Part shown: positions 1 through 64,000 of the stretch, in pieces
How positions within the stretch are numbered: position 1 is the stretch's first letter
Layout of the letters: every line of letters begins with the position of its first letter
From: Candidatus Poribacteria bacterium
GTDB taxonomy: Bacteria > Poribacteria > WGA-4E > PCPOR2b
NCBI GenBank assembly: GCA_022822785.1
Contig: JAJEAL010000136.1
Location: 1 to 64,000, forward strand
DNA length: 64,000 nucleotides
Reading direction: 5' to 3'
Translations under genes and position numbers: made by a program
Notes under the pieces: generated by a model
Seen by the model: only the letters and a program-made list of their open reading frames with translations
Told to the model about the DNA's origin: nothing
Databases searched by the model: none

Positions 1-65
1 GCAGTCCATCTGTTCTTCAAGGAACACAATACCCAACCTCCCTCTGATTTAACAATTGATTTTCG

Positions 66-122
66 ATTGTCCAAAAACTTATCTGAGGATTGAAAACACC
101 TTAAAATAAGTTTTTGGACAAT
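66..122. repeat. Perfect 16-bp inverted repeat
   Basis: A 16-base arm at 66-81 (attgtccaaaaactta) is exactly repeated in reverse complement at 107-122, with a 25-base AT-rich spacer. It lies downstream of the truncated LamG gene, and short related pieces (ttgtcc, tgtccaatt) follow at about 166-183. No T-run follows either arm, so a simple intrinsic terminator is not favoured. It could be the end structure of a small non-autonomous mobile element or a protein-binding dyad. The sequence alone does not decide. Confidence 0.6.
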
Positions 123-185
123 CCTACTTTCAAAATACAGAATATATGCCAACGGGACAAACACATTTGTCCAATGTCCAATTAC

Positions 186-1079
186 TTACCTGAAATCACT
201 TAGCACATCCGGATCGAACACAATATCGAGTTGCCAGCCAGCCAAATCGGTACCATCTTCGACCATGAGATCAAGCGCAAATTTATCACCCACATTCACC
301 ACATCAATTGTGGAGAAGAAAAGTTTTGCTGTCTTACCTATTACAATCGCTGCGTCTCCGCGTAGAGTACCATGATTCCCATTTTGAGATAGGTCATTGG
401 CTGTTCCATCATCAAAGTTCCAGTAACCGGCGAGTCCCGGCTCATTCCCCTGAAGCAAGGTGTTCATTGTCGCTTGGATTTCGGCTTCCGTGCGAACGAT
501 GTTCCAGACCCGCACCTCGTCAATTAACCCGTCGAAATGGTGATCCTGCGTTATACGGGCACCAATTGTGAAGTAATTAATCGTTGGCCATCGATCTCCA
601 ATTTCCCCCGTACCGGTTCTGGAAGACACCAACCTCCCATCGGCAAATAGCTGAAAGAGGTTCATGCTCGCTGAATAGGTCAAAGCAAGGTGGGACCATA
701 TACGTTCAGGAATAACATATCCGCTATCAATCCATTCCCACCCCGGATTCTCATTAGCAACAGCAAACCAAATACTGCCATCAATAAATCGAGCAAGTTC
801 ATACTCGCCTTCCTTATTGACGATGATCCCGCCACTCCCTCCAGATCTACCTGAACCTGGACCAAGTGGATAAATCCACGCTTCGATGGTTAGCGCATCG
901 GTCATAACCAAGGATTGCGAGTGCTCGATACGGACTCCGTCACCATTCCCATCTAGACTTAATACAGAACCAACTCCTATGGCTAGGCTTTGGTTGAAAC
1001 TCGAGCAAAAGGAGGAGAAAAGAATCAATGCCCACAGGGCACAGCGTTTATTTATACAGTGAAAATACATCATCAACAT
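186..1079 (-). CDS. Secreted LamG-domain protein with truncated cohesin-like tail
   Basis: A 297-residue protein from the ATG at 1079. The reading frame continues upstream to 1259, but the first convincing start gives a short basic stretch followed by a hydrophobic signal sequence (ALWALILFSSF) that ends near SLAIG. The body is a LamG/concanavalin A-like (pentraxin-type) lectin fold: 'LDGNGDGVRIEHS' opens it, 'TIEAWIYP' and 'DGLIDEVRVWNIVRTEAEI' are hallmark strands, and 'GLAGYWNFDDG' closes it. The last ~35 residues (FSTIDVVNVGDKFALDL to FDPDVLSDFR) look like the first strands of a cohesin-type domain that stops abruptly at a TAA. Such domains normally run about 130 residues. The protein is probably secreted and may bind carbohydrate. 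The truncation may be a real short form or a broken gene. Confidence 0.7.
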   Translation of the reverse strand: MLMMYFHCINKRCALWALILFSSFCSSFNQSLAIGVGSVLSLDGNGDGVRIEHSQSLVMTDALTIEAWIYPLGPGSGRSGGSGGIIVNKEGEYELARFIDGSIWFAVANENPGWEWIDSGYVIPERIWSHLALTYSASMNLFQLFADGRLVSSRTGTGEIGDRWPTINYFTIGARITQDHHFDGLIDEVRVWNIVRTEAEIQATMNTLLQGNEPGLAGYWNFDDGTANDLSQNGNHGTLRGDAAIVIGKTAKLFFSTIDVVNVGDKFALDLMVEDGTDLAGWQLDIVFDPDVLSDFR

Positions 1080-1242
1080 CACTCTTTGATGCAAGCTCGT
1101 CGGCTTGCGATTTTCCTTAGATAAACTATCAAGACTGCTAAACTTTGTTGTGTATCCCCCGCATAATGCCCCAGTCTTGTACAACGGACGACGAAAAGCA
1201 TCCGTACCTTGATGCAGAAATCTGTGGGAGGGATATTCCTTT

Positions 1243-2022
1243 TCAATTCCCGTTCCCACCTGAGTGTCTCAACCGCTCAATCAACGATTCGCGCTGTTGC
1301 TCGCTGAGGCTGGATGTGTCGATGGTTTCAATGACTTTTTCCAATCCGATAGTTTCAATGACTTTTTCCGGCGGAAACAGTTCTAAAATGGCGGATAGGT
1401 CAAGGTCAAAACCGCGTAGACTTTCGAGGTTCATATCTCTTAATACCTCCTTAAGGGCTTGAGGATGCAAAGTTTTGATGAAGTGACTCATCTCCCTAAA
1501 CTCTTGATAATGTTCCAAAAAAAACTGCACAATTTCTCTTTCACGCGCTCCTTTGTAAACCATCAACAATGGAAGAGTTGCCGGCGTAATTGGGAGAGTC
1601 GCAAGGTCAATTTGATAGATTGGGAAGTGAGCGAGTGTGCCGCGTTGAACCCCCGCGCCAACTGGCATTAAGTCGTCAATGTAGAGCGAAAAGCTGCTAG
1701 CAAACTTGCTAGCAATAACCCACAATGTAATCCGGTTCCGATCGGTAATTTTCTGCTGCATCTGGTATAAACAAGCGTAGCTTTCAATTTGAGCAATAGT
1801 TGCCCAATTTGCCGTATCCCCCGCTCCTTTGAACTCTCCGATCGTCGGTTGTCCAAGATAGTTATACGGATATGGAAGCGATCGAATCGGTACACTCGGT
1901 TGGAACAACAAATCCATTTCAAGCGGCATTTGTCCAAGTGGAATTGAGTCCCGTATCTGGATCTGGTCACTCAGATAGTGCTGTAGAAATTGCGCGAGCA
2001 GCGGATGCCACTGAATAGCCAT
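1243..2022 (-). CDS. Uncharacterised protein, possible PD-(D/E)XK nuclease-like
   Basis: A 259-residue soluble protein with no signal sequence. Its N-terminal half has the pattern 'IGEFKGAGD...IAQIESYACLYQ', where E-x-K after a strand followed by a helix is compatible with a PD-(D/E)XK nuclease core, as in Rpn-like and related transposase-derived nucleases. The C-terminal part is helical and contains an exact tandem repeat EKVIETI (twice), mirrored by a DNA repeat at about 1323-1371. The start codon ATG at 2022 has only a weak purine-rich leader. The family is not securely recognised; the nuclease idea rests on a motif and fold-like order alone. Confidence 0.55.
   Translation of the reverse strand: MAIQWHPLLAQFLQHYLSDQIQIRDSIPLGQMPLEMDLLFQPSVPIRSLPYPYNYLGQPTIGEFKGAGDTANWATIAQIESYACLYQMQQKITDRNRITLWVIASKFASSFSLYIDDLMPVGAGVQRGTLAHFPIYQIDLATLPITPATLPLLMVYKGAREREIVQFFLEHYQEFREMSHFIKTLHPQALKEVLRDMNLESLRGFDLDLSAILELFPPEKVIETIGLEKVIETIDTSSLSEQQRESLIERLRHSGGNGN
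1323..1371. repeat. Tandem repeat of about 24 bp inside a gene
   Basis: The segment gtttcaatgactttttcc occurs twice, at about 1325 and 1352, within the gene at 1243-2022. It encodes the duplicated peptide EKVIETI. A short in-frame duplication like this usually arises by slippage and may vary in copy number between strains. Confidence 0.7.
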
Positions 2023-2130
2023 CTTTTTTTCAATTGAGTACCTATCGTCTTAATCTAACGAGCGATGAATCATCAACAAATAGGTGATAAATCGCTGGAC
2101 TACATACTTGGAAGTGATATCATGGTGCTA

Positions 2131-2176
2131 AAAAAACCGGTAGGCGCAAATTATGCTATGCTCCTACCGGTTCTGT
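2131..2176 (-). terminator. Intrinsic terminator after the molybdenum hydroxylase operon
   Basis: A 10-bp perfect stem, aaccggtagg (2135-2144) with cctaccggtt (2163-2172), encloses an 18-base loop. Read on the minus strand the stem is followed at once by a run of T (fwd aaaaaa at 2131-2136). It lies about 20 bases after the stop codon of the gene at 2194. On the plus strand the second arm is followed by ctgttttt, so it may act in both directions. Confidence 0.8.
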
Positions 2177-2193
2177 TTTTATGGATTCTGCTT

Positions 2194-4491
2194 CTACTTG
2201 CCGTTGCTGTGCAAGGCATCAACAACCTTTTCCGGTTTCATTGGGAGTTCCGTGATCCGGATACCAACCGCATCGGCGACAGCGTTTGCCATCGTTGCCA
2301 ACGTTGGAGTGATAGGTGGTTCACCAACACCCTTCGCACCGAATGGCCCCTCAGGTGCTTCCACTTCAACGATAACGGACTCAACGGTGGGGAGATCTGC
2401 GGTGGTAGGCACGCGATAATCAACGAAGCCCGGATTCACGTTGCCGTTCTCATTATACTGCATCTCCTCCATAGTTGCCCACGCATAACCTTGCACCGTA
2501 CCGCCCTCGATTTGCCCTTCAACAGCCATCGGATTGATGGCGAAGCCAACATCCTGCGAGGACGCCATCTTCAGCACTTTGATCCTGCCGGTCTCAGGGT
2601 CAATTTCGACCTTAGCGATCTGCGCTGCGAGAGCAGGCGTCGACGGCTTGCGTGCAAAGGAACCCTTGCCGACGATGGGACCACCTGTTGTTGAGAGGCT
2701 GTATGCCGCTAATTCACCGAACCCGATTGACTTCGGCGGATCACCCACGATAGTTGAAACCTCTCCATCTTTGAGTTCAAGCGATTCAACATCGGTGTTC
2801 AACCGTTCAGCGGCGAGTTCGAGGAGGCGTCTTCGCGTATCCTCTGCCGCGAGCTTAGCGGTATTGCCCATCGTAAAGGTGACGACGCTACCGCCAGAGC
2901 CGGTGGCGTAGGGCGCCGAATCGGTATCGCCACGGGTGATTGCAACACTTTCGTAGGGAAGAGTCAAGATTTCGGCGACAATCTGAGCGAGTGCTGTGTC
3001 TGTGCCGGTAATATCTATTGAACCGTGGAAGATTCGCGCACTCCCGTCTTCGTGAATAGAAACAAACATCCCGCCCGGTCCACAACCATTTGTCCAATCT
3101 CCAATCGCCACCCCCCAGCCTTGGTTCGGTCCTTTTGTGCGATTCTTCCAATCTACCGCATCAGCGACCGCTTGCAGGGTCTCTTTATACCCGACCTTTG
3201 GCTCTTTCGCCCCCGCAGGCACTGGATCCCCCTCGACCCGCATATTCTTGAGACGAAATTCAACGGGATCAAGGTTGAGTTTACGGGCGATATCGTCAAG
3301 TTGGGATTCACCAGCAAACGCGACCTGTGGCGTTCCCGGTGCACGATAGGCGGCGGTGCCAGACTTGTTTGTATAGACACCGTAGGCATCCACCTTTAAG
3401 TGCGGGAACTTATAAACACCGCGCAGGCGGATGGTGCTACCAATCGAGGCACCAGACACAGAGCCAGAATCCCAGAAAGCTAGCCCTTCACGGGCAAGGA
3501 TTGTGCCGTCATTTTTCACACCAGTCTTCAATTTAATAACACATCCCGGTGCAGGGCGGCCATCGGTAAACTCTTCCTCACGGGTCATTTGAATCTTCAC
3601 TGGACGTCCCGTTTTTTGGGAGAGTAGCACCGCAGGAACATGGGTCAGTGCCACACCAAACCGTCCACCAAATCCACCGCCCATTGTCGTCGGAATGACA
3701 TTAATCTGATTGAGCGGAATTCCGAGCGTACCGGCAATGCCGGAACGAATAGCAAAGGGACCTTGGGTGCTCGCCCACACCGTTACTTTTCCAGTAGATT
3801 CTACATCAGCGACAGAAACGTGAGGCTCCATATAGGTCTGATGGACCCGTGGGATGACGTATGTATCCTCGACTACCAAGTCGGATTCAGCAAAGCCTTG
3901 TTCTACATCACCGGCAGCGGAGTGGGTTTCGGCAGAGATGTTGTAGTAGACTTCATCTTCAAGAGCTTCCAATTGTGCGTTTAACTCAGCGATCTGTGCG
4001 CTATGGTCTTGCGAGTCATCGCGTTCAAGTTTTCTCAAGTCGGCTTTAAGCGTTCTACGAGCGGACCCATCCTTCGTATCATCGCTGTGCAGGCGTGGGG
4101 CGTCAGGTTGAATCGCTTCCATCACATCCTGAACGGCGGGAAGCACTTCGTAATCGATTTTGATTAGGTCCGCAGCTTCCTCAGCGATGTCCGGATCTGT
4201 TGCCGCGACCGCTGCAATCGGCTCGCCGAGATACAGGACTTTGTCAGTAGCAAAGACCCGCCGGCCGCTCTCAACATCGTCTTGGGTGATGATAGCACGT
4301 ACACCGGGTAGATTCTCTGCTTCACTTGTATCAATATTCAGGATTTTTGCGTGCGCGTGTTTGCTACGCACAAACTTGCCGTGCAGCATACCGGGCAGAT
4401 GGACATCCCCACCGTATTGTGCCGCACCGGTCACTTTGTCAAGTGCGTCAACTCTCGGTACGCTTTTGCCAAGAACTGCATATTCTGACAT
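2194..4491 (-). CDS. Molybdenum hydroxylase large (molybdopterin) subunit
   Basis: A 765-residue member of the xanthine dehydrogenase/aldehyde oxidase/CO dehydrogenase large-subunit family, which hydroxylates a small substrate at a Mo-pterin centre. N-terminal ald_Xan_dh_C-type domain (about 1-125) is followed by the Mo-binding domain with 'GGGFGGRFG', 'AYRAPGTPQ' and the near-terminal 'GAKGVGEPPITP', whose Glu is the catalytic base in this family. The loop reads AYRAPG and not the AYRCSFR of true form I CO dehydrogenase, so a purine, aldehyde or aromatic substrate is more likely. Residues about 139-181 are a charged, coiled-coil-like insertion absent from typical members. ATG at 4491 has AAGGAGA 6-8 bases upstream. 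It is the last gene of the medium-small-large operon. The substrate is unknown. Confidence 0.93.
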   Translation of the reverse strand: MSEYAVLGKSVPRVDALDKVTGAAQYGGDVHLPGMLHGKFVRSKHAHAKILNIDTSEAENLPGVRAIITQDDVESGRRVFATDKVLYLGEPIAAVAATDPDIAEEAADLIKIDYEVLPAVQDVMEAIQPDAPRLHSDDTKDGSARRTLKADLRKLERDDSQDHSAQIAELNAQLEALEDEVYYNISAETHSAAGDVEQGFAESDLVVEDTYVIPRVHQTYMEPHVSVADVESTGKVTVWASTQGPFAIRSGIAGTLGIPLNQINVIPTTMGGGFGGRFGVALTHVPAVLLSQKTGRPVKIQMTREEEFTDGRPAPGCVIKLKTGVKNDGTILAREGLAFWDSGSVSGASIGSTIRLRGVYKFPHLKVDAYGVYTNKSGTAAYRAPGTPQVAFAGESQLDDIARKLNLDPVEFRLKNMRVEGDPVPAGAKEPKVGYKETLQAVADAVDWKNRTKGPNQGWGVAIGDWTNGCGPGGMFVSIHEDGSARIFHGSIDITGTDTALAQIVAEILTLPYESVAITRGDTDSAPYATGSGGSVVTFTMGNTAKLAAEDTRRRLLELAAERLNTDVESLELKDGEVSTIVGDPPKSIGFGELAAYSLSTTGGPIVGKGSFARKPSTPALAAQIAKVEIDPETGRIKVLKMASSQDVGFAINPMAVEGQIEGGTVQGYAWATMEEMQYNENGNVNPGFVDYRVPTTADLPTVESVIVEVEAPEGPFGAKGVGEPPITPTLATMANAVADAVGIRITELPMKPEKVVDALHSNGK

Positions 4492-4576
4492 GAAAAATCT
4501 CCTTTTTGAACTAAAACATGAAACGTGATGCGTAAAACTTAAGGGTTAAGACCTCAACATCAATACACAGTAGGCA

Positions 4577-5053
4577 TCACGAATTACGCATGACTTCCGC
4601 AGCACTCATAACGGCTTCGATAATCTTCGTGTATCCTGTGCATCGACAGATGTTATTACCAAGCGCATGCCTTATCTCTGCCTCTGTTGCATTGGGGTTC
4701 TCATCAAGGTATGCTTTGGATGCCACGATGAATCCGGGTGTACAGAAGCCGCATTGGTATCCCCCTTTATCCATGAACGCTTGCTGGATGGGATGCAGTT
4801 GATCTCGGCTTGCTAGCCCTTCAACAGTTGTAATTTCCTTGCCGTTTGCACTCACACCGAGCATCATACAAGATGTGACTGCTTTTCCGTCCACAATGAC
4901 TGTACAAGCACCGCAATCGCCCGTGCTGCAGCCCTCTTTTGTGCCTGTTAACCCGATTACATCACGGAGGGTCGCCAGCAACGTTTTCCTCGGCTCAATC
5001 AACAAATCATATGTATCAGTGTTGACCGTTAGAGTAACTGGTTTCTTCTGCAT
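4577..5053 (-). CDS. Molybdenum hydroxylase small (2Fe-2S) subunit
   Basis: 158 residues, the usual length for the iron-sulfur subunit that passes electrons from the Mo centre to FAD. The plant-ferredoxin-type cluster is seen as 'CSTGDCGACTV' and a further Cys, and the second helical cluster domain as 'CGFCTPG' and 'NNICRCTGY'. The frame stays open upstream to 5092, but the ATG at 5053 (MQKKPVTLTVN) has AAAGGA 7 bases before it and begins exactly where homologous proteins begin. It sits between the FAD subunit and the large subunit in the same orientation and so is part of one heterotrimeric enzyme. Confidence 0.95.
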   Translation of the reverse strand: MQKKPVTLTVNTDTYDLLIEPRKTLLATLRDVIGLTGTKEGCSTGDCGACTVIVDGKAVTSCMMLGVSANGKEITTVEGLASRDQLHPIQQAFMDKGGYQCGFCTPGFIVASKAYLDENPNATEAEIRHALGNNICRCTGYTKIIEAVMSAAEVMRNS

Positions 5054-5168
5054 TGAATTATCCTTTCTGTTCTCCGAATGAGGCTCGCCCAAGAGCCTAA
5101 ATTGAATATGACGTCTGAATGTTCGCGTACCCGATAAATTGGGCTTTCGCTGAATTTAAGTCTGCCGG

Positions 5169-6035
5169 TTAGCCTTGTGCGCGAGTAGCTGCGGCTTGAA
5201 GTGTTCGCTGGGTTAAGACTCCAACCATTTCTCGACGATGTTCTGCCGAACACCGCAAATCTGAAATGGGGCTTGATTGCGCTGACGCAGCGTCAGCCGC
5301 TTGTTCCAACAAATCCGCTGTCAGGCTATTTCCGTTGACAATGGCTTCAGCATTAGTAGCCCGGAGTGGTGTAGGTGCCACAGCGGCAAGCCCGATTTTG
5401 ACATCCGATACGGTGCCGTTGTCCGACTTTGCAGATGAGGCAACACCGACGAAAGCAAGGTCCATCACTTCTCTAATTTTCTGTTTAATATACTGTGACC
5501 CTTCATTCTCGCCACGGGGCGGACATTCAAACGCGGTAACAATCTCACCGGTATTTAACACGGTTTGCCCTGGACCTAAAAAGAACGTTTCAATAGGCAC
5601 AACACGCTCACCATCGGCACTAGCAATTTTCACCTGTGCACCAAGTGCTAACAGGGGTGCTGCAGTATCCGCAGCGGGCGAGCCGTGACTAATATTACCG
5701 CCGATTGTTGCAAGATGCCGGATTTGAACGCCTCCGACCTCGCCTGCCCCTTCAGCCAATGCAGTATAACGTTCACGTATCAGTGAATCCTTTTCCAGCG
5801 TACGCATCCTGGTTAGCGCACCGATTCGTAATCCGCTATTTTCATCATAGTCAATGCCGGCTAACCCGGGGATTTTTTCTAAGCTGATTACGTACTCAGG
5901 TGTCGCCGTCCGTGCTTTCATTTCTATAATGAGATCTGTCCCACCGGCTAAGAGTCTCGCTTTGCCGTTGTATTTTGTCAGCAGGGATGACGCGTCCTCA
6001 ATTGTTGTAGGTTCAAAAAACTCAAAATTCCTCAA
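5169..6035 (-). CDS. Molybdenum hydroxylase medium (FAD) subunit
   Basis: 288 residues, FAD_binding_5 plus CO_deh_flav_C architecture. 'LLAGGTDLIIEMK' and 'TIGGNISHGSPAADTAAPLLALGA' are the two FAD-contact motifs of the CoxM/XdhB family, and the C-terminal domain ends with 'RREMVGVLTQRTL'. I favour a TTG start at 6035 (fMet-RNFEFFEP): GGGAGG lies 8 bases upstream and translation then begins at the family's usual first strand. The upstream ATG at 6065 lacks a ribosome site and adds ten unrelated residues. First gene of the operon, behind a good sigma70-like promoter. No XdhC-type or other maturation factor is in the window. Confidence 0.93.
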   Translation of the reverse strand: MRNFEFFEPTTIEDASSLLTKYNGKARLLAGGTDLIIEMKARTATPEYVISLEKIPGLAGIDYDENSGLRIGALTRMRTLEKDSLIRERYTALAEGAGEVGGVQIRHLATIGGNISHGSPAADTAAPLLALGAQVKIASADGERVVPIETFFLGPGQTVLNTGEIVTAFECPPRGENEGSQYIKQKIREVMDLAFVGVASSAKSDNGTVSDVKIGLAAVAPTPLRATNAEAIVNGNSLTADLLEQAADAASAQSSPISDLRCSAEHRREMVGVLTQRTLQAAATRAQG

Positions 6036-6114
6036 TGTTATAACCTCCCTGAAAGTGCAAGGCATAAACGCCTCACAAAAATAGTTGACCCTGAATATAG
6101 TTTGAGGTAGTTAA

Positions 6115-6144
6115 AGCATAACAAATCTGATTGGGGGTTGTCAA
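6115..6144 (-). promoter_or_regulatory. Sigma70-like promoter of the molybdenum hydroxylase operon
   Basis: On the minus strand TTGACA (6139-6144) is followed after 18 bases by TATGCT (6115-6120). Transcription would begin near 6107, giving a leader of about 70 bases before the TTG start at 6035. The -35 element is a consensus match and the -10 element a four-of-six match. Confidence 0.6.
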
Positions 6145-6170
6145 CCGTTAAATATGCTCACCAGTTTGTA

Positions 6171-7151
6171 CTATTCAATGATTAGCTGATGCCGATCTTG
6201 GGTTGATTGAATCGGACAATCTGTATCGATCAATTGCACTGAAATCCCATCAAATTCAACATGCTGCTGTGTTGTGAAAACAACACACTGATCTTTACGC
6301 TTTAGCAGGTGGACATGCCTGCAACCGGATATACCGTAGATATTGATAAAATCATAGATAATTTTAGGAAGCTGGCCTAGCTCGCTATGTTGATATGGAG
6401 CATACGGTCCGACCAAGACGCGTGAACGTCCCTTGAATGTACCAAATAGTGATTTGGGACGAGAATCGGCAAAGAGATGTAATACACTTGTATTAGGAGA
6501 TTTGAAGGCTTTATTCCATGCTCTTTTTAAGAAGCGAAGCGATCCGGCTGGGGGGGCGACATAGGAAGACAGGGAATAGGTTACATTGTTTGGCGGATTG
6601 GTATCAGGCGGGATGTGCCGGCAAATAAGAAGCGGCTTTGATTTGAAAGACGCTAAAAAGTAAGCATAGCTTGCCTGCTTTTCAGCGAACAGATCGAGCA
6701 ATTCCGAAAAGTCTGAAATTTCACGTGATTTCTGCCCGTCCTGTTGATGCTCTCTTTGAAAGGAGTGGAGCCAGAATGTGAAGCGGGCGTTAACACTATC
6801 GTAAGTTTCGCCAATTATATTTTGGAGGGCGATAGCCTGCGAGTACGCATCTTTGATAGTATCAACAAGATACCGGTGATTTTCGGATGCGCGGCTAGTG
6901 ATTAATCTGAGGTTTTCAATGAGGCGTACTATCTTCCTCTGAAATATTTCAAACCCTAGCGGTGCTGCAATCAAGCGCTCAATCTGATTCATAAAGTCAT
7001 CAGATTTTTCAAAATCTTCGGTCAATAGATTCAGCTCTAACACCACCTGCTTGAGGGCTTCTGCAGACAGTTGAGCTGTTTCTACTATTGATTTAGATAC
7101 CATTAATTGCTGAGAGTTATCTGCTTTTGGTAAATTCTTCTTTTCTTTCAT
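6171..7151 (-). CDS. Uncharacterised 326-residue protein
   Basis: Not recognised. The first ~170 residues are predicted mostly helical with heptad-like spacing of hydrophobics; the last ~130 are of mixed strand and loop character, with a Cys/His-containing stretch (CRHVHLLKRKDQCVVF) that might bind metal or simply form a strand pair. No signal peptide, no membrane segment. It is divergent from the large helical gene at 7418, with about 270 AT-rich bases between them, so both may share a control region. It could be a partner of that gene, but this is only positional. ATG at 7151 has no clear ribosome site. Confidence 0.6.
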   Translation of the reverse strand: MKEKKNLPKADNSQQLMVSKSIVETAQLSAEALKQVVLELNLLTEDFEKSDDFMNQIERLIAAPLGFEIFQRKIVRLIENLRLITSRASENHRYLVDTIKDAYSQAIALQNIIGETYDSVNARFTFWLHSFQREHQQDGQKSREISDFSELLDLFAEKQASYAYFLASFKSKPLLICRHIPPDTNPPNNVTYSLSSYVAPPAGSLRFLKRAWNKAFKSPNTSVLHLFADSRPKSLFGTFKGRSRVLVGPYAPYQHSELGQLPKIIYDFINIYGISGCRHVHLLKRKDQCVVFTTQQHVEFDGISVQLIDTDCPIQSTQDRHQLIIE

Positions 7152-7417
7152 GAGAAGTTGTGCTATAATAAATTATTTACTTTAATTAAAGATAAGATGC
7201 TGCAGCTATTTTGCGGATTTATAGTTATTAATTAGCAATAATTCTAGAAATTATACCCCATATCAATCGAAAATGAAACAACTATTTAAGCAAAAGTGTT
7301 GGATATGGTAGACCTATTGGCCATAATAATACCGATAACGGTTCGTTACCCCTCCATTTATGCCTCTTATCGTCAGCTAATTTGTCATTATAGGCTAATA
7401 TTTTTTAAGGAGACCAC

Positions 7418-9553
7418 ATGTCAAATTGGAGTGAATTTATTACCGATACCCTAGATCGCTTGTCAGGCAAGCAAAAAACCTCGACCCTTCCACAACTCAG
7501 CCTACAACCGCCCGCAACTACTGAGAAAATTGCCATCTATGAGGGCAGGGAAACCCGGCGCGAAAAACAGGTTAAAGAACGCATAGCGTATCAATTGTTT
7601 GAGAAGATGAGACGACGCACCTTCAGTTGGAAGTCCTATTATTACTACGATGCCTATGACATTCCGCGAATTGCAATAACTAATGAAAATGCAACGGGCA
7701 CCCATATTATTGAACGCCGTCACTTCCTTCCAGAAGACCGGATCATCGAAGCTGACTTCTACACAAACGCTAATGCTGCTTCCCTGCTGATTGATGCAAA
7801 CGATCTGGGTCGCGTAAGTCAGGAGATATTTGATCAGCTTAACTCCAGATCTATTAACTTCCAAATCTATAACAAGACTTATCCGCTCGATATTTGGTTT
7901 GATAGCGATCAGAAACAGACGAATCAGTTCTTTCCACTTGGGAAGCATAAAATTTGTATTGATGGCCCACGTGCATATTTGTTGCGCCCCTTCCGGAATT
8001 TGGGAGCTGATGGGTTCGCCGCCTTGTCGAATCGGTTACTTGTCCAAGAAGGGATTGCCATTGATCCAAAAAGCACCATAGAATCATTACTGATTGAGCT
8101 CGGCAGTGAAGAATTGCTCGAACATTACCAAGCGGCACTCAGCTTATATAACCAAAGAACCTCTAGACGTCGTTCTGCCGGTCTACAGGCAGATGAAGAG
8201 CATCCCTTGATTATCACCAAAACACATCAGCGTACGCGTAGAGGGCATTCGGATCCGCGTTCCTCCCTTGATAAAAGCTCTCCCGAGCCCATACCGGATG
8301 AAATGTACGAGATACTAGCCCATGCGCTTGATGAGAACATGTCCGAAATCGAGGAGGACTTGATGCACATCAGTCTTGCAGCGTTGAGTCTAGATCGCGG
8401 AGGGGTTACTGATGGTTGCACAATTTTGCGGGATAAGCTTTGTTCCTATACAGAGGCTGCTGTGTTACAAGAGCACCATCTCGAATATCTTTATCAATTT
8501 GTCCAAAGATTATTAGACGAAGAAGAGGAACAAGAAGAAGGGGTATATTCGCCCCTCGAAGATCAGGCGTATGAGGAGATTCTCGTTGAATTGTTAGAAG
8601 GAATTCGTAACCTTACAACAGATTTCCGCTACCTCCACTATCCCCCTATCAGGACTCAAATCGATTCGCTCCAAGAATCTGTCCAATCACTGTCACAAGC
8701 ACTCGAGGATGCCGAGGATAAACAACGCCGCCGTGAGATTCATGACAAACGGGAGATACTGACAAAGAAAGCCTTTGAAGTTCCTAACCCCCGCACCTAT
8801 ACCCTAGACAGCGCAGCGGAGCAAAAGAGCTTTTATGAGCAGTTGCTGGAGATTCAGAAAACTGTTCATGATATTCAAGAACAAGCGAGTAACTCTGTCC
8901 TTGATGTTGCTTTTAGCCTAGCAAAATCCGCTTATATTTTAGCTCAGCTCCATTTGAAAGAGTTTCCCGAATTGCGTCATATTTCTAATCAACTCATTGA
9001 ACTGATGCAGCGAGAATCAGATGACAATTATAAGGAATTTGAGCTTGAATTCATTAACACACTTGCTCAGATCGCGACCACTGTCCATGAGAGCACCAAG
9101 ATTACGCTATCCAATCAGCTAATGACAATAGCCAATAAATTGGAAAAGTTTTGTGCCGCTAACGAACAATTTAAGGAAAACAGCTGGAATTCGGCTTATA
9201 CGGAATTTGTCCATCGGGACGTTGCGGATTTCAACGCGAAAGTGCGTAAATCTGCAATAGAGAAATACGATCAGATTGCTGAACAGATCGATTACCAGCT
9301 GGAACTGATTGAAATCTTTATCAGCGGCATTAGTGTTCCCGCCTTGCTGCCAGCACAGTTGCACGAATCTGGCAGAGGCTTACAGACCTTCCTTGTAGAA
9401 GAACTGAAGAAATACTTGAACACACAAAACCTGCAGCTACAGAGTGTCCCCGGACGCGAGCATCAGCTCCGATCGCTTATCAATGAGTTGATGCCCATGC
9501 AACTAGACACACCGCTTGAGCAGTTAGAATATTTCTTTAGAAGTACCGCTTAA
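7418..9553 (+). CDS. Large helical coiled-coil protein of unknown function
   Basis: 711 residues, soluble, not recognised. The N-terminal ~240 residues contain an aromatic-rich stretch (SWKSYYYYDAYDIPR) and a mixed alpha/beta region reminiscent of a compact enzymatic or nucleotide-binding fold, but no Walker or other diagnostic motif. From about residue 290 to the end it is almost entirely helical and acidic, with a Glu-rich patch (DEEEEQEEG) near residue 370 and long heptad-like stretches, so a scaffold or chaperone-like role is possible. AAGGAG lies 6 bases before the ATG, a convincing start. The neighbours (an unknown divergent gene and a lysozyme-fold-like membrane protein) give no functional link. 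Confidence 0.7.
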   Translation: MSNWSEFITDTLDRLSGKQKTSTLPQLSLQPPATTEKIAIYEGRETRREKQVKERIAYQLFEKMRRRTFSWKSYYYYDAYDIPRIAITNENATGTHIIERRHFLPEDRIIEADFYTNANAASLLIDANDLGRVSQEIFDQLNSRSINFQIYNKTYPLDIWFDSDQKQTNQFFPLGKHKICIDGPRAYLLRPFRNLGADGFAALSNRLLVQEGIAIDPKSTIESLLIELGSEELLEHYQAALSLYNQRTSRRRSAGLQADEEHPLIITKTHQRTRRGHSDPRSSLDKSSPEPIPDEMYEILAHALDENMSEIEEDLMHISLAALSLDRGGVTDGCTILRDKLCSYTEAAVLQEHHLEYLYQFVQRLLDEEEEQEEGVYSPLEDQAYEEILVELLEGIRNLTTDFRYLHYPPIRTQIDSLQESVQSLSQALEDAEDKQRRREIHDKREILTKKAFEVPNPRTYTLDSAAEQKSFYEQLLEIQKTVHDIQEQASNSVLDVAFSLAKSAYILAQLHLKEFPELRHISNQLIELMQRESDDNYKEFELEFINTLAQIATTVHESTKITLSNQLMTIANKLEKFCAANEQFKENSWNSAYTEFVHRDVADFNAKVRKSAIEKYDQIAEQIDYQLELIEIFISGISVPALLPAQLHESGRGLQTFLVEELKKYLNTQNLQLQSVPGREHQLRSLINELMPMQLDTPLEQLEYFFRSTA

Positions 9554-9869
9554 CCTGCACTTCATTGAAACTTTGGTCAAGCGGGTCACGATTATACCGG
9601 ATTTACCCTCCTTTTTCGCATAATTACATTTTTAGTAGAATCATACTGGAAACTTATCTATAAGTTTACACGTTTCAAAGCTACACCTTACAGTGTGAGA
9701 CAGAAGACGGGCTTGTATTTTTTTGACTTTTCGACTTTTTTTATGAAACGATAGCTAGTTTTTTACGTTTTATACGTAGCTGGGGTTATTTTATCAACCT
9801 TTGAGGAGTTAATAATGGAAGGTTAGTTTGTTTACCCGCCCGTCTTTACCTTGAATAATCTGGAGGCCC
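9554..9869. other. Intergenic stretch without a recognised gene
   Basis: About 316 AT-rich bases with several T-runs (about 9718-9770). There is no conserved coding frame, no tRNA-like fold and no strong terminator hairpin. A three-codon frame (ATGGAAGGTTAG at about 9814) follows a good GAGGAG-type site, but this is too short to call. The region probably holds the promoter of the gene at 9870; a TTGACT near 9731 is a possible -35 element without a convincing -10. Confidence 0.5.
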
Positions 9870-11357
9870 ATGGACTTATTACCGAAGAAACTCGAATCCT
9901 ACCCTGTTAAGCCATACTTCTCTGAGCAGCAAGAGCTCAATGACCGTTTGAGCGAGATTCTCCCGCCGTACATATCAGAAACTCCTCTTACTACGCGGGG
10001 AAAGCGTTTGTTTCGGATTTTCGCTAGATTCACGCTGATCATCTGTTTCCTATCCTTCTTGGCAGTCTGTGGATTTTTAGCGCATCGCGCACTAGAGGAG
10101 AAAGATACGTTTTTGTACTTTCTCACAAAAAACCGCACCATTGTACTCCCACTAGGACAAGGGAAGAAGGTACAGGATACCGCAACCCATGATGTTCTGG
10201 CGACGCTCACAGCTCCCGGCAAAACGACACAGGAACGGTTGATTCAGCTGCAACTAGAGGGATATACCCAAGACAACCCGCAACAGCTTCCCATCATTTA
10301 CGACCTGGCACAGCAGCACGACCACCGGACAACTTTTGGCCAATCAGTTCTGCCAGCAATTGAACAAGCCTATCGGATTTACGACAACTTCAATCGGAAA
10401 ACTGAGCAGGAAGTATACGGGATTACCGCAAATGAGCTAATTTACCAAAAAGGATTAAACGTACCAGGATATGGTCCAAAGGCGCTAGAACAGGTGTTAT
10501 TTAGGGCACGTCGCTACTTCCCATTTGCGCTTATCGCCGGGCGGATTGCCGACATAGACCCGTTGCTCCTGTTGAAGATTTTTGAGATTGAGACAGGCTT
10601 TGATGAAGTTAGAGTGGGGCCCAGTCAAACCGAGACCGGCGAAGATGATATTGGCATCGCTCAGAATAATCTGGTGGTCTTACCCAAATTGATTCGCCAC
10701 ATTTTAGACCCAAGTATGCCGGCATACTCTCCCTTTTTTGAGTTTCTCAGTCCTGGACAAGATTGGGAGGGGAACCAACTTGACTGGAATGACTATCTTC
10801 CCCAATTAGAAGAGGAGCTAGCAGGGACCTACGATCGTCAAAAAAATCCGAGTGGGAAATATTATACAAACCTTCTGAAAACTCCTCATATTGGCGCGTT
10901 TTTGGCAGCTTACCACATAAAACGCGATAAGACTTATGGCTTCGACGAATGTCTAGATTTTTACAGGAAGAACGCGAAAGCTCTTAAAGGGGTGCTCAAT
11001 CTTGAAGGGGATTTACAGCCCTATCACTGGGCGCACTATACTTTTTACAACGGTGGTCCCAAGCGTTGGCATGTGGTACGGACATATCTAGAGATGCGCC
11101 AAAATCAGGAGCCGATTTCACCAGAACTTCAAGAAGCTGTGGATACGGTAAAGCGACGTAATATGGATGCCCAACGAATAGGGAGCAAGAATGAATATCT
11201 AAGAGGGCTCGTCTTCGATCCTGTTGAAAATCAAATTGTTAAGAACGATGGGCTGCTTCACTACGGTTTGTATGATTTTTCTCCAAATTTCAAGCCTCGA
11301 GAGCTCATACGTGAGCTTCCTCCCAACCTCGCTATGGCACCCAAGATTGGCAATTAG
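9870..11357 (+). CDS. Membrane-anchored lysozyme/lytic transglycosylase-like protein
   Basis: 495 residues with a cytoplasmic N-terminus of about 50 residues, one membrane segment (FTLIICFLSFLAVCGFLAH, about 53-71) and a large extracytoplasmic part. Around residues 225-265 the order 'DIDPLLLLKIFEIETGF...DDIGIAQNNL' resembles the SLT core, where the Glu of ExETGF would be the catalytic acid and GIAQ matches the usual G-(L/I)-x-Q. 'HYTFYNGGPKRW' further on resembles the YNaG motif. These three elements in the right order suggest a peptidoglycan-cleaving enzyme, but spacing is larger than in standard Slt proteins, so the assignment is tentative. It is followed by a hairpin and then a permease gene in the same direction. 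Confidence 0.6.
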   Translation: MDLLPKKLESYPVKPYFSEQQELNDRLSEILPPYISETPLTTRGKRLFRIFARFTLIICFLSFLAVCGFLAHRALEEKDTFLYFLTKNRTIVLPLGQGKKVQDTATHDVLATLTAPGKTTQERLIQLQLEGYTQDNPQQLPIIYDLAQQHDHRTTFGQSVLPAIEQAYRIYDNFNRKTEQEVYGITANELIYQKGLNVPGYGPKALEQVLFRARRYFPFALIAGRIADIDPLLLLKIFEIETGFDEVRVGPSQTETGEDDIGIAQNNLVVLPKLIRHILDPSMPAYSPFFEFLSPGQDWEGNQLDWNDYLPQLEEELAGTYDRQKNPSGKYYTNLLKTPHIGAFLAAYHIKRDKTYGFDECLDFYRKNAKALKGVLNLEGDLQPYHWAHYTFYNGGPKRWHVVRTYLEMRQNQEPISPELQEAVDTVKRRNMDAQRIGSKNEYLRGLVFDPVENQIVKNDGLLHYGLYDFSPNFKPRELIRELPPNLAMAPKIGN

Positions 11358-11370
11358 TACGATGGCTGGG

Positions 11371-11395
11371 CTTGCGGTAGGCTAGCTTCCGCAAG
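11371..11395 (+). other. Hairpin between the SLT-like gene and the permease gene
   Basis: A 7-bp stem cttgcgg (11371-11377) with ccgcaag (11389-11395) closes an 11-base loop in the 54-base gap. There is no T-run, so it is more likely an mRNA-stability or processing structure than a terminator. Confidence 0.45.
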
Positions 11396-11411
11396 TCTGC
11401 TTAAAATAGTT

Positions 11412-13163
11412 ATGTTGAGAAAATACGATTTAACGCCTTCTGTCCTGCTGCTCCTCCTGCCAATTATTCTCTTCTTCTTTGCCTTTCTGATATATCCTCT
11501 CCTCTACATCTTCAAGGAATCTTTCTGGATTAACAATCATTTCAGCATTGAGTACTTCAAGCTGATGATCACGGATGAAAATATCCGCAAGTTAGTGGTT
11601 AATAGTTTCAATATGGGCATTGTCGTAACACTAACGACAACGCTTATCGCGTTGCCACTTGCTTATTTCCTCACCCGCTACCGTTTCCCGGGACGTAATG
11701 CCCTACAAGGGATTATTTTGATTCCGATTATTATGCCGCCTTTTGTCGGAGCAATCGGTATGAAGCAGCTCTTCGGCTTGTACGGGAGTATAAATATCTT
11801 CCTGAACAAGATTGGGCTTATCGATTTAGCGGAACCGATAGATTGGTTTGGCAGCGGTTTTTGGGGAGTGATACTACTGTCGACCTTGCATCTCTATCCG
11901 ATTATGTATCTCAACGTGGTAGCGGTCTTGGCAAATGTAGATCCGAGTCTTGAGGAAGCCGCGGAAAATATGGGGGCATCGCGTTTCACACTTTTTCGGA
12001 CGGTGACGCTCCCGCTGATGCTCCCTGGTTATTTCGCCGGTGCTATCCTAGTGTTCATTTGGGCGTTTACCGACTTAGGAACACCGTTAATTTTCAATTA
12101 TAATGAAGTTATTGCTGTGCGAATTTTTCGCCAAGTTACTGACGCCAACGTGAATCCCATGGGGTATGCACTAGTTGTCTTGATAATAGTGCTGACAGCC
12201 CTTGCCTTCTATATCTCTAAGCGTTGGACTGGTACCGGTCGGTATGAGATGCTTGGACGTGGACATGTGGGTTCACGTGAGATTCAAGCCAATCGCTGGA
12301 TGTGTGTCGTCATCTACTGTTTTGTGGGTGCCATTATATTTATGGCACTGTTGCCACATATCAGTATTATTTTGACTTCACTAACACCTGACGCGAGCCA
12401 ATGGCGATTAAGTGTGCTGCCGCAGAGCTATACGCTGCAGCACTATTCAGAGGTTTTCAGCACTGAAAGCAAACTAGAAGATACGTTGCTAAGCATAAAG
12501 AATAGCTTATTTTACAGCGTATTCAGCACATTACTTGCCCTCCTCCTCGGCATCAGCCTCTCATATCTTCTTACGCGTAGACGGATACCGTTTAAGAATC
12601 TACTCGACGCCATCGCCATGTTACCATTGGCACTCCCCGGCGTTGCGCTCGCGTTTGGTTACGTGGGTAGTTTCGCAGATACAACGCTTCTACTCCGCCA
12701 CTTGCCTGAATCCATTGTATCTATCTTAGACCCACGACAGAACCCGATTTTGCTGCTAATCATCAGTTACGCGGTGAGGCGTTTACCGTACATGCTCCGA
12801 TCAATTTACGCGGGTTTGCAGCAGACCAGTGTTACATTAGAAGAGGCATCGCAAAATCTTGGTGCGACCCCGGCACGGACCCTGTACAAAATTACACTGC
12901 CTCTGGTCATCGCCAATATTATCGCGGGTTCGATTCTAGTGTTTTCGTTCTCTATGTTGGAAGTGGCTGATAGTTTGATACTTGCTATGCGGGACCAATA
13001 CAACCCAATCACCAAAGCAATTTGGAATTTGGCACAGCGTCCAGTTGGTGGGGCATATATTGCTTGTGCATTGGGCGTTGTGGGAATGTTTATCCTAATA
13101 GCGTGTTTAGTTGCTGCGGGTCGTATCTTGGGAGGCCGTTTGGGCGAGATTTTCAAGATCTGA
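11412..13163 (+). CDS. Fused two-domain ABC permease, Fbp/iron(III) or thiamine-like
   Basis: 583 residues and about twelve membrane helices arranged as two repeats of a binding-protein-dependent transport permease. Each half ends with an EAA loop that docks to the ATPase: 'EEAAENMGASRFTLFRTVTLPL' (split here only for reference at about 190) and 'EEASQNLGATPARTLYKITLPL' near residue 480. A duplicated permease in one chain is typical for FbpB/SfuB-type ferric iron and some polyamine or thiamine importers. No binding protein or ATPase gene lies next to it, so the partners must be elsewhere or the gene is an orphan. Substrate cannot be told from the permease. Convergent with rqcH, only 21 bases away. 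Confidence 0.85.
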   Translation: MLRKYDLTPSVLLLLLPIILFFFAFLIYPLLYIFKESFWINNHFSIEYFKLMITDENIRKLVVNSFNMGIVVTLTTTLIALPLAYFLTRYRFPGRNALQGIILIPIIMPPFVGAIGMKQLFGLYGSINIFLNKIGLIDLAEPIDWFGSGFWGVILLSTLHLYPIMYLNVVAVLANVDPSLEEAAENMGASRFTLFRTVTLPLMLPGYFAGAILVFIWAFTDLGTPLIFNYNEVIAVRIFRQVTDANVNPMGYALVVLIIVLTALAFYISKRWTGTGRYEMLGRGHVGSREIQANRWMCVVIYCFVGAIIFMALLPHISIILTSLTPDASQWRLSVLPQSYTLQHYSEVFSTESKLEDTLLSIKNSLFYSVFSTLLALLLGISLSYLLTRRRIPFKNLLDAIAMLPLALPGVALAFGYVGSFADTTLLLRHLPESIVSILDPRQNPILLLIISYAVRRLPYMLRSIYAGLQQTSVTLEEASQNLGATPARTLYKITLPLVIANIIAGSILVFSFSMLEVADSLILAMRDQYNPITKAIWNLAQRPVGGAYIACALGVVGMFILIACLVAAGRILGGRLGEIFKI

Positions 13164-13184
13164 GCGGGGATGTTTTCTTACCTT

Positions 13185-14948
13185 TTAGACGCTTGGTTCA
13201 ACATACAACGTTTTTTCGTGAGTGTAATGCACAAAGCCTGGGGCAGTGCCTTTCGGTTTGACAACATACCGAAACCATGTGTAATCAACTGGGACATAGC
13301 TAGAATGTTGTGCTTTACTGAAGAAAGCTGCAATCTGAGCGGCTTTCAGCAGCGTTGGCATCGGGATTCCTGGCTTGTTTTCGGGATTGCGAATAATAAC
13401 GTGTGAACCGTGAATCTGCTTTGCATGTAACCACATATCCCGACTTGAAGCGATTCGGCGAAGCAGTAGGTCATTTTCTTTACTGTTGCGTCCCACGTAA
13501 ATCTGAAAACCGTCGGGCGAAGTGTATTTCCGAAATGCACCCGCAGCTTCGTTCTGCTTGGACCGCTGTTTCTTCGGTTTTATCCAACCCTTTTTTAAAA
13601 ACTCAGATTGAATCGCTCGAAGTTCCTTCAACCCCTTTGCGTGCTCCACTTCCGACGCATAAGCCTGTAATACCTCCTGCTCCGCCTCATTATCAGTGAT
13701 TAACCGGTGAATCACCGAAATTCCGCGTTTTGCTTTGGTGTACCTTTTGAAGTACTGTTGAGCATTGTCTGACGGACTGAGTTGGGGATCTAGTTCAATT
13801 GACAAGGCACTCAAGTCTGAACTGTAGTAGTTCTGCACTTCAATAACAGTCTGTCCTCGCTGAACCTGGTGTAAATTCGCAGTGAGGAGCTCACCTTTGA
13901 TCCGATAATCTTCAGCGTGTTCGGCATTTTCCAAATCCTGCCGCAGCAATACCTGTTTCCGATCTAGAACTGCGCGCATTTTATCCAAAACTTGGCACAA
14001 CGCATTTCGCTCAGATTTGACCGCTTCATCACGAGTAACCGCGTCGTAGTAGGCGGATAAGGCTTCACTCATCGTTTCAAAAAAGCGGCTCTCCGTGTTT
14101 GGAAATTGTGCGAGTTTTAACGCAGATACAGCGACAACTTTATCATTTTCGTGCAGTTGCGCGTGGCTTTTCACACTATCCTCTGATTGAGGTTGTTCGA
14201 CTGAATCGTCCGCCTCAATAAGTACCTGGGGATAGGTGTGAGCGGGTTGGAAACATGCTACAATTTGCTGATAAGCCTCCCACAAGTCTACTGGCGTTGC
14301 GGGGTCGCCGGCACGGGCGATAATTTCTTTGGCAAGTGTCGGGCTCAAGCCGTCTATATTGTTGAACAGAAATCGCCAACCAACCTCCCGGTGTTCGACG
14401 AGAGAAACAAAGGTGTCCCGGTCTAATTTGAGTGGGTGCCATTTATCCTGCTGTGGTGGTGGGGTATACGTCACACCGGGCAGTACCTCACGATAGCGGC
14501 TCATTGTTTCATCGACATGTTTAAGACTTTCGAGGATGTTGCCGTTCGCTTCATCAATGAGGATGATATTGCTGTGCTTACCCATAAACTCCGCGATAAT
14601 CGATTTGGGCGATGTATCGAGTATATCGGATTTGGGGGCGATAGTAAGCTTTAGGACCCGATCCAAGCCAATCTGTTCCAGCACCCTAATCTCTCCCCGC
14701 ATAACATGCTTCATCAGGAAATCGGCAAAGTGAGATCTCGGTTGTCCTTTCGGCGGACGTTCAATCAGATGTGCGCGCGCATGAATAGAATGGGTTGAAA
14801 TAAACAGAAAGCGAGTTGTGGTTGACTGAGAGATTTTCAATACAATGCTATGAGGGTCCAGCTGTTCGATATGTCGAATGGTCCCATTCAGAATTGTATG
14901 GCGGAGCTCATCCGTCACAAGGTGTAAAGCTAGGCTATCGAATGACAT
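13185..14948 (-). CDS. rqcH: RqcH/NFACT ribosome quality-control factor
   Basis: 587 residues, the usual length for bacterial Rqc2 homologues. These bind obstructed 50S subunits carrying peptidyl-tRNA and add C-terminal alanine tails that mark the stalled chain for proteolysis. NFACT-N domain occupies about 1-180 (with 'GKHSNIILIDEANGNI'), a helical HhH and coiled-coil section about 180-440, and the NFACT-R domain the last ~110 residues ('DMWLHAKQIHGSHVII' and 'PVDYTWFRYVVKP'). Older annotations call this family fibronectin-binding protein A; the ribosomal role is the better supported one. Stands alone, convergent with the permease gene. Confidence 0.93.
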   Translation of the reverse strand: MSFDSLALHLVTDELRHTILNGTIRHIEQLDPHSIVLKISQSTTTRFLFISTHSIHARAHLIERPPKGQPRSHFADFLMKHVMRGEIRVLEQIGLDRVLKLTIAPKSDILDTSPKSIIAEFMGKHSNIILIDEANGNILESLKHVDETMSRYREVLPGVTYTPPPQQDKWHPLKLDRDTFVSLVEHREVGWRFLFNNIDGLSPTLAKEIIARAGDPATPVDLWEAYQQIVACFQPAHTYPQVLIEADDSVEQPQSEDSVKSHAQLHENDKVVAVSALKLAQFPNTESRFFETMSEALSAYYDAVTRDEAVKSERNALCQVLDKMRAVLDRKQVLLRQDLENAEHAEDYRIKGELLTANLHQVQRGQTVIEVQNYYSSDLSALSIELDPQLSPSDNAQQYFKRYTKAKRGISVIHRLITDNEAEQEVLQAYASEVEHAKGLKELRAIQSEFLKKGWIKPKKQRSKQNEAAGAFRKYTSPDGFQIYVGRNSKENDLLLRRIASSRDMWLHAKQIHGSHVIIRNPENKPGIPMPTLLKAAQIAAFFSKAQHSSYVPVDYTWFRYVVKPKGTAPGFVHYTHEKTLYVEPSV

Positions 14949-15115
14949 GAGGTATGCCTCGTCGGAGTGATGTCAAATACTTGCTACCTTGAGCAGCGTG
15001 TTTCTCAGTAGAACGGTTGCTCATTATACCATAATTCCACAGCAAACGGCACGAAAAACGGATTTCTGCTTCTTCTGATTTATTTATTCCGCAATGTATT
15101 TATATAACCAATTGA

Positions 15116-15144
15116 TTGACAGCGGTTTACGCTTGTGTTACAAT
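15116..15144 (+). promoter_or_regulatory. Strong sigma70-like promoter of the aap operon
   Basis: TTGACA (15116-15121), then exactly 17 bases, then TACAAT (15139-15144). Transcription should start near 15151, leaving a leader of about 84 bases before the ATG at 15235, which has AAAGGAGAGG just upstream. This is the best promoter match in the window. Confidence 0.8.
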
Positions 15145-15234
15145 TTTTGTTGGATTTAAACTATTACGGACTGTTCAGATTCTGAACGACAGAGTAACAC
15201 AGTTCATACTTACCCGAAAAAAAGGAGAGGCTTA

Positions 15235-16251
15235 ATGCGTAGGTTTTGGTTTAGCATTTTTGTATTTGTTATAGCCATTTCACTGATACTTCCATCACTC
15301 GCTAGTGGACAGGAGAGTGTCTTGGACAGAGTAAAAGCGAGAGAACGGCTCGTTTGCGGGGTGCACGGCGGCTTGCCCGGTTTCAGTTTCCTCAATCAAG
15401 ATGGCACATGGAGCGGTTTCGATGTAGATTATTGTCGAGCAATTGCGGCTGCGATTTTCGGCGATCCGGATAAGGTAGAATTTGTGCCGTTGAAGGCACC
15501 GGAACGTTTTCCCGCCCTTCAGACAGGTGAGATCGATGTTTTGATCCGAAACACCACTTGGACGCTTACCCGCGATACGCAGGTGGGAGCTGATTTCGCT
15601 CCGCCCACCTTTTACGATGGTCAAGGATTTATGCTGCGTAAAGACCTCGGTGTCACCTCAATAGAGGAATTGTCAGGCGCGAGTATCTGTGTTACCGCTG
15701 GTAGCACGACTGAGCTAAATTTAGCGGATACAATGCGAGCGCTAGGAGTAGATTTTAACCCGGTTGTATTTGAGGAGATTGATACCGTTTACAATAGTTA
15801 CGAACAGGGGCGTTGTGATGTGGTTACAAGTGATAAATCTCAGCTAGCAGCCCGTCGCAAAGTCTTTAAGGAACCGGACGCTCACGTTATCCTCGATGTA
15901 ACAATCTCAAAGGAACCGCTGGGGCCCGTTACTATCCATGGTGATAACAGATGGAACGATGTCGTTAGCTGGGTTGTTTACGCTACATTCTTCGCCGAAG
16001 AGCACGGCATTACCCAATCGAATGTCAGCACTTTCACATCTAAAAATCCAGAGATAGAACGTTTTTTGGGTAAGACGGGCGATATGGGAGGCAAACTGGG
16101 CTTATCGAAAACGTGGGCGCATCAGGTTATCGCTACTGTTGGTAATTATGGTGAAATTTTTGAGCGCAACTTGGCTCCAATTGGCTTACCGCGCGGCACC
16201 AACAAACCTTGGACGCAAGGGGGCTTGTTATACGCAATGCCATTCCGTTAG
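15235..16251 (+). CDS. aapJ: Periplasmic polar/general amino acid binding protein
   Basis: 338 residues with a clear signal peptide (IFVFVIAISLILPSLASG, cleavage before QES). The mature protein is an SBP_bac_3 family amino acid receptor of the long AapJ/BztA subgroup: 'VKARERLVCGVHGGLPGFS', 'SGFDVDYCRAIAAAIFGD' and 'NTTWTLTRDTQVGADFAPPTFYDGQGFM' are characteristic, as is the ending 'PWTQGGLLYAMPFR'. It delivers amino acids to the two permeases encoded downstream. First gene of the aapJ-x-Q-M-P set, with its own promoter. Gene order matches Rhizobium aap and Rhodobacter bzt except for the lipoprotein gene that follows. Confidence 0.95.
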   Translation: MRRFWFSIFVFVIAISLILPSLASGQESVLDRVKARERLVCGVHGGLPGFSFLNQDGTWSGFDVDYCRAIAAAIFGDPDKVEFVPLKAPERFPALQTGEIDVLIRNTTWTLTRDTQVGADFAPPTFYDGQGFMLRKDLGVTSIEELSGASICVTAGSTTELNLADTMRALGVDFNPVVFEEIDTVYNSYEQGRCDVVTSDKSQLAARRKVFKEPDAHVILDVTISKEPLGPVTIHGDNRWNDVVSWVVYATFFAEEHGITQSNVSTFTSKNPEIERFLGKTGDMGGKLGLSKTWAHQVIATVGNYGEIFERNLAPIGLPRGTNKPWTQGGLLYAMPFR

Positions 16252-16369
16252 CAGCAGGTTGTAGCCTTTTTTCAAATGGCTGCAATATTGTGCGATTGGG
16301 AGGATTGTTCATGTATCCTGTGCGACATCGTTAGTGGGGTAACCCCTCCAATCAGAAAGGACCTTAAAC

Positions 16370-16888
16370 ATGACACTAACTGATGCCGTCGGATTTGCAC
16401 TAAGCCTCACCATCCTCTTTGTGATAGGTTGTCAGCAGGTTCGGAATCAAGTTACAGGAAAACCTGATGATACCAGCGTTTCCGTTTCCTCGGATGATGT
16501 TGAACCCGACACACCAAACACGGGAATCGTGGTCCTTACTGACGCAGTTGAAGAGTGGGGCGTTGATAAGTATGTATTAAATTCTGCCACGATAATAGAT
16601 CATAGGCTGGAACTTAATGTCTCTTACAGTGGAGGCTGTGAAAAACATCAATTTACCCTTCTCTCCACGGGCGTGTTTCTAGAATCATTTCCGGTACAAC
16701 TCAAGGTAGACCTTGCCCACAATGCGAACAATGACTCGTGTGAGGCATGGTTAACCGATGACTACTACTTTGACCTGAGCGTAATCAAAATGCTGTATCA
16801 GGCAGCTTACCAGCAGGAAGCTGGCTCGATTATTTTACTTCTTGAAGATACCCCAAATGGTCAGCTGGTCTACGAATTTGCAATGTAG
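16370..16888 (+). CDS. Small lipoprotein inside the amino acid transport operon
   Basis: 172 residues. The N-terminus is a lipoprotein signal: a hydrophobic stretch ending 'LFVIGC', with Cys21 as the lipidation site, then a Ser/Asp/Pro linker and a domain from about residue 60. That domain has the conserved-looking run 'LNVSYSGGCEKHQFTLLS' and 'ESFPVQLKVDLAHNAN', which I recognise as a widespread small exported family of unknown role, without a name I can give safely. AAAGGA precedes the ATG. The same-strand position between aapJ and aapQ may be accidental insertion or a real accessory of the transporter. Confidence 0.7.
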   Translation: MTLTDAVGFALSLTILFVIGCQQVRNQVTGKPDDTSVSVSSDDVEPDTPNTGIVVLTDAVEEWGVDKYVLNSATIIDHRLELNVSYSGGCEKHQFTLLSTGVFLESFPVQLKVDLAHNANNDSCEAWLTDDYYFDLSVIKMLYQAAYQQEAGSIILLLEDTPNGQLVYEFAM

Positions 16889-16923
16889 GCCACACCCTTC
16901 ACAGAATCACGCCATAGAACCTC

Positions 16924-18105
16924 ATGAAAAATAGATTGCCTGAAAACGTATCAGAAAAAATTCCTTTTTGGCGAGACATTCGCGTCTTGCGTGTGCTGTT
17001 TCAAGTCATCTTCCTCATTGGAGTTGTCTTGTTGGCTGGTATTCTCTACACGAATATGTTGAGAGGTCTCCGGGGGCTCGGTCTGACCTTGAACCTCGAT
17101 TTTCTTAATGATGAGGCAGGATTTGGAATATCTGAAGGAATTGCTTACGATCCCTCAGATACCTATCTGAAGGCGTTCTGGGTAGGTGTGGTAAACACCG
17201 TGAAGGTTAGCATTATAGGTATCGCGTGTGCCACAATTCTGGGGCTTGTTGTGGGTATCGCTCGATTATCAAGTAACTGGCTAGTCAGGAATATCGCAGC
17301 GATTTATATTGAATGTTTCCGCAATATTCCACTTCTACTACAGATTCTGTTTTGGTATACCACCGTAATCCTTCAACTACCTTCGGTGCGGACAAGTTTC
17401 ACATTCTTCGGCAGTGTATTCATTAACCAGCGCGGGATATATCTGCCCTCGCCGCAACCAACGTCAGGCATGAAAATCTGGCTCGGATGCCTTGCCGGCG
17501 GATTGATTGTAGCAGCGATTCTCTATCTTGTACGGTTGAGGAAACTCCAACAGCTAGAACAACCTGGTTTCCCCGCAAAGTGGGCACTGCCAGCGTTTCT
17601 GTTAGTCGCTTTGTTGGGCTGGTTTCTGACACCGGGGAAACCATTTACTTTGGAGTTACCGGCTTTGAGAGGATTTAACTTCGGTGGAGGCATACACCTT
17701 TCACCGGAATTCTCTGCCCTTTTAATCGGGCTTGTTATGTATACGGGCGCTTTCATCGCCGAGGTAGTAAGAAGTGGAATACAGTCCGTGGTGAGGGGCC
17801 AATGGGAAGCTGCTAGAGCGATAGGTCTTAATGAATTTCAAACCTTGAGATTGATTGTTCTGCCGCAAGCCTTTCGTGTAATCGCACCTCCCCTTACCAG
17901 CCAGTATCTGAACCTCACCAAAAACTCCAGTTTGGCTGTCGCAATCGGTTTCCCCGATCTGTTTAACATAGGAAATACGATGATGAATCAAACGGGACAG
18001 TCCATCCCAATCTTCGCGATGATTATGATGAGCTATCTGTGTATCAGCTTAACGACATCAGCGTATATGAATTGGTACAACCGTAGGATTAACCGAATCG
18101 GATAA
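16924..18105 (+). CDS. aapQ: Amino acid ABC permease, AapQ/BztB type
   Basis: 393 residues, longer than simple HisM-type permeases because of an extended central periplasmic/membrane section, a hallmark of the AapQ/BztB group. 'GVVNTVKVSIIGIACATILGLVVG' marks the start of the transport domain, 'IYIECFRNIPLLLQILFWY' the conserved family segment, and 'GQWEAARAIGLNEFQTLRLIVLPQA' the EAA loop contacting AapP. It forms the channel with AapM. No good ribosome site precedes the ATG at 16924; translation may rely on coupling or on a weak site. Confidence 0.94.
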   Translation: MKNRLPENVSEKIPFWRDIRVLRVLFQVIFLIGVVLLAGILYTNMLRGLRGLGLTLNLDFLNDEAGFGISEGIAYDPSDTYLKAFWVGVVNTVKVSIIGIACATILGLVVGIARLSSNWLVRNIAAIYIECFRNIPLLLQILFWYTTVILQLPSVRTSFTFFGSVFINQRGIYLPSPQPTSGMKIWLGCLAGGLIVAAILYLVRLRKLQQLEQPGFPAKWALPAFLLVALLGWFLTPGKPFTLELPALRGFNFGGGIHLSPEFSALLIGLVMYTGAFIAEVVRSGIQSVVRGQWEAARAIGLNEFQTLRLIVLPQAFRVIAPPLTSQYLNLTKNSSLAVAIGFPDLFNIGNTMMNQTGQSIPIFAMIMMSYLCISLTTSAYMNWYNRRINRIG

Positions 18106-18123
18106 TGAGAGGAAAAGAAGCGC

Positions 18124-19314
18124 GTGGAAGAGCGAGAATCTAATCAAGCAATTAGGCCACCCACTGCATCGAAGAATATCCTACAATGGCTCAAGGAAAA
18201 TCTGTTTAACACTTGGTATAATACACTTCTCACCTTTTTAGCCGCTGGATTTTTGTACGTTGTCTTGACGGGCATTTTGACTTGGGCTTTCACTGAGGCA
18301 AATTGGGGCGTTATACCGGCTAATCTGCAAATTTTTCTAGTCGGCGCTTATCCGAGAGCAGAGATATGGCGTATTTGGGTGGTCATCTATACTTTGAGCG
18401 TTCTAGCGGGACTGAGTGCCGGAATTTGGGGCGGATTAGCACTTCGGCTTGCACTTGTCATCGGGTCCCTCGGCGGTGGGATTGGAATTATCGTAGCGTT
18501 TTTCCCTATTGTCCCCTGGAATAGATTAGGACTTTTAGCCGGGGTAGTTTTGTTAATCGGTTCTCTCTTTTGGAGTCGCCGCAGCAAGGGATTGCGCCCT
18601 TGGGTTCTAGGGGGATGGTTGCTATCATTTCCATGGACGATGATATGGCTGCACGGATTCGGGGGCTTGGCTACCGTCTTTACAAGCAGTTGGGGCGGGC
18701 TGCTCTTGACGCTTATCCTAGCGGCTGTGGGCATCGTTGTGTCCTTTCCGCTAGGTGTTCTCTTAGCGTTGGGACGGCGGAGCAGTCTCCCGACGATCAA
18801 ATGGGCTTCGACAGCGTATATCGAGACGGTACGCGGCGTACCTTTGGTCACAATTCTGTTTATGGCGCAGATTATGGTTCCAATCTTCTTACCTGATTTT
18901 CGTATTGACAAAATTTTACGGGCGATGCTTGGTATTACGCTTTTTTCTGCGGCTTACATGGCAGAGAACGTCCGTGGCGGCTTACAAGCGATTCCGAGAG
19001 GGCAGTATGAGGCTGCCCATGCACTAGGCCTCAACTATCCGCTGATGATGTTGCTTATCATCTTACCGCAAGCGCTTCGTTCTGTTATCCCGGCAATCGT
19101 CGGACAGTTTATTAGTCTCTTTAAAGACACCTCGTTAGTCGCTGTTATTGGACTGCTTGATTTATTGGGCATAGCCAAAACGGTTATTGCAAATCCTGAT
19201 TGGTTGGGTTTGCAAGCTGAGGTGTACCTGTTCGCTGCGGTAGTCTATTTTGTTTTCAGCTATTCAATGTCCTATATTAGCCAGAAAATTGAAGAGGCGT
19301 TGGGAGTTGCATAG
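18124..19314 (+). CDS. aapM: Amino acid ABC permease, AapM/BztC type
   Basis: 396 residues, second transmembrane subunit of the importer. Starts at GTG 18124 with GAGGAAAAG upstream. Long N-terminal part with several helices, then 'STAYIETVRGVPLVTILFM' and the EAA loop 'GQYEAAHALGLNYPLMMLLIILPQA'. Similar to AapQ in the last 200 residues, as expected of the paired permeases. Only 18 bases follow the stop of aapQ. Confidence 0.94.
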   Translation: MEERESNQAIRPPTASKNILQWLKENLFNTWYNTLLTFLAAGFLYVVLTGILTWAFTEANWGVIPANLQIFLVGAYPRAEIWRIWVVIYTLSVLAGLSAGIWGGLALRLALVIGSLGGGIGIIVAFFPIVPWNRLGLLAGVVLLIGSLFWSRRSKGLRPWVLGGWLLSFPWTMIWLHGFGGLATVFTSSWGGLLLTLILAAVGIVVSFPLGVLLALGRRSSLPTIKWASTAYIETVRGVPLVTILFMAQIMVPIFLPDFRIDKILRAMLGITLFSAAYMAENVRGGLQAIPRGQYEAAHALGLNYPLMMLLIILPQALRSVIPAIVGQFISLFKDTSLVAVIGLLDLLGIAKTVIANPDWLGLQAEVYLFAAVVYFVFSYSMSYISQKIEEALGVA

Positions 19315-19357
19315 GGAGCAGGTTATCCGGTGCATATAAAGAAGGAGAGATAAAGCG

Positions 19358-20119
19358 GTGGCTGACCTAGAAAATAGCACAGATGATTCGATTATTATCT
19401 GTGAAGATGTTCATAAATGGTTTGATGATTTTCACGTACTCAGAGGGATTACAACCTCATTTGAAAGGGCGGAAAAGGTGGTTATATGTGGGCCTTCCGG
19501 GTCGGGCAAGTCCACATTCATCCGCACAATAAATCGACTGGAAACGCACCAAAGGGGTAGAATTATCGTTGATGGCATCGAACTCAGCGATGACCTCCGT
19601 AATATAGAACGTATACGCCAAGAAGTTGGTATGGTTTTTCAACAGTTCAATCTGTTTCCTCACCTAACTGTTCTAGAAAATATAACGTTAAGTCCCATCT
19701 GGGTGAAGAAAACGGCTAGGAGTCAGGCAGAATCAGAGGCTTTGGCGTTATTAGAACGGGTGGGTATCGAAGAACATGCTCACAAACTTCCCGCACAGAT
19801 TTCGGGGGGCCAACAACAACGGGTCGCAATTGCAAGGGCTTTGGCGATGCAGCCCAGAATTATGTTGTTTGATGAACCGACAAGTGCACTTGATCCCGAA
19901 ATGATTAATGAGGTGTTGGATGTGATGCGTGAGTTAGCCGCATCGGGCATGACAATGCTAGTTGTCACACATGAAATGGGTTTTGCTCGTGAGGTAGCGG
20001 ATCGGATTATTTTTATGGATGAGGGGAAGATTGTCGAAGAAGCACCACCAGCAGTTTTCTTCGATAACCCACAGAATGAACGCACTCAGCTTTTCATCTC
20101 CCAAACGCTACAGCACTAG
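19358..20119 (+). CDS. aapP: Amino acid ABC transporter ATPase
   Basis: 253 residues, GTG start at 19358 with AAGGAGAG 8 bases before. Energises uptake by the AapQM channel. Walker A 'GPSGSGKST', Q-loop '[13 protein letters not shown]', signature '[15 protein letters not shown]', Walker B '[14 protein letters not shown]' and the switch His in '[16 protein letters not shown]' are all intact. Highly typical polar amino acid ATPase (HisP/GlnQ/AapP). Closes the operon; no clear terminator hairpin is seen after it. Confidence 0.96.
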
Positions 20120-20426
20120 GTACAATTAGGCAGATACAGATTGTCCATTCAAAACGATACGCTAGCCAAAACCGCCGGCAGGTTCATAGTGCCATGCGAA
20201 TTCCAGATAGAATTTATTGTCGAATAATTTTTCTATTAGAATTCTTTCTTGCATTCTTGTTTTAGATCAAGTATAATTGTACTGTAACTGTACAATGGAT
20301 TAAAGAAGTGGTGTTAGGTTCAAATGGAAGCATTTCCCCGGCCGTATGCTGTCTTTTGTACCTCTTAGCGCTAAAACTTGATTTTCATTTGCAGTTCTGA
20401 ATTTTCGGGAAAGGAGGTACACACCG
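20120..20426 (+). promoter_or_regulatory. Intergenic region with cold-shock promoter, start-site dyad and long leader
   Basis: TTGCAT (20249-20254) and TATAAT (20272-20277) are separated by exactly 17 bases. Transcription should start near 20284, leaving about 143 bases of untranslated leader before the ATG at 20427, similar to the long leaders of cold-inducible csp mRNAs. A 7-bp dyad attgtac (20276-20282) / gtacaat (20290-20296) straddles the predicted start, either an operator or a 5'-end hairpin. The remaining ~130 bases after aapP show nothing recognisable. Confidence 0.7.
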
Positions 20427-20633
20427 ATGGCAACAGGTCGAGTGAAATGGTTCAGCGATCAGAAAGGTTACGGATTCATCGTGACCGATGAAGGGCAAGA
20501 TGTCTTCGTCCATTACTCCAACATCGAGGGAACTGGCTTCAAGACCTTGGATGAGGGACAAGAGGTCGAGTTCAACGTTGTAGAAGGAGAAAAGGGACTT
20601 CAGGCCGAAGAAGTCAGAAAGCTCGCATATTGA
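20427..20633 (+). CDS. Cold-shock domain protein
   Basis: 68 residues, the standard single-CSD length. Nucleic-acid binding motifs RNP1 'GYGFIV' and RNP2 'VFVHYSN' are present after the opening '[10 protein letters not shown]', and the C-terminus '[12 protein letters not shown]' is typical. Acts as an RNA chaperone that prevents structure in mRNA. AAGGAGG lies 9 bases before the ATG. It is a single-gene transcript with its own promoter and terminator. Cold induction is suggested by the long leader but not proven. Confidence 0.96.
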
Positions 20634-20675
20634 TCACGCTGATGATACTACATAGAAAATGAAACCGGGGAAAAG

Positions 20676-20705
20676 AGCTCTCAAGCGATTGAGGGCTTTT
20701 TTTAT
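20676..20705 (+). terminator. Intrinsic terminator of the cold-shock gene
   Basis: Stem agctctcaa (20676-20684) with ttgagggct (20689-20697), nine pairs including one G-U, loop gcga, followed directly by seven T. About 40 bases after the csp stop codon. Confidence 0.92.
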
Positions 20706-20891
20706 TAACGTCGAAAGACCGGAGGAAGGATTTCGCTTGAGTGGTGGATACCGACAAATTGATAGGATTTGGAAACGTATAGGCAAAGTTTAATTAAGCA
20801 GCGCTGGTTGAAAAATTACGTTGATTGAGCCACAAATCGAGTCAGACTAGTAGATCTTTTTTTCGATCAGCCTTTAATCATGGGAGCGGTT

Positions 20892-21404
20892 TTATTTTTT
20901 TCGAAATGCACCCCACCCTCGACGGATCCGATTTCGCCATGTAGGTACGTCACTGTTGTCTTCCGCGCTCGCGTTTTGATCGCCTTGTGCATCATTCTCT
21001 GTTACATGCTGGTATGCAGGTATTTCGTCATCCATGTCAAACTGAGGAACATTCTGAAGTATTTCAATATTGTGACGCGCCTCTTGAAAGTCCGGATTGA
21101 TTCTTAACGCCTGCTTCCAACAGGCGAAAGCCAGCTCTATATCGCCTTGCCTGTAACAGATAATTCCCAGCTTGTTGTACGCCTCAGGTAAGTTGGGATC
21201 GATAGCTAGGGCCCGTTTAAGCGCTTCGACAGCACTTTCAAATTGGTCTCGGTACAGATACGCACTACCAAGGTTATAATGTATCTCTGCAAGGTTCGGA
21301 TCACTCCGAACGATTGCCTCCCATTGGGCAACTGCATCGTCAAAGCGATTCTGCTCCCAATATTCAATGGCTCGGTCGTTGGCGGTTTCAGCTCGCTTAC
21401 TCAT
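20892..21404 (-). CDS. TPR-repeat protein
   Basis: 170 residues. Three consecutive tetratricopeptide repeats cover about 10-110 ('AIEYWEQNRFDDAVAQWEAI', 'AEIHYNLGSAYLYRDQFESA', 'PEAYNKLGIICYRQGDIELA'), each with the conserved small and aromatic positions and Pro at repeat ends. The tail is acidic, then basic at the end (RNRIRRGWGAFRKK). Soluble, probably a protein-binding scaffold. The ATG at 21404 has GGAAAG upstream; a TTG at 21416 is less likely. Convergent with the csp gene. No partner can be named. Confidence 0.85.
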   Translation of the reverse strand: MSKRAETANDRAIEYWEQNRFDDAVAQWEAIVRSDPNLAEIHYNLGSAYLYRDQFESAVEALKRALAIDPNLPEAYNKLGIICYRQGDIELAFACWKQALRINPDFQEARHNIEILQNVPQFDMDDEIPAYQHVTENDAQGDQNASAEDNSDVPTWRNRIRRGWGAFRKK

Positions 21405-21699
21405 GAATCTTTCCAATCTGATGGTATAGGTAGGTTGTGTAAACTTGGCGCTCGCACTCGGGCGAATCCAAGCGGTTAGAGTTCACTTGGATTACATTCA
21501 CACTGTCCCTTTGCCGAGCCGCCTCAATACCCAGAAGGGTTACTAATTGTAACCTTACTAAACCACTATATCACATTTCGTAATTTCAGTCAATACCAAA
21601 GTTAAACAAAAATTTACAGATAGATAAAAGGACTTGAAAGCTTGGAAGGGATGGTTCTATTGATGCTCTACCGCAGTTTCGCAAACAGGCTCAATTCCT

Positions 21700-22194
21700 T
21701 CAGCTGATGCGAATCGTCTCTGCAAGCTCCCAATTAAAGTTAAAGTAGTAACTATACTTTCGGCTTTCAGGGACGCAGATGATACAGCGTTTACGATCGT
21801 TGACAAAGCGATCGGTAATTGTAATGAGATTGAGCTCGTAGGAGTATATCATTTCAATAGCATCAAGAACGAGCAGGTCGTGCGTTTGGAAATGCCTGTT
21901 TAACAGCTCTTCAACGGCAATTTGTATCAGGAGGTGTATCTTTGCTTTCGCGCCGGCGTAGGCGATTGATGCACGCTGCTTGTCTAATTCATCAAGCAGA
22001 TACAGATTTAAGTTGACGTAATAATCCGTGGAGTTATCAAATTTCTCCTTGAGCAGATGCTTGACCAAGTTCGTTTTGCCGGACTGAAAGTCTCCAACAA
22101 GACAAATTGTCCTGTCCCTATCCCCGGAATCGATGCAATCGGTTAAGGCGTGGTAGGCTTTCTGCTGATTTTCATTGAGTGGGTACGTTAGCAT
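21700..22194 (-). CDS. Small P-loop ATPase resembling BrxF
   Basis: 164 residues. Walker A 'GDFQSGKTNLVKHLL' near residues 34-48 and Walker B-like 'HDLLVLDAIEMIY' near 106-118. Between them comes 'YYVNLNLYLLDELDKQRASIA', and after Walker B a helix-rich end with 'DRKRCIICVPE'. The length and this order (strand, short NxNLxLLxxLxxxQR segment, then LLxDxIE) match BrxF of type 3 BREX as I know it; a generic small AAA/KAP-like ATPase is the alternative. No other BREX gene (brxC/pglY, pglX, pglZ, brxA, brxH) is near, so it would be an orphan. Last gene of the minus-strand PCP_red block. Start ATG at 22194 has a weak ribosome site. Confidence 0.6.
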   Translation of the reverse strand: MLTYPLNENQQKAYHALTDCIDSGDRDRTICLVGDFQSGKTNLVKHLLKEKFDNSTDYYVNLNLYLLDELDKQRASIAYAGAKAKIHLLIQIAVEELLNRHFQTHDLLVLDAIEMIYSYELNLITITDRFVNDRKRCIICVPESRKYSYYFNFNWELAETIRIS

Positions 22195-22281
22195 CCGATT
22201 GGGATTATCTCAAAGGGGAGATGTCAAAAAATCCTCCCAGTGGAAATGTGGCAGAGGAAACTCCTCCGTTGCTTCACACTG

Positions 22282-22695
22282 TCAAAAAGTTGCAGCTTTT
22301 TCAAAGAAGTCAATCTCGACTACCTCCACATTCGCACGTCGAGCATTGTCAGCCACCCTCTGGACAATCATTTCTCTCACAAACGGGATCGGGATGCGCT
22401 TGACACGATGAACGACCTCTTCCGTGCACCGGATTGAGGTATTACCCAAGAAGGGCCCTTCTTGCGATCTTGCTTCAGGGGGATGATCACATGTCTCAGG
22501 CACCAGCTGCTGCAAACGCATTGAAACATAGTCGGTTACCCAATCTTTGAGCGCTTCCCCTTTCTCCTCATCAATTGCCCTGGGTTGGGGCTTTTGATCT
22601 AATTTGTGGCTAATACCAATTAACAAATCTTCCAACCGATTCAAGCGATCCTCGACCGCGGATAATCGTTCTTCAACCTGAATTTCACGCTTCAT
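22282..22695 (-). CDS. Coiled-coil protein with degenerate PCP_red-like C-terminus
   Basis: 137 residues from the ATG at 22695, which has GAGGAGG 5 bases upstream; a TTG at 22731 in the same frame is less likely. Residues 1-50 form a charged coiled coil (VEERLSAVEDRLNRLEDLL). The C-terminal ~45 residues, 'EEVVHRVKRIPIPFVREMIV' and 'ADNARRANVEVVEIDFF', follow the spacing of PCP_red domains (basic-Pro-x-FVR, then a helix and an E-(I/V) strand turn) but lack the leading Trp. It lies 44 bases downstream of the radical SAM-PCP_red gene and is probably co-transcribed. Function unknown. Confidence 0.65.
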   Translation of the reverse strand: MKREIQVEERLSAVEDRLNRLEDLLIGISHKLDQKPQPRAIDEEKGEALKDWVTDYVSMRLQQLVPETCDHPPEARSQEGPFLGNTSIRCTEEVVHRVKRIPIPFVREMIVQRVADNARRANVEVVEIDFFEKAATF

Positions 22696-22738
22696 TTTTT
22701 CCTCCTCTAATGTCTTGGATATATCAGTCAACCATATT

Positions 22739-24040
22739 TCACCGCCGCGGCGTGAAGGATGGGATACCTGTTTTATCGAACCGTTGCTTCACAGCCTTCA
22801 TGATTTCCGGAGTAATTTCACTGTAACCGTGTTCGCGGGCGTATTTTTCGACACTTTTGGTGACCATCCCCCGTGCGAAGGAAGGTACCCGTTGTAATCT
22901 TTTTTGTGCAGCATCCGTCCATTGTAACTCGTAGTCGGCTTCAGCTGCAAAGGGCGTCGTCTTCTCAAAACGAATGTTTTGACTTCCCGCCTGTCCCGGT
23001 TGGTATTCGCAGGACGGATCTTCAGCCAAATAGTTGTCGGTAAGGGCATAAGCGCGGGCACGACAACCGCCGCAAACATCACGAAATTCGCAGGCGCCAC
23101 ATTTACCTTCCAGTAGTTTCCGATCTCGCAGCTCTTGAAAGACCTTGGATTTATTCCAGAGCGCTGCAAAACTTTCCGTCTTCAGATTGCCGACGCTCAC
23201 CGGCATATACGGGCACGGTGTTAAGTCGCCTTCAGGTGTGATGCGACAGTAATAGATCCCACAGGGACATGTACCGCTCGGATAGGCTTGTAGGAACGGA
23301 GAATCTGATTGTTGCTCATAGATGACGCGTTTGTAGTGTGGCGCGCATTTCGCCGCGACGAGCATCTTGCCGCGATATTTCGCTTGCAACTCAAAGAGCG
23401 TCGCAAGCATACTTTCATATTGGGCGGGAGTGATATCCATTACCGTTTTCCCTCTGCCAGTTCTCACAAGGAAATAGAGGTTGAACACTTTCGCGCCAAG
23501 TTCATAGGCGAAATCAACGATTTGCGGAACCTCATCGTAATTCCAGCGCGTCACAGAGGTCTGCACGAGGAAATCAAGGTTTGCTCGCTTGAGTGCCTCG
23601 ACTCCATTGATTGTACCTTCCCAAGCCCCATCCATGCCTCGGAATTTATCGTGATTGACCGGATCGACAGCATCTAAACTGATGCCCGCACCGGCAACAC
23701 CATGGTCGCTCATCCGCTGCACCGTTTCATCATTTAGTAAGACACCGTTTGTACCCATCACCACCAAGAATCCGGTTCGGGCGGCGTAATCCGAGATTTT
23801 CAGAATGTCAGGACGCAATAGTGGCTCGCCGCCTGTGAGGATGAGAAGGATGTTGGGATTAATTTCGGCAATCTCATCAATCACACGAAAACACTGAGAT
23901 TGACTCAGCTCTGAATCTCGATGATAACCGCTCGGAAATTCATTGGTATCTACGAATCCAGCGGGGAGATAGCAGTGCGTACATTTGAGATTACATAGCC
24001 GTGTGATATTCCATGAAACGGCTTGGACTTTCGTTTCCAT
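22739..24040 (-). CDS. Radical SAM/SPASM protein with C-terminal PCP_red domain
   Basis: 433 residues. The SAM-binding cluster is CNLKCTHC (residues 16-23, CxxxCxxC), with 'TGGEPLLRPDIL' and 'GISLDAVDP' as further radical SAM strands. A SPASM-type Cys set follows ('CPCGIYYCRI', 'TPCPYMP', 'GKCGACEFRDVCGGCRARA', 'DPSC'), expected to hold one or two extra 4Fe-4S clusters. The last ~60 residues are a PCP_red domain ('LQWTDAAQKRLQRVPSFARG', then 'AREHGYSEITPEI'). The layout resembles the AhbC/NirJ-like group that acts on heme precursors or on peptides, and PCP_red fusions to this group are known in several environmental phyla. The substrate is unknown. Neighbouring PCP_red genes and Mrp suggest a shared Fe-S dependent task. 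Confidence 0.88.
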   Translation of the reverse strand: METKVQAVSWNITRLCNLKCTHCYLPAGFVDTNEFPSGYHRDSELSQSQCFRVIDEIAEINPNILLILTGGEPLLRPDILKISDYAARTGFLVVMGTNGVLLNDETVQRMSDHGVAGAGISLDAVDPVNHDKFRGMDGAWEGTINGVEALKRANLDFLVQTSVTRWNYDEVPQIVDFAYELGAKVFNLYFLVRTGRGKTVMDITPAQYESMLATLFELQAKYRGKMLVAAKCAPHYKRVIYEQQSDSPFLQAYPSGTCPCGIYYCRITPEGDLTPCPYMPVSVGNLKTESFAALWNKSKVFQELRDRKLLEGKCGACEFRDVCGGCRARAYALTDNYLAEDPSCEYQPGQAGSQNIRFEKTTPFAAEADYELQWTDAAQKRLQRVPSFARGMVTKSVEKYAREHGYSEITPEIMKAVKQRFDKTGIPSFTPRR

Positions 24041-24076
24041 GGTTGTCCCCTAAACTTGATATGCTGTCATGTATTT

Positions 24077-24148
24077 CACCGCAGAGACACAGAGAACGCA
24101 GAGTTTTTTCTTAGGTTTTGAGCCCAAGGACCCGGCGTCTCTGCGGTG
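24077..24148. repeat. Inverted-repeat element in a gap of the minus-strand block
   Basis: caccgcagagac (24077-24088) is an exact reverse complement of gtctctgcggtg (24137-24148). Internal short direct repeats of gcagag/acagag follow the left arm. Sequences of this 'ccgcagagac-acagag-gcagag' type are scattered through many environmental bacterial genomes, so this is probably a short dispersed repeat (MITE-like). It is in the 137-base gap between the CopD-like gene and the radical SAM gene. Confidence 0.6.
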
Positions 24149-24177
24149 CACATATTTTGACGTAGATTCCCTTCCTA

Positions 24178-24684
24178 TCAATCCCCTATCATCTGGCGGA
24201 GATACAGAGAACATGCAAAAACAACAAGCCCAACACCTATCGTAAAAATTCCGAATAAGTCTACCTTCCTTTGTAACTTGGCGACCTCTGAAGCGTCGAA
24301 ATTCGGGCTTGCCACTGCCGACTCTAATCTTCGATTGAAAACTGCGATATGCAGGCTATGACACAGCGTCATCAATCCTACACCAGCAAGTTTCACGATG
24401 AAAACAACGACATAGCCCTGCGAGAACTCCATTTGCGTGTTTAAGGCAACGATGAACAGATTCATCGCACCGGTAATAAGGAGAATATGGATTGTAAAAC
24501 GGATAATATGTCGCAGGCGATCCCGAATAGCGGAGGTATATTGGATGCTTTTAACGCTTTGAAAATGCTTCCTCAACATAGGTGTTGCAACACTGACCGA
24601 AAAAAAGATCCCGCCAAACCATACGATTGCAGCAACAAGGTGTATCCAACGGATGAAAAGTTCGACAATTACACGCATAAACAA
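24178..24684 (-). CDS. CopD-like four-helix membrane protein
   Basis: 168 residues, about four membrane helices. 'RWIHLVAAIVWFGGIFFSV' at the N-terminus has the His and WxG pattern of the CopD/DUF4149 family, and further His residues lie on later helices ('RHIIRFTIHILLITGAMNLF', 'CHSLHIAVFNRR'). Members are variously linked to copper uptake or to heme binding in the membrane. ATG at 24684 or 24678. It sits between the radical SAM gene and a restriction-modification pair; the association with copper is family-level only. Confidence 0.75.
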   Translation of the reverse strand: MFMRVIVELFIRWIHLVAAIVWFGGIFFSVSVATPMLRKHFQSVKSIQYTSAIRDRLRHIIRFTIHILLITGAMNLFIVALNTQMEFSQGYVVVFIVKLAGVGLMTLCHSLHIAVFNRRLESAVASPNFDASEVAKLQRKVDLFGIFTIGVGLVVFACSLYLRQMIGD

Positions 24685-24716
24685 GTGAGAGCCACGCAGA
24701 TGGATAGATTGGGATA

Positions 24717-25238
24717 CTACAAGAGACTGTATTGTTCGTCCTCCTGGAGTATCCCATATTCTTTACACTCCTGGATTATCAATTCCGCATTTTTACAGTT
24801 CTCCAGAATAAAATAATTCTCCTTCAGATCGCTGATTTTGTTAATGGAAATACTTTTCTGACCCAGAGGTTTAATGAGAACAGTTGGAACAAAATAGAGT
24901 TCAAACGAATTATCGCTTATAGGATGAACACCAATTACAACATCTGCGGTCTCTGGCGATTGTATATACTCTTTAACTCCTGATTTATACTCCCTATCCA
25001 CACCACCCCTGGAACCTCCAGTAAAGCTAACACTGCTAGTCGCAGTCTTGACTTGAGCTCGAATAATGTCATCATTTCCATCTCCATCTTTTTGGACAAT
25101 GATTATATCATAGGTTGATAGAGGCAAATCAACTAACGAAACGTTCCGATATCTTTTCATCAAAAGTCCAACAACAATGTGCTCATGTGCAAAGCCATCT
25201 ATTGATGCCTGTCGGCCTCTCTCTTCAGCTATTTTCAT
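24717..25238 (-). CDS. PD-(D/E)XK-like nuclease next to a DNA methyltransferase
   Basis: 173 residues. An N-terminal helix with 'ASIDGFAHEHIVVGLLMKR' is followed by 'STYDIIIVQKDG' and 'IIRAQVKTAT': the order helix-E, strand-D, strand-(Q)xK is that of PD-(D/E)XK enzymes where Gln replaces the second acidic residue, as in some Mrr-like and HJ-resolvase-like nucleases. The adjacent upstream methyltransferase (9 bases away) argues for the restriction half of a type II-like system. It could also be an accessory of unknown role. Base composition is visibly more AT-rich than in the neighbouring PCP_red genes. Confidence 0.65.
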   Translation of the reverse strand: MKIAEERGRQASIDGFAHEHIVVGLLMKRYRNVSLVDLPLSTYDIIIVQKDGDGNDDIIRAQVKTATSSVSFTGGSRGGVDREYKSGVKEYIQSPETADVVIGVHPISDNSFELYFVPTVLIKPLGQKSISINKISDLKENYFILENCKNAELIIQECKEYGILQEDEQYSLL

Positions 25239-25247
25239 GTTTCTATC

Positions 25248-26678
25248 TCATTTTCTGAGCACCAGAATCCAGTCTGTGTTAATCCGTTCCCCTCTAGGAA
25301 CTTTGATAAAATGTTTAATAATCTCTGATCCGAAATAGTTTTCAATCTCAAATCCGATATTTTCTGCCAACACCATCAAGTACTTCCAACTTTCAAATAG
25401 CTGACCACGAATACGGTTATTGCCCACAACAATGATGTATCGTCCTCCATCACGTAACACCGAATAAACCTCGGACAGATTTTTCTGCATATCGTCTAAG
25501 TATTTGAAAGCGATATACGCCCGCCTTGGGTCCTTTTCAAAAATCTTCTCAATAACACTATCCGCCGCTCCTACACCGATCTGATGTCGGGTTCGATAAT
25601 CCTGGGATGAAACACTTTCTGTTCCAACGTGCTTTTTCTTTAAGGGTGTTAAAGTACCATCGGCAAATCCCAACCAATAGAGCTCCAATTGATGGGTTCT
25701 CGGATAATCAACTGCATTCACATACGGCGGTGAAGTCAGAACCAAGTCAAAAGTCCCCGTATCGCACCTGATATTCCGGGCGTCCATGTTTTCTGGAAAG
25801 TTTACGGTTACACCTTGGGGCACATTTTGAGAAAATTCTATCATCTTGGGCACTTTGACTAGCACCGTTTCCACAAATTTCCTCAAGGCATCGGAGGGAT
25901 TGACCTGTTTTTTTAGTACCTTGCGAATTACAGTCCTCGTGCAATTATCATCAGCATTGGACACAGCACGAATAATCGAGGAGAAACAGACTCTGAAGAA
26001 GTCTTTAACGTGCTTACTCTTATCAAGGGATTCAATAGCCTTTTTTAAGTAAGCCAATTCTAAAATTATTTCTCTGTTGAACCAATTATCCCTGTAGGGA
26101 AAGGACGGTATATCCAATTCTGATACTAGAGCGGGGTGATAGTTTTCTACAGCATTAAACAGAGATTCTTGAGCTTCGAGGAGTTCCTTTTTAGCTAAGG
26201 GCGTCACCTTGACTGTTGAGATAAACCGAGAAAATGGATCAACATCAATACCAACAGAGTTTCTTCTCAGTAAAAGTGCCTCAACATTTGTCGTCCCACT
26301 TCCCGAAAACGGGTCAAGTATCATATCGTTTTCCTGGGAATACCGTTTTATTAGCCAACGTGGCAATTCGGGAAAAAATTTGGCAGGATATTTATGCAAT
26401 CCGTGGGTGAGATGACTCTGGTCATAGCTAATAAACAGAAATCTATTGCCATCATTAACAGGCAAACCAACAGGAATGTCCCCATCGACCTGCACAACCT
26501 CCTCCCCAAACGGATTCACAATTTTCCGGACATTATCCCTCGGTTGATGTGCATCATGTTCGGGGCGTTTGCGCCTGCCATTCTTTTGAGCAACCTTCGC
26601 CAATATAGCTGGCACTGAAATGGGGTACCATGGCAGGTCTATTGAGGATTGTGTGAGACGAATATCTTCCGTTTCCAC
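25248..26678 (-). CDS. DNA methyltransferase (amino-group type)
   Basis: 476 residues. 'LDPFSGSGTTNVEALL' (about 121-136) is the SAM-binding motif I and 'VLTSPPYVNAVDYPRT' (about 313-328) the catalytic motif IV; TSPPY is found in N4-cytosine and some N6-adenine enzymes. Motif I precedes motif IV by about 190 residues, in which the target recognition region would lie. 'GLHKYPAKFFPELPRWLIKRY' before motif I is typical of a known methyltransferase subfamily often paired with nucleases. GTG start at 26678 with AGGAG 9 bases upstream. It is placed between PCP_red genes, 12 bases after one of them, and looks inserted. Confidence 0.9.
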   Translation of the reverse strand: METEDIRLTQSSIDLPWYPISVPAILAKVAQKNGRRKRPEHDAHQPRDNVRKIVNPFGEEVVQVDGDIPVGLPVNDGNRFLFISYDQSHLTHGLHKYPAKFFPELPRWLIKRYSQENDMILDPFSGSGTTNVEALLLRRNSVGIDVDPFSRFISTVKVTPLAKKELLEAQESLFNAVENYHPALVSELDIPSFPYRDNWFNREIILELAYLKKAIESLDKSKHVKDFFRVCFSSIIRAVSNADDNCTRTVIRKVLKKQVNPSDALRKFVETVLVKVPKMIEFSQNVPQGVTVNFPENMDARNIRCDTGTFDLVLTSPPYVNAVDYPRTHQLELYWLGFADGTLTPLKKKHVGTESVSSQDYRTRHQIGVGAADSVIEKIFEKDPRRAYIAFKYLDDMQKNLSEVYSVLRDGGRYIIVVGNNRIRGQLFESWKYLMVLAENIGFEIENYFGSEIIKHFIKVPRGERINTDWILVLRK

Positions 26679-26690
26679 TGTGATAAACTC

Positions 26691-27191
26691 CTACATCCCA
26701 AAGTTACCGCGGGCGGTATCCATCACCTCAGTAGTAATTTCGGTGTGACCATTCTCGCGGGCAAACTCTTCGATGCTGCTTTTTGCCATTGAACGGACGA
26801 AACTCGGCACACGTTCCAAACGCTCTAACGCTTCCGGCGTCCATACTGGTCCGGTCGCCGCCGGTTCTTGAAACGCTTCCGCCACAGCCGATGAGAACGG
26901 GCATTTGCCACCGCCTTCGATGGATCCCGTCGGAGCTTCGGACGTTAGATTATCGGGATTCTTCTCACTCAAGAAGGAACGCACCATCTGCATCGGTTGT
27001 GCTGCTTCGCTTTTACCACCAAGCTGAACATTGAGAGATTTCAGCATCTGGGTCTCCCACGGGTTCATGTGCATCGCGAACTCGGCAAAGCAATCCGGGC
27101 ACTCAAAAATCGCCGTCAACGATCCTTGATCCGGCGTCGCTGTTTCCTTAAATTCCATCGCTGTATTACATTCAAGGCATAAGAATTTCAT
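26691..27191 (-). CDS. Zinc-ribbon protein with PCP_red domain
   Basis: 166 residues. N-terminus has a zinc ribbon ('LCLECN' at 3-8 and 'ECPDCFAEF' at about 30-38). A linker with an isolated 'GKCPFSSA' follows. The last ~55 residues are a canonical PCP_red domain: 'VWTPEALERLERVPSFVRSM' then 'SIEEFARENGHTEITTEVMD'. In protochlorophyllide reductase this domain forms the C-terminal arm of the B subunit; here it stands without any catalytic subunit. The gene lies 29 bases downstream of mrp on the same strand. Function unknown, Fe-S or thiol chemistry is a guess from the context. Confidence 0.85.
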   Translation of the reverse strand: MKFLCLECNTAMEFKETATPDQGSLTAIFECPDCFAEFAMHMNPWETQMLKSLNVQLGGKSEAAQPMQMVRSFLSEKNPDNLTSEAPTGSIEGGGKCPFSSAVAEAFQEPAATGPVWTPEALERLERVPSFVRSMAKSSIEEFARENGHTEITTEVMDTARGNFGM

Positions 27192-27220
27192 TGATTGACT
27201 CCGTTTATATGTTGCCTTTT

Positions 27221-28105
27221 TTATTTAAAGAACATCCGAATTTCATCTGTGATGCCAAAAAATGTTTGTCCCGCGGGCGTATCTCGGTATTGATCAACAA
27301 ACGCAATACCTTCATCTGCAGCGATAGAGATTCGCGGATCAAACGGTATCTGGCCGAGCAGAGAAACATCAAATTGACGCGCCATTTCCTCCGTATGCCC
27401 GGACGGGAACAGGTTTTCAGTTTTGCCGCAATCGGCGCAGACATACGCTGCCATATTTTCGACGACACCAATCACCGGGGCGTTAAGCAGTTTCTTTGCC
27501 ATCGTCAACGATTTTTTAACGACAAGCTGGGACACTCCAGAAGGGATTGTGACAACAAGTGCACCGCCAAGATTCGGCAGGAGATCGACGAGATTGGGCA
27601 ACCGGTCTGCGCCGGGAGGAAGATCGATCAGCAGATAATCAAGCGTTCCCCATTCGGTATCGGAGAGAAATTCACGGAGGGCACTCATTTCCATGGTACC
27701 TCGCCAAGTGAAAGCATCCCTCTGCGTTTGGGATTCCCAGAGGACGGGGGTTTCATCGTCCTTTAGGAACAGATCCATCGACATCACCTTGACCCCAAGC
27801 GGACTGATGGCTGGTTTAACACCATCAATTCCATAGTCAATCTGCTCTCCTCTCACACCCATCATTTTGGCAATTGAGGGACCGTTGATGTCAGCGTCAA
27901 CCACGCCAACACTCTGCCCTCGTAGTCGAAGTGCTGAAGCGAGGTTTGCCGTAACGGAACTCTTACCCACGCCACCTTTCCCGCTCATGATCGCAACGGT
28001 GTGATTGACTGATGCAAGCCGTCTTTGTAGACGATTGACCTGCTCCGTGACTTGTCCAACGATGTTTGAACCGCCATCAGCGGGCAGGTCTTTGTACGTT
28101 TTCAT
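27221..28105 (-). CDS. Mrp/NBP35-family Fe-S cluster carrier ATPase
   Basis: 294 residues. Deviant Walker A 'SGKGGVGKSSVTANLASAL' near residues 40-58, the switch strand 'VGVVDADINGPSIAKMMG', and the C-terminal 'CADCGKTE' whose CxxC pair bridges a 4Fe-4S cluster in the dimer. 'LLIDLPPGADRL' is the family's switch II region. These ATPases hold and pass on Fe-S clusters. The location next to a radical SAM enzyme and PCP_red zinc-ribbon proteins suggests a dedicated carrier. No DUF59 domain is fused at the N-terminus, unlike many Mrp proteins. Confidence 0.92.
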   Translation of the reverse strand: MKTYKDLPADGGSNIVGQVTEQVNRLQRRLASVNHTVAIMSGKGGVGKSSVTANLASALRLRGQSVGVVDADINGPSIAKMMGVRGEQIDYGIDGVKPAISPLGVKVMSMDLFLKDDETPVLWESQTQRDAFTWRGTMEMSALREFLSDTEWGTLDYLLIDLPPGADRLPNLVDLLPNLGGALVVTIPSGVSQLVVKKSLTMAKKLLNAPVIGVVENMAAYVCADCGKTENLFPSGHTEEMARQFDVSLLGQIPFDPRISIAADEGIAFVDQYRDTPAGQTFFGITDEIRMFFK

Positions 28106-28114
28106 AGGTATTGT

Positions 28115-28966
28115 TTAGTGGTAAATAAATAACGGAATATCCGCCTGCGCGACCAAAGATTTAGTTACACTCCCAAAGACAAATTCGGACACACTACGTC
28201 GGCCATACGCCCCCATTACGAGCAGATCAATTTCATGCTCTCGGATGTAGGACAGAATGACTTCATCCGGTCTTCCCTTCAATTGAACCTTTTCTGGCTG
28301 TATCCCATATCTCCTGAAGTAGTCACCCAACCTGCTAAGGAGCTGTATTCCGCGGGTTGCATTATTATTGACATTTAGGAGAGTGATGTCTGACTGATTC
28401 CAAATATGGAGCATGAGAAACATCTGAATTGCTTTGGTGACTTGGACGCTATTATCATAAGCAACGAGCACTTTTTTAATCTGCCTTACACAATCGGGAA
28501 CCGCTAGGACCGCCGTCAGTCCATTATGGAGGATTCGATCTAGGGTGTTGCCTGGTTCGTGTTTGAGATTATACCGAAAAAAGGTCTTCTGTCCGACTAT
28601 AATAAAGTCGTGGAACTTTGATTCTTCGATAATTTCTCGGAACGGGCTTCCCATCTCTGCATGGATTGAATGGCGAATCTGCTTCTCTTGGCATTCTTTT
28701 CCAAAGTCTTCAAGGATTCCGGTTACCATCTCCCGTGCTTCTTGAAGGTGTTGCCGATCAGCAAACTGATCATAGTGCATGGTTCCAATCGGCGCGGGAC
28801 CGCTTGAACGTTGGATACCCGGCAAATCAATTACTCCAATACCGGTTAATGAGGCATCATGTTCAAGGGCAATTTGGGTAGCGTATTCGATTGCCGCCTG
28901 AGAATAGCTTGAACCGTCGAGACATACAAGGATTTCTGCAAAATGCAAAGGATTTCTGGGTCCCAT
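28115..28966 (-). CDS. Tandem universal stress protein
   Basis: About 283 residues from the ATG at 28966 (a GTG at 28999 in the same frame is possible; neither has a clear ribosome site). Two UspA folds: the first from 'ILVCLDGSSYSQAAIEYATQ', with its terminal 'HDFIIVGQKTFFRYN', and the second from 'VLVAYDNSVQVTKAIQM' ending 'DLLVMGAYGRRSVSEFVFGSVT'. The second carries the G-x2-G-x9-G(S/T) ATP-binding loop in degenerate form. Probably a nucleotide-binding stress regulator. It is 9 bases ahead of mrp. Confidence 0.87.
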   Translation of the reverse strand: MGPRNPLHFAEILVCLDGSSYSQAAIEYATQIALEHDASLTGIGVIDLPGIQRSSGPAPIGTMHYDQFADRQHLQEAREMVTGILEDFGKECQEKQIRHSIHAEMGSPFREIIEESKFHDFIIVGQKTFFRYNLKHEPGNTLDRILHNGLTAVLAVPDCVRQIKKVLVAYDNSVQVTKAIQMFLMLHIWNQSDITLLNVNNNATRGIQLLSRLGDYFRRYGIQPEKVQLKGRPDEVILSYIREHEIDLLVMGAYGRRSVSEFVFGSVTKSLVAQADIPLFIYH

Positions 28967-29011
28967 TGGCAACGCCCTATTTAAGACAACGTTCAGCACG
29001 TAATTGTACGC

Positions 29012-30949
29012 TTACATCGTTTCCTCTTCACCGCGCTCGGTTTCAGCTGTGTCTCTTTCCTGCTGGTAATATGTCCCAAGCACCTCATTGTCCAGACTCC
29101 GTCCTTCCTCAATAACCTGCGCTGCAAAATCTAGGTTGATTGTCGTGATGTCGGCTTCCTGTGCTCGCTGCTCGACACGGGATTGCGTGATGTTCCGCAT
29201 AAATCCAGCGGGTACGAGGTTCAGTCGTTCACGGGCATCTGGCGTCCATTCAAGCGGACTCTCAAATACTTCTTCTTGGGAGGTATCATCGGACTCGCGG
29301 GACTGGGCGACGGCTTTCAGTTCGGGAGCGTCTTCACGGACAGCGGAAGCTTGGTCCATGCTCTCATTGATAATCTGCATTGCGAAATCATTGGTGATTG
29401 TCCCAATCTTCTGGACACGCGCCGATTTTTCGATCCGCGCCTTGACGTTGCGCCGCATGTACCCTCTTGGGACGTTCCGCAACGCCTTTTTCGCCTGATC
29501 TGACCACTGGAGTCGTACGCCATCGAAGGTCTGTTCCTCACTGACACCGCCCTCTTGATCTGCGACCCGCTGAAGTGAATCTTTATCAACCATCTGGAAT
29601 TTGTCGCCGTCTACGCCGCAAACGGGGCATTTTACGGGCTGCTGGTCTTTGGCAGCATAGCCGCAATCCCCGCAGATGTAGGTCTTAATTGTATTGGAAT
29701 CCAACACTGTTTGCGTTGCAATTTCTTTGGCGACTTTGGTCATCCGCTCCGCAGACCGTCCTGGCATAAAGGTCTCCATTGCCTGCTCAATGACGCTCTC
29801 AGTAATGACAGAGTGCCCGCGCTCAATGGCAAAACGGTGGACAGCAGTGCGTGCAATACCCTGTACCTGTGGGGGTGCCTTCGCCATCCGATCTAACGCT
29901 TCCTGTGTCCAGACCACGGTCTCCTCAGCTCTTACATCAACTTTCGGAACATACCGTTGGCTTGACAGAAACACATTACACGGGGCAAGGCGCAATAGGT
30001 TTTCGGTGTTGCTGCCGATATCCATATCAGGTTCGCTGTGAACACCGATCCGGCCCAACATGAGCATCCACGGTTCGGTTTTTCGAGCGTATTGCAGGAT
30101 CTTCTCAAACGCTTTGCCGTCTAATAGAGTAATTTTGAGGTTGTAGTTATGATCCTCTTTGGCGATGGTCCGAGCAATCTCCAGATGGGACTGATAGATT
30201 TTGGCGAGACCAGTATCAATGACCTCTTCGTGTAACTGTTCTTGCTCTTTAAATCGGAAGGTTTTAGACGCACGCTCAGTTAAGACACTGACGACCGAAT
30301 TAAATACCACATAGTGAAGATAGGGATCATAAACGCCAACCGCTTCAACCTGCCTATCAAATGCTTTGCCGATTCGGATTGCTGTTTTCAAGCCACCGAA
30401 GGATTCGGGACTGCCATCAATTCCAACGAGAATATGTCCCTTCTGCTCGTGCATATCTTCTATATTTCGGACCACAAGGGTATCGGTTTCAATACGCCGC
30501 ACGACCCGTTCAACGACACCGCCAAGGAGACTGTCCTTAACTGCACCCATACCGAGTGCCCCCATGATCACAAGGTCGTAATCGCTCGCCTGAATATCCT
30601 CTGCGAGCTTGATGAAGTGCTTTCCCTCAGGCATCTTGGCTTCAAAGGGGATGTCATTTTCAGCACATTTATTTTTCATGACCTCTAGGTACGAATCAGA
30701 GATTAACTGAAGTCCCATCGTAATCAATGTGTCATGAATGCGGCGCTGCTTCTCAAGTTCAGCTTCATCCTGGTATTCTTCCGGTAGTGTGTACTCCATC
30801 TGTTTGAAGCGAACATCGTGCATTTTTGCCGCATAAACGTGAGAACCGACCAGCTGTGACTGAAATTTTTTGGCGAACTCCACAGCGAAATTGACGCTCG
30901 CATCGGAATGGTCCGAGTTGTCAACCGGCACATAGATTTTCTTAAACAT
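29012..30949 (-). CDS. USP-USP-PCP_red-rubredoxin-like-PCP_red-PCP_red fusion
   Basis: 645 residues from the ATG at 30949, with GGAGGG 6 bases upstream. Two universal stress domains (about 1-163, 'IYVPVDNSDHSDASVNFAVE', and 171-330, 'ILVGIDGSPESFGGLKTAI'). A PCP_red domain follows (about 346-397: 'VVWTQEALDRMAKAPPQVQG'), then a rubredoxin/zinc-ribbon module (about 424-455: 'CGDCGYAA' and 'VKCPVCG'), then two more PCP_red domains (about 480-535 and 567-620: 'LQWSDQAKKALRNVPRGYM', 'LEWTPDARERLNLVPAGFM'). Three copies of the domain in one chain and the rubredoxin-like insert are unusual. First gene of the block. It may sense redox or stress state, but no activity can be assigned. Confidence 0.88.
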   Translation of the reverse strand: MFKKIYVPVDNSDHSDASVNFAVEFAKKFQSQLVGSHVYAAKMHDVRFKQMEYTLPEEYQDEAELEKQRRIHDTLITMGLQLISDSYLEVMKNKCAENDIPFEAKMPEGKHFIKLAEDIQASDYDLVIMGALGMGAVKDSLLGGVVERVVRRIETDTLVVRNIEDMHEQKGHILVGIDGSPESFGGLKTAIRIGKAFDRQVEAVGVYDPYLHYVVFNSVVSVLTERASKTFRFKEQEQLHEEVIDTGLAKIYQSHLEIARTIAKEDHNYNLKITLLDGKAFEKILQYARKTEPWMLMLGRIGVHSEPDMDIGSNTENLLRLAPCNVFLSSQRYVPKVDVRAEETVVWTQEALDRMAKAPPQVQGIARTAVHRFAIERGHSVITESVIEQAMETFMPGRSAERMTKVAKEIATQTVLDSNTIKTYICGDCGYAAKDQQPVKCPVCGVDGDKFQMVDKDSLQRVADQEGGVSEEQTFDGVRLQWSDQAKKALRNVPRGYMRRNVKARIEKSARVQKIGTITNDFAMQIINESMDQASAVREDAPELKAVAQSRESDDTSQEEVFESPLEWTPDARERLNLVPAGFMRNITQSRVEQRAQEADITTINLDFAAQVIEEGRSLDNEVLGTYYQQERDTAETERGEEETM

Positions 30950-31038
30950 CCTTCTCCCTCCATTTTCCATTAACCAATTATGTTTTTTAGTCTGCGTTCC
31001 AAATGTGATGTTTCTTGTCCACGTTACTTTTCAGTTTT

Positions 31039-32427
31039 TCACTTCGGTCCAATCATCTGGCTGGGAACGACAACCCGATCGAATTCTTCCTCGCTCAAGA
31101 GATTAAGTTCGACCACAGTCTGCCGCAGCGTCTTGCCTTCCTGATGGGCAGTTTTAGCGACCAACGCTGCATTGTCGTAACCGATGTAAGGGTTAAGCGC
31201 GGTGACAAGCATCAGTGAATCGTTCAGGTACTCTTGGATTTTCTCCCGATTTGGTTCGATACCGACAACACAGTTTTCGTTGAACGAATCACAGGCATCC
31301 GCAAGTAGGCGGATGGACTGGAGCGCGTTAAAAGCGATGACAGGCATAAACACATTCAATTCAAAGTTGCCCGATGCACCTGCAATCGCAACCGTTGTGT
31401 CGCTGCCGATAACTTGGGCGCAAACCATCGTCATGGCTTCGCATTGCGTCGGGTTCACTTTCCCCGGCATAATTGAACTTCCCGGCTCGTTTTCTGGTAA
31501 CAGCAGCTCGCCAATACCGCATCGGGGCCCGCTGCCAAGCCAGCGCAGGTCGTTTGCTATTTTGTTCAGCGCACACGCCAGTGTTTTAACGGCACCGCTC
31601 GCTTCGACGATAGCGTCTCTGGCACCGAGCGCTTCAAACTTGTTGGGCGCAGTCACAAAGGACAATCCGGTGCGCTTCGAGATTGCAGCCGCGGCTTTCG
31701 CCGCATATTCGGGATGGGTGTTCAAGCCTGTGCCAACCGCTGTTCCACCAATCGGTAGTTCATACAGATGTGGTAGCGAATTATCAATTGCTCGGAGTGC
31801 GTTATTCAACTGTGTGACATATCCAGAAAACGCCTGTCCTAATGTCAACGGAGTGGCATCTTGGAGATGGGTGCGCCCGGTTTTGACAATATCCTGAAAA
31901 GCTTCAGCTTTAGCTGATAGTGCGTCGCGTAGAGCAGTCACAGCGGGGATTAGGTGGTTGTGAATACGGTCAACGACAGCAACGTGGATAGCCGTTGGGA
32001 AGGCATCGTTGGTAGACTGAGATTTGTTGACGTGGTCGTTGGGGTGAATGGGTTCTTTGCTGCCGAGCACACCGCCAAGCATTTCAATGGCACGATTCGA
32101 GATCACTTCATTGGCGTTCATATTGGTCTGGGTCCCGCTACCCGTCTGCCAGACCACCAGCGGGAAGTGCTCATCAAGATCGCCATCAATGACCTCCTGT
32201 GCGGCTTTGATGATAATTTCAGCTAGATCTACCTCGAGTGTTCCCAACTCGGCGTTTACCTCTGCGACAGATTGTTTGACAATACCGAGCGCCCAGATCA
32301 TCTCGCGCGGGAACCGTTCCCCGCCAATCTTAAAATTTTGTAAGGATCGCTGGGTCTGCGCGCCCCAATACCGATTCGTCGGGACCTCAATCTTCCCCAT
32401 GCTATCCGTTTCAGTTCTCGTTTGCAT
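31039..32427 (-). CDS. fumC: Class II fumarate hydratase
   Basis: 462 residues, the standard FumC length. Converts fumarate to malate without an iron-sulfur cluster. Signature '[15 protein letters not shown]' is complete, and the first substrate-binding region reads '[18 protein letters not shown]'. '[12 protein letters not shown]' and '[15 protein letters not shown]' (catalytic His) are also intact. ATG at 32427 with GAGAGG upstream. It lies 19 bases after sdhB in the same direction, so the succinate to malate segment of the TCA cycle is encoded together. Confidence 0.97.
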
Positions 32428-32446
32428 TTACCTCTCCACACCTACA

Positions 32447-33193
32447 TTACTTTTGTGGTCGAAAAATCCGAAAGAGCTTTTTAATCGGATCATAGAATTG
32501 GTCGACCACCCGCTCTTTGAGTGGGATGATGGCATTATCGGTAATCGTGATGTGTTCCGGACAAACCTTTGTGCAGCATTTAGTAATGTTGCAATAGCCG
32601 ATGCCATCCGTGTCCTTCAATTCCTCCAGCCGGTTCTCTGTGTCAAGTGGGTGCATCTCGAGTGCTGCGGCGTAAACAAAAAATCGAGGTCCAATGAATT
32701 TATCGTGTAGATCATGCTCACGTAACACATGGCACACATCCTGACATAGGTAACATTCGATACATTTGCGAAATTCTTGAACGCGGTCAATGTCCGCCTG
32801 TGCCATTCGCCAAGTACCATCTTCGGCGTCGGGTGGTCTCGGATTGAACGGCTTAATTTTTTTCTTGACCTCAAAGTTCCATGAGACATCAGTGACTAAG
32901 TCCTTGATAAGTGGAAATGCGTGCATAGGCTCCACGGTCACTGGCGCGTCAAGCGGAATATCGTTAAGCCGGGTCATACACATCAATTTAGGATTTCCGT
33001 TGACCTCTGCTGAGCAGGATCCACATTTGCCGGCTTTGCAGTTCCAGCGCACGGCGAGATCGTTAGCCTGTTCCGCTTGAATCTTATGAACTGCGTCTAG
33101 GACCACCATTCCTTCAGAGACTTCGGTGTCATAATCGACGAATTTTCCTTCGTTAGCGTCGCCTCGCCATATTCTGAAAGTTGCTGTTGCCAT
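32447..33193 (-). CDS. sdhB: Succinate dehydrogenase iron-sulfur subunit
   Basis: 248 residues. Three clusters are seen: the ferredoxin-type 2Fe-2S ('CKAGKCGSC' with a later Cys in 'LMCMTR'), and the helical pair 'CIECYLCQDVCHVLR' and 'CNITKCCTKVCPEHI'. Carries electrons from FAD of SdhA to the membrane quinone site. The start codon overlaps the stop of sdhA by one base. Sequence style (…WRMAQADIDRVQEFRKCIEC) fits the non-proteobacterial SdhB group with a single large membrane anchor. Confidence 0.96.
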   Translation of the reverse strand: MATATFRIWRGDANEGKFVDYDTEVSEGMVVLDAVHKIQAEQANDLAVRWNCKAGKCGSCSAEVNGNPKLMCMTRLNDIPLDAPVTVEPMHAFPLIKDLVTDVSWNFEVKKKIKPFNPRPPDAEDGTWRMAQADIDRVQEFRKCIECYLCQDVCHVLREHDLHDKFIGPRFFVYAAALEMHPLDTENRLEELKDTDGIGYCNITKCCTKVCPEHITITDNAIIPLKERVVDQFYDPIKKLFRIFRPQK

Positions 33194-35007
33194 TAGCCCA
33201 TCTCCTCTATCACCGCTTGGAGGTCTTCGCGCAATTCGGGTATCAGTTCTCGACTGACCTCCATTTCACCGTCCGCATTCTTGCGAACCACCGTATTATA
33301 CTTGCCTGCGCCCGGTTCCTCCTTCTCAGGATAATCGTCACGAGAATGTGCACCGATGCTTGCTCTGCGCTCTAACGCTGCAAGCGCAATGGCTTCAGAT
33401 ATTGTGAGCATGTGTTCCAGATCCAGTGCCGTATGCCATCCCGGATTATACTCCCGATTTCCGCCCACGCCTGCTTGGTTGGCGCGTTCCCCGAGTTTGT
33501 GGACTTCTGCCCGAGCCTCGTTTAACCCTTCATCGCTGCGCGCGATACCAACGAGGTCTTGCATCATATCCTGCAGATCATACTGGATTTGGAATGGATT
33601 CTCGCCATCTGCATTGTCAAAAGGTTTTAACGCTTCACTTGCAACTGTCTCAATCTCTGCTTCGTTCACTTTGCCTGCGCTGTTTTCTTTGGCAAATTGT
33701 GCAGCATACTCACCTGCACGTTTACCGAAAACTAGCAGGTCAGACAGCGAGTTACCTCCCAATCGATTCGCGCCGTGCAAGCCTGCACCGCATTCACCAC
33801 CCGCAAAAAGCCCCGGCACTGAGGTCATCTGTGAGTCCGCATCGACACGAATTCCGCCCATGATGTAGTGGGTCGTTGGGCCCACCTCCATCGGTTCTTT
33901 GGTGATGTCAATATCCGCCAACTGCATAAATTGGTGATACATACTGGGCAGCTTCCGTCTGATATGTTCTTCGGCGTTGGATATTTTCTCGGAGATCCAT
34001 GAGATGTCGAGGAAGACACCACCGTGTGGACTTCCGCGCCCCTCCTGTACTTCACGCACAATGCACCGAGCGACATGGTCCCGGGTAAGGAGTTCTGGAG
34101 GTCTACGAGCATCTCGATCGCCTTGTGTATATCGCCATCCTTCTTCGGGGTCGTCAGAGGTCTGATTCTGATACAGATCGGGTATATGGTCAAACATAAA
34201 TCGCTGACCCTCACTATTCGTCAGAACTCCTCCCTCACCACGGACGCCTTCTGTTACTAATATGCCTCGCACACTTGGGGGCCAAACCATACCGGTGGGA
34301 TGAAATTGTACGAATTCCATATCAATCAGTTCGGCACCCGCATGGTAGGCGAGTGAATGTCCATCACCTGTGTATTCCCAGCTATTGCTCGTAATTTTAA
34401 AAGCCTTGCCAACGCCGCCGGTAGCGAGCACCACCGCTTTGGCAGAGAAGATCTTGAAGCGTCCTTTTTCGCGTTCGTAACTAAAGGCTCCAACGACCCG
34501 GCCGTCGTCTTTCAGTAGTGATATGACCGTGCACTCCATGTGCACATCCACGCCTTGATGGATACCGTGGTCTTGCAGCACACGAATCATCTCCAGGCCG
34601 GTACGGTCTCCGACATGGGCAAGCCGAGGATATTGATGACCGCCGAAATTTCGTTGCAAGATGCGCCCATCTTGTGTCCGATCAAACAGTGCGCCCCACG
34701 CCTCTAACTCACGAACTCGATCCGGTGCTTCTTTGGCGTGGAGTTCCGCCATACGCCAGTTGTTAAGATATTGACCGCCGCGCATGGTGTCGGCGAAGTG
34801 AACTCGCCATCCATCGCGCTCGTCAACATTCGCTAGCGCTGCAGCAACACCGCCTTCAGCCATAACCGTATGCGCTTTGCCAAGGAGGGATTTACATACT
34901 AACCCGACAGAAACCCCGGCGGCAGAAGCTTCGATAGCAGCTCTCAGACCTGCGCCTCCGGCACCGATGACTAGCACATCATATTCATGCGTTTCGTATT
35001 GTACCAC
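33193..35007 (-). CDS. sdhA: Succinate dehydrogenase flavoprotein subunit
   Basis: 604 residues. FAD-binding 'VLVIGAGGAGLRAAIEAS', covalent flavin His in 'GKAHTVMAEGG', 'MEFVQFHPTGM' and 'TEGVRGEGGVLTN' at the substrate site, and 'HYIMGGIRV' are intact. Start: the frame is open to 35124, but the GTG at 35007 has GGAGG 8 bases upstream and overlaps the last base of the sdhC TAG stop (TAGTG), which implies translational coupling, and it gives the usual N-terminus. Oxidises succinate to fumarate and reduces the membrane quinone pool through SdhB and SdhC. Confidence 0.96.
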   Translation of the reverse strand: MVQYETHEYDVLVIGAGGAGLRAAIEASAAGVSVGLVCKSLLGKAHTVMAEGGVAAALANVDERDGWRVHFADTMRGGQYLNNWRMAELHAKEAPDRVRELEAWGALFDRTQDGRILQRNFGGHQYPRLAHVGDRTGLEMIRVLQDHGIHQGVDVHMECTVISLLKDDGRVVGAFSYEREKGRFKIFSAKAVVLATGGVGKAFKITSNSWEYTGDGHSLAYHAGAELIDMEFVQFHPTGMVWPPSVRGILVTEGVRGEGGVLTNSEGQRFMFDHIPDLYQNQTSDDPEEGWRYTQGDRDARRPPELLTRDHVARCIVREVQEGRGSPHGGVFLDISWISEKISNAEEHIRRKLPSMYHQFMQLADIDITKEPMEVGPTTHYIMGGIRVDADSQMTSVPGLFAGGECGAGLHGANRLGGNSLSDLLVFGKRAGEYAAQFAKENSAGKVNEAEIETVASEALKPFDNADGENPFQIQYDLQDMMQDLVGIARSDEGLNEARAEVHKLGERANQAGVGGNREYNPGWHTALDLEHMLTISEAIALAALERRASIGAHSRDDYPEKEEPGAGKYNTVVRKNADGEMEVSRELIPELREDLQAVIEEMG

Positions 35008-35819
35008 TACAGGATCCTCCAGTCCGACAAAATCCCCATCGAACACAACCGAACATAAACGTCCGACAATCCCACCCAGCAGAGACTCATCCACGCCCAG
35101 AGCATGTGTCGCCGATTCAAACAACTGACGCAGTTGTAGGCAGTTCGACGAATGGGTGCCCCGGAAAGTCTATCGCGGATGCCCCCTACAAGATGACGTA
35201 ACGAGTGGCATCCGAGCGTGTATCCACCTAGAAAGATAACATTGCCTGTTAATATCAGCGTACCGATACCGATACCGAACGATTTGCCGCCATCCCCATT
35301 TTCAAACCATAGTGCCGTCCAAGCATCGTAGGCAAGAATTACTAGGAAAACGAGCGCTAGGTACAGAAAGTATCGATGGACGTTTTGCATAATCAGCGGA
35401 AACGAACCTTCGCCCCGGTAGCCCTTGCGCGGTTCGCTGACAGTACATGAAGGTGGATCTGCCCAAAAGGCTTTGTAATAAGCACCACGATAATAGTAAC
35501 AGGTGAAACGAAAACCGAGCGGTGCCCAAAGAATGAGGATGGCCGGTGAAAACCAGAGAGGCAACCAATCAGGTTTCCCAGCAAACCAACTGTGTCCTGA
35601 GTTATGATCGTGGGTATCAAAAAGCAGCGGAGAATAGAAAGGAGACAGATATGACTCGTGATGATAATGATCGCCCTGAAAGACCGCCCACGTCGCATAG
35701 AGACCAAAAATAGACAACCCCAGAAAAACCGCTAGCGGTTGTACCCACCACACATCGCGTCGTCTGGTTTGACCGAACCGGCGGTCGGTTAAAGTTAATT
35801 CTGGATGATTCATAGACAA
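35007..35819 (-). CDS. sdhC: Succinate dehydrogenase membrane anchor, single-chain type
   Basis: 270 residues with about five membrane helices, e.g. 'VQPLAVFLGLSIFGLYATWAV', 'FSPAILILWAPLGFRFTCYYY', 'YFLYLALVFLVILAYDAW' and 'LILTGNVIFLGGYTLGCHSL'. Several His on these helices (VHRYFLYL, GCHSLRHLVG) could ligate heme b. Single long anchors of this kind replace the separate SdhC and SdhD in a number of phyla. It sits immediately upstream of sdhA with a one-base overlap, the main reason for the call. Start 35819 or 35813, undecided. Confidence 0.85.
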   Translation of the reverse strand: MSMNHPELTLTDRRFGQTRRRDVWWVQPLAVFLGLSIFGLYATWAVFQGDHYHHESYLSPFYSPLLFDTHDHNSGHSWFAGKPDWLPLWFSPAILILWAPLGFRFTCYYYRGAYYKAFWADPPSCTVSEPRKGYRGEGSFPLIMQNVHRYFLYLALVFLVILAYDAWTALWFENGDGGKSFGIGIGTLILTGNVIFLGGYTLGCHSLRHLVGGIRDRLSGAPIRRTAYNCVSCLNRRHMLWAWMSLCWVGLSDVYVRLCSMGILSDWRIL

Positions 35820-35825
35820 TATCCC

Positions 35826-36500
35826 TCATTTTTTAAGCAGCGTTTTTATATCTTTACGCAACTGCTGGAGTGACCCCGGACTTCGACTGTCATAGTAGCC
35901 GTGGACGCGCTGGCTTCGATCGACAAGCGCAAACCGTGTACTGTGCAGAATTTCGCTTCCACGATGACCGGCTGCTAGGTTAAAACCTTCATGAGCTAGT
36001 TGATAGATTGCATCTTTCCGTCCAGTCAAGAAAGACCAACGGTTGCTATCGGCCCCATACTGATCTGCATAATGCAAGAGGACCTCCGGACTATCTCGTT
36101 CGGGATCCACAGAGAAAGAGACGAAATGGAGATCTCCTGTCGCGAATTCATCCTGAAGGTCCGCCATTTGAACGGTCATTGCCGGACAAATTGTCGGACA
36201 ACTGGTAAAGATGAAATCGGCAACCCAGACCTTACCATGCAAATCAGACAAAGCAAACGGAGCACCCCGTTGATTCGTCAAGGAAAAGTCCGGCAGTTGT
36301 CCACGACCATCAAGCCCTAACGATGAATCTGACGGCTCAGCGGTTGTCCCAGACTTTTGATAAACAAACGATCGAAGATTAACACCTACGATTCCAACAA
36401 TTACGAGGGCTAGCACTCCCCATAGAAGTCCGCGCAGCGTACGGTCACTGGGTCTAGCCCTCTGCTCTGAAGATTTGAGTTCGACTTCCATAGACATCAA
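35826..36500 (-). CDS. SCO1/SenC-type copper chaperone
   Basis: 224 residues. An N-terminal membrane anchor (about 25-47, 'GLLWGVLALVIVGIVGVNL') and a thioredoxin-fold domain with the copper-binding 'FTSCPTICPAMT' (CxxxC) and a downstream His ('HSTRFALVD'), the full ligand set. Delivers copper to the CuA site of cytochrome oxidase. It lies between sdhC and the oxidase subunit genes, consistent with that role. Confidence 0.93.
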   Translation of the reverse strand: MMSMEVELKSSEQRARPSDRTLRGLLWGVLALVIVGIVGVNLRSFVYQKSGTTAEPSDSSLGLDGRGQLPDFSLTNQRGAPFALSDLHGKVWVADFIFTSCPTICPAMTVQMADLQDEFATGDLHFVSFSVDPERDSPEVLLHYADQYGADSNRWSFLTGRKDAIYQLAHEGFNLAAGHRGSEILHSTRFALVDRSQRVHGYYDSRSPGSLQQLRKDIKTLLKK

Positions 36501-36545
36501 ACATAAACCCTAAGACGTGCAAGGTAAGATTTACTCACGCTTTAC

Positions 36546-36887
36546 TTAGTGAGAGGTATCAACGACTTGAGATTGCGCTGTGGTTCCTTCGTGGCGAGCA
36601 CTTGCCATTAGATCTGGCAGCAGCATAAGCACGAGAAAAACGCAGATGATAAACGGTGTCAGCGCAATAACTATCAAGGTTCTCTGCTCAAATTTCAGGT
36701 GCATGAAATATAGAGCAACATAAAGTGCCTTAGAACATGCCATACCAATCAGCAGAATTGCGGTCACAACTTGCCCTAGCATCTGTTTCAAAAAAGGCAG
36801 GGCAACGAGGACTTCAAGGATGGTGAGTACCAAAAGAATCCAAAATATTCTCATGTATTTCGGGTGTTCTTTATGAGCGTGTTCCAT
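36546..36887 (-). CDS. Cytochrome c oxidase subunit IV
   Basis: 113 residues, three helices in the bacterial CtaF/CoxD-like pattern: 'RIFWILLVLTILEVLVALP', 'AILLIGMACSKALYVALYFMHLKFE' and 'IVIALTPFIICVFLVLMLLP'. The KALYV-YFMHL stretch is typical. Starts with a His-rich peptide (MEHAHKEHPKY). Part of the cox gene run, 20 bases from the subunit III gene. Confidence 0.9.
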   Translation of the reverse strand: MEHAHKEHPKYMRIFWILLVLTILEVLVALPFLKQMLGQVVTAILLIGMACSKALYVALYFMHLKFEQRTLIVIALTPFIICVFLVLMLLPDLMASARHEGTTAQSQVVDTSH

Positions 36888-36907
36888 ATTGATTCTCCAT
36901 TCGGTGA

Positions 36908-37552
36908 TTACAGCAGATACATAAAAGTAAAGACCATGATCCAGATAAGGTCAACGAAGTGCCAATATAGCCCCAAAATCTCGACTCTGTGGTTATATTC
37001 GGCTGTATAGTTACCCCGCAGCCCCTGAATCAAGATAACAGTAAGGTAGATGACCCCGCCGGTGACGTGTGCACCGTGGAAACCGGTAATGGTGTAGAAG
37101 GTGGGACCAAAAAGCACAGAGCCGGAAATCTCAGCACCAGACAACCCGTGGTGGGGAATTGTGGTTAGGGTCAAACCGTGCTTAATCAAGTGTGTCCATT
37201 CATACGCTTGCAATCCCAAGAAGATTACTCCGCCCAGAATCGTCAAGCCGAGAAAGGTACACATCCTCGATTGGTTGCCGTTCTGAATGGCTTCAAGGGC
37301 TTTGACCATCGTAACACTACTACAGATTAACAGAAAGGTCATAAACGCTGTCAGTTCAATGCCGAGCACTTCCGATGGAGGCACCCATTCGGCTGCGCCG
37401 GCGCGTATCGCCCCATAGGCAGCCAGCAACGCACCAAACGACATCGCATCGCTAATGAGAAATAGCCACATCCCCAACTTTCCTAAACTGTCGGGGGTGA
37501 GGGATGGTTCATAGACATCCGCGGAATGATCGACTGTTGTAGTTTCTGCCAA
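36908..37552 (-). CDS. Cytochrome c oxidase subunit III
   Basis: 214 residues, five-helix short subunit III. 'KLGMWLFLISDAMSFGALLAAYG' opens the protein and 'FYTITGFHGAHVTGGVIYLTV' then 'VEILGLYWHFVDLIWIMVFTFMYLL' are the family motifs, including the Glu-rich membrane turn and WHFVD. Stabilises the core oxidase. A second, related subunit III-like gene lies one gene further upstream. Confidence 0.95.
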   Translation of the reverse strand: MAETTTVDHSADVYEPSLTPDSLGKLGMWLFLISDAMSFGALLAAYGAIRAGAAEWVPPSEVLGIELTAFMTFLLICSSVTMVKALEAIQNGNQSRMCTFLGLTILGGVIFLGLQAYEWTHLIKHGLTLTTIPHHGLSGAEISGSVLFGPTFYTITGFHGAHVTGGVIYLTVILIQGLRGNYTAEYNHRVEILGLYWHFVDLIWIMVFTFMYLL

Positions 37553-37555
37553 TTT

Positions 37556-37810
37556 TCACACTCCTTTTATATTTGAGGGTGATTTACGATTATCGGCCCG
37601 ATGTGCGCGGTAGTATACGTAGAACACACCACCGCCAATTAGACCGGAGACAATATAGGGCATTGCCATAAGGAATAGAATACTCCATTTGAAACCCTGA
37701 ACAATTGGGTCATCAATGGTTTTACATGAGGGACAGGCTTCCACAGCTGCGGGTATCAGCAGTGCGAGAACCGTGACCCCTACTATTAACAAAAAATATC
37801 GACGCATCAT
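37556..37810 (-). CDS. Small exported membrane protein of the cox cluster
   Basis: 84 residues from the ATG at 37810, chosen because AAGGAG lies 7 bases before it; the frame is open to 37840. It has a signal sequence (YFLLIVGVTVLALLIPAAVEA), the motif 'CPSCK' just after it and one further helix (FLMAMPYIVSGLIGGGVFYVYY). The CxxC could bind copper or heme, or form a disulfide. Encoded between the two subunit III genes, so an oxidase assembly or accessory subunit is possible. No family name known to me. Confidence 0.75.
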   Translation of the reverse strand: MMRRYFLLIVGVTVLALLIPAAVEACPSCKTIDDPIVQGFKWSILFLMAMPYIVSGLIGGGVFYVYYRAHRADNRKSPSNIKGV

Positions 37811-37840
37811 AAGAGATCTCCTTGGTGTTTTCAATGGCAT

Positions 37841-38446
37841 TTAGATTAAATACACAAGGACATAAAGAAGGGGCCATAATACGACAACAAACGCCCAGTA
37901 AATTGCACAAACCTCAACGCCAACGTAGTGATTCATCGAAAAACGACCAGCTATTGCCCTCACAAAAACAGCTAGCAGCCAGAGAACTGCTATCAGAACG
38001 TGCAAGGCATGACAACCGATGAGGACATAGAAGACTGAGCCGTATACCCCCGACGAAAGCGTAAATCCATGGTGTACCAAGCGCACCCATTCCGATCCTT
38101 GAACCGCAAGGAAAATCACGCCCAGAATTCCCGTCACGCACAGCCAGTTTTTGAGTTCTTTGTGACGGTCGTGGCGAATGGCTCGCAGCCCCTGAAGCAT
38201 CGTGTATCCGCTCAGGAGCAAGACGATTGTATTCAGTCCAGTCACGCCAATCGGCAAACGGACATCCGCCTGCGCTGGCGGGGGCCATGTCACACTTCCC
38301 AAACGGAAAACAAGGAATGTGCCAATCAATCCCGCAAAAAACATAATTTCGGCAGCGACGAGAACCAGCACGGCTAGACGTGCATTGCTGAGCGGTCGGT
38401 TGTCTCCCTCAACAGGTTCAGATGATGTATGGTCTAGTTCATTCAT
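37841..38446 (-). CDS. Second cytochrome c oxidase subunit III-like protein
   Basis: 201 residues from the ATG at 38446 (the frame stays open to 38488). Five helices: 'LVLVAAEIMFFAGLIGTFLVF', 'FLAVQGSEWVRLVHHGFTLS', 'SVFYVLIGCHALHVLIAVLWL' and 'VEVCAIYWAFVVVLWPLLYVLVYLI'. This is the same fold as the protein at 36908, with the W-H turn changed to YWAFV. Paired subunit III genes occur in several environmental phyla, where one copy may serve as a subunit III N-terminal or assembly partner. Whether both are in one complex is unknown. Confidence 0.88.
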   Translation of the reverse strand: MNELDHTSSEPVEGDNRPLSNARLAVLVLVAAEIMFFAGLIGTFLVFRLGSVTWPPPAQADVRLPIGVTGLNTIVLLLSGYTMLQGLRAIRHDRHKELKNWLCVTGILGVIFLAVQGSEWVRLVHHGFTLSSGVYGSVFYVLIGCHALHVLIAVLWLLAVFVRAIAGRFSMNHYVGVEVCAIYWAFVVVLWPLLYVLVYLI

Positions 38447-38554
38447 CAGAATAGAAGAGAAAACGCGAAACGTGAAAACCATCATCACTTATCATTAGTT
38501 CATTAATGGATCGAACTAAACAAGTTTTCGGTGCGCGATTTCTTAACATGGACC

Positions 38555-38665
38555 TTAATTTTTGACGATTGCGAGAATCGTTGCAAAGACAAATAGAACG
38601 ATAAACACCGCCAATAAGAACAACCCAATCCGTCGGTTTTGCGTACGCTTTTCTTGATTGTTCAT
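38555..38665 (-). CDS. 36-residue single-helix membrane protein in the cox cluster
   Basis: A short frame with a basic, Gln-rich head (MNNQEKRTQNRRIG) and one hydrophobic helix (LFLLAVFIVLFVFATILAIV), ending KN. It is the only content of the ~240-base gap between the subunit III-like gene and ctaB. Small helices like this are often oxidase accessory peptides. No strong ribosome site: GGGAA 12 bases upstream is the best. No homologue can be claimed from sequence alone. Confidence 0.6.
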   Translation of the reverse strand: MNNQEKRTQNRRIGLFLLAVFIVLFVFATILAIVKN

Positions 38666-38687
38666 CTAAATTGGTATTCCCATTCGA

Positions 38688-39590
38688 TTAAGACATTTTG
38701 TCGAGTGCCATCACTAAAAACACCATGGGCAGGTATATCAATGATGCATAGAGTAATCGTCTTGCCGCTCTAGTCGATTTAGAAACCGAAAGGCTAATGC
38801 CAAACCCGAGAAAGATGAGGCTCAACATTAGCGCGGCAAAAAAATAGACGATACCCGCGATGCCTAGTAACGTCGGTAGCAGCGCCACAACGAGAAGCCC
38901 AAGGCAATTGATAACAATCTGTCTGTTGGTGCTCTTGCCATCCGGATGAACAACGGGTAGCAGACGAAACCCAGCTTGTGCGTATTCATCACGGTAGATA
39001 AACGCGATTGAGAGCGAGTGTGGTAGCTGCCAGAGAAACAGAATTGCAAAGAGCACCCACGCCTCAATATTGAGTGTTCCCCGTGCTGCAGCCCACCCAA
39101 TCACAGGCGGTAGTGCTCCCGGAAACGCCCCCGCAACAGTACAAAGCGATGTCTTCCTTTTCAGTGGAGTATAGACAAACAGATAGGTAACAACAATGGC
39201 GGAGATGACCAATGCGCCTAGGGCATTTACGGCAAACGCCATATAGAGCAAACCACCAGCGGTCAGGGCGACTCCAAAGAACAAAGCTGTAGTGGGTTGA
39301 AGGCGTTTATCCGGCAATGGACGATGACACGTCCGCACCATTTGAGCATCAAGATCGCGCTCAAGATACTGATTCAGGGCTAATACCCCTGCTGCTGACA
39401 ATCCTGTACCGATAATGGTGTGAATGAGCTGTAGCCAATTAAACGGTTGTGGAGAAGCAAGGTAAAAACCAGCCGTAGTTGTAATCAGTATCATTGAAAC
39501 GAGCCGCGGCTTTGTCAGTTCAACAAGCGTTGAAACTCGGCGACTCATTTGGGATAGGTCAACCCCTAACGTCTCTGTTGTTGATATCAT
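38688..39590 (-). CDS. ctaB: Protoheme IX farnesyltransferase (heme O synthase)
   Basis: 300 residues, UbiA-type prenyltransferase with about eight helices. 'LELTKPRLVSMILITTTAGF' style N-terminus, the Asp-rich 'NQYLERDLDAQMVRT' (N-x3-D-x3-D type) that binds farnesyl diphosphate through Mg, and 'YTPLKRKTSLCTVAGAFPGA'. Adds a farnesyl chain to heme b, making heme O for the aa3 oxidase. Its ATG overlaps the TGA of ctaA (ATGA), so the two are coupled. Confidence 0.95.
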   Translation of the reverse strand: MISTTETLGVDLSQMSRRVSTLVELTKPRLVSMILITTTAGFYLASPQPFNWLQLIHTIIGTGLSAAGVLALNQYLERDLDAQMVRTCHRPLPDKRLQPTTALFFGVALTAGGLLYMAFAVNALGALVISAIVVTYLFVYTPLKRKTSLCTVAGAFPGALPPVIGWAAARGTLNIEAWVLFAILFLWQLPHSLSIAFIYRDEYAQAGFRLLPVVHPDGKSTNRQIVINCLGLLVVALLPTLLGIAGIVYFFAALMLSLIFLGFGISLSVSKSTRAARRLLYASLIYLPMVFLVMALDKMS

Positions 39591-40729
39591 GCAGACACCT
39601 CATCGGAGACGAGCCCTCGATTTATAACAGGTTCTGATCTACCTGTGAAGTGGAAAAGGTTCAAGGTTAGTACAACGGAACTCACAAGCATTAAAGCACC
39701 GATCGCAACATGCGCGGTTGTGATTATTACACCGGCAACAGGGGCTATACCTTCACCAAAAACGGTGAACTCAGCGAGATATGCTCCAACACCGAGCGTC
39801 AATTGTACCGCGAGCAGACCACCTAGCAGTAAGATAAGACGAACCCAAGATACATTTTCGAGATGATCTCTTAAGATTCGGCGTAGAAGCAAAAATATGT
39901 GAATTGTTACGAGTCCTGCGAAAACTAGATGGGCATCCAATCGATCTCCTGTATGCCTCAACACAGCACCGAAGATAAATTGGATATAGATGAGCCCAAC
40001 CGTGATGAGACTCAAGTTTCTGAGGCGTGAAGTATTTGTATCCTCAATTCTCACCGATGTTTGCAACCAGCTGCGCGACGTAAACAAGGCAAGACTTACC
40101 GTCAACGCAAAAAATGCCTGAGCAAAACAGGCGTGCACGATAGCGAGCGCTCTACTGAGGTTGGTTACACGCAGCCCACCCATCACCCCTTGAGCGATAA
40201 CTGAGACAAGAGCAATAACGCCAAGCCATTTCATCCATTTCCGAGAATCTCTCACCCAGATTGCTAACATCAATGCAATCGTCAGAAAACCGACAATAGA
40301 ACCAAGCAACCGATGGCTGTGTTCGTAAAGCACACCGTGAACGTACACATCGAGCCGCTCGCCTGATTTAATCAGCGTATAGGTGCGTTCATTTGCCTTG
40401 TCCGCAAGTTTCCACCTGCTGCCGTGTTGCTCAGTTGAAATTATAACATTTTTTGACACCGAAATCCCGTTTTTTTCGAGACCGTGTTGTAGTTTCGCAG
40501 ATAGGTTGTCTTTCTCCAGATCTGCTTGGATAGTCGGGTCAACGCTGACGAGAAACCCACTGACCGTTTTAGACAACGGATAGAGGAACATGTTGTATCC
40601 GAAGGTCGTGGGCCAATCGGGGACAGCAAGCCCCGAATCCGTGCTAGTCACAAGTCCGCCCATGCAGATTAGGATAAAAGTTGTTACAGCAGTTAGTACA
40701 GCAAGTCTATGAAGCCACGGACGATACAT
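39587..40729 (-). CDS. ctaA: Heme A synthase
   Basis: 380 residues, COX15/CtaA family with eight helices. Opens with 'LAVLTAVTTFILICMGGLVTSTDSGLAVPDWPTTFG', recognised in short pieces: 'GGLVTSTDSGLAVPDWP' is the family signature. His ligands appear in 'EHSHRLLGSIVGF', 'HACFAQAFFAL', 'RHTGDRLDAHLVF' and 'TAHVAIGAL'. An extra ~60-residue periplasmic segment follows the first helix (about 57-125). Oxidises heme O to heme A. It is the upstream partner of ctaB. Confidence 0.94.
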   Translation of the reverse strand: MYRPWLHRLAVLTAVTTFILICMGGLVTSTDSGLAVPDWPTTFGYNMFLYPLSKTVSGFLVSVDPTIQADLEKDNLSAKLQHGLEKNGISVSKNVIISTEQHGSRWKLADKANERTYTLIKSGERLDVYVHGVLYEHSHRLLGSIVGFLTIALMLAIWVRDSRKWMKWLGVIALVSVIAQGVMGGLRVTNLSRALAIVHACFAQAFFALTVSLALFTSRSWLQTSVRIEDTNTSRLRNLSLITVGLIYIQFIFGAVLRHTGDRLDAHLVFAGLVTIHIFLLLRRILRDHLENVSWVRLILLLGGLLAVQLTLGVGAYLAEFTVFGEGIAPVAGVIITTAHVAIGALMLVSSVVLTLNLFHFTGRSEPVINRGLVSDEVSA

Positions 40730-40857
40730 TGAGTCAGTAGTAACCTTCTTCGCTTAGATAGGACGCAGATAAACACAGATTTGAGAATCTTTTTCAGACC
40801 GATGGTTTTTGAAGCCACTGCATAGCTCCTCCGGCTTTCCACATAGGGAAACGGAGC

Positions 40858-41035
40858 GAGTTATTGACGTACTCCCAAGCGTAAAGACTTGGGATTCTTA
40901 CACGCTGTATTAGCCATGTTTACATAGATGTGGTAAAGCTATCTGTATCCCAGAGTCTTGCAGAGCGGTAAAGCTTTACCGCTCTGCAAAACCTTAAGCA
41001 TAAATGCTTGGGACTTAGACCTAAAGGGGTTTTTG
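40858..41035. mobile_element. Palindrome-rich element, possible non-autonomous IS200/IS605-type remnant
   Basis: No gene is found in the 312-base gap between ctaA and the subunit I gene. It contains three ordered structures: a hairpin tcccaag (40873-40879) / cttggga (40888-40894); a perfect 32-base palindrome, arms ttgcagagcggtaaag and ctttaccgctctgcaa, at 40958-40989 with no loop; and aagcat/atgctt at 40996-41009 followed by a second 'cttggga'. Hairpins of the type ccCAAG-N-CTTGgg with 'cttgggatt' are typical of IS200/IS605 ends, and transposase-free copies (PATE-like) are common. No transposase fragment was seen, so the origin is an inference. Confidence 0.5.
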
Positions 41036-41041
41036 TTAAAT

Positions 41042-42904
41042 CTAATCAGCGGTGGCACCGGCAGGGACCGGTTCACCGTGTGGCGATTCGCCGTTCGGCT
41101 CCGTCTGTGGCGTCCAGTCTTTGTCAGCACCGGGAACGCTGTACTCATAAGGACCGTGATGTACCTGGGGAATCGCTCCGAAGTTGCCATGAGGTACAGG
41201 CGTTGGCGCATGCCATTCCAAAGTATTGGCTTGCCACGGATTTTGTTCAGCAACCTTCCCGCGGAAAATACTCCAGAATACATTTATTAGCAGCAGAAAT
41301 TGAGCTGCGCCCAGAATAAATGCACAGATCGTAATAAATACATTTATCGGTTGTGCAGATATCGGTTGCATTTGTTGTAAGAATTCGTACTGCATCGGGT
41401 TAGCGATGCGTCGCATGTGTCCCCCAACACCGAGGATGTGCATCGGGAAAAAGACACCGTTAAAGGCGAGGAAGGAGATCCAGAAATGAACCTTGCCGAG
41501 GGTCGCATTCATGTGGCGCCCATACATCTTGGGGAACCAGTAAAAGATACCACCAAAGATGGCGAAGACGCTTCCGCCGAAGACAACGTAATGGATATGC
41601 GCCACGATGAAGTATGTATCGTGGATGTAGATATCCACCGGCGCATTTGCCATAAAGATGCCGCTGAGACCACCAATAACGAACATCGAGACAAAAGCAA
41701 GCGAGTGTAACATCGGTACGGTGAATCGAATTGATGCACGGTGAAGGGTGCCGAGCCAGTTAAAGGTTTTGATTGCCGAAGGGACAGCGATTAACATGGT
41801 AGTGGTCATGAAACTCAACCCCAATGCCGGATTCATGCCGCTCTGGAACATGTGGTGCCCCCACACAATCCAACTCAGAAAAGCAATCGCTATCATAGCG
41901 AAAACCATCGACTTATATCCGAAGATAGGTTTTCTAGCAAAGACAGGGAGCATCTCTGATGCCATACCCATGCCGGGCAGAATGAGGATATACACCTCCG
42001 GATGTGCGAAGAACCAGAAGAGGTGTTGCCACAGCAACGGGTCGCCGCCGCCTGTTGCAAGAAAGAAGGACGTGCCCGCCATCCGGTCAAACAGGATTAG
42101 CGCAAGGGCAGAAGCAACGACAGGAAATGCAAGCAACAGAAGAATTGCAACGATAAAGAGCGCCCAAATCGCAAGTGGAAGGCGGAACCAAGTCATCCCC
42201 GGCGCTCGCATATTGATAATCGTGGTGATATAGTTGATAGATCCCATCAGCGAGGAAATGCCCATGACAATAAGGCTGATACACCAGAGATTCTGTCCCC
42301 AATTGACGCCGCTAAGATCAACAACGGACGAGAGCGGCGCGTATCCAGTCCAACCGGCACCAGCGTGCCCACCGGGGACGAAGAACCCCGCCATCATGAT
42401 AACAGCTCCCAACATATTGGACCAAAAGGAGAGCATATTCAGAACCGGAAAAGCCATGTCTCTAGTGCCAATCATCAGTGGAATAAGAAAATTACCGAAT
42501 GCCCCCACAAGTAGCGGCACCACGACGAAGAAAACCATGATGGTAGCGTGCATCGTAAACAGCGAATTATAAAACGCCGGGTCAATTACACCGCTAGGCA
42601 TGTTCGTTTCTAACCAGGTTTCTTTGTCGTCATCGAACCGTTCCTCCCATTTACGGTCCGCAGCGGTTGCCACTTCACCCTCCTCCAGATATGTTTGGGA
42701 CACTCCTATGATAGGAACCGGTCTGTCGGGCCAAGCAAGCTGCCAGCGGAAAAGCAACGCCAGGCCACCCCCGACCATGAACATAATTAGGCCAAAGATC
42801 AGGAACTGCTTGCCAATCATTTTGTGATCAAGTGAAAAGATATATTTGCGAACAAAACTCTCTTCATGATGATGATCGTGAGAGTCGTGTGCATGATCAT
42901 TCAT
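41042..42904 (-). CDS. ctaD: Cytochrome c oxidase subunit I, aa3 (A1) type
   Basis: 620 residues with about 12 helices plus an N-terminal His-rich tail. 'WFFAHPEVYILILPGMGMA' holds the CuB His, the D-channel Glu and the Tyr that is cross-linked to His, which places it in the A1 family (the usual Gly before HPEVY is Ala here). 'AIKTFNWLGTLH' carries the K-channel Lys and 'HDTYFIVAHIHYVVFGG' the CuB and heme ligands. The C-terminal extension is hydrophilic and Pro-rich. Reduces O2 to water and pumps protons. Confidence 0.97.
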   Translation of the reverse strand: MNDHAHDSHDHHHEESFVRKYIFSLDHKMIGKQFLIFGLIMFMVGGGLALLFRWQLAWPDRPVPIIGVSQTYLEEGEVATAADRKWEERFDDDKETWLETNMPSGVIDPAFYNSLFTMHATIMVFFVVVPLLVGAFGNFLIPLMIGTRDMAFPVLNMLSFWSNMLGAVIMMAGFFVPGGHAGAGWTGYAPLSSVVDLSGVNWGQNLWCISLIVMGISSLMGSINYITTIINMRAPGMTWFRLPLAIWALFIVAILLLLAFPVVASALALILFDRMAGTSFFLATGGGDPLLWQHLFWFFAHPEVYILILPGMGMASEMLPVFARKPIFGYKSMVFAMIAIAFLSWIVWGHHMFQSGMNPALGLSFMTTTMLIAVPSAIKTFNWLGTLHRASIRFTVPMLHSLAFVSMFVIGGLSGIFMANAPVDIYIHDTYFIVAHIHYVVFGGSVFAIFGGIFYWFPKMYGRHMNATLGKVHFWISFLAFNGVFFPMHILGVGGHMRRIANPMQYEFLQQMQPISAQPINVFITICAFILGAAQFLLLINVFWSIFRGKVAEQNPWQANTLEWHAPTPVPHGNFGAIPQVHHGPYEYSVPGADKDWTPQTEPNGESPHGEPVPAGATAD

Positions 42905-42928
42905 TCTACATTGACTCCTTTCTTTTCA

Positions 42929-43609
42929 TTATTCGCCCCACCGTTCGCTTATCCACGCGGCGTAATCTTCCTCCGTGTGGACGGTAAGGTATCCGAGCAT
43001 CCCGGAGTGTCCAAAACCGCAAAGCTCAGCACAGGGGATCTCATACGTGCCCGGTTTCGTTGCTTCAAACCACATGTTTATAAACCTACCGGGGAGAGCA
43101 TCTTGCTTGAGCCGAAGTTGAGGGACAAAGAAGCTATGGATAACATCATCGGCAGTGAGCCGGATATGCACCACCTCGTTAACGGGGACATGGAGTTGAT
43201 TCTCGAGTTGCAGGTCATCATCAGTGCCCCATTCGCCATCGGGGCCCGGATAAGTCATATCCCAATTAAACTGTTTTCCGTTCACCTGCACAACAGCACC
43301 GGGGTTGCCGGGGAACTGAGATGGAAATTTTATTTTGTTCCATTGTGGCAAGCTCAACATCGCAAGCCCAAACACAATGACCGTGGTAGCAGCCGTCCAC
43401 ACAATTTCAAGGGTTGTGCTACCTTCAATATACTCCGCGTTACGACCCTCTTGAAAACGGTACTTAATGATAAAGACGACAAGCACCGCCATAACAGCTA
43501 GAAATACAATTGCGGTAATCCAGTAGATGAGGATGAAGAGGTTATCCACCCCTTGTCCAAAAGTTGAGACATTCTCTGGAAGCCATGCAGGAAAATTCAG
43601 CCACTTCAT
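42929..43609 (-). CDS. ctaC: Cytochrome c oxidase subunit II (CuA)
   Basis: 226 residues. Two N-terminal helices ('LFILIYWITAIVFLAVMAVLVVF', 'TLEIVWTAATTVIVFGLAML') and a cupredoxin domain. The CuA ligands are complete: His in 'DDVIHSFFVPQ', then 'PCAELCGFGHSGM' (C-x3-C, H, M). No fused cytochrome c domain is present, so electrons must come from a separate carrier, perhaps one of the cytochromes or cupredoxins encoded at 47-58 kb. Confidence 0.97.
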   Translation of the reverse strand: MKWLNFPAWLPENVSTFGQGVDNLFILIYWITAIVFLAVMAVLVVFIIKYRFQEGRNAEYIEGSTTLEIVWTAATTVIVFGLAMLSLPQWNKIKFPSQFPGNPGAVVQVNGKQFNWDMTYPGPDGEWGTDDDLQLENQLHVPVNEVVHIRLTADDVIHSFFVPQLRLKQDALPGRFINMWFEATKPGTYEIPCAELCGFGHSGMLGYLTVHTEEDYAAWISERWGE

Positions 43610-43653
43610 TAAGAGCTCCTTTCTAGACTGCTGAATTTGTTAATGAATCTCTT

Positions 43654-44448
43654 CTACGCTACATTCGGACGACGATAGGCCGTTCGAGCAGCGCCTAAAT
43701 ATGTAACAACACAGAACAAGCCGGTAACAAGCAGCGATAACGTAAGTTGCGGTATCTCCTCAACGGTTACGGGTGCGTTGAAATATAGACAACGCCGCAG
43801 AGCCGCCACCCCGTAGGTGAGCGGGTTCAATTTCATCGCCCATTCAAGCAGTATCGGCACACCAGATACAGGGAAGAAAGCACCGGAGAGCAGCCAAACT
43901 GGAATAAGAATAAGATTCATAATCGCATGAAAGCCCTGCGTCGAGTCCATTCGCCATGCGATCATTAATCCTAAGTTTGTCAAGCCAAAGGATAAAGCCA
44001 ACATCACACCGAGCACTGAGAACACAGACAAGGGGCTCAACGGCACGCCAACTATCGGTGCGAGAAAGAGAAAAAGGGCGCCCTGAAAAAGTGCTAACGT
44101 TGTACCGCCAAGTGCTTGTCCCAGCACAAGAACCCATCTTGAAATCGGGGCAACAAGCACACCTTGAAGAAACCCTTCTCGACGGTCCTGAACAATCGAG
44201 ATTGTTGCGAAAATTGCTGTAAACAGCAGTGCAAGCGTAATGATGCCGGGATAAAAGTATTCAATGTAGCTGGTCCCTTCGGGAACGCCGGACGGCTTAA
44301 ACGATGCGTTTAGCCCACCGCCCAAAAGCAGCCAAAAGATCAGTGGTTGTGTAACCGCGCTCACCAGACGGCTCCGCTGGCGCAGAAATCGAATGATTTC
44401 ACGCCACCAAATCGTCGCCACAGGGAGTAAAAATCTTGCTATTGACAA
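43654..44448 (-). CDS. ABC-2 type exporter permease
   Basis: 264 residues, six helices of the ABC-2 transporter family: 'TQPLIFWLLLGGGLNASFKP', 'FYPGIITLALLFTAIFATISIVQDRREGFLQGVLV' region and 'FPVSGVPILLEWAMKLNPLTYGVAALRR' at the end, the last being a family hallmark. Partner ATPase is most likely the gene at 46449-47354, now separated by a restriction-modification module. Exporters of this kind near oxidase genes are sometimes tied to copper or heme traffic, but the substrate cannot be read from this sequence. Confidence 0.88.
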   Translation of the reverse strand: MSIARFLLPVATIWWREIIRFLRQRSRLVSAVTQPLIFWLLLGGGLNASFKPSGVPEGTSYIEYFYPGIITLALLFTAIFATISIVQDRREGFLQGVLVAPISRWVLVLGQALGGTTLALFQGALFLFLAPIVGVPLSPLSVFSVLGVMLALSFGLTNLGLMIAWRMDSTQGFHAIMNLILIPVWLLSGAFFPVSGVPILLEWAMKLNPLTYGVAALRRCLYFNAPVTVEEIPQLTLSLLVTGLFCVVTYLGAARTAYRRPNVA

Positions 44449-44484
44449 AGTTTAGTTGAGGGCGTTGCGTTGATAAAGTAAATC

Positions 44485-45216
44485 TTAGCTATTTTTACGC
44501 TCAAAATGATTGCGTAGTACATTCTTAACATATTGCGGAATTTCTTCCTGAGCCTTTGCTGCTTCTCCTTTTAGCCTATCATACTCATCAATATCTTCAC
44601 CAGCCCACAGAATATCTAACCTCCGAATATCTCGTGTCGCAATATGGCTGTATGATTCTGGATATGCCCAATAGCATGACTCGCAAACACTGACTTCTCT
44701 TCTCCTCCAATTTTCACAATTTTCACAGCTCCATGATTTCGCTCTATTTGCAGAAGCACAGAGGAGCATATAGTCATTCACATCATCAAGGTTAATATTC
44801 TCACCAGCAATTTCAAATGGAACTCTATGATCGATTTGCAATTCCCGTTCTGGAAACGACTCAAGATATATATTGCAACGGGCACCATACTTTTTAATTA
44901 ATGACTCCTTTAGTTGGGAAGAGAAGGCTGTCCTACCATACAACTGGGTTGTTCGTACTTCTGAAGGATCACCAAACTTATATGCGGCGATTCTTCTACC
45001 ATCAGATCCAGCTACACGGAAGGTCTCTATTGGGATACCGTGCTCACGAACATCTCTTATTGCCCGTGGTGGATGGTTATAACCGTATATCTCCCTCAGT
45101 TCTTCCGTTGTGATTTGACCGTATTCAAGAATGTGGTCAATTACTGTTCGGGGTCTTTTCGCCGTAACCCTCTTTAGTAACGCTAGAAATTCTGGAGGAA
45201 GTTTTGGGATAGTCAT
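44485..45216 (-). CDS. HNH-type restriction endonuclease
   Basis: 243 residues. The N-terminal ~80 residues look like a helix-turn-helix module ('ITTEELREIYGYNHPPRAIRD'). The HNH core reads 'LQIDHRVPFEIAG' and 'DYMLLCASANRAKSWSCENC', with Cys pairs (CENC, CESC) for structural zinc. The ATG overlaps the TGA of the upstream methylase gene (ATGA), a typical arrangement of a type II restriction-modification pair. Recognition sequence unknown. Noticeably AT-rich compared with flanking genes. Confidence 0.88.
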   Translation of the reverse strand: MTIPKLPPEFLALLKRVTAKRPRTVIDHILEYGQITTEELREIYGYNHPPRAIRDVREHGIPIETFRVAGSDGRRIAAYKFGDPSEVRTTQLYGRTAFSSQLKESLIKKYGARCNIYLESFPERELQIDHRVPFEIAGENINLDDVNDYMLLCASANRAKSWSCENCENWRRREVSVCESCYWAYPESYSHIATRDIRRLDILWAGEDIDEYDRLKGEAAKAQEEIPQYVKNVLRNHFERKNS

Positions 45217-46139
45217 ATACGGGCAAACTCTAGCTGAATTTGTGATTCTTTTTCAAAATTACGCTCTTCACCGTCCAAACGTTCTACCAATGCAGGGGAC
45301 AGATATAGAGATTCAACAGTCTCATGATTGTAACCTAAGAGGGTCGCTTGACTTGATCTACCAGTATGTATATTCAGGTGTTTTAGAGAGAGTCTACGAG
45401 GCAGTAATTTCCCGTGAGTTTTTCCGCCGGTTTGTCCGTCATAGCTAATAATATACGAAACATCTTTCTCATTCATTATTTGAAGGACATCTACAAATTC
45501 GTCATAGGAGAGTCCATTGTAGTACCTATGGTCTCTGGTAAATGATATGCCTTGATAAGGCGGATCCATATAGACTAAATCGTCTTTATCGGCTTTCTCC
45601 ACAACTATACGAAAATCAACCGCTGAAAGCGTTGTTCTTCCAGCAAGCAGAGTAGAGACACCAAAAATTTGTTGCCGCATGGTTTTGGGGCGCATACCCA
45701 AACGCCGATTATCAGCACTCTGATTAAATTTACCTTCAGCACTATATCTTACGGAACCTTTTACGATTCGTGCTAGAAGATAGAGTAGGTGATGCGGTTG
45801 ATGCGTTGCGTTGAACTCTTCACGAATCCGAAAGAAAAATTCTTTTTTATTGGAATATTGTTGATTCCACAGTTTTTCATAATCTCCTGTTAGCTCGTTG
45901 GGTCTCTCCAATATCTCTTTCCATAATTCCATCAGAGGTTCATTTAAGTCATTAAGCCAAAACTGCTTTGTGAGTCCGCGTGCAGCAGCAACAATGGAAA
46001 CCGCAGCAGAACCACAGAACGGCTCTATCAGGCAACGCACAGAACTTGGGAAATACGGAAGAATATATTGAGCAATCCCTCGCTTACTTCCCTGATATGG
46101 AAATGGATGTGGAATCGAGATATTATTCAACGTTTTCAT
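45213..46139 (-). CDS. Dam-type (D12 class) adenine-N6 DNA methyltransferase
   Basis: 308 residues from the ATG at 46139; a GTG at 46172 in frame would overlap the upstream gene. 'PYQGSKRGIAQYIL' and 'LIEPFCGSAAVSI' form the SAM site, and 'LVYMDPPYQGISF' (about 189-201) the catalytic DPPY motif. The order is that of the D12 class, which includes Dam and DpnM. The tail carries 'ISYDGQTGG', also typical of the class. Protects the host DNA from the adjacent HNH endonuclease. The specificity is not known. Confidence 0.93.
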   Translation of the reverse strand: MKTLNNISIPHPFPYQGSKRGIAQYILPYFPSSVRCLIEPFCGSAAVSIVAAARGLTKQFWLNDLNEPLMELWKEILERPNELTGDYEKLWNQQYSNKKEFFFRIREEFNATHQPHHLLYLLARIVKGSVRYSAEGKFNQSADNRRLGMRPKTMRQQIFGVSTLLAGRTTLSAVDFRIVVEKADKDDLVYMDPPYQGISFTRDHRYYNGLSYDEFVDVLQIMNEKDVSYIISYDGQTGGKTHGKLLPRRLSLKHLNIHTGRSSQATLLGYNHETVESLYLSPALVERLDGEERNFEKESQIQLEFARI

Positions 46140-46165
46140 GGGAGTTCGATTGTTGCAATAGTAAA

Positions 46166-46393
46166 CTAGCACTCTTTCCGAGCATAGTTGCTGCGAACAG
46201 TTGCATTGATGAATGAATTTAACCCCTCGCCCTCGTTAGCTAATCCTTTCATCAGTTCAATATTTTCAGAACCTGCGCTTTCATACGTGTACAGATAAAT
46301 TGAACCACTAGAAAACTGGCCTCTGATGAAATCATCTCCAATTTCATAGGCTTCGATTCCGGAATCTCCGCCAAGATTTCCATAGGGTTCCAT
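46166..46393 (-). CDS. Small KTSC-like protein upstream of the methylase
   Basis: 75 residues. AGGAGG stands 6 bases before the ATG at 46393. The core 'GQFSSGSIYLYTYESAGSEN' with 'LANEGEGLNSFINATVRSNY' has the layout of small KTSC-fold proteins (strand pair, YxY, then a helix with GxGLNSFI), a family often found beside DNA-modifying or RNA-binding genes. It is the first gene of the restriction-modification module and overlaps the possible GTG start of the methylase. A control or accessory role is an inference. Confidence 0.72.
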   Translation of the reverse strand: MEPYGNLGGDSGIEAYEIGDDFIRGQFSSGSIYLYTYESAGSENIELMKGLANEGEGLNSFINATVRSNYARKEC

Positions 46394-46448
46394 ACGCATC
46401 CTCCTACATGGATATAGGTATATTTTTTTAAGCCTAATGATACAAAGG

Positions 46449-47354
46449 TTAGTTAAAATGCCGCCCCGTAAGTTTGATGAAAACATCTTCCAACGTCGGT
46501 TTGCCAAAACGCACAGATCGGATTGCCTGTGGGAAAGCAGCAACAAGGTCTCGAACAAATTCATGACCGTTGCGAGATTCGATGTGCAACAAGCCTTCAA
46601 CCAGAATGGGAGTACAGGCGAATTTTTGGCTAATTTTCGGGGAGAGCTGTTCAGGTTCAGGAGAATCAACGATGACAACATCTCCACCGACACGCCTTTT
46701 GAGCTCCCCCGGTGTACCAATTGCGACCAATTTCCCTTCGCTGAGAATGCCAACACGGTCACACGCTTCGGCATCATCGAGAATATGAGTAGTTAAGATA
46801 ACCGTTGTTTCCTGTAAGCTAGCCAAATATGTTCTGAAACTTCGGCGTGCCCCGGGGTCGAGTCCAGTGCTCGGTTCATCCAGTAACAAGAGCTTCGGCT
46901 TGTGAAGGGTCGCCTTTGCCAGCTCGACCCGCCTTTGTAATCCACCAGAGAGTGTTTCTACTCGTTCTTGAGAGCGATCGACTAGTTCAAATTGATCGAG
47001 TGCTTCCTGAAGCCGCCGGTCAAGTGTCCGCCCCGATAGTCCGTACAGATGACCATGGTGTCGGAGATTCTCGGTGACCGTGAGTTTTAGATCCAAACTC
47101 GGACGCTGAAAAACCACACCTAGATACTCTCTAACGCGCTGGGTTTCATTGCGAAGCGCATAGCCAAAAATATTGACCGCAGCTTGATCAACCGGAATCA
47201 GGGTAGAGAGTATCTTAAAAAGTGTGGTTTTCCCGCTGCCATTTGGGCCAAGAAACCCAAAGACCTCGCCTTGTGAGATGCTAAAGGTTACATCTACAAG
47301 TGCCCGTCGAGTCCCGTAAGCATACGAGAGATTCTCGACTTTGATAGGGAACAT
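46449..47354 (-). CDS. ABC-2 exporter ATPase
   Basis: 301 residues, CcmA/NatA-like drug- or lipid-exporter ATPase. Walker A 'GPNGSGKTTLFKIL', Q-loop 'VVFQRPSLD', signature 'LSGGLQRRVELAKA', Walker B 'LLLLDEPSTGLDP' and switch 'ILTTHILDDAEACDR'. The ~80-residue C-terminal domain follows the usual form ('GTPGELKRRVGGDVVIV'). Its permease partner is the gene at 43654, with three restriction-modification genes between them. It lies 6 bases after the secreted cupredoxin-like gene. Confidence 0.93.
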   Translation of the reverse strand: MFPIKVENLSYAYGTRRALVDVTFSISQGEVFGFLGPNGSGKTTLFKILSTLIPVDQAAVNIFGYALRNETQRVREYLGVVFQRPSLDLKLTVTENLRHHGHLYGLSGRTLDRRLQEALDQFELVDRSQERVETLSGGLQRRVELAKATLHKPKLLLLDEPSTGLDPGARRSFRTYLASLQETTVILTTHILDDAEACDRVGILSEGKLVAIGTPGELKRRVGGDVVIVDSPEPEQLSPKISQKFACTPILVEGLLHIESRNGHEFVRDLVAAFPQAIRSVRFGKPTLEDVFIKLTGRHFN

Positions 47355-47360
47355 CTTCCC

Positions 47361-48146
47361 TCACTTGCTCATTTTAGCGAGTGTAAAGTCTTGTGTAACT
47401 GTCCCTCCAGCTTCAACAGTAACGGAAACGGGGGCGTCTTTATTTGTACCGCAGGCTTCTTGCCAATATCCTAACTGATAGGTTCCCGGCGGAACATTGT
47501 CAAGCGTGTATTTCCCATTCTCGTCGGTGACTGCAAAATACGGATGGGGAATATACGCGATCCAAGCGTTCATCCACCCGTGCACATCACATTTGACGGA
47601 GACGGGGCCTTCCGCTTTCTTCACGGCTTTAATGTTCATCTTTCGTCTGGTCCCCGGCTGCGATTTATTAAATGCAGGGTTCGCATCACTAAAGATATGC
47701 ACGTTATGGTTGATTCTATCCGGATTGATCATGGTCAAGCGTTGCCCAATCGGAAGGAGGCGCACATGTGGGTCAAACTGACAACCTTTCTGATCCATTT
47801 CGTATTTAGCACCACTTGGAAAATCTGCTCCTGATGAGATGTCCATTAGATAGACAATGGTGTTTTTCAAGCCATTTCCTTCACCGAGGACAATTGATTC
47901 ATCGAACTTGTCGGTCTTACCACAAACCTGTGCATCCTTGGTAATTTCTAATTTTTTTATCTCAGGTGCGGCGCCATCAAATGTTACCGTTCCGCTGATA
48001 GTACCACCATTAGAGACACTCATTGCTTTATAGGAGGCCGGGAAGACCAGTGATTCGACCGCTTCATCTCCGCCGGCAGCGGTGGCAGCCGTAACATAAA
48101 CACAAGCAATAAGCAGGGTTAGGATTGTAACAACTTGGGTTTTCAT
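47361..48146 (-). CDS. Secreted cupredoxin-like protein with carboxypeptidase-regulatory fold
   Basis: 261 residues from the ATG at 48146 (AAAAGGAG upstream; frame open to 48218). Signal peptide 'ILTLLIACVYVTAATAAG'. An N-terminal strand region with 'VSNGGTISGTVTFDG' (CarboxypepD_reg-like), then a type 1 copper-like site: 'INHNVHIF' (His), 'VKCDVHGWMNAW' (Cys, His, Met), then a second CarboxypepD_reg-like segment 'GKYTLDNVPPGTYQL'. A His-Cys-His-Met order is that of blue copper proteins. It is a plausible periplasmic electron carrier, or a copper store. A paralogue is at 54692. Confidence 0.75.
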   Translation of the reverse strand: MKTQVVTILTLLIACVYVTAATAAGGDEAVESLVFPASYKAMSVSNGGTISGTVTFDGAAPEIKKLEITKDAQVCGKTDKFDESIVLGEGNGLKNTIVYLMDISSGADFPSGAKYEMDQKGCQFDPHVRLLPIGQRLTMINPDRINHNVHIFSDANPAFNKSQPGTRRKMNIKAVKKAEGPVSVKCDVHGWMNAWIAYIPHPYFAVTDENGKYTLDNVPPGTYQLGYWQEACGTNKDAPVSVTVEAGGTVTQDFTLAKMSK

Positions 48147-48242
48147 TATTGAACTCCTTTTGAAATTGTTGTTGAAGCAGGCTAGTAAGTGAGAGGAAGC
48201 TACGTTTGACTGCTTCAAGTGCAGTCGAAATACTTACAATAA

Positions 48243-48482
48243 CATTAAAAGGCGCACTAACACGAACAAGCATCTGCGCTTTTTCTTTGTCAGCGGCGTA
48301 TGCAAGACATGCCTGAATGTCTGTCTTATTTAGAGATCTGGCAAATCATCAACAATTTCTTCGATGGTCATGCCTGAAGCAAGATAGCCAAACACATCAT
48401 AAACCGTGATTCTCATACCACGGATACATGGCTTACCACCGCGCTTGCCGGGCTCAATTGTGATGATGTCTTTGTAGTTCAC
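48243..48482 (-). pseudogene. DUF433 gene with a frameshift
   Basis: Starts at GTG 48482 with AGAGG 8 bases upstream. Fifty residues follow the family closely ('GGKPCIRGMRITVYDVFGYL', then 'SGMTIEEIVDDLPDL') and end at TAA 48330-48332. The usual C-terminus of the domain, 'DIQACLAYAADKEKAQ', is found directly afterwards in another frame; two extra bases (ct within gatctctaaat) separate them. DUF433 proteins are small antitoxin-like partners of PIN-fold toxins; no partner is seen here. It is either a frameshift mutation, a sequencing error or, less likely, a programmed shift. Confidence 0.75.
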
Positions 48483-48537
48483 TGACTGTACCTCTTTGTC
48501 AAAACTCTGGTGATTTCCTAACGCCTCAGTTTAATTC

Positions 48538-50271
48538 CTACGTATTTTGCCTTCTTCGGACGCTACTTCTCAAACCGAAAAGGAGACCGACGGAAATAAG
48601 GGCAACCAACGGCGGATAGACAAATCGTTTGTTCGATGGAACAGGATCGAGGACGAATGTATACCACGTTGAAATCGCTCGCTTCGTTTTTACATCACCA
48701 TTAGAGCCATCCCATGCAGAAAAAGCAATGGGTATAAACACGCCCGGTGCAAACTGAACGTCATTTCTATCCTCAGTGGTGAGCGATCTCTTAATCCATA
48801 GCTGATATTGTCCATCTTTGTACACCCCTTCGGCTTGAATTGGAGCTTGGTCAGCTTGGACTGTAGCAGTACCGATCCCTTTCGCATTCATCTCTATAAC
48901 TGTTGACGGTTCGGCGACTTTCCAACTCCAAAGATAAACGGGACGACTGTCACCATAAATAAAGTAGGGTTTCGGATCTGTAGGACCTTCAGAAATTTTC
49001 ACCGGAAATTGAATTGCCAAGGCATCTTCAACCGTTTCTCCGGTCTCGTCATCTGTCTGAGGAAGCGTTTTCGTCCGATCATCCCATGTGAAAAGGAAGA
49101 CGATTTCGTTATCGTTGTAGAACGACTTCGCTGTTACAGAATCGATAGAAGGATTGAATTGTCGGGGGTCAATGACAATCTGACCGACCAGCGGAAAATA
49201 ACTGACTTCTTGAATTTCATTCCACGCTTCATCATTCATGCCAGGTAACCCTTCAGCGCGATATTGTGAGCGTAGCACTTTATCACCGACTGCCGCTGGT
49301 GGTCGCTCTTCGGGTCCTAACGATTTAACGTAATTTGCGAGATGCCAGCTTTTCTCAAGAATCGGTTCCAAGGCTGTATCCAGTTTAGTCTGTTCTTCCG
49401 GGGTGAGTTCCACGCCTTCCTCAACGTTGAGCATGATGTCTTCAAACATAAACAGCTTTTCTTCAAGCGCTGCGTATTCTTCCTCTTCCGTGTCTGAAAG
49501 GCCGTCGCCATCCATTTTCAGTTCTAGATCATTCATACGCGCCGATTCCTCATCTGTCAGACCGAGCCGGAAACTTGAAATGAACGAGGGCATGGGCGAA
49601 CCAGCGATACCACCGATGAATCGCTTGAAGATATCCTCGGTGGTCGAACCGCCCCGATAATTCCACTGTTCCCACAGGTTAGCGGGCCATGAGCGAAATC
49701 CCCACTCATCCGCAAGATCTGGGGCAGACGTGCCATCGCCCCTACCGATTACCCCGTGGCAATCAACACAACCGAGATTCGTGTAAAACTCTTTCCCTTG
49801 TGCAATACTTTCTTCTGAGTACGGCACTTTGCCTGACACATCAATTAGCCGCGGTGAAGCACCTTCAAAACCATCATAGAAGGCCTTAATATGGGCAACG
49901 AGTTGCCACTGTTCCCCCTCTGACAGGATTTCGCTCCAAGCTGGCATTGAGGAGCCCGGCATACCGTTGGATATGATGTCAAAGAGGTCTTGATCGGTAG
50001 GGAGTTGACCGCTTTCTGTCGAACGAATTTTGTAGAGCCCCCGCGTGAAATCTCTGGGTCTCGGCAACAGGTTTTCTGCTGCAGACCCATCGCCTGCTCC
50101 TTCTATACCGTGACAATGTGCACACTTGTCATCATACAGTGCCTTCCCCTCCTCAGAAGCTGCGGGTGCTGTCTTGCCTTGGGCAAAAGCTGTTATTGAA
50201 AAAACGGCTAACAGTAGAATAAGATTGCCGATTACAATCAGCAATGTGTTTTTATAGGACTGCTTTTCCAT
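48538..50271 (-). CDS. Diheme cytochrome c fused to an ethylbenzene-dehydrogenase-type heme domain
   Basis: 577 residues, ATG 50271 with GGAGGAAAAG. Signal sequence (LIVIGNLILLLAVFSITAFA), heme c sites CAHCH (50-54) and CVDCH (168-172), each in a class I cytochrome c domain with a following 'GMPGSSMPAW' or 'GSPMPSF' Met ligand. From about 340 to 545 the sequence follows the EB_dh family (gamma-subunit type heme b domain: 'WDDRTKTLPQ', 'WSWKVAEPSTVIEM', 'APGVFIPIAFSAWDGSNG'), then a C-terminal membrane helix (YPPLVALISVGLLFGL). Probably receives electrons from quinol-side or periplasmic donors and passes them through heme b and c. Confidence 0.88.
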   Translation of the reverse strand: MEKQSYKNTLLIVIGNLILLLAVFSITAFAQGKTAPAASEEGKALYDDKCAHCHGIEGAGDGSAAENLLPRPRDFTRGLYKIRSTESGQLPTDQDLFDIISNGMPGSSMPAWSEILSEGEQWQLVAHIKAFYDGFEGASPRLIDVSGKVPYSEESIAQGKEFYTNLGCVDCHGVIGRGDGTSAPDLADEWGFRSWPANLWEQWNYRGGSTTEDIFKRFIGGIAGSPMPSFISSFRLGLTDEESARMNDLELKMDGDGLSDTEEEEYAALEEKLFMFEDIMLNVEEGVELTPEEQTKLDTALEPILEKSWHLANYVKSLGPEERPPAAVGDKVLRSQYRAEGLPGMNDEAWNEIQEVSYFPLVGQIVIDPRQFNPSIDSVTAKSFYNDNEIVFLFTWDDRTKTLPQTDDETGETVEDALAIQFPVKISEGPTDPKPYFIYGDSRPVYLWSWKVAEPSTVIEMNAKGIGTATVQADQAPIQAEGVYKDGQYQLWIKRSLTTEDRNDVQFAPGVFIPIAFSAWDGSNGDVKTKRAISTWYTFVLDPVPSNKRFVYPPLVALISVGLLFGLRSSVRRRQNT

Positions 50272-50321
50272 TGTTTTTTCTTTTCCTCCAGATTGCGTTT
50301 CCTGGGGAGTTATTTTATTCT

Positions 50322-51101
50322 TTAATGCTCCGCTTCACCAAACGTTCTCGGTCGATAGCCTGTGTACTCAGACATAAAGAGGATTACATCCCAAATTTCC
50401 TCCTCTGTCAGATGATCTTCCCAGACCGGCATGGCAGAATCCCACGGGGTCGCAGCCGGCGGCAAACCGGGTCCCCCCTTACTAATACGCCAGAAGAAGA
50501 AAGATTCCTGATAGTTCGGAATAATCCCAGGATCTTGGAAGTTTGCAGGCGGCGGGTTGAGACCGTGCGCGAAATGCCCCTCTCCGTCGAGGTCATCGCC
50601 GTGGCAGTAAAAGCAGTTTTGATAGTAAACGCGACGCCCGTTATCTACGTGTGCCTGAAATGCTTCCTGGTCATCCTTTTCGAGATGTCGGAACGGATTT
50701 TCCACCTCTTGCGTGGGGCCGATAACCTTATCACGGTACTTCAATTCAGTAGGAGGCGCGGGGTGGGCAGTGCGTAATGCTGCCGGTGGATCTGCTTTCG
50801 TAGACAGCCTCGAAAAGGCTAGCCCGAGTATAACCAAAGGAATAAGGACGAACAATACGGTCCGTCTTACCCTCCGATTCTCATCGGCCAAAGTCTCCTT
50901 AACGGGACGCAGAAATTCTCGAAATCTGTCATCTTCGACGGACACATGCACCAGAATCGCCAATAAAATGAGTCCCAAATACATTGAGATTACGCTGGCA
51001 GGTAACGGTACGGACCACACACCACCAATGAAAAATCGTAAAAAGAGCCAAAGCACGACAAATATGATTAGACACTTTGTGAAAAGGGATAATCTTCTCA
51101 T
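50322..51101 (-). CDS. Membrane-anchored monoheme cytochrome c
   Basis: 259 residues. Three likely helices in the first 100 residues ('LIIFVVLWLFLRFFIGG', 'VISMYLGLILLAILVHV', 'VLFVLIPLVILGLAFS'), then a periplasmic cytochrome c with CFYCH (163-167) and Met ligand in 'WDSAMPVWEDHL'. 'GDDLDGEGHFAHGLNPPPANFQ' has the extended loop seen in cytochromes next to CydA-like oxidases in other phyla. ATG at 51101 with AAGGAG 9 bases upstream. One of three cytochromes c in an operon with the CydA-like gene. Confidence 0.88.
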   Translation of the reverse strand: MRRLSLFTKCLIIFVVLWLFLRFFIGGVWSVPLPASVISMYLGLILLAILVHVSVEDDRFREFLRPVKETLADENRRVRRTVLFVLIPLVILGLAFSRLSTKADPPAALRTAHPAPPTELKYRDKVIGPTQEVENPFRHLEKDDQEAFQAHVDNGRRVYYQNCFYCHGDDLDGEGHFAHGLNPPPANFQDPGIIPNYQESFFFWRISKGGPGLPPAATPWDSAMPVWEDHLTEEEIWDVILFMSEYTGYRPRTFGEAEH

Positions 51102-51116
51102 GCGATTTCACTCTCC

Positions 51117-52619
51117 TTATTCGGCAGTTTCCTCTGCTGCTTCAACCGCTGTCGCGTCTGTCGCGCCCGTTAGGCTTAATAGATAAGCAAGCAGATCGCT
51201 CATGTCCGAAACCGATAGTAACAGCGGAAAGTTATCCGGCATCGGAGAAGTTACAACTAGTCGCTTACCGAAAGCACGACTGTAGGTTGGTCCCTCGTCG
51301 ATATCAAATGTATCAATGATCTGTTCCTCGCCATCAACATTTAAGATAACTTCATCCTCATTTTCGGACACTAGCTCGCCGACGATGACGTTCTCGTCAA
51401 AATCAATCAGTGTCGCTTGAACCCTGACATTTGATTTGGACACGGTTTGCGTCTCTCCACCCACTTGAAGCGTAACGTTCTCATCATCCTCTTCTACTAG
51501 GTCCCCACTTACGGTAACGCCTGTGTCGGCAAGCGTCATCTGAATCCAGAAGAATCCTTTTCCCTTCAGATCGGCGAGTTCTTCGATTGGCTCCGGATCG
51601 AGTTCAGTCAATGGAATGATGCGCTCTTCCTCATTACCGGCTGCGTCCTTAACGCGCACGGTGATTTGCTCATTGTCTTGTGTGACAAGCGTCCCTTGAA
51701 TTGTGGCGCCACCGGCTTTCACCGTGACAGAACCGTATCCGCTCACAATTTGCGCGTTCGGCAATAGGACGGACTCTTCGATATACCGGGGTTGGTTCAA
51801 TGCAGCGATATCCGTCAAGTCAGGTGCAGCGACAACTTCGACGCCGTCATCAAGCGTTTGCCCTGCGGGTTGCTCGATGCCAGCAACAGCGTGACAGGCA
51901 ATGCACTTTGCACCTTCTACGAAAACTCTTTCGCCACGTGCAACGTCGCCAGTGAGGAGGGGAGGCTGTTCCTCGACAATAGCGTCCGCACTTCCGATAT
52001 CGACGGGTGGCTCGAACGGGGTCAGATCGACTTCTCCCCCTTGGCTCTGGAGGAAGGCGATAACTGTTTCGATTTCCAACTCGGTTAAACTAATAGGTGG
52101 TTTCCAAACGGGAGGCATGATGTTCCCGTAACCGGCGACGAGGAACGTGTGAGGTTCATAAAGGGATTCGATTAGGTACTCTTTTGCTGTCATCCCCGGT
52201 TGACGGGTCGCAGCGCTAGTGCCCACATCTGTCAGGTCGGGACAGCGACCGGGTGGCGCAGACGTATCGAGCGTGTGGCAGGTGTTGCATTTCCCTTTTC
52301 CGTTAAAGATTATCCCCCCAGCGTCAACAAACGCCTCCGGTGTGCGCTCTATATCTCCAAGGTCAACCGTTGCCGTCGATGTTTCAGGAACAATGCTGGC
52401 AGCAAAAGCATAGAACCAAATAACCATCAGCGAAAATGACAGGAGCTTGACCACGCTCTGCCAGAGTATAATATTTGCCAAAGCAAAGATAAAAAACCAC
52501 ATTGACCACGGCAGCAGGTTTTCCGAAGCGATGGGGAAAGCCGGTGCTTTCGCGATGTAGGCGATAAAACTCACAACCATTAAAATTAAGGCTACAATTC
52601 TAATTAGTTTTCTTTGCAT
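51117..52619 (-). CDS. Diheme cytochrome c with a large insertion in its second domain
   Basis: 500 residues. Two N-terminal helices ('IVALILMVVSFIAYIA', 'SMWFFIFALANIILWQSVV') plus a third at about 60-78, then heme 1 CNTCH (111-115) with Met in 'YGNIMPPVW', and heme 2 CIACH (239-243). The second domain is interrupted at about 297-445 by a Thr/Val-rich, strand-like segment ('SVTVKAGGATIQGTLVT', 'GVTVSGDLVEEDDENVTLQV', 'NVIVGELVSENEDEVILNV'), three short repeat-like units, after which its Met ligand appears at 'TSPMPDNFP'. Such an insertion keeps the fold of the heme domain. Together with its neighbours it may form a cytochrome subcomplex. Confidence 0.86.
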   Translation of the reverse strand: MQRKLIRIVALILMVVSFIAYIAKAPAFPIASENLLPWSMWFFIFALANIILWQSVVKLLSFSLMVIWFYAFAASIVPETSTATVDLGDIERTPEAFVDAGGIIFNGKGKCNTCHTLDTSAPPGRCPDLTDVGTSAATRQPGMTAKEYLIESLYEPHTFLVAGYGNIMPPVWKPPISLTELEIETVIAFLQSQGGEVDLTPFEPPVDIGSADAIVEEQPPLLTGDVARGERVFVEGAKCIACHAVAGIEQPAGQTLDDGVEVVAAPDLTDIAALNQPRYIEESVLLPNAQIVSGYGSVTVKAGGATIQGTLVTQDNEQITVRVKDAAGNEEERIIPLTELDPEPIEELADLKGKGFFWIQMTLADTGVTVSGDLVEEDDENVTLQVGGETQTVSKSNVRVQATLIDFDENVIVGELVSENEDEVILNVDGEEQIIDTFDIDEGPTYSRAFGKRLVVTSPMPDNFPLLLSVSDMSDLLAYLLSLTGATDATAVEAAEETAE

Positions 52620-52646
52620 CGGTCCCGTCCTAACTGTGTTTGATTG

Positions 52647-54464
52647 TTAATCATCCCCTGTGGTGGCTTCCGCCTCAATAGACGGCTGTTCCTCTTTTTT
52701 CTTGTCCCCCCACAAACCGAGCCAGAAAATAAAACCCACCAAAGCGAAGAAAATCACCATAATAACAGAAATCATGTTAACGGCATCGGCAAGCAAAGGG
52801 GTGTGTGCATCCGGAGAAGTGTCGGGCATTACACCGAAAATATGCCACGCCTCTCGAAGCCCTGACCGAGCGTAACCCATCAACCCCATCAGCGAGGTAA
52901 AAGTGATGGCGAGTAAGATTAGCACATATTGCGACCGGTCTGTCATTTGCCCCCAATTGATTTCGTTTGAACGCATCGCTTTCCGGTACATAATCAGGTC
53001 TATCACCGTTACCAAAATCATGACAGCTAATGCGATTATGACCTGTATCGGCGTCAGCACGTTGACGCGAAAGTCGCTAGCGACTTTGAATCCTGCAATA
53101 CCGATGGTGACAATTGCTGCGACAGCCAGTCCAAAAATAGCTGCGATGACGATGTTACCCACTTTGCTCCAACCCACTGTCGGCGTCTTACCGGATCGTC
53201 GATAAAAGAGAAAACTAAGAAACGTGGTCAAGATAATGAGATTGACAACCGTATTTTTCGCCGTCATCAAGCCGAAAAGTCCAACGAGCGGGTGATTTGC
53301 TCCCCCTATTGCAGCCAACTCCGTGGGCGACATAATCAATGTGCGCGGCGTCATCCAGACTGCAACACATAGAACGATGATAGCGATCATGTAGGGACGG
53401 TAACGAGCGTATATCTCCCCGCCGGCGATGCGGGTCATGCCGGACCAGAGATAGTAATTCGCTCCGATAAACAGGACACCAATCATCACCGCCTGAATGA
53501 TGAATAACCACGAGAAGAGACTCCCCATCATGTTAATGCCCATCGTGTTATTGAACATATAGATTTCTCGGCCCAGCCAGTATCCGGCGAATGGAAGCGG
53601 AATCAGTCCACACAGCGCAATAAAGTTGCCCGTATATCCCATCCAGTCGTAATGCGCTTTATCCTCTCGCGTCTTAGCGGCAAGGAAACGAAAGGCGGAA
53701 TAAGCACCGACGATTGCACCGCCGAACGCTATATTCCCAATGAGCCGATGGATATTGACAGGCATCCATGTATAGTTATTGACTGCCTGCCAAAGTGTGC
53801 CGATGAATGCGCCCGACTCATCATGGAGCGGAATTGGCTCGTGGTCGGGTCCCATAATCGCCGGGCTGGTTTGGTATGTCAGCCAAGAGTTAGAGACAAA
53901 CATAATCGCTGTACCGAACACATTCAGGAGCACACCGAGAAATAGGTGCCACATTTTCGACACCTTGCCCTGCATCCGATCCCATCCGTAGGAATAGAGA
54001 TAGAGCGTAAAGGTTTCTCCGAAGAACAGGATGACGTAGAAAATCATCGTTGGACCGAAGATTCCTGATAGTTTGTTCATTACCTTCGGGTAGCACCAGA
54101 TGAGGATAAAAACGAGCACCCCCCCCATCAAGGCAGTCGTTGAGAACGCGCCCATACAAAGCTTGATGAACTCCTGCGCCATCTTATCATACCGCTTGTC
54201 CTTGGTTTTCATCCCAACAAACTCAATGACAACCGCAAACATCGGAACTCCTAAGATGAAGGAGCCGAACAGCAGATGCAGCTGGGCAGCGATCCATGCG
54301 GCGTTACGGCTGCCGATCCCCGGGAAGGGGCGGTACTCTGTGTCGGTCGCATCTTGAGCAAAAGTAGTCGCAACCATCAGCAGCAGATAAATAACGAGCA
54401 GACCGAGAAGAAAATATAATCTGTTTTTGGACTGGCTCATATTGAGATGTTTGGTGAGATACAT
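52647..54464 (-). CDS. CydA-like cytochrome bd oxidase subunit I relative
   Basis: 605 residues, about 14 helices. The N-terminal half follows CydA: 'SRNAAWIAAQLHLLFGSFIL' with the heme His, 'GAFSTTALMGGVLVFIL', 'MIFYVILFFGETFTLYLYSYGWDRM' and 'TAIMFVSNSWLTYQTSPAI'. The Q-loop of true CydA is short or absent and no CydB gene lies in the cluster; instead three cytochromes c follow. Similar CydA-like proteins beside multiheme cytochromes occur in Nitrospira and related phyla. It could reduce oxygen, or exchange electrons between quinol and cytochrome c. The C-terminal ~250 residues are extra helices. The start may be 54464 or 54440. Confidence 0.82.
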   Translation of the reverse strand: MYLTKHLNMSQSKNRLYFLLGLLVIYLLLMVATTFAQDATDTEYRPFPGIGSRNAAWIAAQLHLLFGSFILGVPMFAVVIEFVGMKTKDKRYDKMAQEFIKLCMGAFSTTALMGGVLVFILIWCYPKVMNKLSGIFGPTMIFYVILFFGETFTLYLYSYGWDRMQGKVSKMWHLFLGVLLNVFGTAIMFVSNSWLTYQTSPAIMGPDHEPIPLHDESGAFIGTLWQAVNNYTWMPVNIHRLIGNIAFGGAIVGAYSAFRFLAAKTREDKAHYDWMGYTGNFIALCGLIPLPFAGYWLGREIYMFNNTMGINMMGSLFSWLFIIQAVMIGVLFIGANYYLWSGMTRIAGGEIYARYRPYMIAIIVLCVAVWMTPRTLIMSPTELAAIGGANHPLVGLFGLMTAKNTVVNLIILTTFLSFLFYRRSGKTPTVGWSKVGNIVIAAIFGLAVAAIVTIGIAGFKVASDFRVNVLTPIQVIIALAVMILVTVIDLIMYRKAMRSNEINWGQMTDRSQYVLILLAITFTSLMGLMGYARSGLREAWHIFGVMPDTSPDAHTPLLADAVNMISVIMVIFFALVGFIFWLGLWGDKKKEEQPSIEAEATTGDD

Positions 54465-54645
54465 TAGCTTTTCTCTATCACTCCAGACTTAATATCAGGG
54501 CTCATGTCAAAAGAGAGTGCTAGGAACTCAGAACGTGACATGTCGTTCCGGGCATCCTCGACGGGTCGGGACATAATACGCGAAAACAATCTGCTCATTG
54601 ATGTCCGACCTATGGGACTCACACCAAAAAGTGTAAAACGCTCAG

Positions 54646-54679
54646 AGAAACCGAGTTTTTTCTTGAAAACTCGGTTTCT
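54646..54679 (-). other. Strong hairpin between the cupredoxin-like and CydA-like genes
   Basis: Perfect 14-bp arms agaaaccgagtttt (54646-54659) and aaaactcggtttct (54666-54679) with a 6-base loop lie 12 bases downstream of the stop codon at 54692. The U-run after the hairpin on the minus strand is weak (cgtttt a few bases later), so it may be an imperfect terminator or an mRNA-stabilising structure. Confidence 0.6.
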
Positions 54680-54691
54680 GCGTTGGCAATG

Positions 54692-55441
54692 TTACTTCTT
54701 CTTGAAATCGGCACTGGTAAGGTTAATCTTAACCTCTCCGTCAGCAACTTCGACAACCTGGGCTTTTGTCGTCCCAAGCTCTTCGTGCCACGCTTGTAGA
54801 CGGTATTTCCCAGCGGGGACATCTTTAATCATGTACGCCCCTGTATCACTTGAACCTTCGTAAGCGTCGGAACCGATCCATTTGCCGTCTTTGTCTTTAT
54901 AACCGGTTACGGCGTAATAGTCGTTGTCCGTGACAAAGATATATCCTGTCATCCAGTTGTGGATATCGCAGGTGAATTTAATCGCTTCACGCTTTTCTAA
55001 TTTAAGAGGCAACATCTTACCGGGCCCCGGTATTTGCCAATTTGGCGCCTCATTCTTCGTAGCATGAGAATGGACGTTATGTGCAACAGGATCACTAGAG
55101 GTCACATCCACGGTGGTCCCTGCGGTCACAACAAGCACATGCGGGTGATACATGCAGTCGACCTGATCCATGACTGGATTTTTGGCAGGGATTGTTGGCT
55201 CCGCACCCCGTGCCCGTAGGTAGACAACTACGTTTTTGATGCCTTTACCTTTGGAGACCACAAGCGCTTCAGATTTGCCACTCGCCAGGGCATCGACACA
55301 GTGCTGGTCTTTGGTCACTTGCAACGCTGGTCGTGCTGGCGTATCTCCATCATACATAACGGTTCCGGTGATAGAGCCGGCATACGTCAGGCTTGCAATG
55401 AGCATAAAACTAAGTGCGGTCAGAGTTAGTACAGTTTTCAT
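54692..55441 (-). CDS. Secreted cupredoxin-like protein, paralogue of the one at 47361
   Basis: 249 residues from the ATG at 55441 with AAAGGA upstream. Signal peptide 'LTALSFMLIASLTYAG'. Similar order to the 47361 protein: 'VDCMYHPHVLVV', 'VAHNVHSHA' (His), 'IKFTCDIHNWMTGY' (Cys, His, Met), and a terminal CarboxypepD_reg-like turn 'GAYMIKDVPAGKYRLQAW'. The type 1 copper ligand set is present. It may serve as a soluble electron carrier or copper-binding protein in the respiratory block. Its own promoter precedes it and a hairpin follows it. Confidence 0.78.
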   Translation of the reverse strand: MKTVLTLTALSFMLIASLTYAGSITGTVMYDGDTPARPALQVTKDQHCVDALASGKSEALVVSKGKGIKNVVVYLRARGAEPTIPAKNPVMDQVDCMYHPHVLVVTAGTTVDVTSSDPVAHNVHSHATKNEAPNWQIPGPGKMLPLKLEKREAIKFTCDIHNWMTGYIFVTDNDYYAVTGYKDKDGKWIGSDAYEGSSDTGAYMIKDVPAGKYRLQAWHEELGTTKAQVVEVADGEVKINLTSADFKKK

Positions 55442-55505
55442 GATTTGAACCGATCCTTTCTTTATTTGCGTCCGATATTGAAACGATTGTATGTTGACGA
55501 TATTT

Positions 55506-55534
55506 ATGATAGCAGCATACAAAAGGGAGATCAA
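55506..55534 (-). promoter_or_regulatory. Sigma70-like promoter of the cupredoxin-like gene
   Basis: Minus strand TTGATC (55529-55534), 17 bases, TATCAT (55506-55511). Four to five matches in each element and ideal spacing. The leader would be about 58 bases before the ATG at 55441. Confidence 0.55.
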
Positions 55535-55594
55535 GCGTTAAAAAGAAGATGTCACGGATATCCGTGAACCCTGTTTTCTGATAGTTGGTGCATA

Positions 55595-55981
55595 TTACTC
55601 GATTGCATAAGCGTCAGCTACACGCTTTAATATCAAGGTGGCCCATTGGACTATAACAATTGCTACAATTGATAACAGAATGCCACCCAGTTGTAGCACA
55701 GTGCCCCGAAGTTTTCCTTTGCGTGAACTAGCTAGTAAGCGCAGCGAACAGAACAGATCTGCGCCTAGAAAGAACAACCACGCCATATTGACAATGGATA
55801 AAATTTGATAGAGCGAAAGCCCGATATGTGTCGGCCCGAGTATATGGATAGGGAATTCTTCGCGGCTAGATTCACGCCAAAGCCATATAACCGGGATTAT
55901 AAATAAAAAAACGTAGACAGTTAACCCAAGAACGCTAGTATACCAGTTTTGATTGGTAACTCTCCTCAATATAATTTTCAT
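55595..55981 (-). CDS. Uncharacterised three-helix membrane protein
   Basis: 128 residues, with hydrophobic segments 'LGLTVYVFLFIIPVIWLW', 'LYQILSIVNMAWLFFLGADLF' and 'LGGILLSIVAIVIVQWATLIL'. N-terminus basic. No diagnostic motif and not recognised. It is transcribed towards the cupredoxin-like gene and follows a terminator that ends the Liv-type binding protein gene. Start ATG at 55981 without a clear ribosome site. Confidence 0.6.
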   Translation of the reverse strand: MKIILRRVTNQNWYTSVLGLTVYVFLFIIPVIWLWRESSREEFPIHILGPTHIGLSLYQILSIVNMAWLFFLGADLFCSLRLLASSRKGKLRGTVLQLGGILLSIVAIVIVQWATLILKRVADAYAIE

Positions 55982-56017
55982 TTCAGGGCAACTTTCTTGT
56001 TTACGACGAGAGATTAC

Positions 56018-56063
56018 CTAAAAACCGAAAACCCCTGCCATCAGCGAGGACCTGATGACAGGG
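56018..56063 (-). terminator. Intrinsic terminator of the Liv-type binding protein gene
   Basis: Arms ccctgccatcag (56033-56044) and ctgatgacaggg (56052-56063) form a 12-bp stem with one G-U pair. On the minus strand it is followed by a T-rich tail (gttttcggttttt). It lies 25 bases after the stop codon at 56089. Confidence 0.88.
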
Positions 56064-56088
56064 TCCGGTTAACATCTGATGCTGCGGA

Positions 56089-57255
56089 TTACTCAAAATC
56101 CACAAGCTCGCCGTTTTCGGCAACCAGTACAATCGGGTCGTAAACCGCGTCACCGACTTCATTAAAAGAGAACTGACCGAGAATGGTGTCGAAATCCATG
56201 ATATGCGCCAGCGCGTCCCGAACTGCCGTTGCCTCGGTGGATTGTGCATTCCCAATTGCCTCCGCTAGAATATAAAGGGTAGCGTAGGACTGTGCAGCCC
56301 AAGGATCAGGTTCGATACCATACTCCGCCCGGTACTTCTCGACAAAGGCTTGATTGCCCGGTGTGTCAGACGTAGCGCGCCAATTGGTGAAAGCAATCGC
56401 CCCTTCGGCTGCCTCCCCCGCGATTTGCACCTCGTTTCCGGTCAGATCGGGAACAATGAATCGAACAGAGGCGGGGATACCGACCTCACGCCCCTGAATT
56501 ATAATCTGAGTCATCTCGTTGGATAAAGCGGAGATAAAGACAGCGTCAGGATTTGCCTCCATTATCCGAGTTAATTGCGCCGAAAAGTCGGTGCCCTGGG
56601 TTTGGACTGTCTCTGTAATCACAATATCAACACCACTGGCGACAAGGGCTTTACGCATCTCTTCGTTGCTACTCGTGGAGTAGACATCGGCCTCATCATA
56701 TATCAGCGCCGCCCGTTGGTAGCCAAGTTTCTCTTGGGTTATCCTGACACCGTTTGGATTTAGTACATCAGTGGTAAGCCCTGTACGGAAGATAAAATCG
56801 CTAAGCGCGCTCAGACCGGCAGCGGAAGAGAGTGAGCTAAAACATACGACTCCGTTCTCTTCTACTATTGGAGCTAACTCTCTGAGCTGACTTGAGAAAG
56901 TGATACCAGTGATAATGGACACACCATCTTGATGAATCAGTTTATTAAAGGCTGCCTTCGCGCCTTCAATGGTGCTCTGATCATCCTCAATGATGAAGGT
57001 GATTTGGGGACCACCATAGTGGTTAAGTTCGGCTTGAGCAAGTTCAAAGCCACGTTTCATCGGTAAGCCGTACAGCGGACCGTTTGTGTCGTCCAACGGC
57101 AGGGAAACACCGATGATAATTTCTCCTATTTCCGGTGGTATCTCCGGTGGTGCGGGGAGCAGAAGTTGTCCGATCTGGTCACAGGCGGTAAACCCCACAA
57201 TCAGGGCGACTATCACCCACACAAAGGTGAATTGGGTAAACCTCTTGATGTTCAT
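56089..57255 (-). CDS. Branched-chain amino acid-type (Liv) periplasmic binding lipoprotein
   Basis: 388 residues from the ATG at 57255 with AAGGAG upstream. Lipoprotein signal 'WVIVALIVGFTAC' with lipobox GFTAC. The body is the Peripla_BP_6 family: 'IIIGVSLPLDDTNGPLYGLPM', 'GISFSSQLRELAPIVEENG' form, 'ALIYDEADVYSTSSNEEM' and 'WAAQSYATLYILAEAI'. Binds a small ligand such as an amino acid or amide for an ABC importer. No LivH/M/G/F genes are within the window, so it acts with a distant transporter or as a receptor. Confidence 0.9.
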   Translation of the reverse strand: MNIKRFTQFTFVWVIVALIVGFTACDQIGQLLLPAPPEIPPEIGEIIIGVSLPLDDTNGPLYGLPMKRGFELAQAELNHYGGPQITFIIEDDQSTIEGAKAAFNKLIHQDGVSIITGITFSSQLRELAPIVEENGVVCFSSLSSAAGLSALSDFIFRTGLTTDVLNPNGVRITQEKLGYQRAALIYDEADVYSTSSNEEMRKALVASGVDIVITETVQTQGTDFSAQLTRIMEANPDAVFISALSNEMTQIIIQGREVGIPASVRFIVPDLTGNEVQIAGEAAEGAIAFTNWRATSDTPGNQAFVEKYRAEYGIEPDPWAAQSYATLYILAEAIGNAQSTEATAVRDALAHIMDFDTILGQFSFNEVGDAVYDPIVLVAENGELVDFE

Positions 57256-57293
57256 TTTGAATCTCCTTAGTTTTGGAGTTAAAAAATTAAAAT

Positions 57294-57325
57294 GGGAAAA
57301 ACAGATACGCACGTTTTCGTATCTG
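57294..57325 (-). terminator. Short terminator-like hairpin after the small cytochrome c gene
   Basis: Perfect 8-bp arms cagatacg (57302-57309) and cgtatctg (57318-57325), 8-base loop, followed on the minus strand by TTTTTCCC. It is about 93 bases after the stop at 57419 and about 40 bases before the next start, so it either ends the cytochrome transcript or acts as a leader attenuator of the binding protein gene. Confidence 0.65.
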
Positions 57326-57418
57326 CACCCCATAACTATACTCACAGTTAGTTTCGCAATGAATTGGCTGAGGATATTTTACTCTTTTTGACAACGCATG
57401 ATGGGAACAACGGTGTGC

Positions 57419-57793
57419 TCAATCATGCGTCGGCGTTGGTCGAAAATTCTCCTTGATAAACGCGAACAGCTCACGCTGCTCCTCATCTGTTAAATAGTAA
57501 AAAAATGCCGGCATATTGTTCTTGCCGGCATCAATACTATGGATAAATTGCTCGTCGGTACGACCCTCCCAAAATTCGGTTGTCGTCAGATTTGCAGGTT
57601 CCAGCTTTTTGAACCGCCCAATACGTCCATTGCCTTCACCATTTGCACCATGGCAACCAGCACAATATCTTGCGTAATTGTATTCGACTTCGGAGCCGTA
57701 TCGCTTACTGGGATCTACCGTCCGACAGATCCAAATCAGCGAACTCATGCTAGCAGCAAATATCCCAACAATGATGAGAAGGTGTCGGATCAT
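57419..57793 (-). CDS. Small monoheme cytochrome c
   Basis: 124 residues with an N-terminal hydrophobic signal/anchor (LLIIVGIFAASMSSLIWIC). CAGCH heme site in 'NYARYCAGCHGANGEGNG', Met ligand in 'GKNNMPAFFYYL'. It is a class I, low molecular weight cytochrome c and could feed the CuA site of the aa3 oxidase or the cytochrome subcomplexes. Directly downstream of the dicarboxylate symporter gene on the same strand, about 37 bases away. Confidence 0.9.
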   Translation of the reverse strand: MIRHLLIIVGIFAASMSSLIWICRTVDPSKRYGSEVEYNYARYCAGCHGANGEGNGRIGRFKKLEPANLTTTEFWEGRTDEQFIHSIDAGKNNMPAFFYYLTDEEQRELFAFIKENFRPTPTHD

Positions 57794-57830
57794 TGGAATG
57801 ATACCATCTCTGTTACTCGACTGATTCCAT

Positions 57831-59474
57831 TTAACTCGCTTGTGTGGGAGAATCTAATGTTTGCTCTTGCTCATTACGCGATTCAAATGTTTCGATGACA
57901 CCTGCGCCGACGCTATCGCCCCAGACATTGATAGTTGTCCGGCATCGGTCAAGGAACCAATCGATAGTCAGGATTAATCCAATCCCTTCAATCGGTAGTC
58001 CAACGGCTTTTAAGACAATGACCATTGTCACCAGACCGGCTTCGGGGATACCTGCAGCACCGATGGCAGCAATCGTCGCAGTCAGAAAGATGACAACCTG
58101 TTCTACAGGACCGAGGGTTATCCCGTAGACCTGTGCGATGAACATCGCAGCGACAGCTTCGTAGAGAGCAGTACCGTCCATATTAATAGTTGCACCAAGC
58201 GGTAAAACAAAACTCGACGTCCGATTGGATATACCATTTTTCTCGGTGCCTTCCATTGTCAACGGCAGCGTCGCTGAGCTTGATGCGGTAGAAAAAGCGT
58301 TTAACAGTGCTGCTCCCATCCCCTTCGCATAGGTCAACGGATTCCGTTTGCCAACAAGAAAAAGGATTATCGGTAATACAACAATAGCATGTATAGCGAG
58401 TCCAAATATGACTGTGAAACTATATTTTCCAACTGCAAGCAATTCTGGTAAAAATTCGGTGAATCCACCGGCACGCCCGATACGACCGGCAACCAGTCCA
58501 AAGATACCGAATGGCGCACAAATCATGATCCAGTGAACGATTTGCATGATGCCATCATTCATTACCGAAATAAAGTCAATGGCAGTCCGCCCACGTTCAC
58601 CCATGGTTGAAAATGCACCCCCGATTAGCAGCGAGAAAAAAATCAGTGGGAGAATATCGGTTCGTACCATCGCGTTGAACAGATTTCGTGGCGTTAAGCC
58701 TTCTTTGCCAGTTTCCTCGTTTCCAATCAGGACTTCCGACAGTATGTTACCGATGCTTCTCTCCTCTTTTCCACGCACCGCTCCAGCGACAGGCAAGTCA
58801 ATCTTCACACCTTTTCCTTCGGGTTGAAGTTGTGGCTCATCGGAAACGAGCTGGCCCCCAACGCGTCGAAAAGGCAGGCGGGTGCCATCTTCTGCCTCAA
58901 TATAGACCTCCTCGCCTCCTTGGAGAGGTTCCCACAACTTCACCGTGGCGGAGCTTGCAGTCATTGACAAAATTGCGCCCTGTACCGCCTGATCAGATAG
59001 AATGAGAGCATATCTGTCATCATAGCGTGTATTCTCCCAAGTACCGTTCGTTAATGTAACGGTGCGATTGTTCTCGCCGCCAACGGTATAAACATATTCG
59101 GGATGATCCGCGCCGCGAGAAATTCCTTTTCCTGGTTGGGTGATGTTGACCAAGATGAGACCAATAAGCACAGAAATGCCGGTGGTCGCCATGTAATACA
59201 GGACAGTCCGCCCACCTATTGGACCGAGGTTGCGGATGTCACCCAAGCCAGTAATGCCGACAATCATTGACAACATGACCAGCGGGACAACAATCATTTT
59301 CAGTGCATTCAGGAATATATCACCGAGAAGAGTCGTTTGTGCAGCGAAGTTTGGTATCCAACCACCGACGATGAGTCCAACGATGATGGCAATGACGATG
59401 CCGATGAGAATCCGCTGGCTACCATTTCCGCCGCTTGAGGTGTCGGGAGATACGGAGGGATCTGTTTGGAGCAT
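57831..59474 (-). CDS. Dicarboxylate/glutamate:cation symporter with an inserted domain
   Basis: 547 residues; the family usually has 410-450. SDF (GltP/DctA) hallmarks are 'LNALKMIVVPLVMLSMIVG' near the N-terminus, 'TASSSATLPLTMEGTEKNG' (HP1 serine motif), 'LPLGATINMDGTALYEAVAAMF' and 'GIPEAGLVTMVIVLKAVGLP'. The loop after the third helix (about 118-258) is expanded by ~100 residues of strand-rich sequence ('YTVGGENNRTVTLTNGT', 'EEVYIEAEDGTRLPFRRVGG'). Imports C4-dicarboxylates or acidic amino acids, which fits the succinate dehydrogenase and fumarase genes nearby. The role of the insert is unknown. Confidence 0.92.
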   Translation of the reverse strand: MLQTDPSVSPDTSSGGNGSQRILIGIVIAIIVGLIVGGWIPNFAAQTTLLGDIFLNALKMIVVPLVMLSMIVGITGLGDIRNLGPIGGRTVLYYMATTGISVLIGLILVNITQPGKGISRGADHPEYVYTVGGENNRTVTLTNGTWENTRYDDRYALILSDQAVQGAILSMTASSATVKLWEPLQGGEEVYIEAEDGTRLPFRRVGGQLVSDEPQLQPEGKGVKIDLPVAGAVRGKEERSIGNILSEVLIGNEETGKEGLTPRNLFNAMVRTDILPLIFFSLLIGGAFSTMGERGRTAIDFISVMNDGIMQIVHWIMICAPFGIFGLVAGRIGRAGGFTEFLPELLAVGKYSFTVIFGLAIHAIVVLPIILFLVGKRNPLTYAKGMGAALLNAFSTASSSATLPLTMEGTEKNGISNRTSSFVLPLGATINMDGTALYEAVAAMFIAQVYGITLGPVEQVVIFLTATIAAIGAAGIPEAGLVTMVIVLKAVGLPIEGIGLILTIDWFLDRCRTTINVWGDSVGAGVIETFESRNEQEQTLDSPTQAS

Positions 59475-59650
59475 TTGATAGTCGCCTCTTAGGATTAGAA
59501 TACAAGAATTGGGTACAAGTCGTCGCTCATGTTAAGAAATGGTGCAAGAGCAATCAAGTTTTCAAGAAACCACTCGGTTGCTCTTCGTGTTTTACGCTTT
59601 CTTTTTCCATGAACCACAAAAGTTACGGCACACGGTGTATGCCTATTACA

Positions 59651-62600
59651 TTACTCGCCCAACGAATTGAGGTAATCTCTCACCAGTCGAATCTGCTCTT
59701 CGGCGTCATCGACTGCAAAGCCATCAACGGGTTGATATGCGCCGCCAATCTTGGGCCAAGCTTGCGGCATCGCAGTGCCCGGCTGGAAGGATTGCGGATC
59801 TTTGAGCCAATCAATCACCCAGTCAGCTTTAAGACGACTTTGCGCTAGCGCAAGATCGGGACGCCCAGTCTTATCGCTGCCCGGCGGGATAACTTCGCCT
59901 TGTTCCGGATGACAGGAGATACATTGGAGCATGTCAAAAATCTGTTTGCCGACACGCAGCTCCCTTCGAGATGCCGGTTGCAGCGAGATGGTTTCATACG
60001 GGAACGGTTCATCGTCAAGCGCGGAAAAGTATTTGACAAGGGCGGTAGCCTCTTCGTCCGAGAAACCGAAAGTCGGCATCCGAACTTCAAGCCCATAGCG
60101 GATAAGCGTGGGGGCTTTTAGGAACTCAAACAGCCAATCCGGATAGACCCTCGCACCTTGCGCCTGCAGTGTAGGTGGGGCAAAGCGTTTGGCATTAAAC
60201 AGGTCTAGCCCTTGGTTAGCAGCAACCACATCCACGAAATCGCCGCCTTTCCCTTCGATTTCATGGCAGCCGGTGCAGTTATATTTTTTGGCTAACCGAC
60301 GCCCAGCATCAATCTGCCACGTCTTCTCGCTCGGTTGATGAATGTAGCTCACCGGGTATTTTTCAGGTTGGAAACTCTTGAGCAGCACAGCGAGGGCACG
60401 CGCGTTTTCCTCACCGATAGTGTATTCGCTAAAGACAGGCATTCGCGAGACAATACGGCGCGTTTGATAGCGCCTCGGATTAGTTACCTTTCCAACTGTC
60501 CAACCGTGCCAACTATGCTCAACATCTGTCGCATCGCCAAAGTCGAGTTCCTCAACCACCTTAGCACCAAATTCGCCGAGATCTGCCCCGACCTTTGACT
60601 CGTTCTCAAAGCCGGGGATGGTGTGGCAACCGAAGCAACCGTAGGTCCGAACTAGAAGCTCTCCTTCCGCCGGATCGACGAGGGCATGCGGATTTTCATT
60701 GCCGACAATAGGAGAGGTGGTTGGCTCTGTCAACGACATTAGGTAAGCCACTGCATCATCCACCTCAGTATCTGTCAAACGTAAGCTAGGCATGGCAGTG
60801 TCGGGATCGTAAGATTTTGGATCGGTGATCCATTGACGCATAAATTGTGGCGTGAGCTTACTACCCACATCATCCAATTTTGGCGCGAAATCACTACCCA
60901 GTCCGTCTACCGCGTGGCACGACAGGCATCCAACGGATTTAACCACCTCTTCACCGGCAGCAATTGCACGGGGTGCTGTCGAGAATGATGCATCTGCCTG
61001 ATCAATTTCAGGGGCTTTCATCTGTGCCAGGTATGCTGCGATGGATTTCACCTCGTCCACCACTCGTTCAACGGCGGTATCCGGATAAGGATATGTTGTG
61101 CCATCGTCCTTTTGAAGGATGATACCGGTGTCGGTCTTCGTGACGACACCGTAGTGCTTATTTCCATTCTTAAGGTAGACCGCTTGGGTCAATTTTTCGA
61201 CCGGGAAGAAAGCTGGCATTTTGGTCTCTGCGAGATAAGCGGCCGGTTGTTTAATCCATCCCTCCAACCACTCAACACTATTGACTTTACTACCAATCTT
61301 GGCAAGCGATGGACCGACGTTGTCCAGGTTAGCTAACGTAGAATACCCTTCAACAGCGTGACAACCGTGACAGCCGAGGTCCTCAAACAGTGCCATTCCC
61401 TTCGACAGGGTGGGCGAATAATCTTGGAGTTCCCCTGTTTCTGGATTCACGGCATCCAACATCATTACGCCATCGTGGCATCGACGACAATTGGACTCCA
61501 TGTAACCGTGCAATTCTTCGGAGGCTTTACCCGTATGTTCATCCAACCCCAAGACAGGCGTCAGCCAAAACTCCTTTTTATGGTCTAGGGCGTGTGCTGC
61601 TTTTTGGGTCAACCCTTGGCCCTGCCCACCGTGGCAGGGGGTGCAACCGAACCTTTCAATAGGGTGTTTAGCGAGCAGTACGTCACGGTGGGGATGCGTC
61701 CGCAGCACGGAATCATATCCGGTTTCGTACGCAATTTCGACAAGGTCAGCAAAAATATCCGGATCGGTAAAGGTCAACTTGCCGTCCTGGCTTAACTCAT
61801 AACTCCCCTCTTCAGCATCTTCTTCGTCAATGAGCACCGTTTCACCACCCGTTTTAACGTAGGGATGCTTTAATTGGAGTGTAAGGTTGCTTTCGCCATC
61901 ACCCTCAATCTCCTCAAACTGTTCTGTGGCAAACCCTTCGTACCCAACCTTGTCCGCAGCAAAGTGACAGGTTGCACATCGGTCCGCCGTGTAATCAAAA
62001 TCTTCGATGTAGTATTGAACGATTGTGCGTGTTTTTGTGAAGGGACTTTCTGCCAGTGTACCGATAAAAGTACGCTTAATACCGCCGACAGAATGGAGTT
62101 TCTCCTCAAGTCTGTCAACCTCAGCGTATTTCGCGTTATCCGCTTTCGCAGCCTCAATTTGCGTCTGAAGTTCACTAATTTTAGGTGCCACTGTCGAGTC
62201 CGCTGCATTATATTTTCGGACAAGCAGATATTCAGCTAAGGCTGCCTCAACGTGGCCATTGGCATCATAAAGCTCGGCGAGTTCCTTATAGGCGGCGGCA
62301 AGGTTGCGCTGTGCGATCAGCACTGCGTCGGTCAGTTCTCCCTCAATCCGACTTTCAAACTCGTCTAACTTCTTTTTCCATTTTTCCGCTGCCTCTTGGT
62401 CTCCGTGGTGTAGAGCATACTGATATTTATAGTTGATTGCATCCGACTCACTCTGATCAAATTTGCGTTCCTGCAAGGCTTCCTCTAATTTTATCTGTAG
62501 CCCCGCAATTGCACCTTTTAGCGTCTTCTCCTGGTTAGGGTCAATTTCTTGAGACACTTCGACCTCAGGCAGGTCTTGTTTCGCTCTGTCCAACTCAATT

Positions 62601-62776
62601 TTGGTTTTTTGATATTCGTATTCGTAAAATTGCCGCTGAATCTCTTTCCATGGCCGCCTAGTAATTGTTTCGTTGTAGAACCCCCACAACGTAACAAATC
62701 CCAACAAACCGGAAAGGATAAAAAATAGTGCTGCGTAAGATTTTTCCTCAACCCGAATTTCTTTTTTGTTCCGCAC
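59651..62776 (-). CDS. Octaheme cytochrome c with membrane anchor and coiled coil
   Basis: 1041 residues, GTG start at 62776 with AGGAA upstream. One N-terminal helix (AALFFILSGLLGFVTLWGF), then about 180 residues of coiled coil (45-230), then eight CxxCH sites: 267, 378, 430, 469, 617, 714, 834 and 952. The last five are in cytochrome c domains with Met ligands (TAMPSL, SRMPVF, VRMPTF, TAMPQA). The domain after CHGCH (469) is interrupted by a strand insert (about 527-572). No such fusion is familiar to me. The gene directly precedes (in transcription order follows) cytochrome b, so it may replace cytochrome c1 in a bc-type complex. Confidence 0.9.
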   Translation of the reverse strand: MRNKKEIRVEEKSYAALFFILSGLLGFVTLWGFYNETITRRPWKEIQRQFYEYEYQKTKIELDRAKQDLPEVEVSQEIDPNQEKTLKGAIAGLQIKLEEALQERKFDQSESDAINYKYQYALHHGDQEAAEKWKKKLDEFESRIEGELTDAVLIAQRNLAAAYKELAELYDANGHVEAALAEYLLVRKYNAADSTVAPKISELQTQIEAAKADNAKYAEVDRLEEKLHSVGGIKRTFIGTLAESPFTKTRTIVQYYIEDFDYTADRCATCHFAADKVGYEGFATEQFEEIEGDGESNLTLQLKHPYVKTGGETVLIDEEDAEEGSYELSQDGKLTFTDPDIFADLVEIAYETGYDSVLRTHPHRDVLLAKHPIERFGCTPCHGGQGQGLTQKAAHALDHKKEFWLTPVLGLDEHTGKASEELHGYMESNCRRCHDGVMMLDAVNPETGELQDYSPTLSKGMALFEDLGCHGCHAVEGYSTLANLDNVGPSLAKIGSKVNSVEWLEGWIKQPAAYLAETKMPAFFPVEKLTQAVYLKNGNKHYGVVTKTDTGIILQKDDGTTYPYPDTAVERVVDEVKSIAAYLAQMKAPEIDQADASFSTAPRAIAAGEEVVKSVGCLSCHAVDGLGSDFAPKLDDVGSKLTPQFMRQWITDPKSYDPDTAMPSLRLTDTEVDDAVAYLMSLTEPTTSPIVGNENPHALVDPAEGELLVRTYGCFGCHTIPGFENESKVGADLGEFGAKVVEELDFGDATDVEHSWHGWTVGKVTNPRRYQTRRIVSRMPVFSEYTIGEENARALAVLLKSFQPEKYPVSYIHQPSEKTWQIDAGRRLAKKYNCTGCHEIEGKGGDFVDVVAANQGLDLFNAKRFAPPTLQAQGARVYPDWLFEFLKAPTLIRYGLEVRMPTFGFSDEEATALVKYFSALDDEPFPYETISLQPASRRELRVGKQIFDMLQCISCHPEQGEVIPPGSDKTGRPDLALAQSRLKADWVIDWLKDPQSFQPGTAMPQAWPKIGGAYQPVDGFAVDDAEEQIRLVRDYLNSLGE

Positions 62777-62833
62777 GATTCCTATTGACTCCTTACTGTT
62801 TGAATGGGCGAATCACATACTACTCAATACGCC

Positions 62834-63700
62834 CTAGATATTGAACCACGGGGAAACCCAAATGTACTTGATATTCAACGTCCACCGAAGAATCATCTTA
62901 ATTGGCAAAGCCATCATCGTTAAGAACAGGAATGAAACTACGATATAGCGTACCAATCCCAACTCTTGAAGGAATTTGCTTGTCCCCCTTTTCAAAAAGT
63001 AGTAGATCGGCCCCAAAGCAAAATATCCGACGACAACACACATGCCGAAGATACCGGCGGGCTGTTCATTACGGATGCCGAATAGGTAAGATAGGTTGAC
63101 ATTAGTCAACGGAACAACCTTGTGGGGATCCCACTCTTTCCATGGCGCAAAAAAGTTCCAACCGGGTCCCCTTAAGAACGTACCAACAACCATCAGCACA
63201 ATCCATAACACGAAAAAGCCGAAGCAGAAGGTTATCAGTGCGAACGGGCGTTCTTTGAGGGTATAATAACCCTTTCCTTTAGGATTGATATCTATATAGG
63301 GGATGGCAATTAGACCGGCAATAATCAGACCCGGCAAGACAACGCCTGCAATCCACGGATCGAAGTAAACTAGCATCTCCTGTAGTGCAAGGAAATACCA
63401 GGGCGCTTTAGACGGATTTGGGGTTTTCGTTGGATCGCTCGGTTCTTCGAGCGGGGCATCAATCGTGATAGACCATATCCCCAAGACGAGCATAATAATA
63501 ATCGCACAAAGGAACTCATTGCGGCAAAGGTAGGGCCAGCAGTAGACTTTATCGTTAAGTCCTGCCTCTGCTGGTGTGCCTGCTAGGTCGTTTCTGCGAC
63601 CTTGGCTGAATGCAAGCCAAGTGAAGAAAGGCAACAAAATAACAATTGCAACGATCGGAACATTGTCCGGCTTCGTAACCAGTTCGAGAAAAGGGTCCAT
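62834..63700 (-). CDS. Cytochrome b C-terminal half (PetD-like), extended
   Basis: 288 residues from the ATG at 63700 (GAGGTG 4 bases upstream; frame open to 63832). Contains 'PDNVPIVAIVILLPFFTWLAF', a middle pair of helices and 'NLSYLFGIRNEQ'. The Qo-site motif reads 'KAPWYFLALQEML' where PEWY is usual, so the conserved Glu is Ala; this variant is found in other split cytochromes b. Longer than plastid-type subunit IV. It partners the N-terminal half encoded next to it and forms the quinol-oxidising core. Confidence 0.9.
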   Translation of the reverse strand: MDPFLELVTKPDNVPIVAIVILLPFFTWLAFSQGRRNDLAGTPAEAGLNDKVYCWPYLCRNEFLCAIIIMLVLGIWSITIDAPLEEPSDPTKTPNPSKAPWYFLALQEMLVYFDPWIAGVVLPGLIIAGLIAIPYIDINPKGKGYYTLKERPFALITFCFGFFVLWIVLMVVGTFLRGPGWNFFAPWKEWDPHKVVPLTNVNLSYLFGIRNEQPAGIFGMCVVVGYFALGPIYYFLKRGTSKFLQELGLVRYIVVSFLFLTMMALPIKMILRWTLNIKYIWVSPWFNI

Positions 63701-63741
63701 ATACCACCTCACTGAAAATAGGGATTGAAATGAGTCCAGTC

Positions 63742-64000
63742 TTACAGGGGCCCAGAAATACCGCCATCCTTGCGGACACGCCAAAAGTGAAGGGCCATCA
63801 GCACACTTGCCAAAAGCGGTACAGCAACGCAATGAAGGATGTAAAACCGTAAGAGCGTTGAGGGTCCAACAATTGTCCCACCAAGGAGAGCGAAGCGCAC
63901 ATCATTCGCTTGAGTGACAATATCCTGCGGAGCAAAGGGCCCTTCATGTCCTAATACGGGTGTGGCTCGCGCCATATTTGTTCCGACGGTGACCGCCCAG
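63742..64000 (-). CDS. Cytochrome b N-terminal half (PetB-like), partial
   Basis: Only the C-terminal ~85 residues lie in the window; the gene continues past the right edge. The readable part begins 'WAVTVGTNMARATPVLGHEG' and includes 'TLLRFYILHCVAVPLLASVLMALHFWRVRKDGG', read in shorter pieces as 'RFYILHCVAVPLL' and 'LMALHFWRVRKDGG': the His pair for heme b ligands and the transmembrane helix IV end typical of b6-type cytochromes. A Rieske protein gene would be expected beyond the edge. Confidence 0.9.
   Translation of the reverse strand, partial: WAVTVGTNMARATPVLGHEGPFAPQDIVTQANDVRFALLGGTIVGPSTLLRFYILHCVAVPLLASVLMALHFWRVRKDGGISGPL

Follow-up and report, generated by a model that had tools for sequence, protein, structure and literature searches.

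PCP_red proteins co-inherited with a bd-like oxidase in Poribacteria and Nitrospirota: a possible biogenesis module for a respiratory oxidase complex

Subunit B of DPOR (BchB/ChlB; PDB 2KRU, 2L09, 2XDQ, 3AEK, 2YNM) ends in PCP_red (PF08369), a three-helix domain of about 45 residues. A second point of reference lies in Nitrospira, major nitrite oxidizers whose terminal oxidase and heme complement have so far been assigned by genomics only. Gene clusters for a bd-like oxidase with an alternative NxrC have been described there (PMC6606698, PMC8115632) and, in PMC6606698, for Nitrospinota and anammox Planctomycetota too; canonical Nitrospira lack a heme-copper oxidase, according to the relevant passage of PMC6606698. 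We found no known assembly factors for Nitrospira bd-like oxidases in the literature. A search of open-licence papers, which gives only a weak negative, likewise returned nothing linking PCP_red, PF08369 or protochlorophyllide reductase with Nitrospira, USP, cytochrome bd or a non-photosynthetic role.

The window analyzed here comprises 64,000 nucleotides (positions 1-64,000 of contig JAJEAL010000136.1, GCA_022822785.1) from Candidatus Poribacteria bacterium, a non-photosynthetic sponge symbiont with a genome of 5,604,615 bases. A block of PCP_red genes forms one end of a respiratory region of about 34 kb, in which all genes share one strand and the order is a bd-like oxidase/alternative-NxrC set, a heme-copper oxidase set and then the PCP_red block. 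The conserved neighborhood reaches to about position 55.5 kb of the window, through the two oxidase gene sets, which the earlier note on this DNA did not mention. The block itself runs from a tandem USP with three PCP_red domains through a second USP, Mrp, a zinc-ribbon-PCP_red protein, a CopD-like protein and a radical SAM-PCP_red protein to a protein with a degenerate PCP_red:

52647..54464, minus: bd-like oxidase (Cyt_bd_oxida_I; PF01654 69 bits, cut-off 26.2)
51117..52619, minus: membrane c-type cytochrome of the bd-like set (PF00034 44.7 bits; matches L056, L204)
50322..51101, minus: membrane c-type cytochrome of the bd-like set (PF13442 36.3 bits; matches L204, L056)
48538..50271, minus: NxrC-like subunit, cytochrome c plus EB_dh, two CxxCH, C-terminal hydrophobic helix (PF09459 70.6, PF00034 71.7)
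35826..43609, minus: heme-copper oxidase set, COX2, COX1, CtaA (heme A synthase), UbiA/CtaB, COX3, COX3, SCO1 (Pfam)
31039..35124, minus: FumC, SdhB, SdhA, between SCO1 and USP; variable position, not core
29012..30970, minus: tandem USP with helical insertions, PCP_red, rubredoxin-like zinc ribbon and two more PCP_red (PF00582 119.7, PF08369 three times, PF21349 27.3; alignment A4)
28115..28999, minus: second tandem USP, without PCP_red (PF00582 105.6 bits)
27221..28105, minus: Mrp/ApbC-type Fe-S carrier P-loop ATPase with CxxC (PF10609 255.7 bits)
26691..27191, minus: zinc ribbon (four conserved Cys) with C-terminal PCP_red (PF08369 68.8 bits; alignment)
24717..26678, minus: methylase pair, an insertion, not core, made up of the next two genes
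25248-26678, minus: DNA N4/N6 methylase (PF01555 78.8 bits)
24717-25238, minus: the methylase's partner protein, no family assigned
24178..24684, minus: CopD/UPF0093-like small membrane protein (under both Pfam cut-offs)
22739..24040, minus: radical SAM/SPASM protein of the AhbD/NirJ group with C-terminal PCP_red (PF04055 82.7, PF13186 40.6, PF08369 60.7)
22282..22731, minus: strongly conserved coiled-coil protein, divergent C-terminal PCP_red (PF08369 18.2 bits; hhalign; alignment A1)
21700..22194, minus: P-loop ATPase, not core (BrxF label under cut-off)

Several of these genes vary among relatives and were therefore rejected as core members: SdhAB-FumC, the methylase pair, the 21700 ATPase and a TPR gene. 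FumC, SdhB and SdhA are absent from the f2/f3 loci among those compared, and the Sdh site of G001, G004 and G005 holds only distant SdhA and SdhB (34-36% and 29-30%). Both methylase-pair genes, which lie inside the block and had gone unmentioned, occur only in G000, G001 and G003 among the relatives compared. Of the loci compared, only those in the window's genus have the 21700 ATPase. The earlier description of this ATPase as BrxF-like was too strong, as it scores 24.5 bits on the BREX-3 BrxF model NF033453 (cut-off 50). With that score and no further BREX part seen, an assignment of the block to BREX or defense was rejected.

The earlier note had counted six PCP_red copies in four minus-strand proteins. 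At the PF08369 cut-off of 32.5 bits, five of the six were recovered, in three proteins: one each in the radical SAM (60.7 bits) and zinc-ribbon (68.8 bits) proteins, and three in the 29012 USP (44.2, 36.2 and 34.3 bits when the whole genome was searched). The copy in the 22282 protein fell below the cut-off, at 18-20 bits, but hhalign aligned its family (A1) with PCP_red (A2) over residues 103-146 (95.7% probability, E 9e-9), which supports, at the level of sequence, a distant PCP_red at this C-terminus. A PF08369 search of the whole genome found no further copy above the cut-off. Six is also the number of PCP_red domains in nearly all genomes of three Poribacteria families.

The distribution of PCP_red closely follows that of the bd-like oxidase. 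All 180 genomes found with the bd-like protein also have PCP_red (68 Poribacteria, 112 Nitrospirota), although genomes of one clade are not independent data points. PCP_red occurs without the bd-like protein in 3 Poribacteria and 24 Nitrospirota genomes, the reverse in 0 and 0, and neither is present in 14 and 110. Beyond the main poribacterial order, a single genome (G046) has PCP_red or the bd-like protein, and it has both; its genus mate G047 has neither. The two are also close on the chromosome: of the 48 genomes with both on one contig, 46 have the bd-like gene no more than 30 kb from zinc-ribbon-PCP_red, in conserved order. At L204 and L056, USP and radical SAM-PCP_red genes adjoin the bd-like oxidase genes, and in Nitrospira L198 a zinc-ribbon protein with two PCP_red adjoins DUF420 and bd-like genes. 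Mrp sits next to zinc-ribbon-PCP_red in all Poribacteria loci tested and in 26 of 29 Nitrospirota genomes; the CopD-like gene adjoins radical SAM-PCP_red in most Poribacteria and also in Nitrospira. Nitrospirota share the pairing of Mrp with zinc-ribbon-PCP_red and that of USP, radical SAM and CopD-like genes, and the set co-occurs across both phyla. Neither outcome that the earlier note had named as refuting its reading was seen, whether PF08369 scores under threshold for most copies or a lack of conserved co-occurrence in relatives; its view of a non-photosynthetic block with a common pathway is supported. Among the Nitrospirota genomes with PCP_red and no bd-like protein, 23 of 24 have a single copy. 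Lone zinc-ribbon-PCP_red genes also have leuD and a different radical SAM-like gene as neighbors (L262, L263).

The bd-like protein is 44-52% identical to its Nitrospira counterparts L194 and L056 (44% over 571 residues to L194), and this homology together with its PF01654 score identifies it as a Nitrospira-type bd-like oxidase. The C-terminal hydrophobic helix of the NxrC-like subunit resembles that described for alt_NxrC_2 in a passage of PMC6606698. The heme-copper oxidase set is conserved in order in the eight Poribacteria genomes tested.

The best curated matches of the radical SAM protein are AhbD (322 bits) and NirJ2 (307 bits), compared with 129 for PqqE and 132 for mycofactocin. It nevertheless falls short of the cut-off of 500 for both AhbD (TIGR04545, 322.3; a true AhbD in G090 scores 534.5) and NirJ2 (TIGR04055, 307.1; Clostridium NirJ2 scores 591.7). 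In the tree, the radical SAM-PCP_red proteins form a separate clade (support 100/99), sister to NirJ2 (90/85), whose members are always fused to PCP_red. Membership of either family was rejected on the cut-offs and the tree. The radical SAM/SPASM assignment itself is sound, as the CxxxCxxC cysteines (C16, C20, C23) and C232, C258, C276, C314, C317, C323, C326 and C344 are invariant in 18 sequences. Since the genome also encodes HemY (325.6 bits), HemH (227.5) and a HemQ-like protein (58.3), the protein is probably not the sole heme b synthase; heme b synthesis as its only role is disfavored, and ordinary heme b supply is probably independent of it. A protoporphyrinogen oxidase gene adjoins radical SAM-PCP_red at L204 (TIGR00562 304 bits, cut-off 98), with homologous genes in L205, L206 and L210.

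The Mrp, radical SAM/SPASM and both USP labels of the earlier note held up at the scores listed above. Mrp far exceeds the PF10609 (NUBPL) cut-off of 27.1 and has CADC at 223-226. Its scores on BchL (19.2, cut-off 345) and NifH (19.4, cut-off 394) place it outside the DPOR and nitrogenase Fe proteins, and an identification as BchL was rejected. The CopD-like label is weaker than had been stated (PF05425 28.7 bits, cut-off 32.1), and HemJ/UPF0093 fits no better (PF03653 26.5, cut-off 34.2). Both USPs exceed the family cut-off, and the USP fold is supported by the AF2 model of the 29012 protein (pLDDT 71), whose nearest PDB entries are tandem USPs; at pTM 0.50, the model is too weak for detail of the His cluster.

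Co-inheritance with and proximity to the bd-like oxidase, the heme genes and a radical SAM protein of the AhbD/NirJ group point to respiratory-oxidase and heme biogenesis, and these are the strongest clues that the earlier note missed. We propose, with a probability of roughly 0.45, that the genes of the block work together in the biogenesis of a respiratory oxidase complex, combining heme tailoring, Fe-S supply by Mrp and tetrapyrrole binding or docking by PCP_red. The complex served would be the bd-like oxidase/NxrC-like cytochrome complex and, in Poribacteria, the heme-copper oxidase. From its sequence relatives we infer that radical SAM-PCP_red may be a heme-tailoring enzyme acting on side chains of the tetrapyrrole that the complex uses. 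Mrp and its zinc-ribbon-PCP_red partner would deliver Fe-S clusters to this enzyme. The CopD-like protein and SCO1 would attend to the membrane and copper side, and USP-PCP_red could be an ATP-dependent scaffold or an O2/energy sensor with three PCP_red arms. The PCP_red domain would either hold a tetrapyrrole or join the block proteins. CtaA and CtaB within the window's cluster add a heme link in favor of such a module; the AhbD/NirJ2 scores, the presence of HemY, HemH and the HemQ-like protein, the 24 Nitrospirota genomes that have PCP_red but no bd-like protein and the lone copies beside leuD count against it.

The earlier note's own idea, that PCP_red is a docking arm for Fe-S proteins, is less probable. 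Here PCP_red would dock SIMIBI-class Fe-S ATPases, helping BchB to meet BchL in DPOR and the USP, zinc-ribbon and radical SAM proteins to meet Mrp in the block, which would deliver and repair Fe-S clusters for O2-exposed enzymes without tetrapyrroles. Mrp and zinc-ribbon-PCP_red are indeed the most constant pair, their genes overlapping in L261; the CxxC is kept in Mrp, and a radical SAM protein with eight invariant Cys besides CxxxCxxC needs several clusters. The oxidase and heme clues point elsewhere, however: docking explains neither the heme-group radical SAM and its protoporphyrinogen oxidase neighbor nor the near-exclusive co-inheritance with one oxidase, and Mrp is often far from the radical SAM-PCP_red/CopD-like module (G001, G026, G039). 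Tetrapyrrole handling could instead be taken further, in that PCP_red would be a general tetrapyrrole-handling domain outliving or predating chlorophyll use, and its radical SAM clade would supply the bd-like oxidases of both phyla, Nitrospirota and Poribacteria, with a modified heme not yet described, which USP- and zinc-ribbon-PCP_red would carry; we consider this rather unlikely.

Regulation of respiratory enzymes after their synthesis, by USPs sensing ATP or O2 with rubredoxin-like and PCP_red parts, would suit the two tandem USPs, the rubrerythrin-type zinc ribbon and the invariant His of the USP insertions. In Nitrospira marina, four UspA proteins, which may or may not be PCP_red USPs, increase at low O2 and flank co-induced operons, as a passage of PMC8115632 reports. 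A radical SAM/SPASM protein with complete motifs and an Mrp argue for catalysis and cofactor maturation rather than regulation alone, making oxygen or redox-stress control distinctly unlikely. It is more improbable still that radical SAM-PCP_red is a replacement AhbD converting Fe-coproporphyrin to heme b in a heme b synthesis operon. No second AhbD-like radical SAM protein turned up in the window's genome, and G135 pairs one with an AhbC/NirJ1-type protein and no canonical AhbD; G135, however, is a small and perhaps incomplete MAG, and the TIGR04545 score, the tree position beside NirJ2 and outside AhbD, and HemY, HemH and the HemQ-like protein all speak against it.

Given these results, near-exclusive co-inheritance names radical SAM-PCP_red, Mrp with zinc-ribbon-PCP_red, USP-PCP_red and the CopD-like protein as candidate bd-like oxidase assembly factors, and the heme question for these oxidases becomes directly testable. 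PCP_red, named from a chlorophyll enzyme, gains a large non-photosynthetic role. Its multiplication in a gene set co-inherited with an unusual oxidase suggests a helper kit for building that oxidase, perhaps including a heme-modifying enzyme. The bd-like/NxrC-like set of Poribacteria further suggests that such a set is not necessarily tied to nitrite oxidation.

Compared with known systems, the zinc-ribbon protein matches the stand-alone Nostoc Asr4154 (2L09) and BchB C-termini, whereas the block proteins lack the nitrogenase-like core to which PCP_red is joined in BchB and carry it fused to USP, zinc-ribbon, radical SAM and coiled-coil proteins. Accordingly, only the last ~60 positions of the full-length BchB profile match (48.8 bits, cut-off 509). 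The 29012 protein shares its fold with the tandem USPs Rv2623, TTHA0350 and UspE, its best PDB matches, but adds a long helical insertion with an invariant His to each USP half (alignment A4), a rubredoxin-like domain and three PCP_red. The 22739 protein shares its radical SAM/SPASM group and motif layout with AhbD (heme b synthase) and NirJ/NirJ2, but belongs to a clade of its own defined by PCP_red, in a setting of oxidase, USP and Mrp genes rather than the siroheme-heme pathway. Finally, the window has the same set as the Nitrospira bd-like/alternative NxrC clusters, namely a bd-like protein, two c-type cytochromes and an NxrC-like EB_dh subunit, as far as the relevant passages of PMC6606698 and PMC8115632 describe them; those passages do not mention the PCP_red, radical SAM and Mrp partners, and in Poribacteria, unlike canonical Nitrospira, the set stands beside a heme-copper oxidase.

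The minus-strand block of the window had been credited in the earlier note with six copies of the PCP_red domain (PF08369). Profile searches placed five matches above the curated cut-off of 32.5 bits: one in the zinc-ribbon protein (68.8 bits), one in the radical SAM protein (60.7 bits) and three in the 652-aa universal stress protein (USP); the 149-aa protein at 22282 scored 18.2 bits and fell below it. The latter is strongly conserved among eleven relatives, and the last ~44 residues of its family matched PCP_red in a profile comparison with 95.7% probability (E 9e-9); six is therefore a fair count, provided that the sixth copy, backed by profile comparison and not by its score, is labelled divergent. 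A whole-genome profile search of the 5.6 Mb genome returned no PF08369 match at or near the cut-off beyond the block's own copies. Profile searches also confirmed Mrp, the radical SAM/SPASM enzyme and two USPs, but not the CopD-like and BrxF-like labels, each of which scores below its own cut-off.

PCP_red was found in 71 of 85 Poribacteria genomes in a phylum survey, with exactly six copies in nearly all genomes of three families. The conserved core comprises module A (USP with three PCP_red domains, Mrp and zinc-ribbon–PCP_red) and module B (CopD-like, radical SAM–PCP_red and degenerate PCP_red), which are contiguous in the window; module B occupies a separate site in genomes G001, G026 and G039. 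Zinc-ribbon–PCP_red adjoins Mrp in all Poribacteria loci tested, and in two overlapping locus sets the CopD-like gene neighbours the radical SAM gene at 45/47 and 14/16 loci. The methylase pair, the ATPase at 21700 and SdhAB-FumC differ among the relatives compared. The DNA methylase gene and its unidentified partner (24717-26678), restriction-modification-like, are inserted between the CopD-like and zinc-ribbon genes and recur only in G001 and G003 among these relatives. Where the window has SdhAB beside the USP gene, close relatives (loci L039, L043 and L044) hold just distant SdhA/SdhB homologues (34-36% and 29-30%).

Among 246 Nitrospirota genomes sampled, 136 encode PCP_red, most commonly in 11-12 copies. 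In 26 of the 29 genomes compared, Mrp lies beside a zinc-ribbon–PCP_red protein that usually has two PCP_red domains; of the other three, one is truncated by a contig end. Loci L191, L195 and L200 carry USP with three PCP_red domains, radical SAM–PCP_red and CopD-like genes in series; in deeper branches, a protoporphyrinogen oxidase (304 bits against TIGR00562 in L204; homologues in L205, L206 and L210) comes after USP–PCP_red and radical SAM–PCP_red. In some Nitrospirota (L209, L262, L263), a lone zinc-ribbon–PCP_red gene has leuD on one side and a second radical SAM-like gene, of 530 aa, on the other, a setting that differs from the small protein's other sites.

The radical SAM protein ranks closest to AhbD (322 bits) and NirJ2 (307 bits) in NCBIfam, with far weaker scores against PqqE (129) and the mycofactocin maturase (132), yet falls under both equivalog cut-offs (500 bits each). 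In a maximum-likelihood tree, every sampled PCP_red-fused radical SAM protein falls in a single clade (support 100/99), sister to NirJ2 (90/85) inside a group containing AhbD; AhbD and NirJ have heme propionates as their targets (PMC7242693). None of the radical and SPASM cysteines varies in the alignment. The predicted structure (pLDDT 80) has PqqE as its nearest PDB entry and places PCP_red as a separate three-helix unit after a low-confidence linker. The window's genome yielded no second AhbD-like radical SAM protein; because it encodes HemY, HemH and a HemQ-like protein, it should not need radical SAM–PCP_red to make ordinary heme b. Two Nitrospirales copies share 73% (L107/L208, genome G085) and 67% (L113, G086) identity with the window's, and the tree groups the G085 copy with Poribacteria (100/100), not Nitrospira. 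Gene transfer is likely, with mis-binning possible on these short contigs.

Each half of the USP (29012-30970) contains an inserted long helical hairpin (residues 38-96 and 209-256 of the USP–PCP_red alignment). The model shows, at moderate confidence, tandem USP domains and three-helix PCP_red units. Because the hairpin His pairs, H45/H73 and H213/H241, are equally spaced in both halves and invariant in both phyla, the protein is suggested to be a putative metal- or heme-binding USP. In G046, a USP lacking any PCP_red adjoins radical SAM–PCP_red; the USP/radical SAM pairing is therefore independent of PCP_red on the USP.

Two oxidase gene sets accompany the block:

Upstream of the block, same strand: SCO1, two COX3, CtaB, CtaA, COX1 and COX2
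48538-54464, beside the heme-copper oxidase set: NxrC-like subunit, two cytochrome c and bd-like oxidase

The gene order of this region is conserved in eight further Poribacteria genomes. Every genome found with a bd-like protein also has PCP_red: Poribacteria divide into 68 with both, three with PCP_red only, none with bd-like only and 14 with neither (Nitrospirota, 112, 24, 0 and 110). In Nitrospirota genomes that have two or more PCP_red copies, the bd-like protein is present in 105 and absent from one. Shared ancestry inflates these counts, so Fisher values are not proper probabilities; comparatively independent evidence comes from the occurrence in two phyla and from G046, the sole genome outside the main Poribacteria order with either feature, which has both while its genus mate G047 has neither. 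The bd-like gene lies within 30 kb of zinc-ribbon–PCP_red in 46 of 48 genomes having both on one contig. A Nitrospira zinc-ribbon gene with two PCP_red domains (L198) is flanked by DUF420 and bd-like oxidase genes, and in L204 the bd-like oxidase and cytochromes c precede USP–PCP_red and radical SAM–PCP_red. Elsewhere in the window's genome (L215, 10167-11520), the HemQ-like protein (58 bits over half of the model) adjoins a DUF420 gene, a further heme/oxidase link.

What is observed is the domains and their recurrent pairings, the fact that they are co-inherited with the bd-like oxidase and lie close to it, and the membership of the radical SAM enzyme in the heme group; we infer a module that would mature the oxidase complex. 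Radical SAM–PCP_red would tailor heme for that complex, Mrp together with the zinc-ribbon protein would supply Fe-S clusters, and PCP_red may be a tetrapyrrole holder or a docking unit. The main rival, itself viable, is a docking-only role for PCP_red, along the lines of the docking function suggested in the earlier note. On our reading, the block would be a module for cofactor and oxidase biogenesis, and its radical SAM enzyme would represent an undescribed subfamily within the heme group.

A stand-alone PCP_red protein is already in databases (e.g., Asr4154, PDB 2L09). Our search of open-licence papers, a weak negative, linked PCP_red to none of Nitrospira, Poribacteria, USPs or bd-like oxidases. 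Sets of alt-NxrC, two cytochrome c and bd-like oxidase have been linked in the literature to nitrite oxidation. The window's bd-like set fits the description in PMC6606698 of the Nitrospira alt_NxrC_2/bd-like_3 cluster, which that paper also reports from Nitrospina and anammox bacteria.
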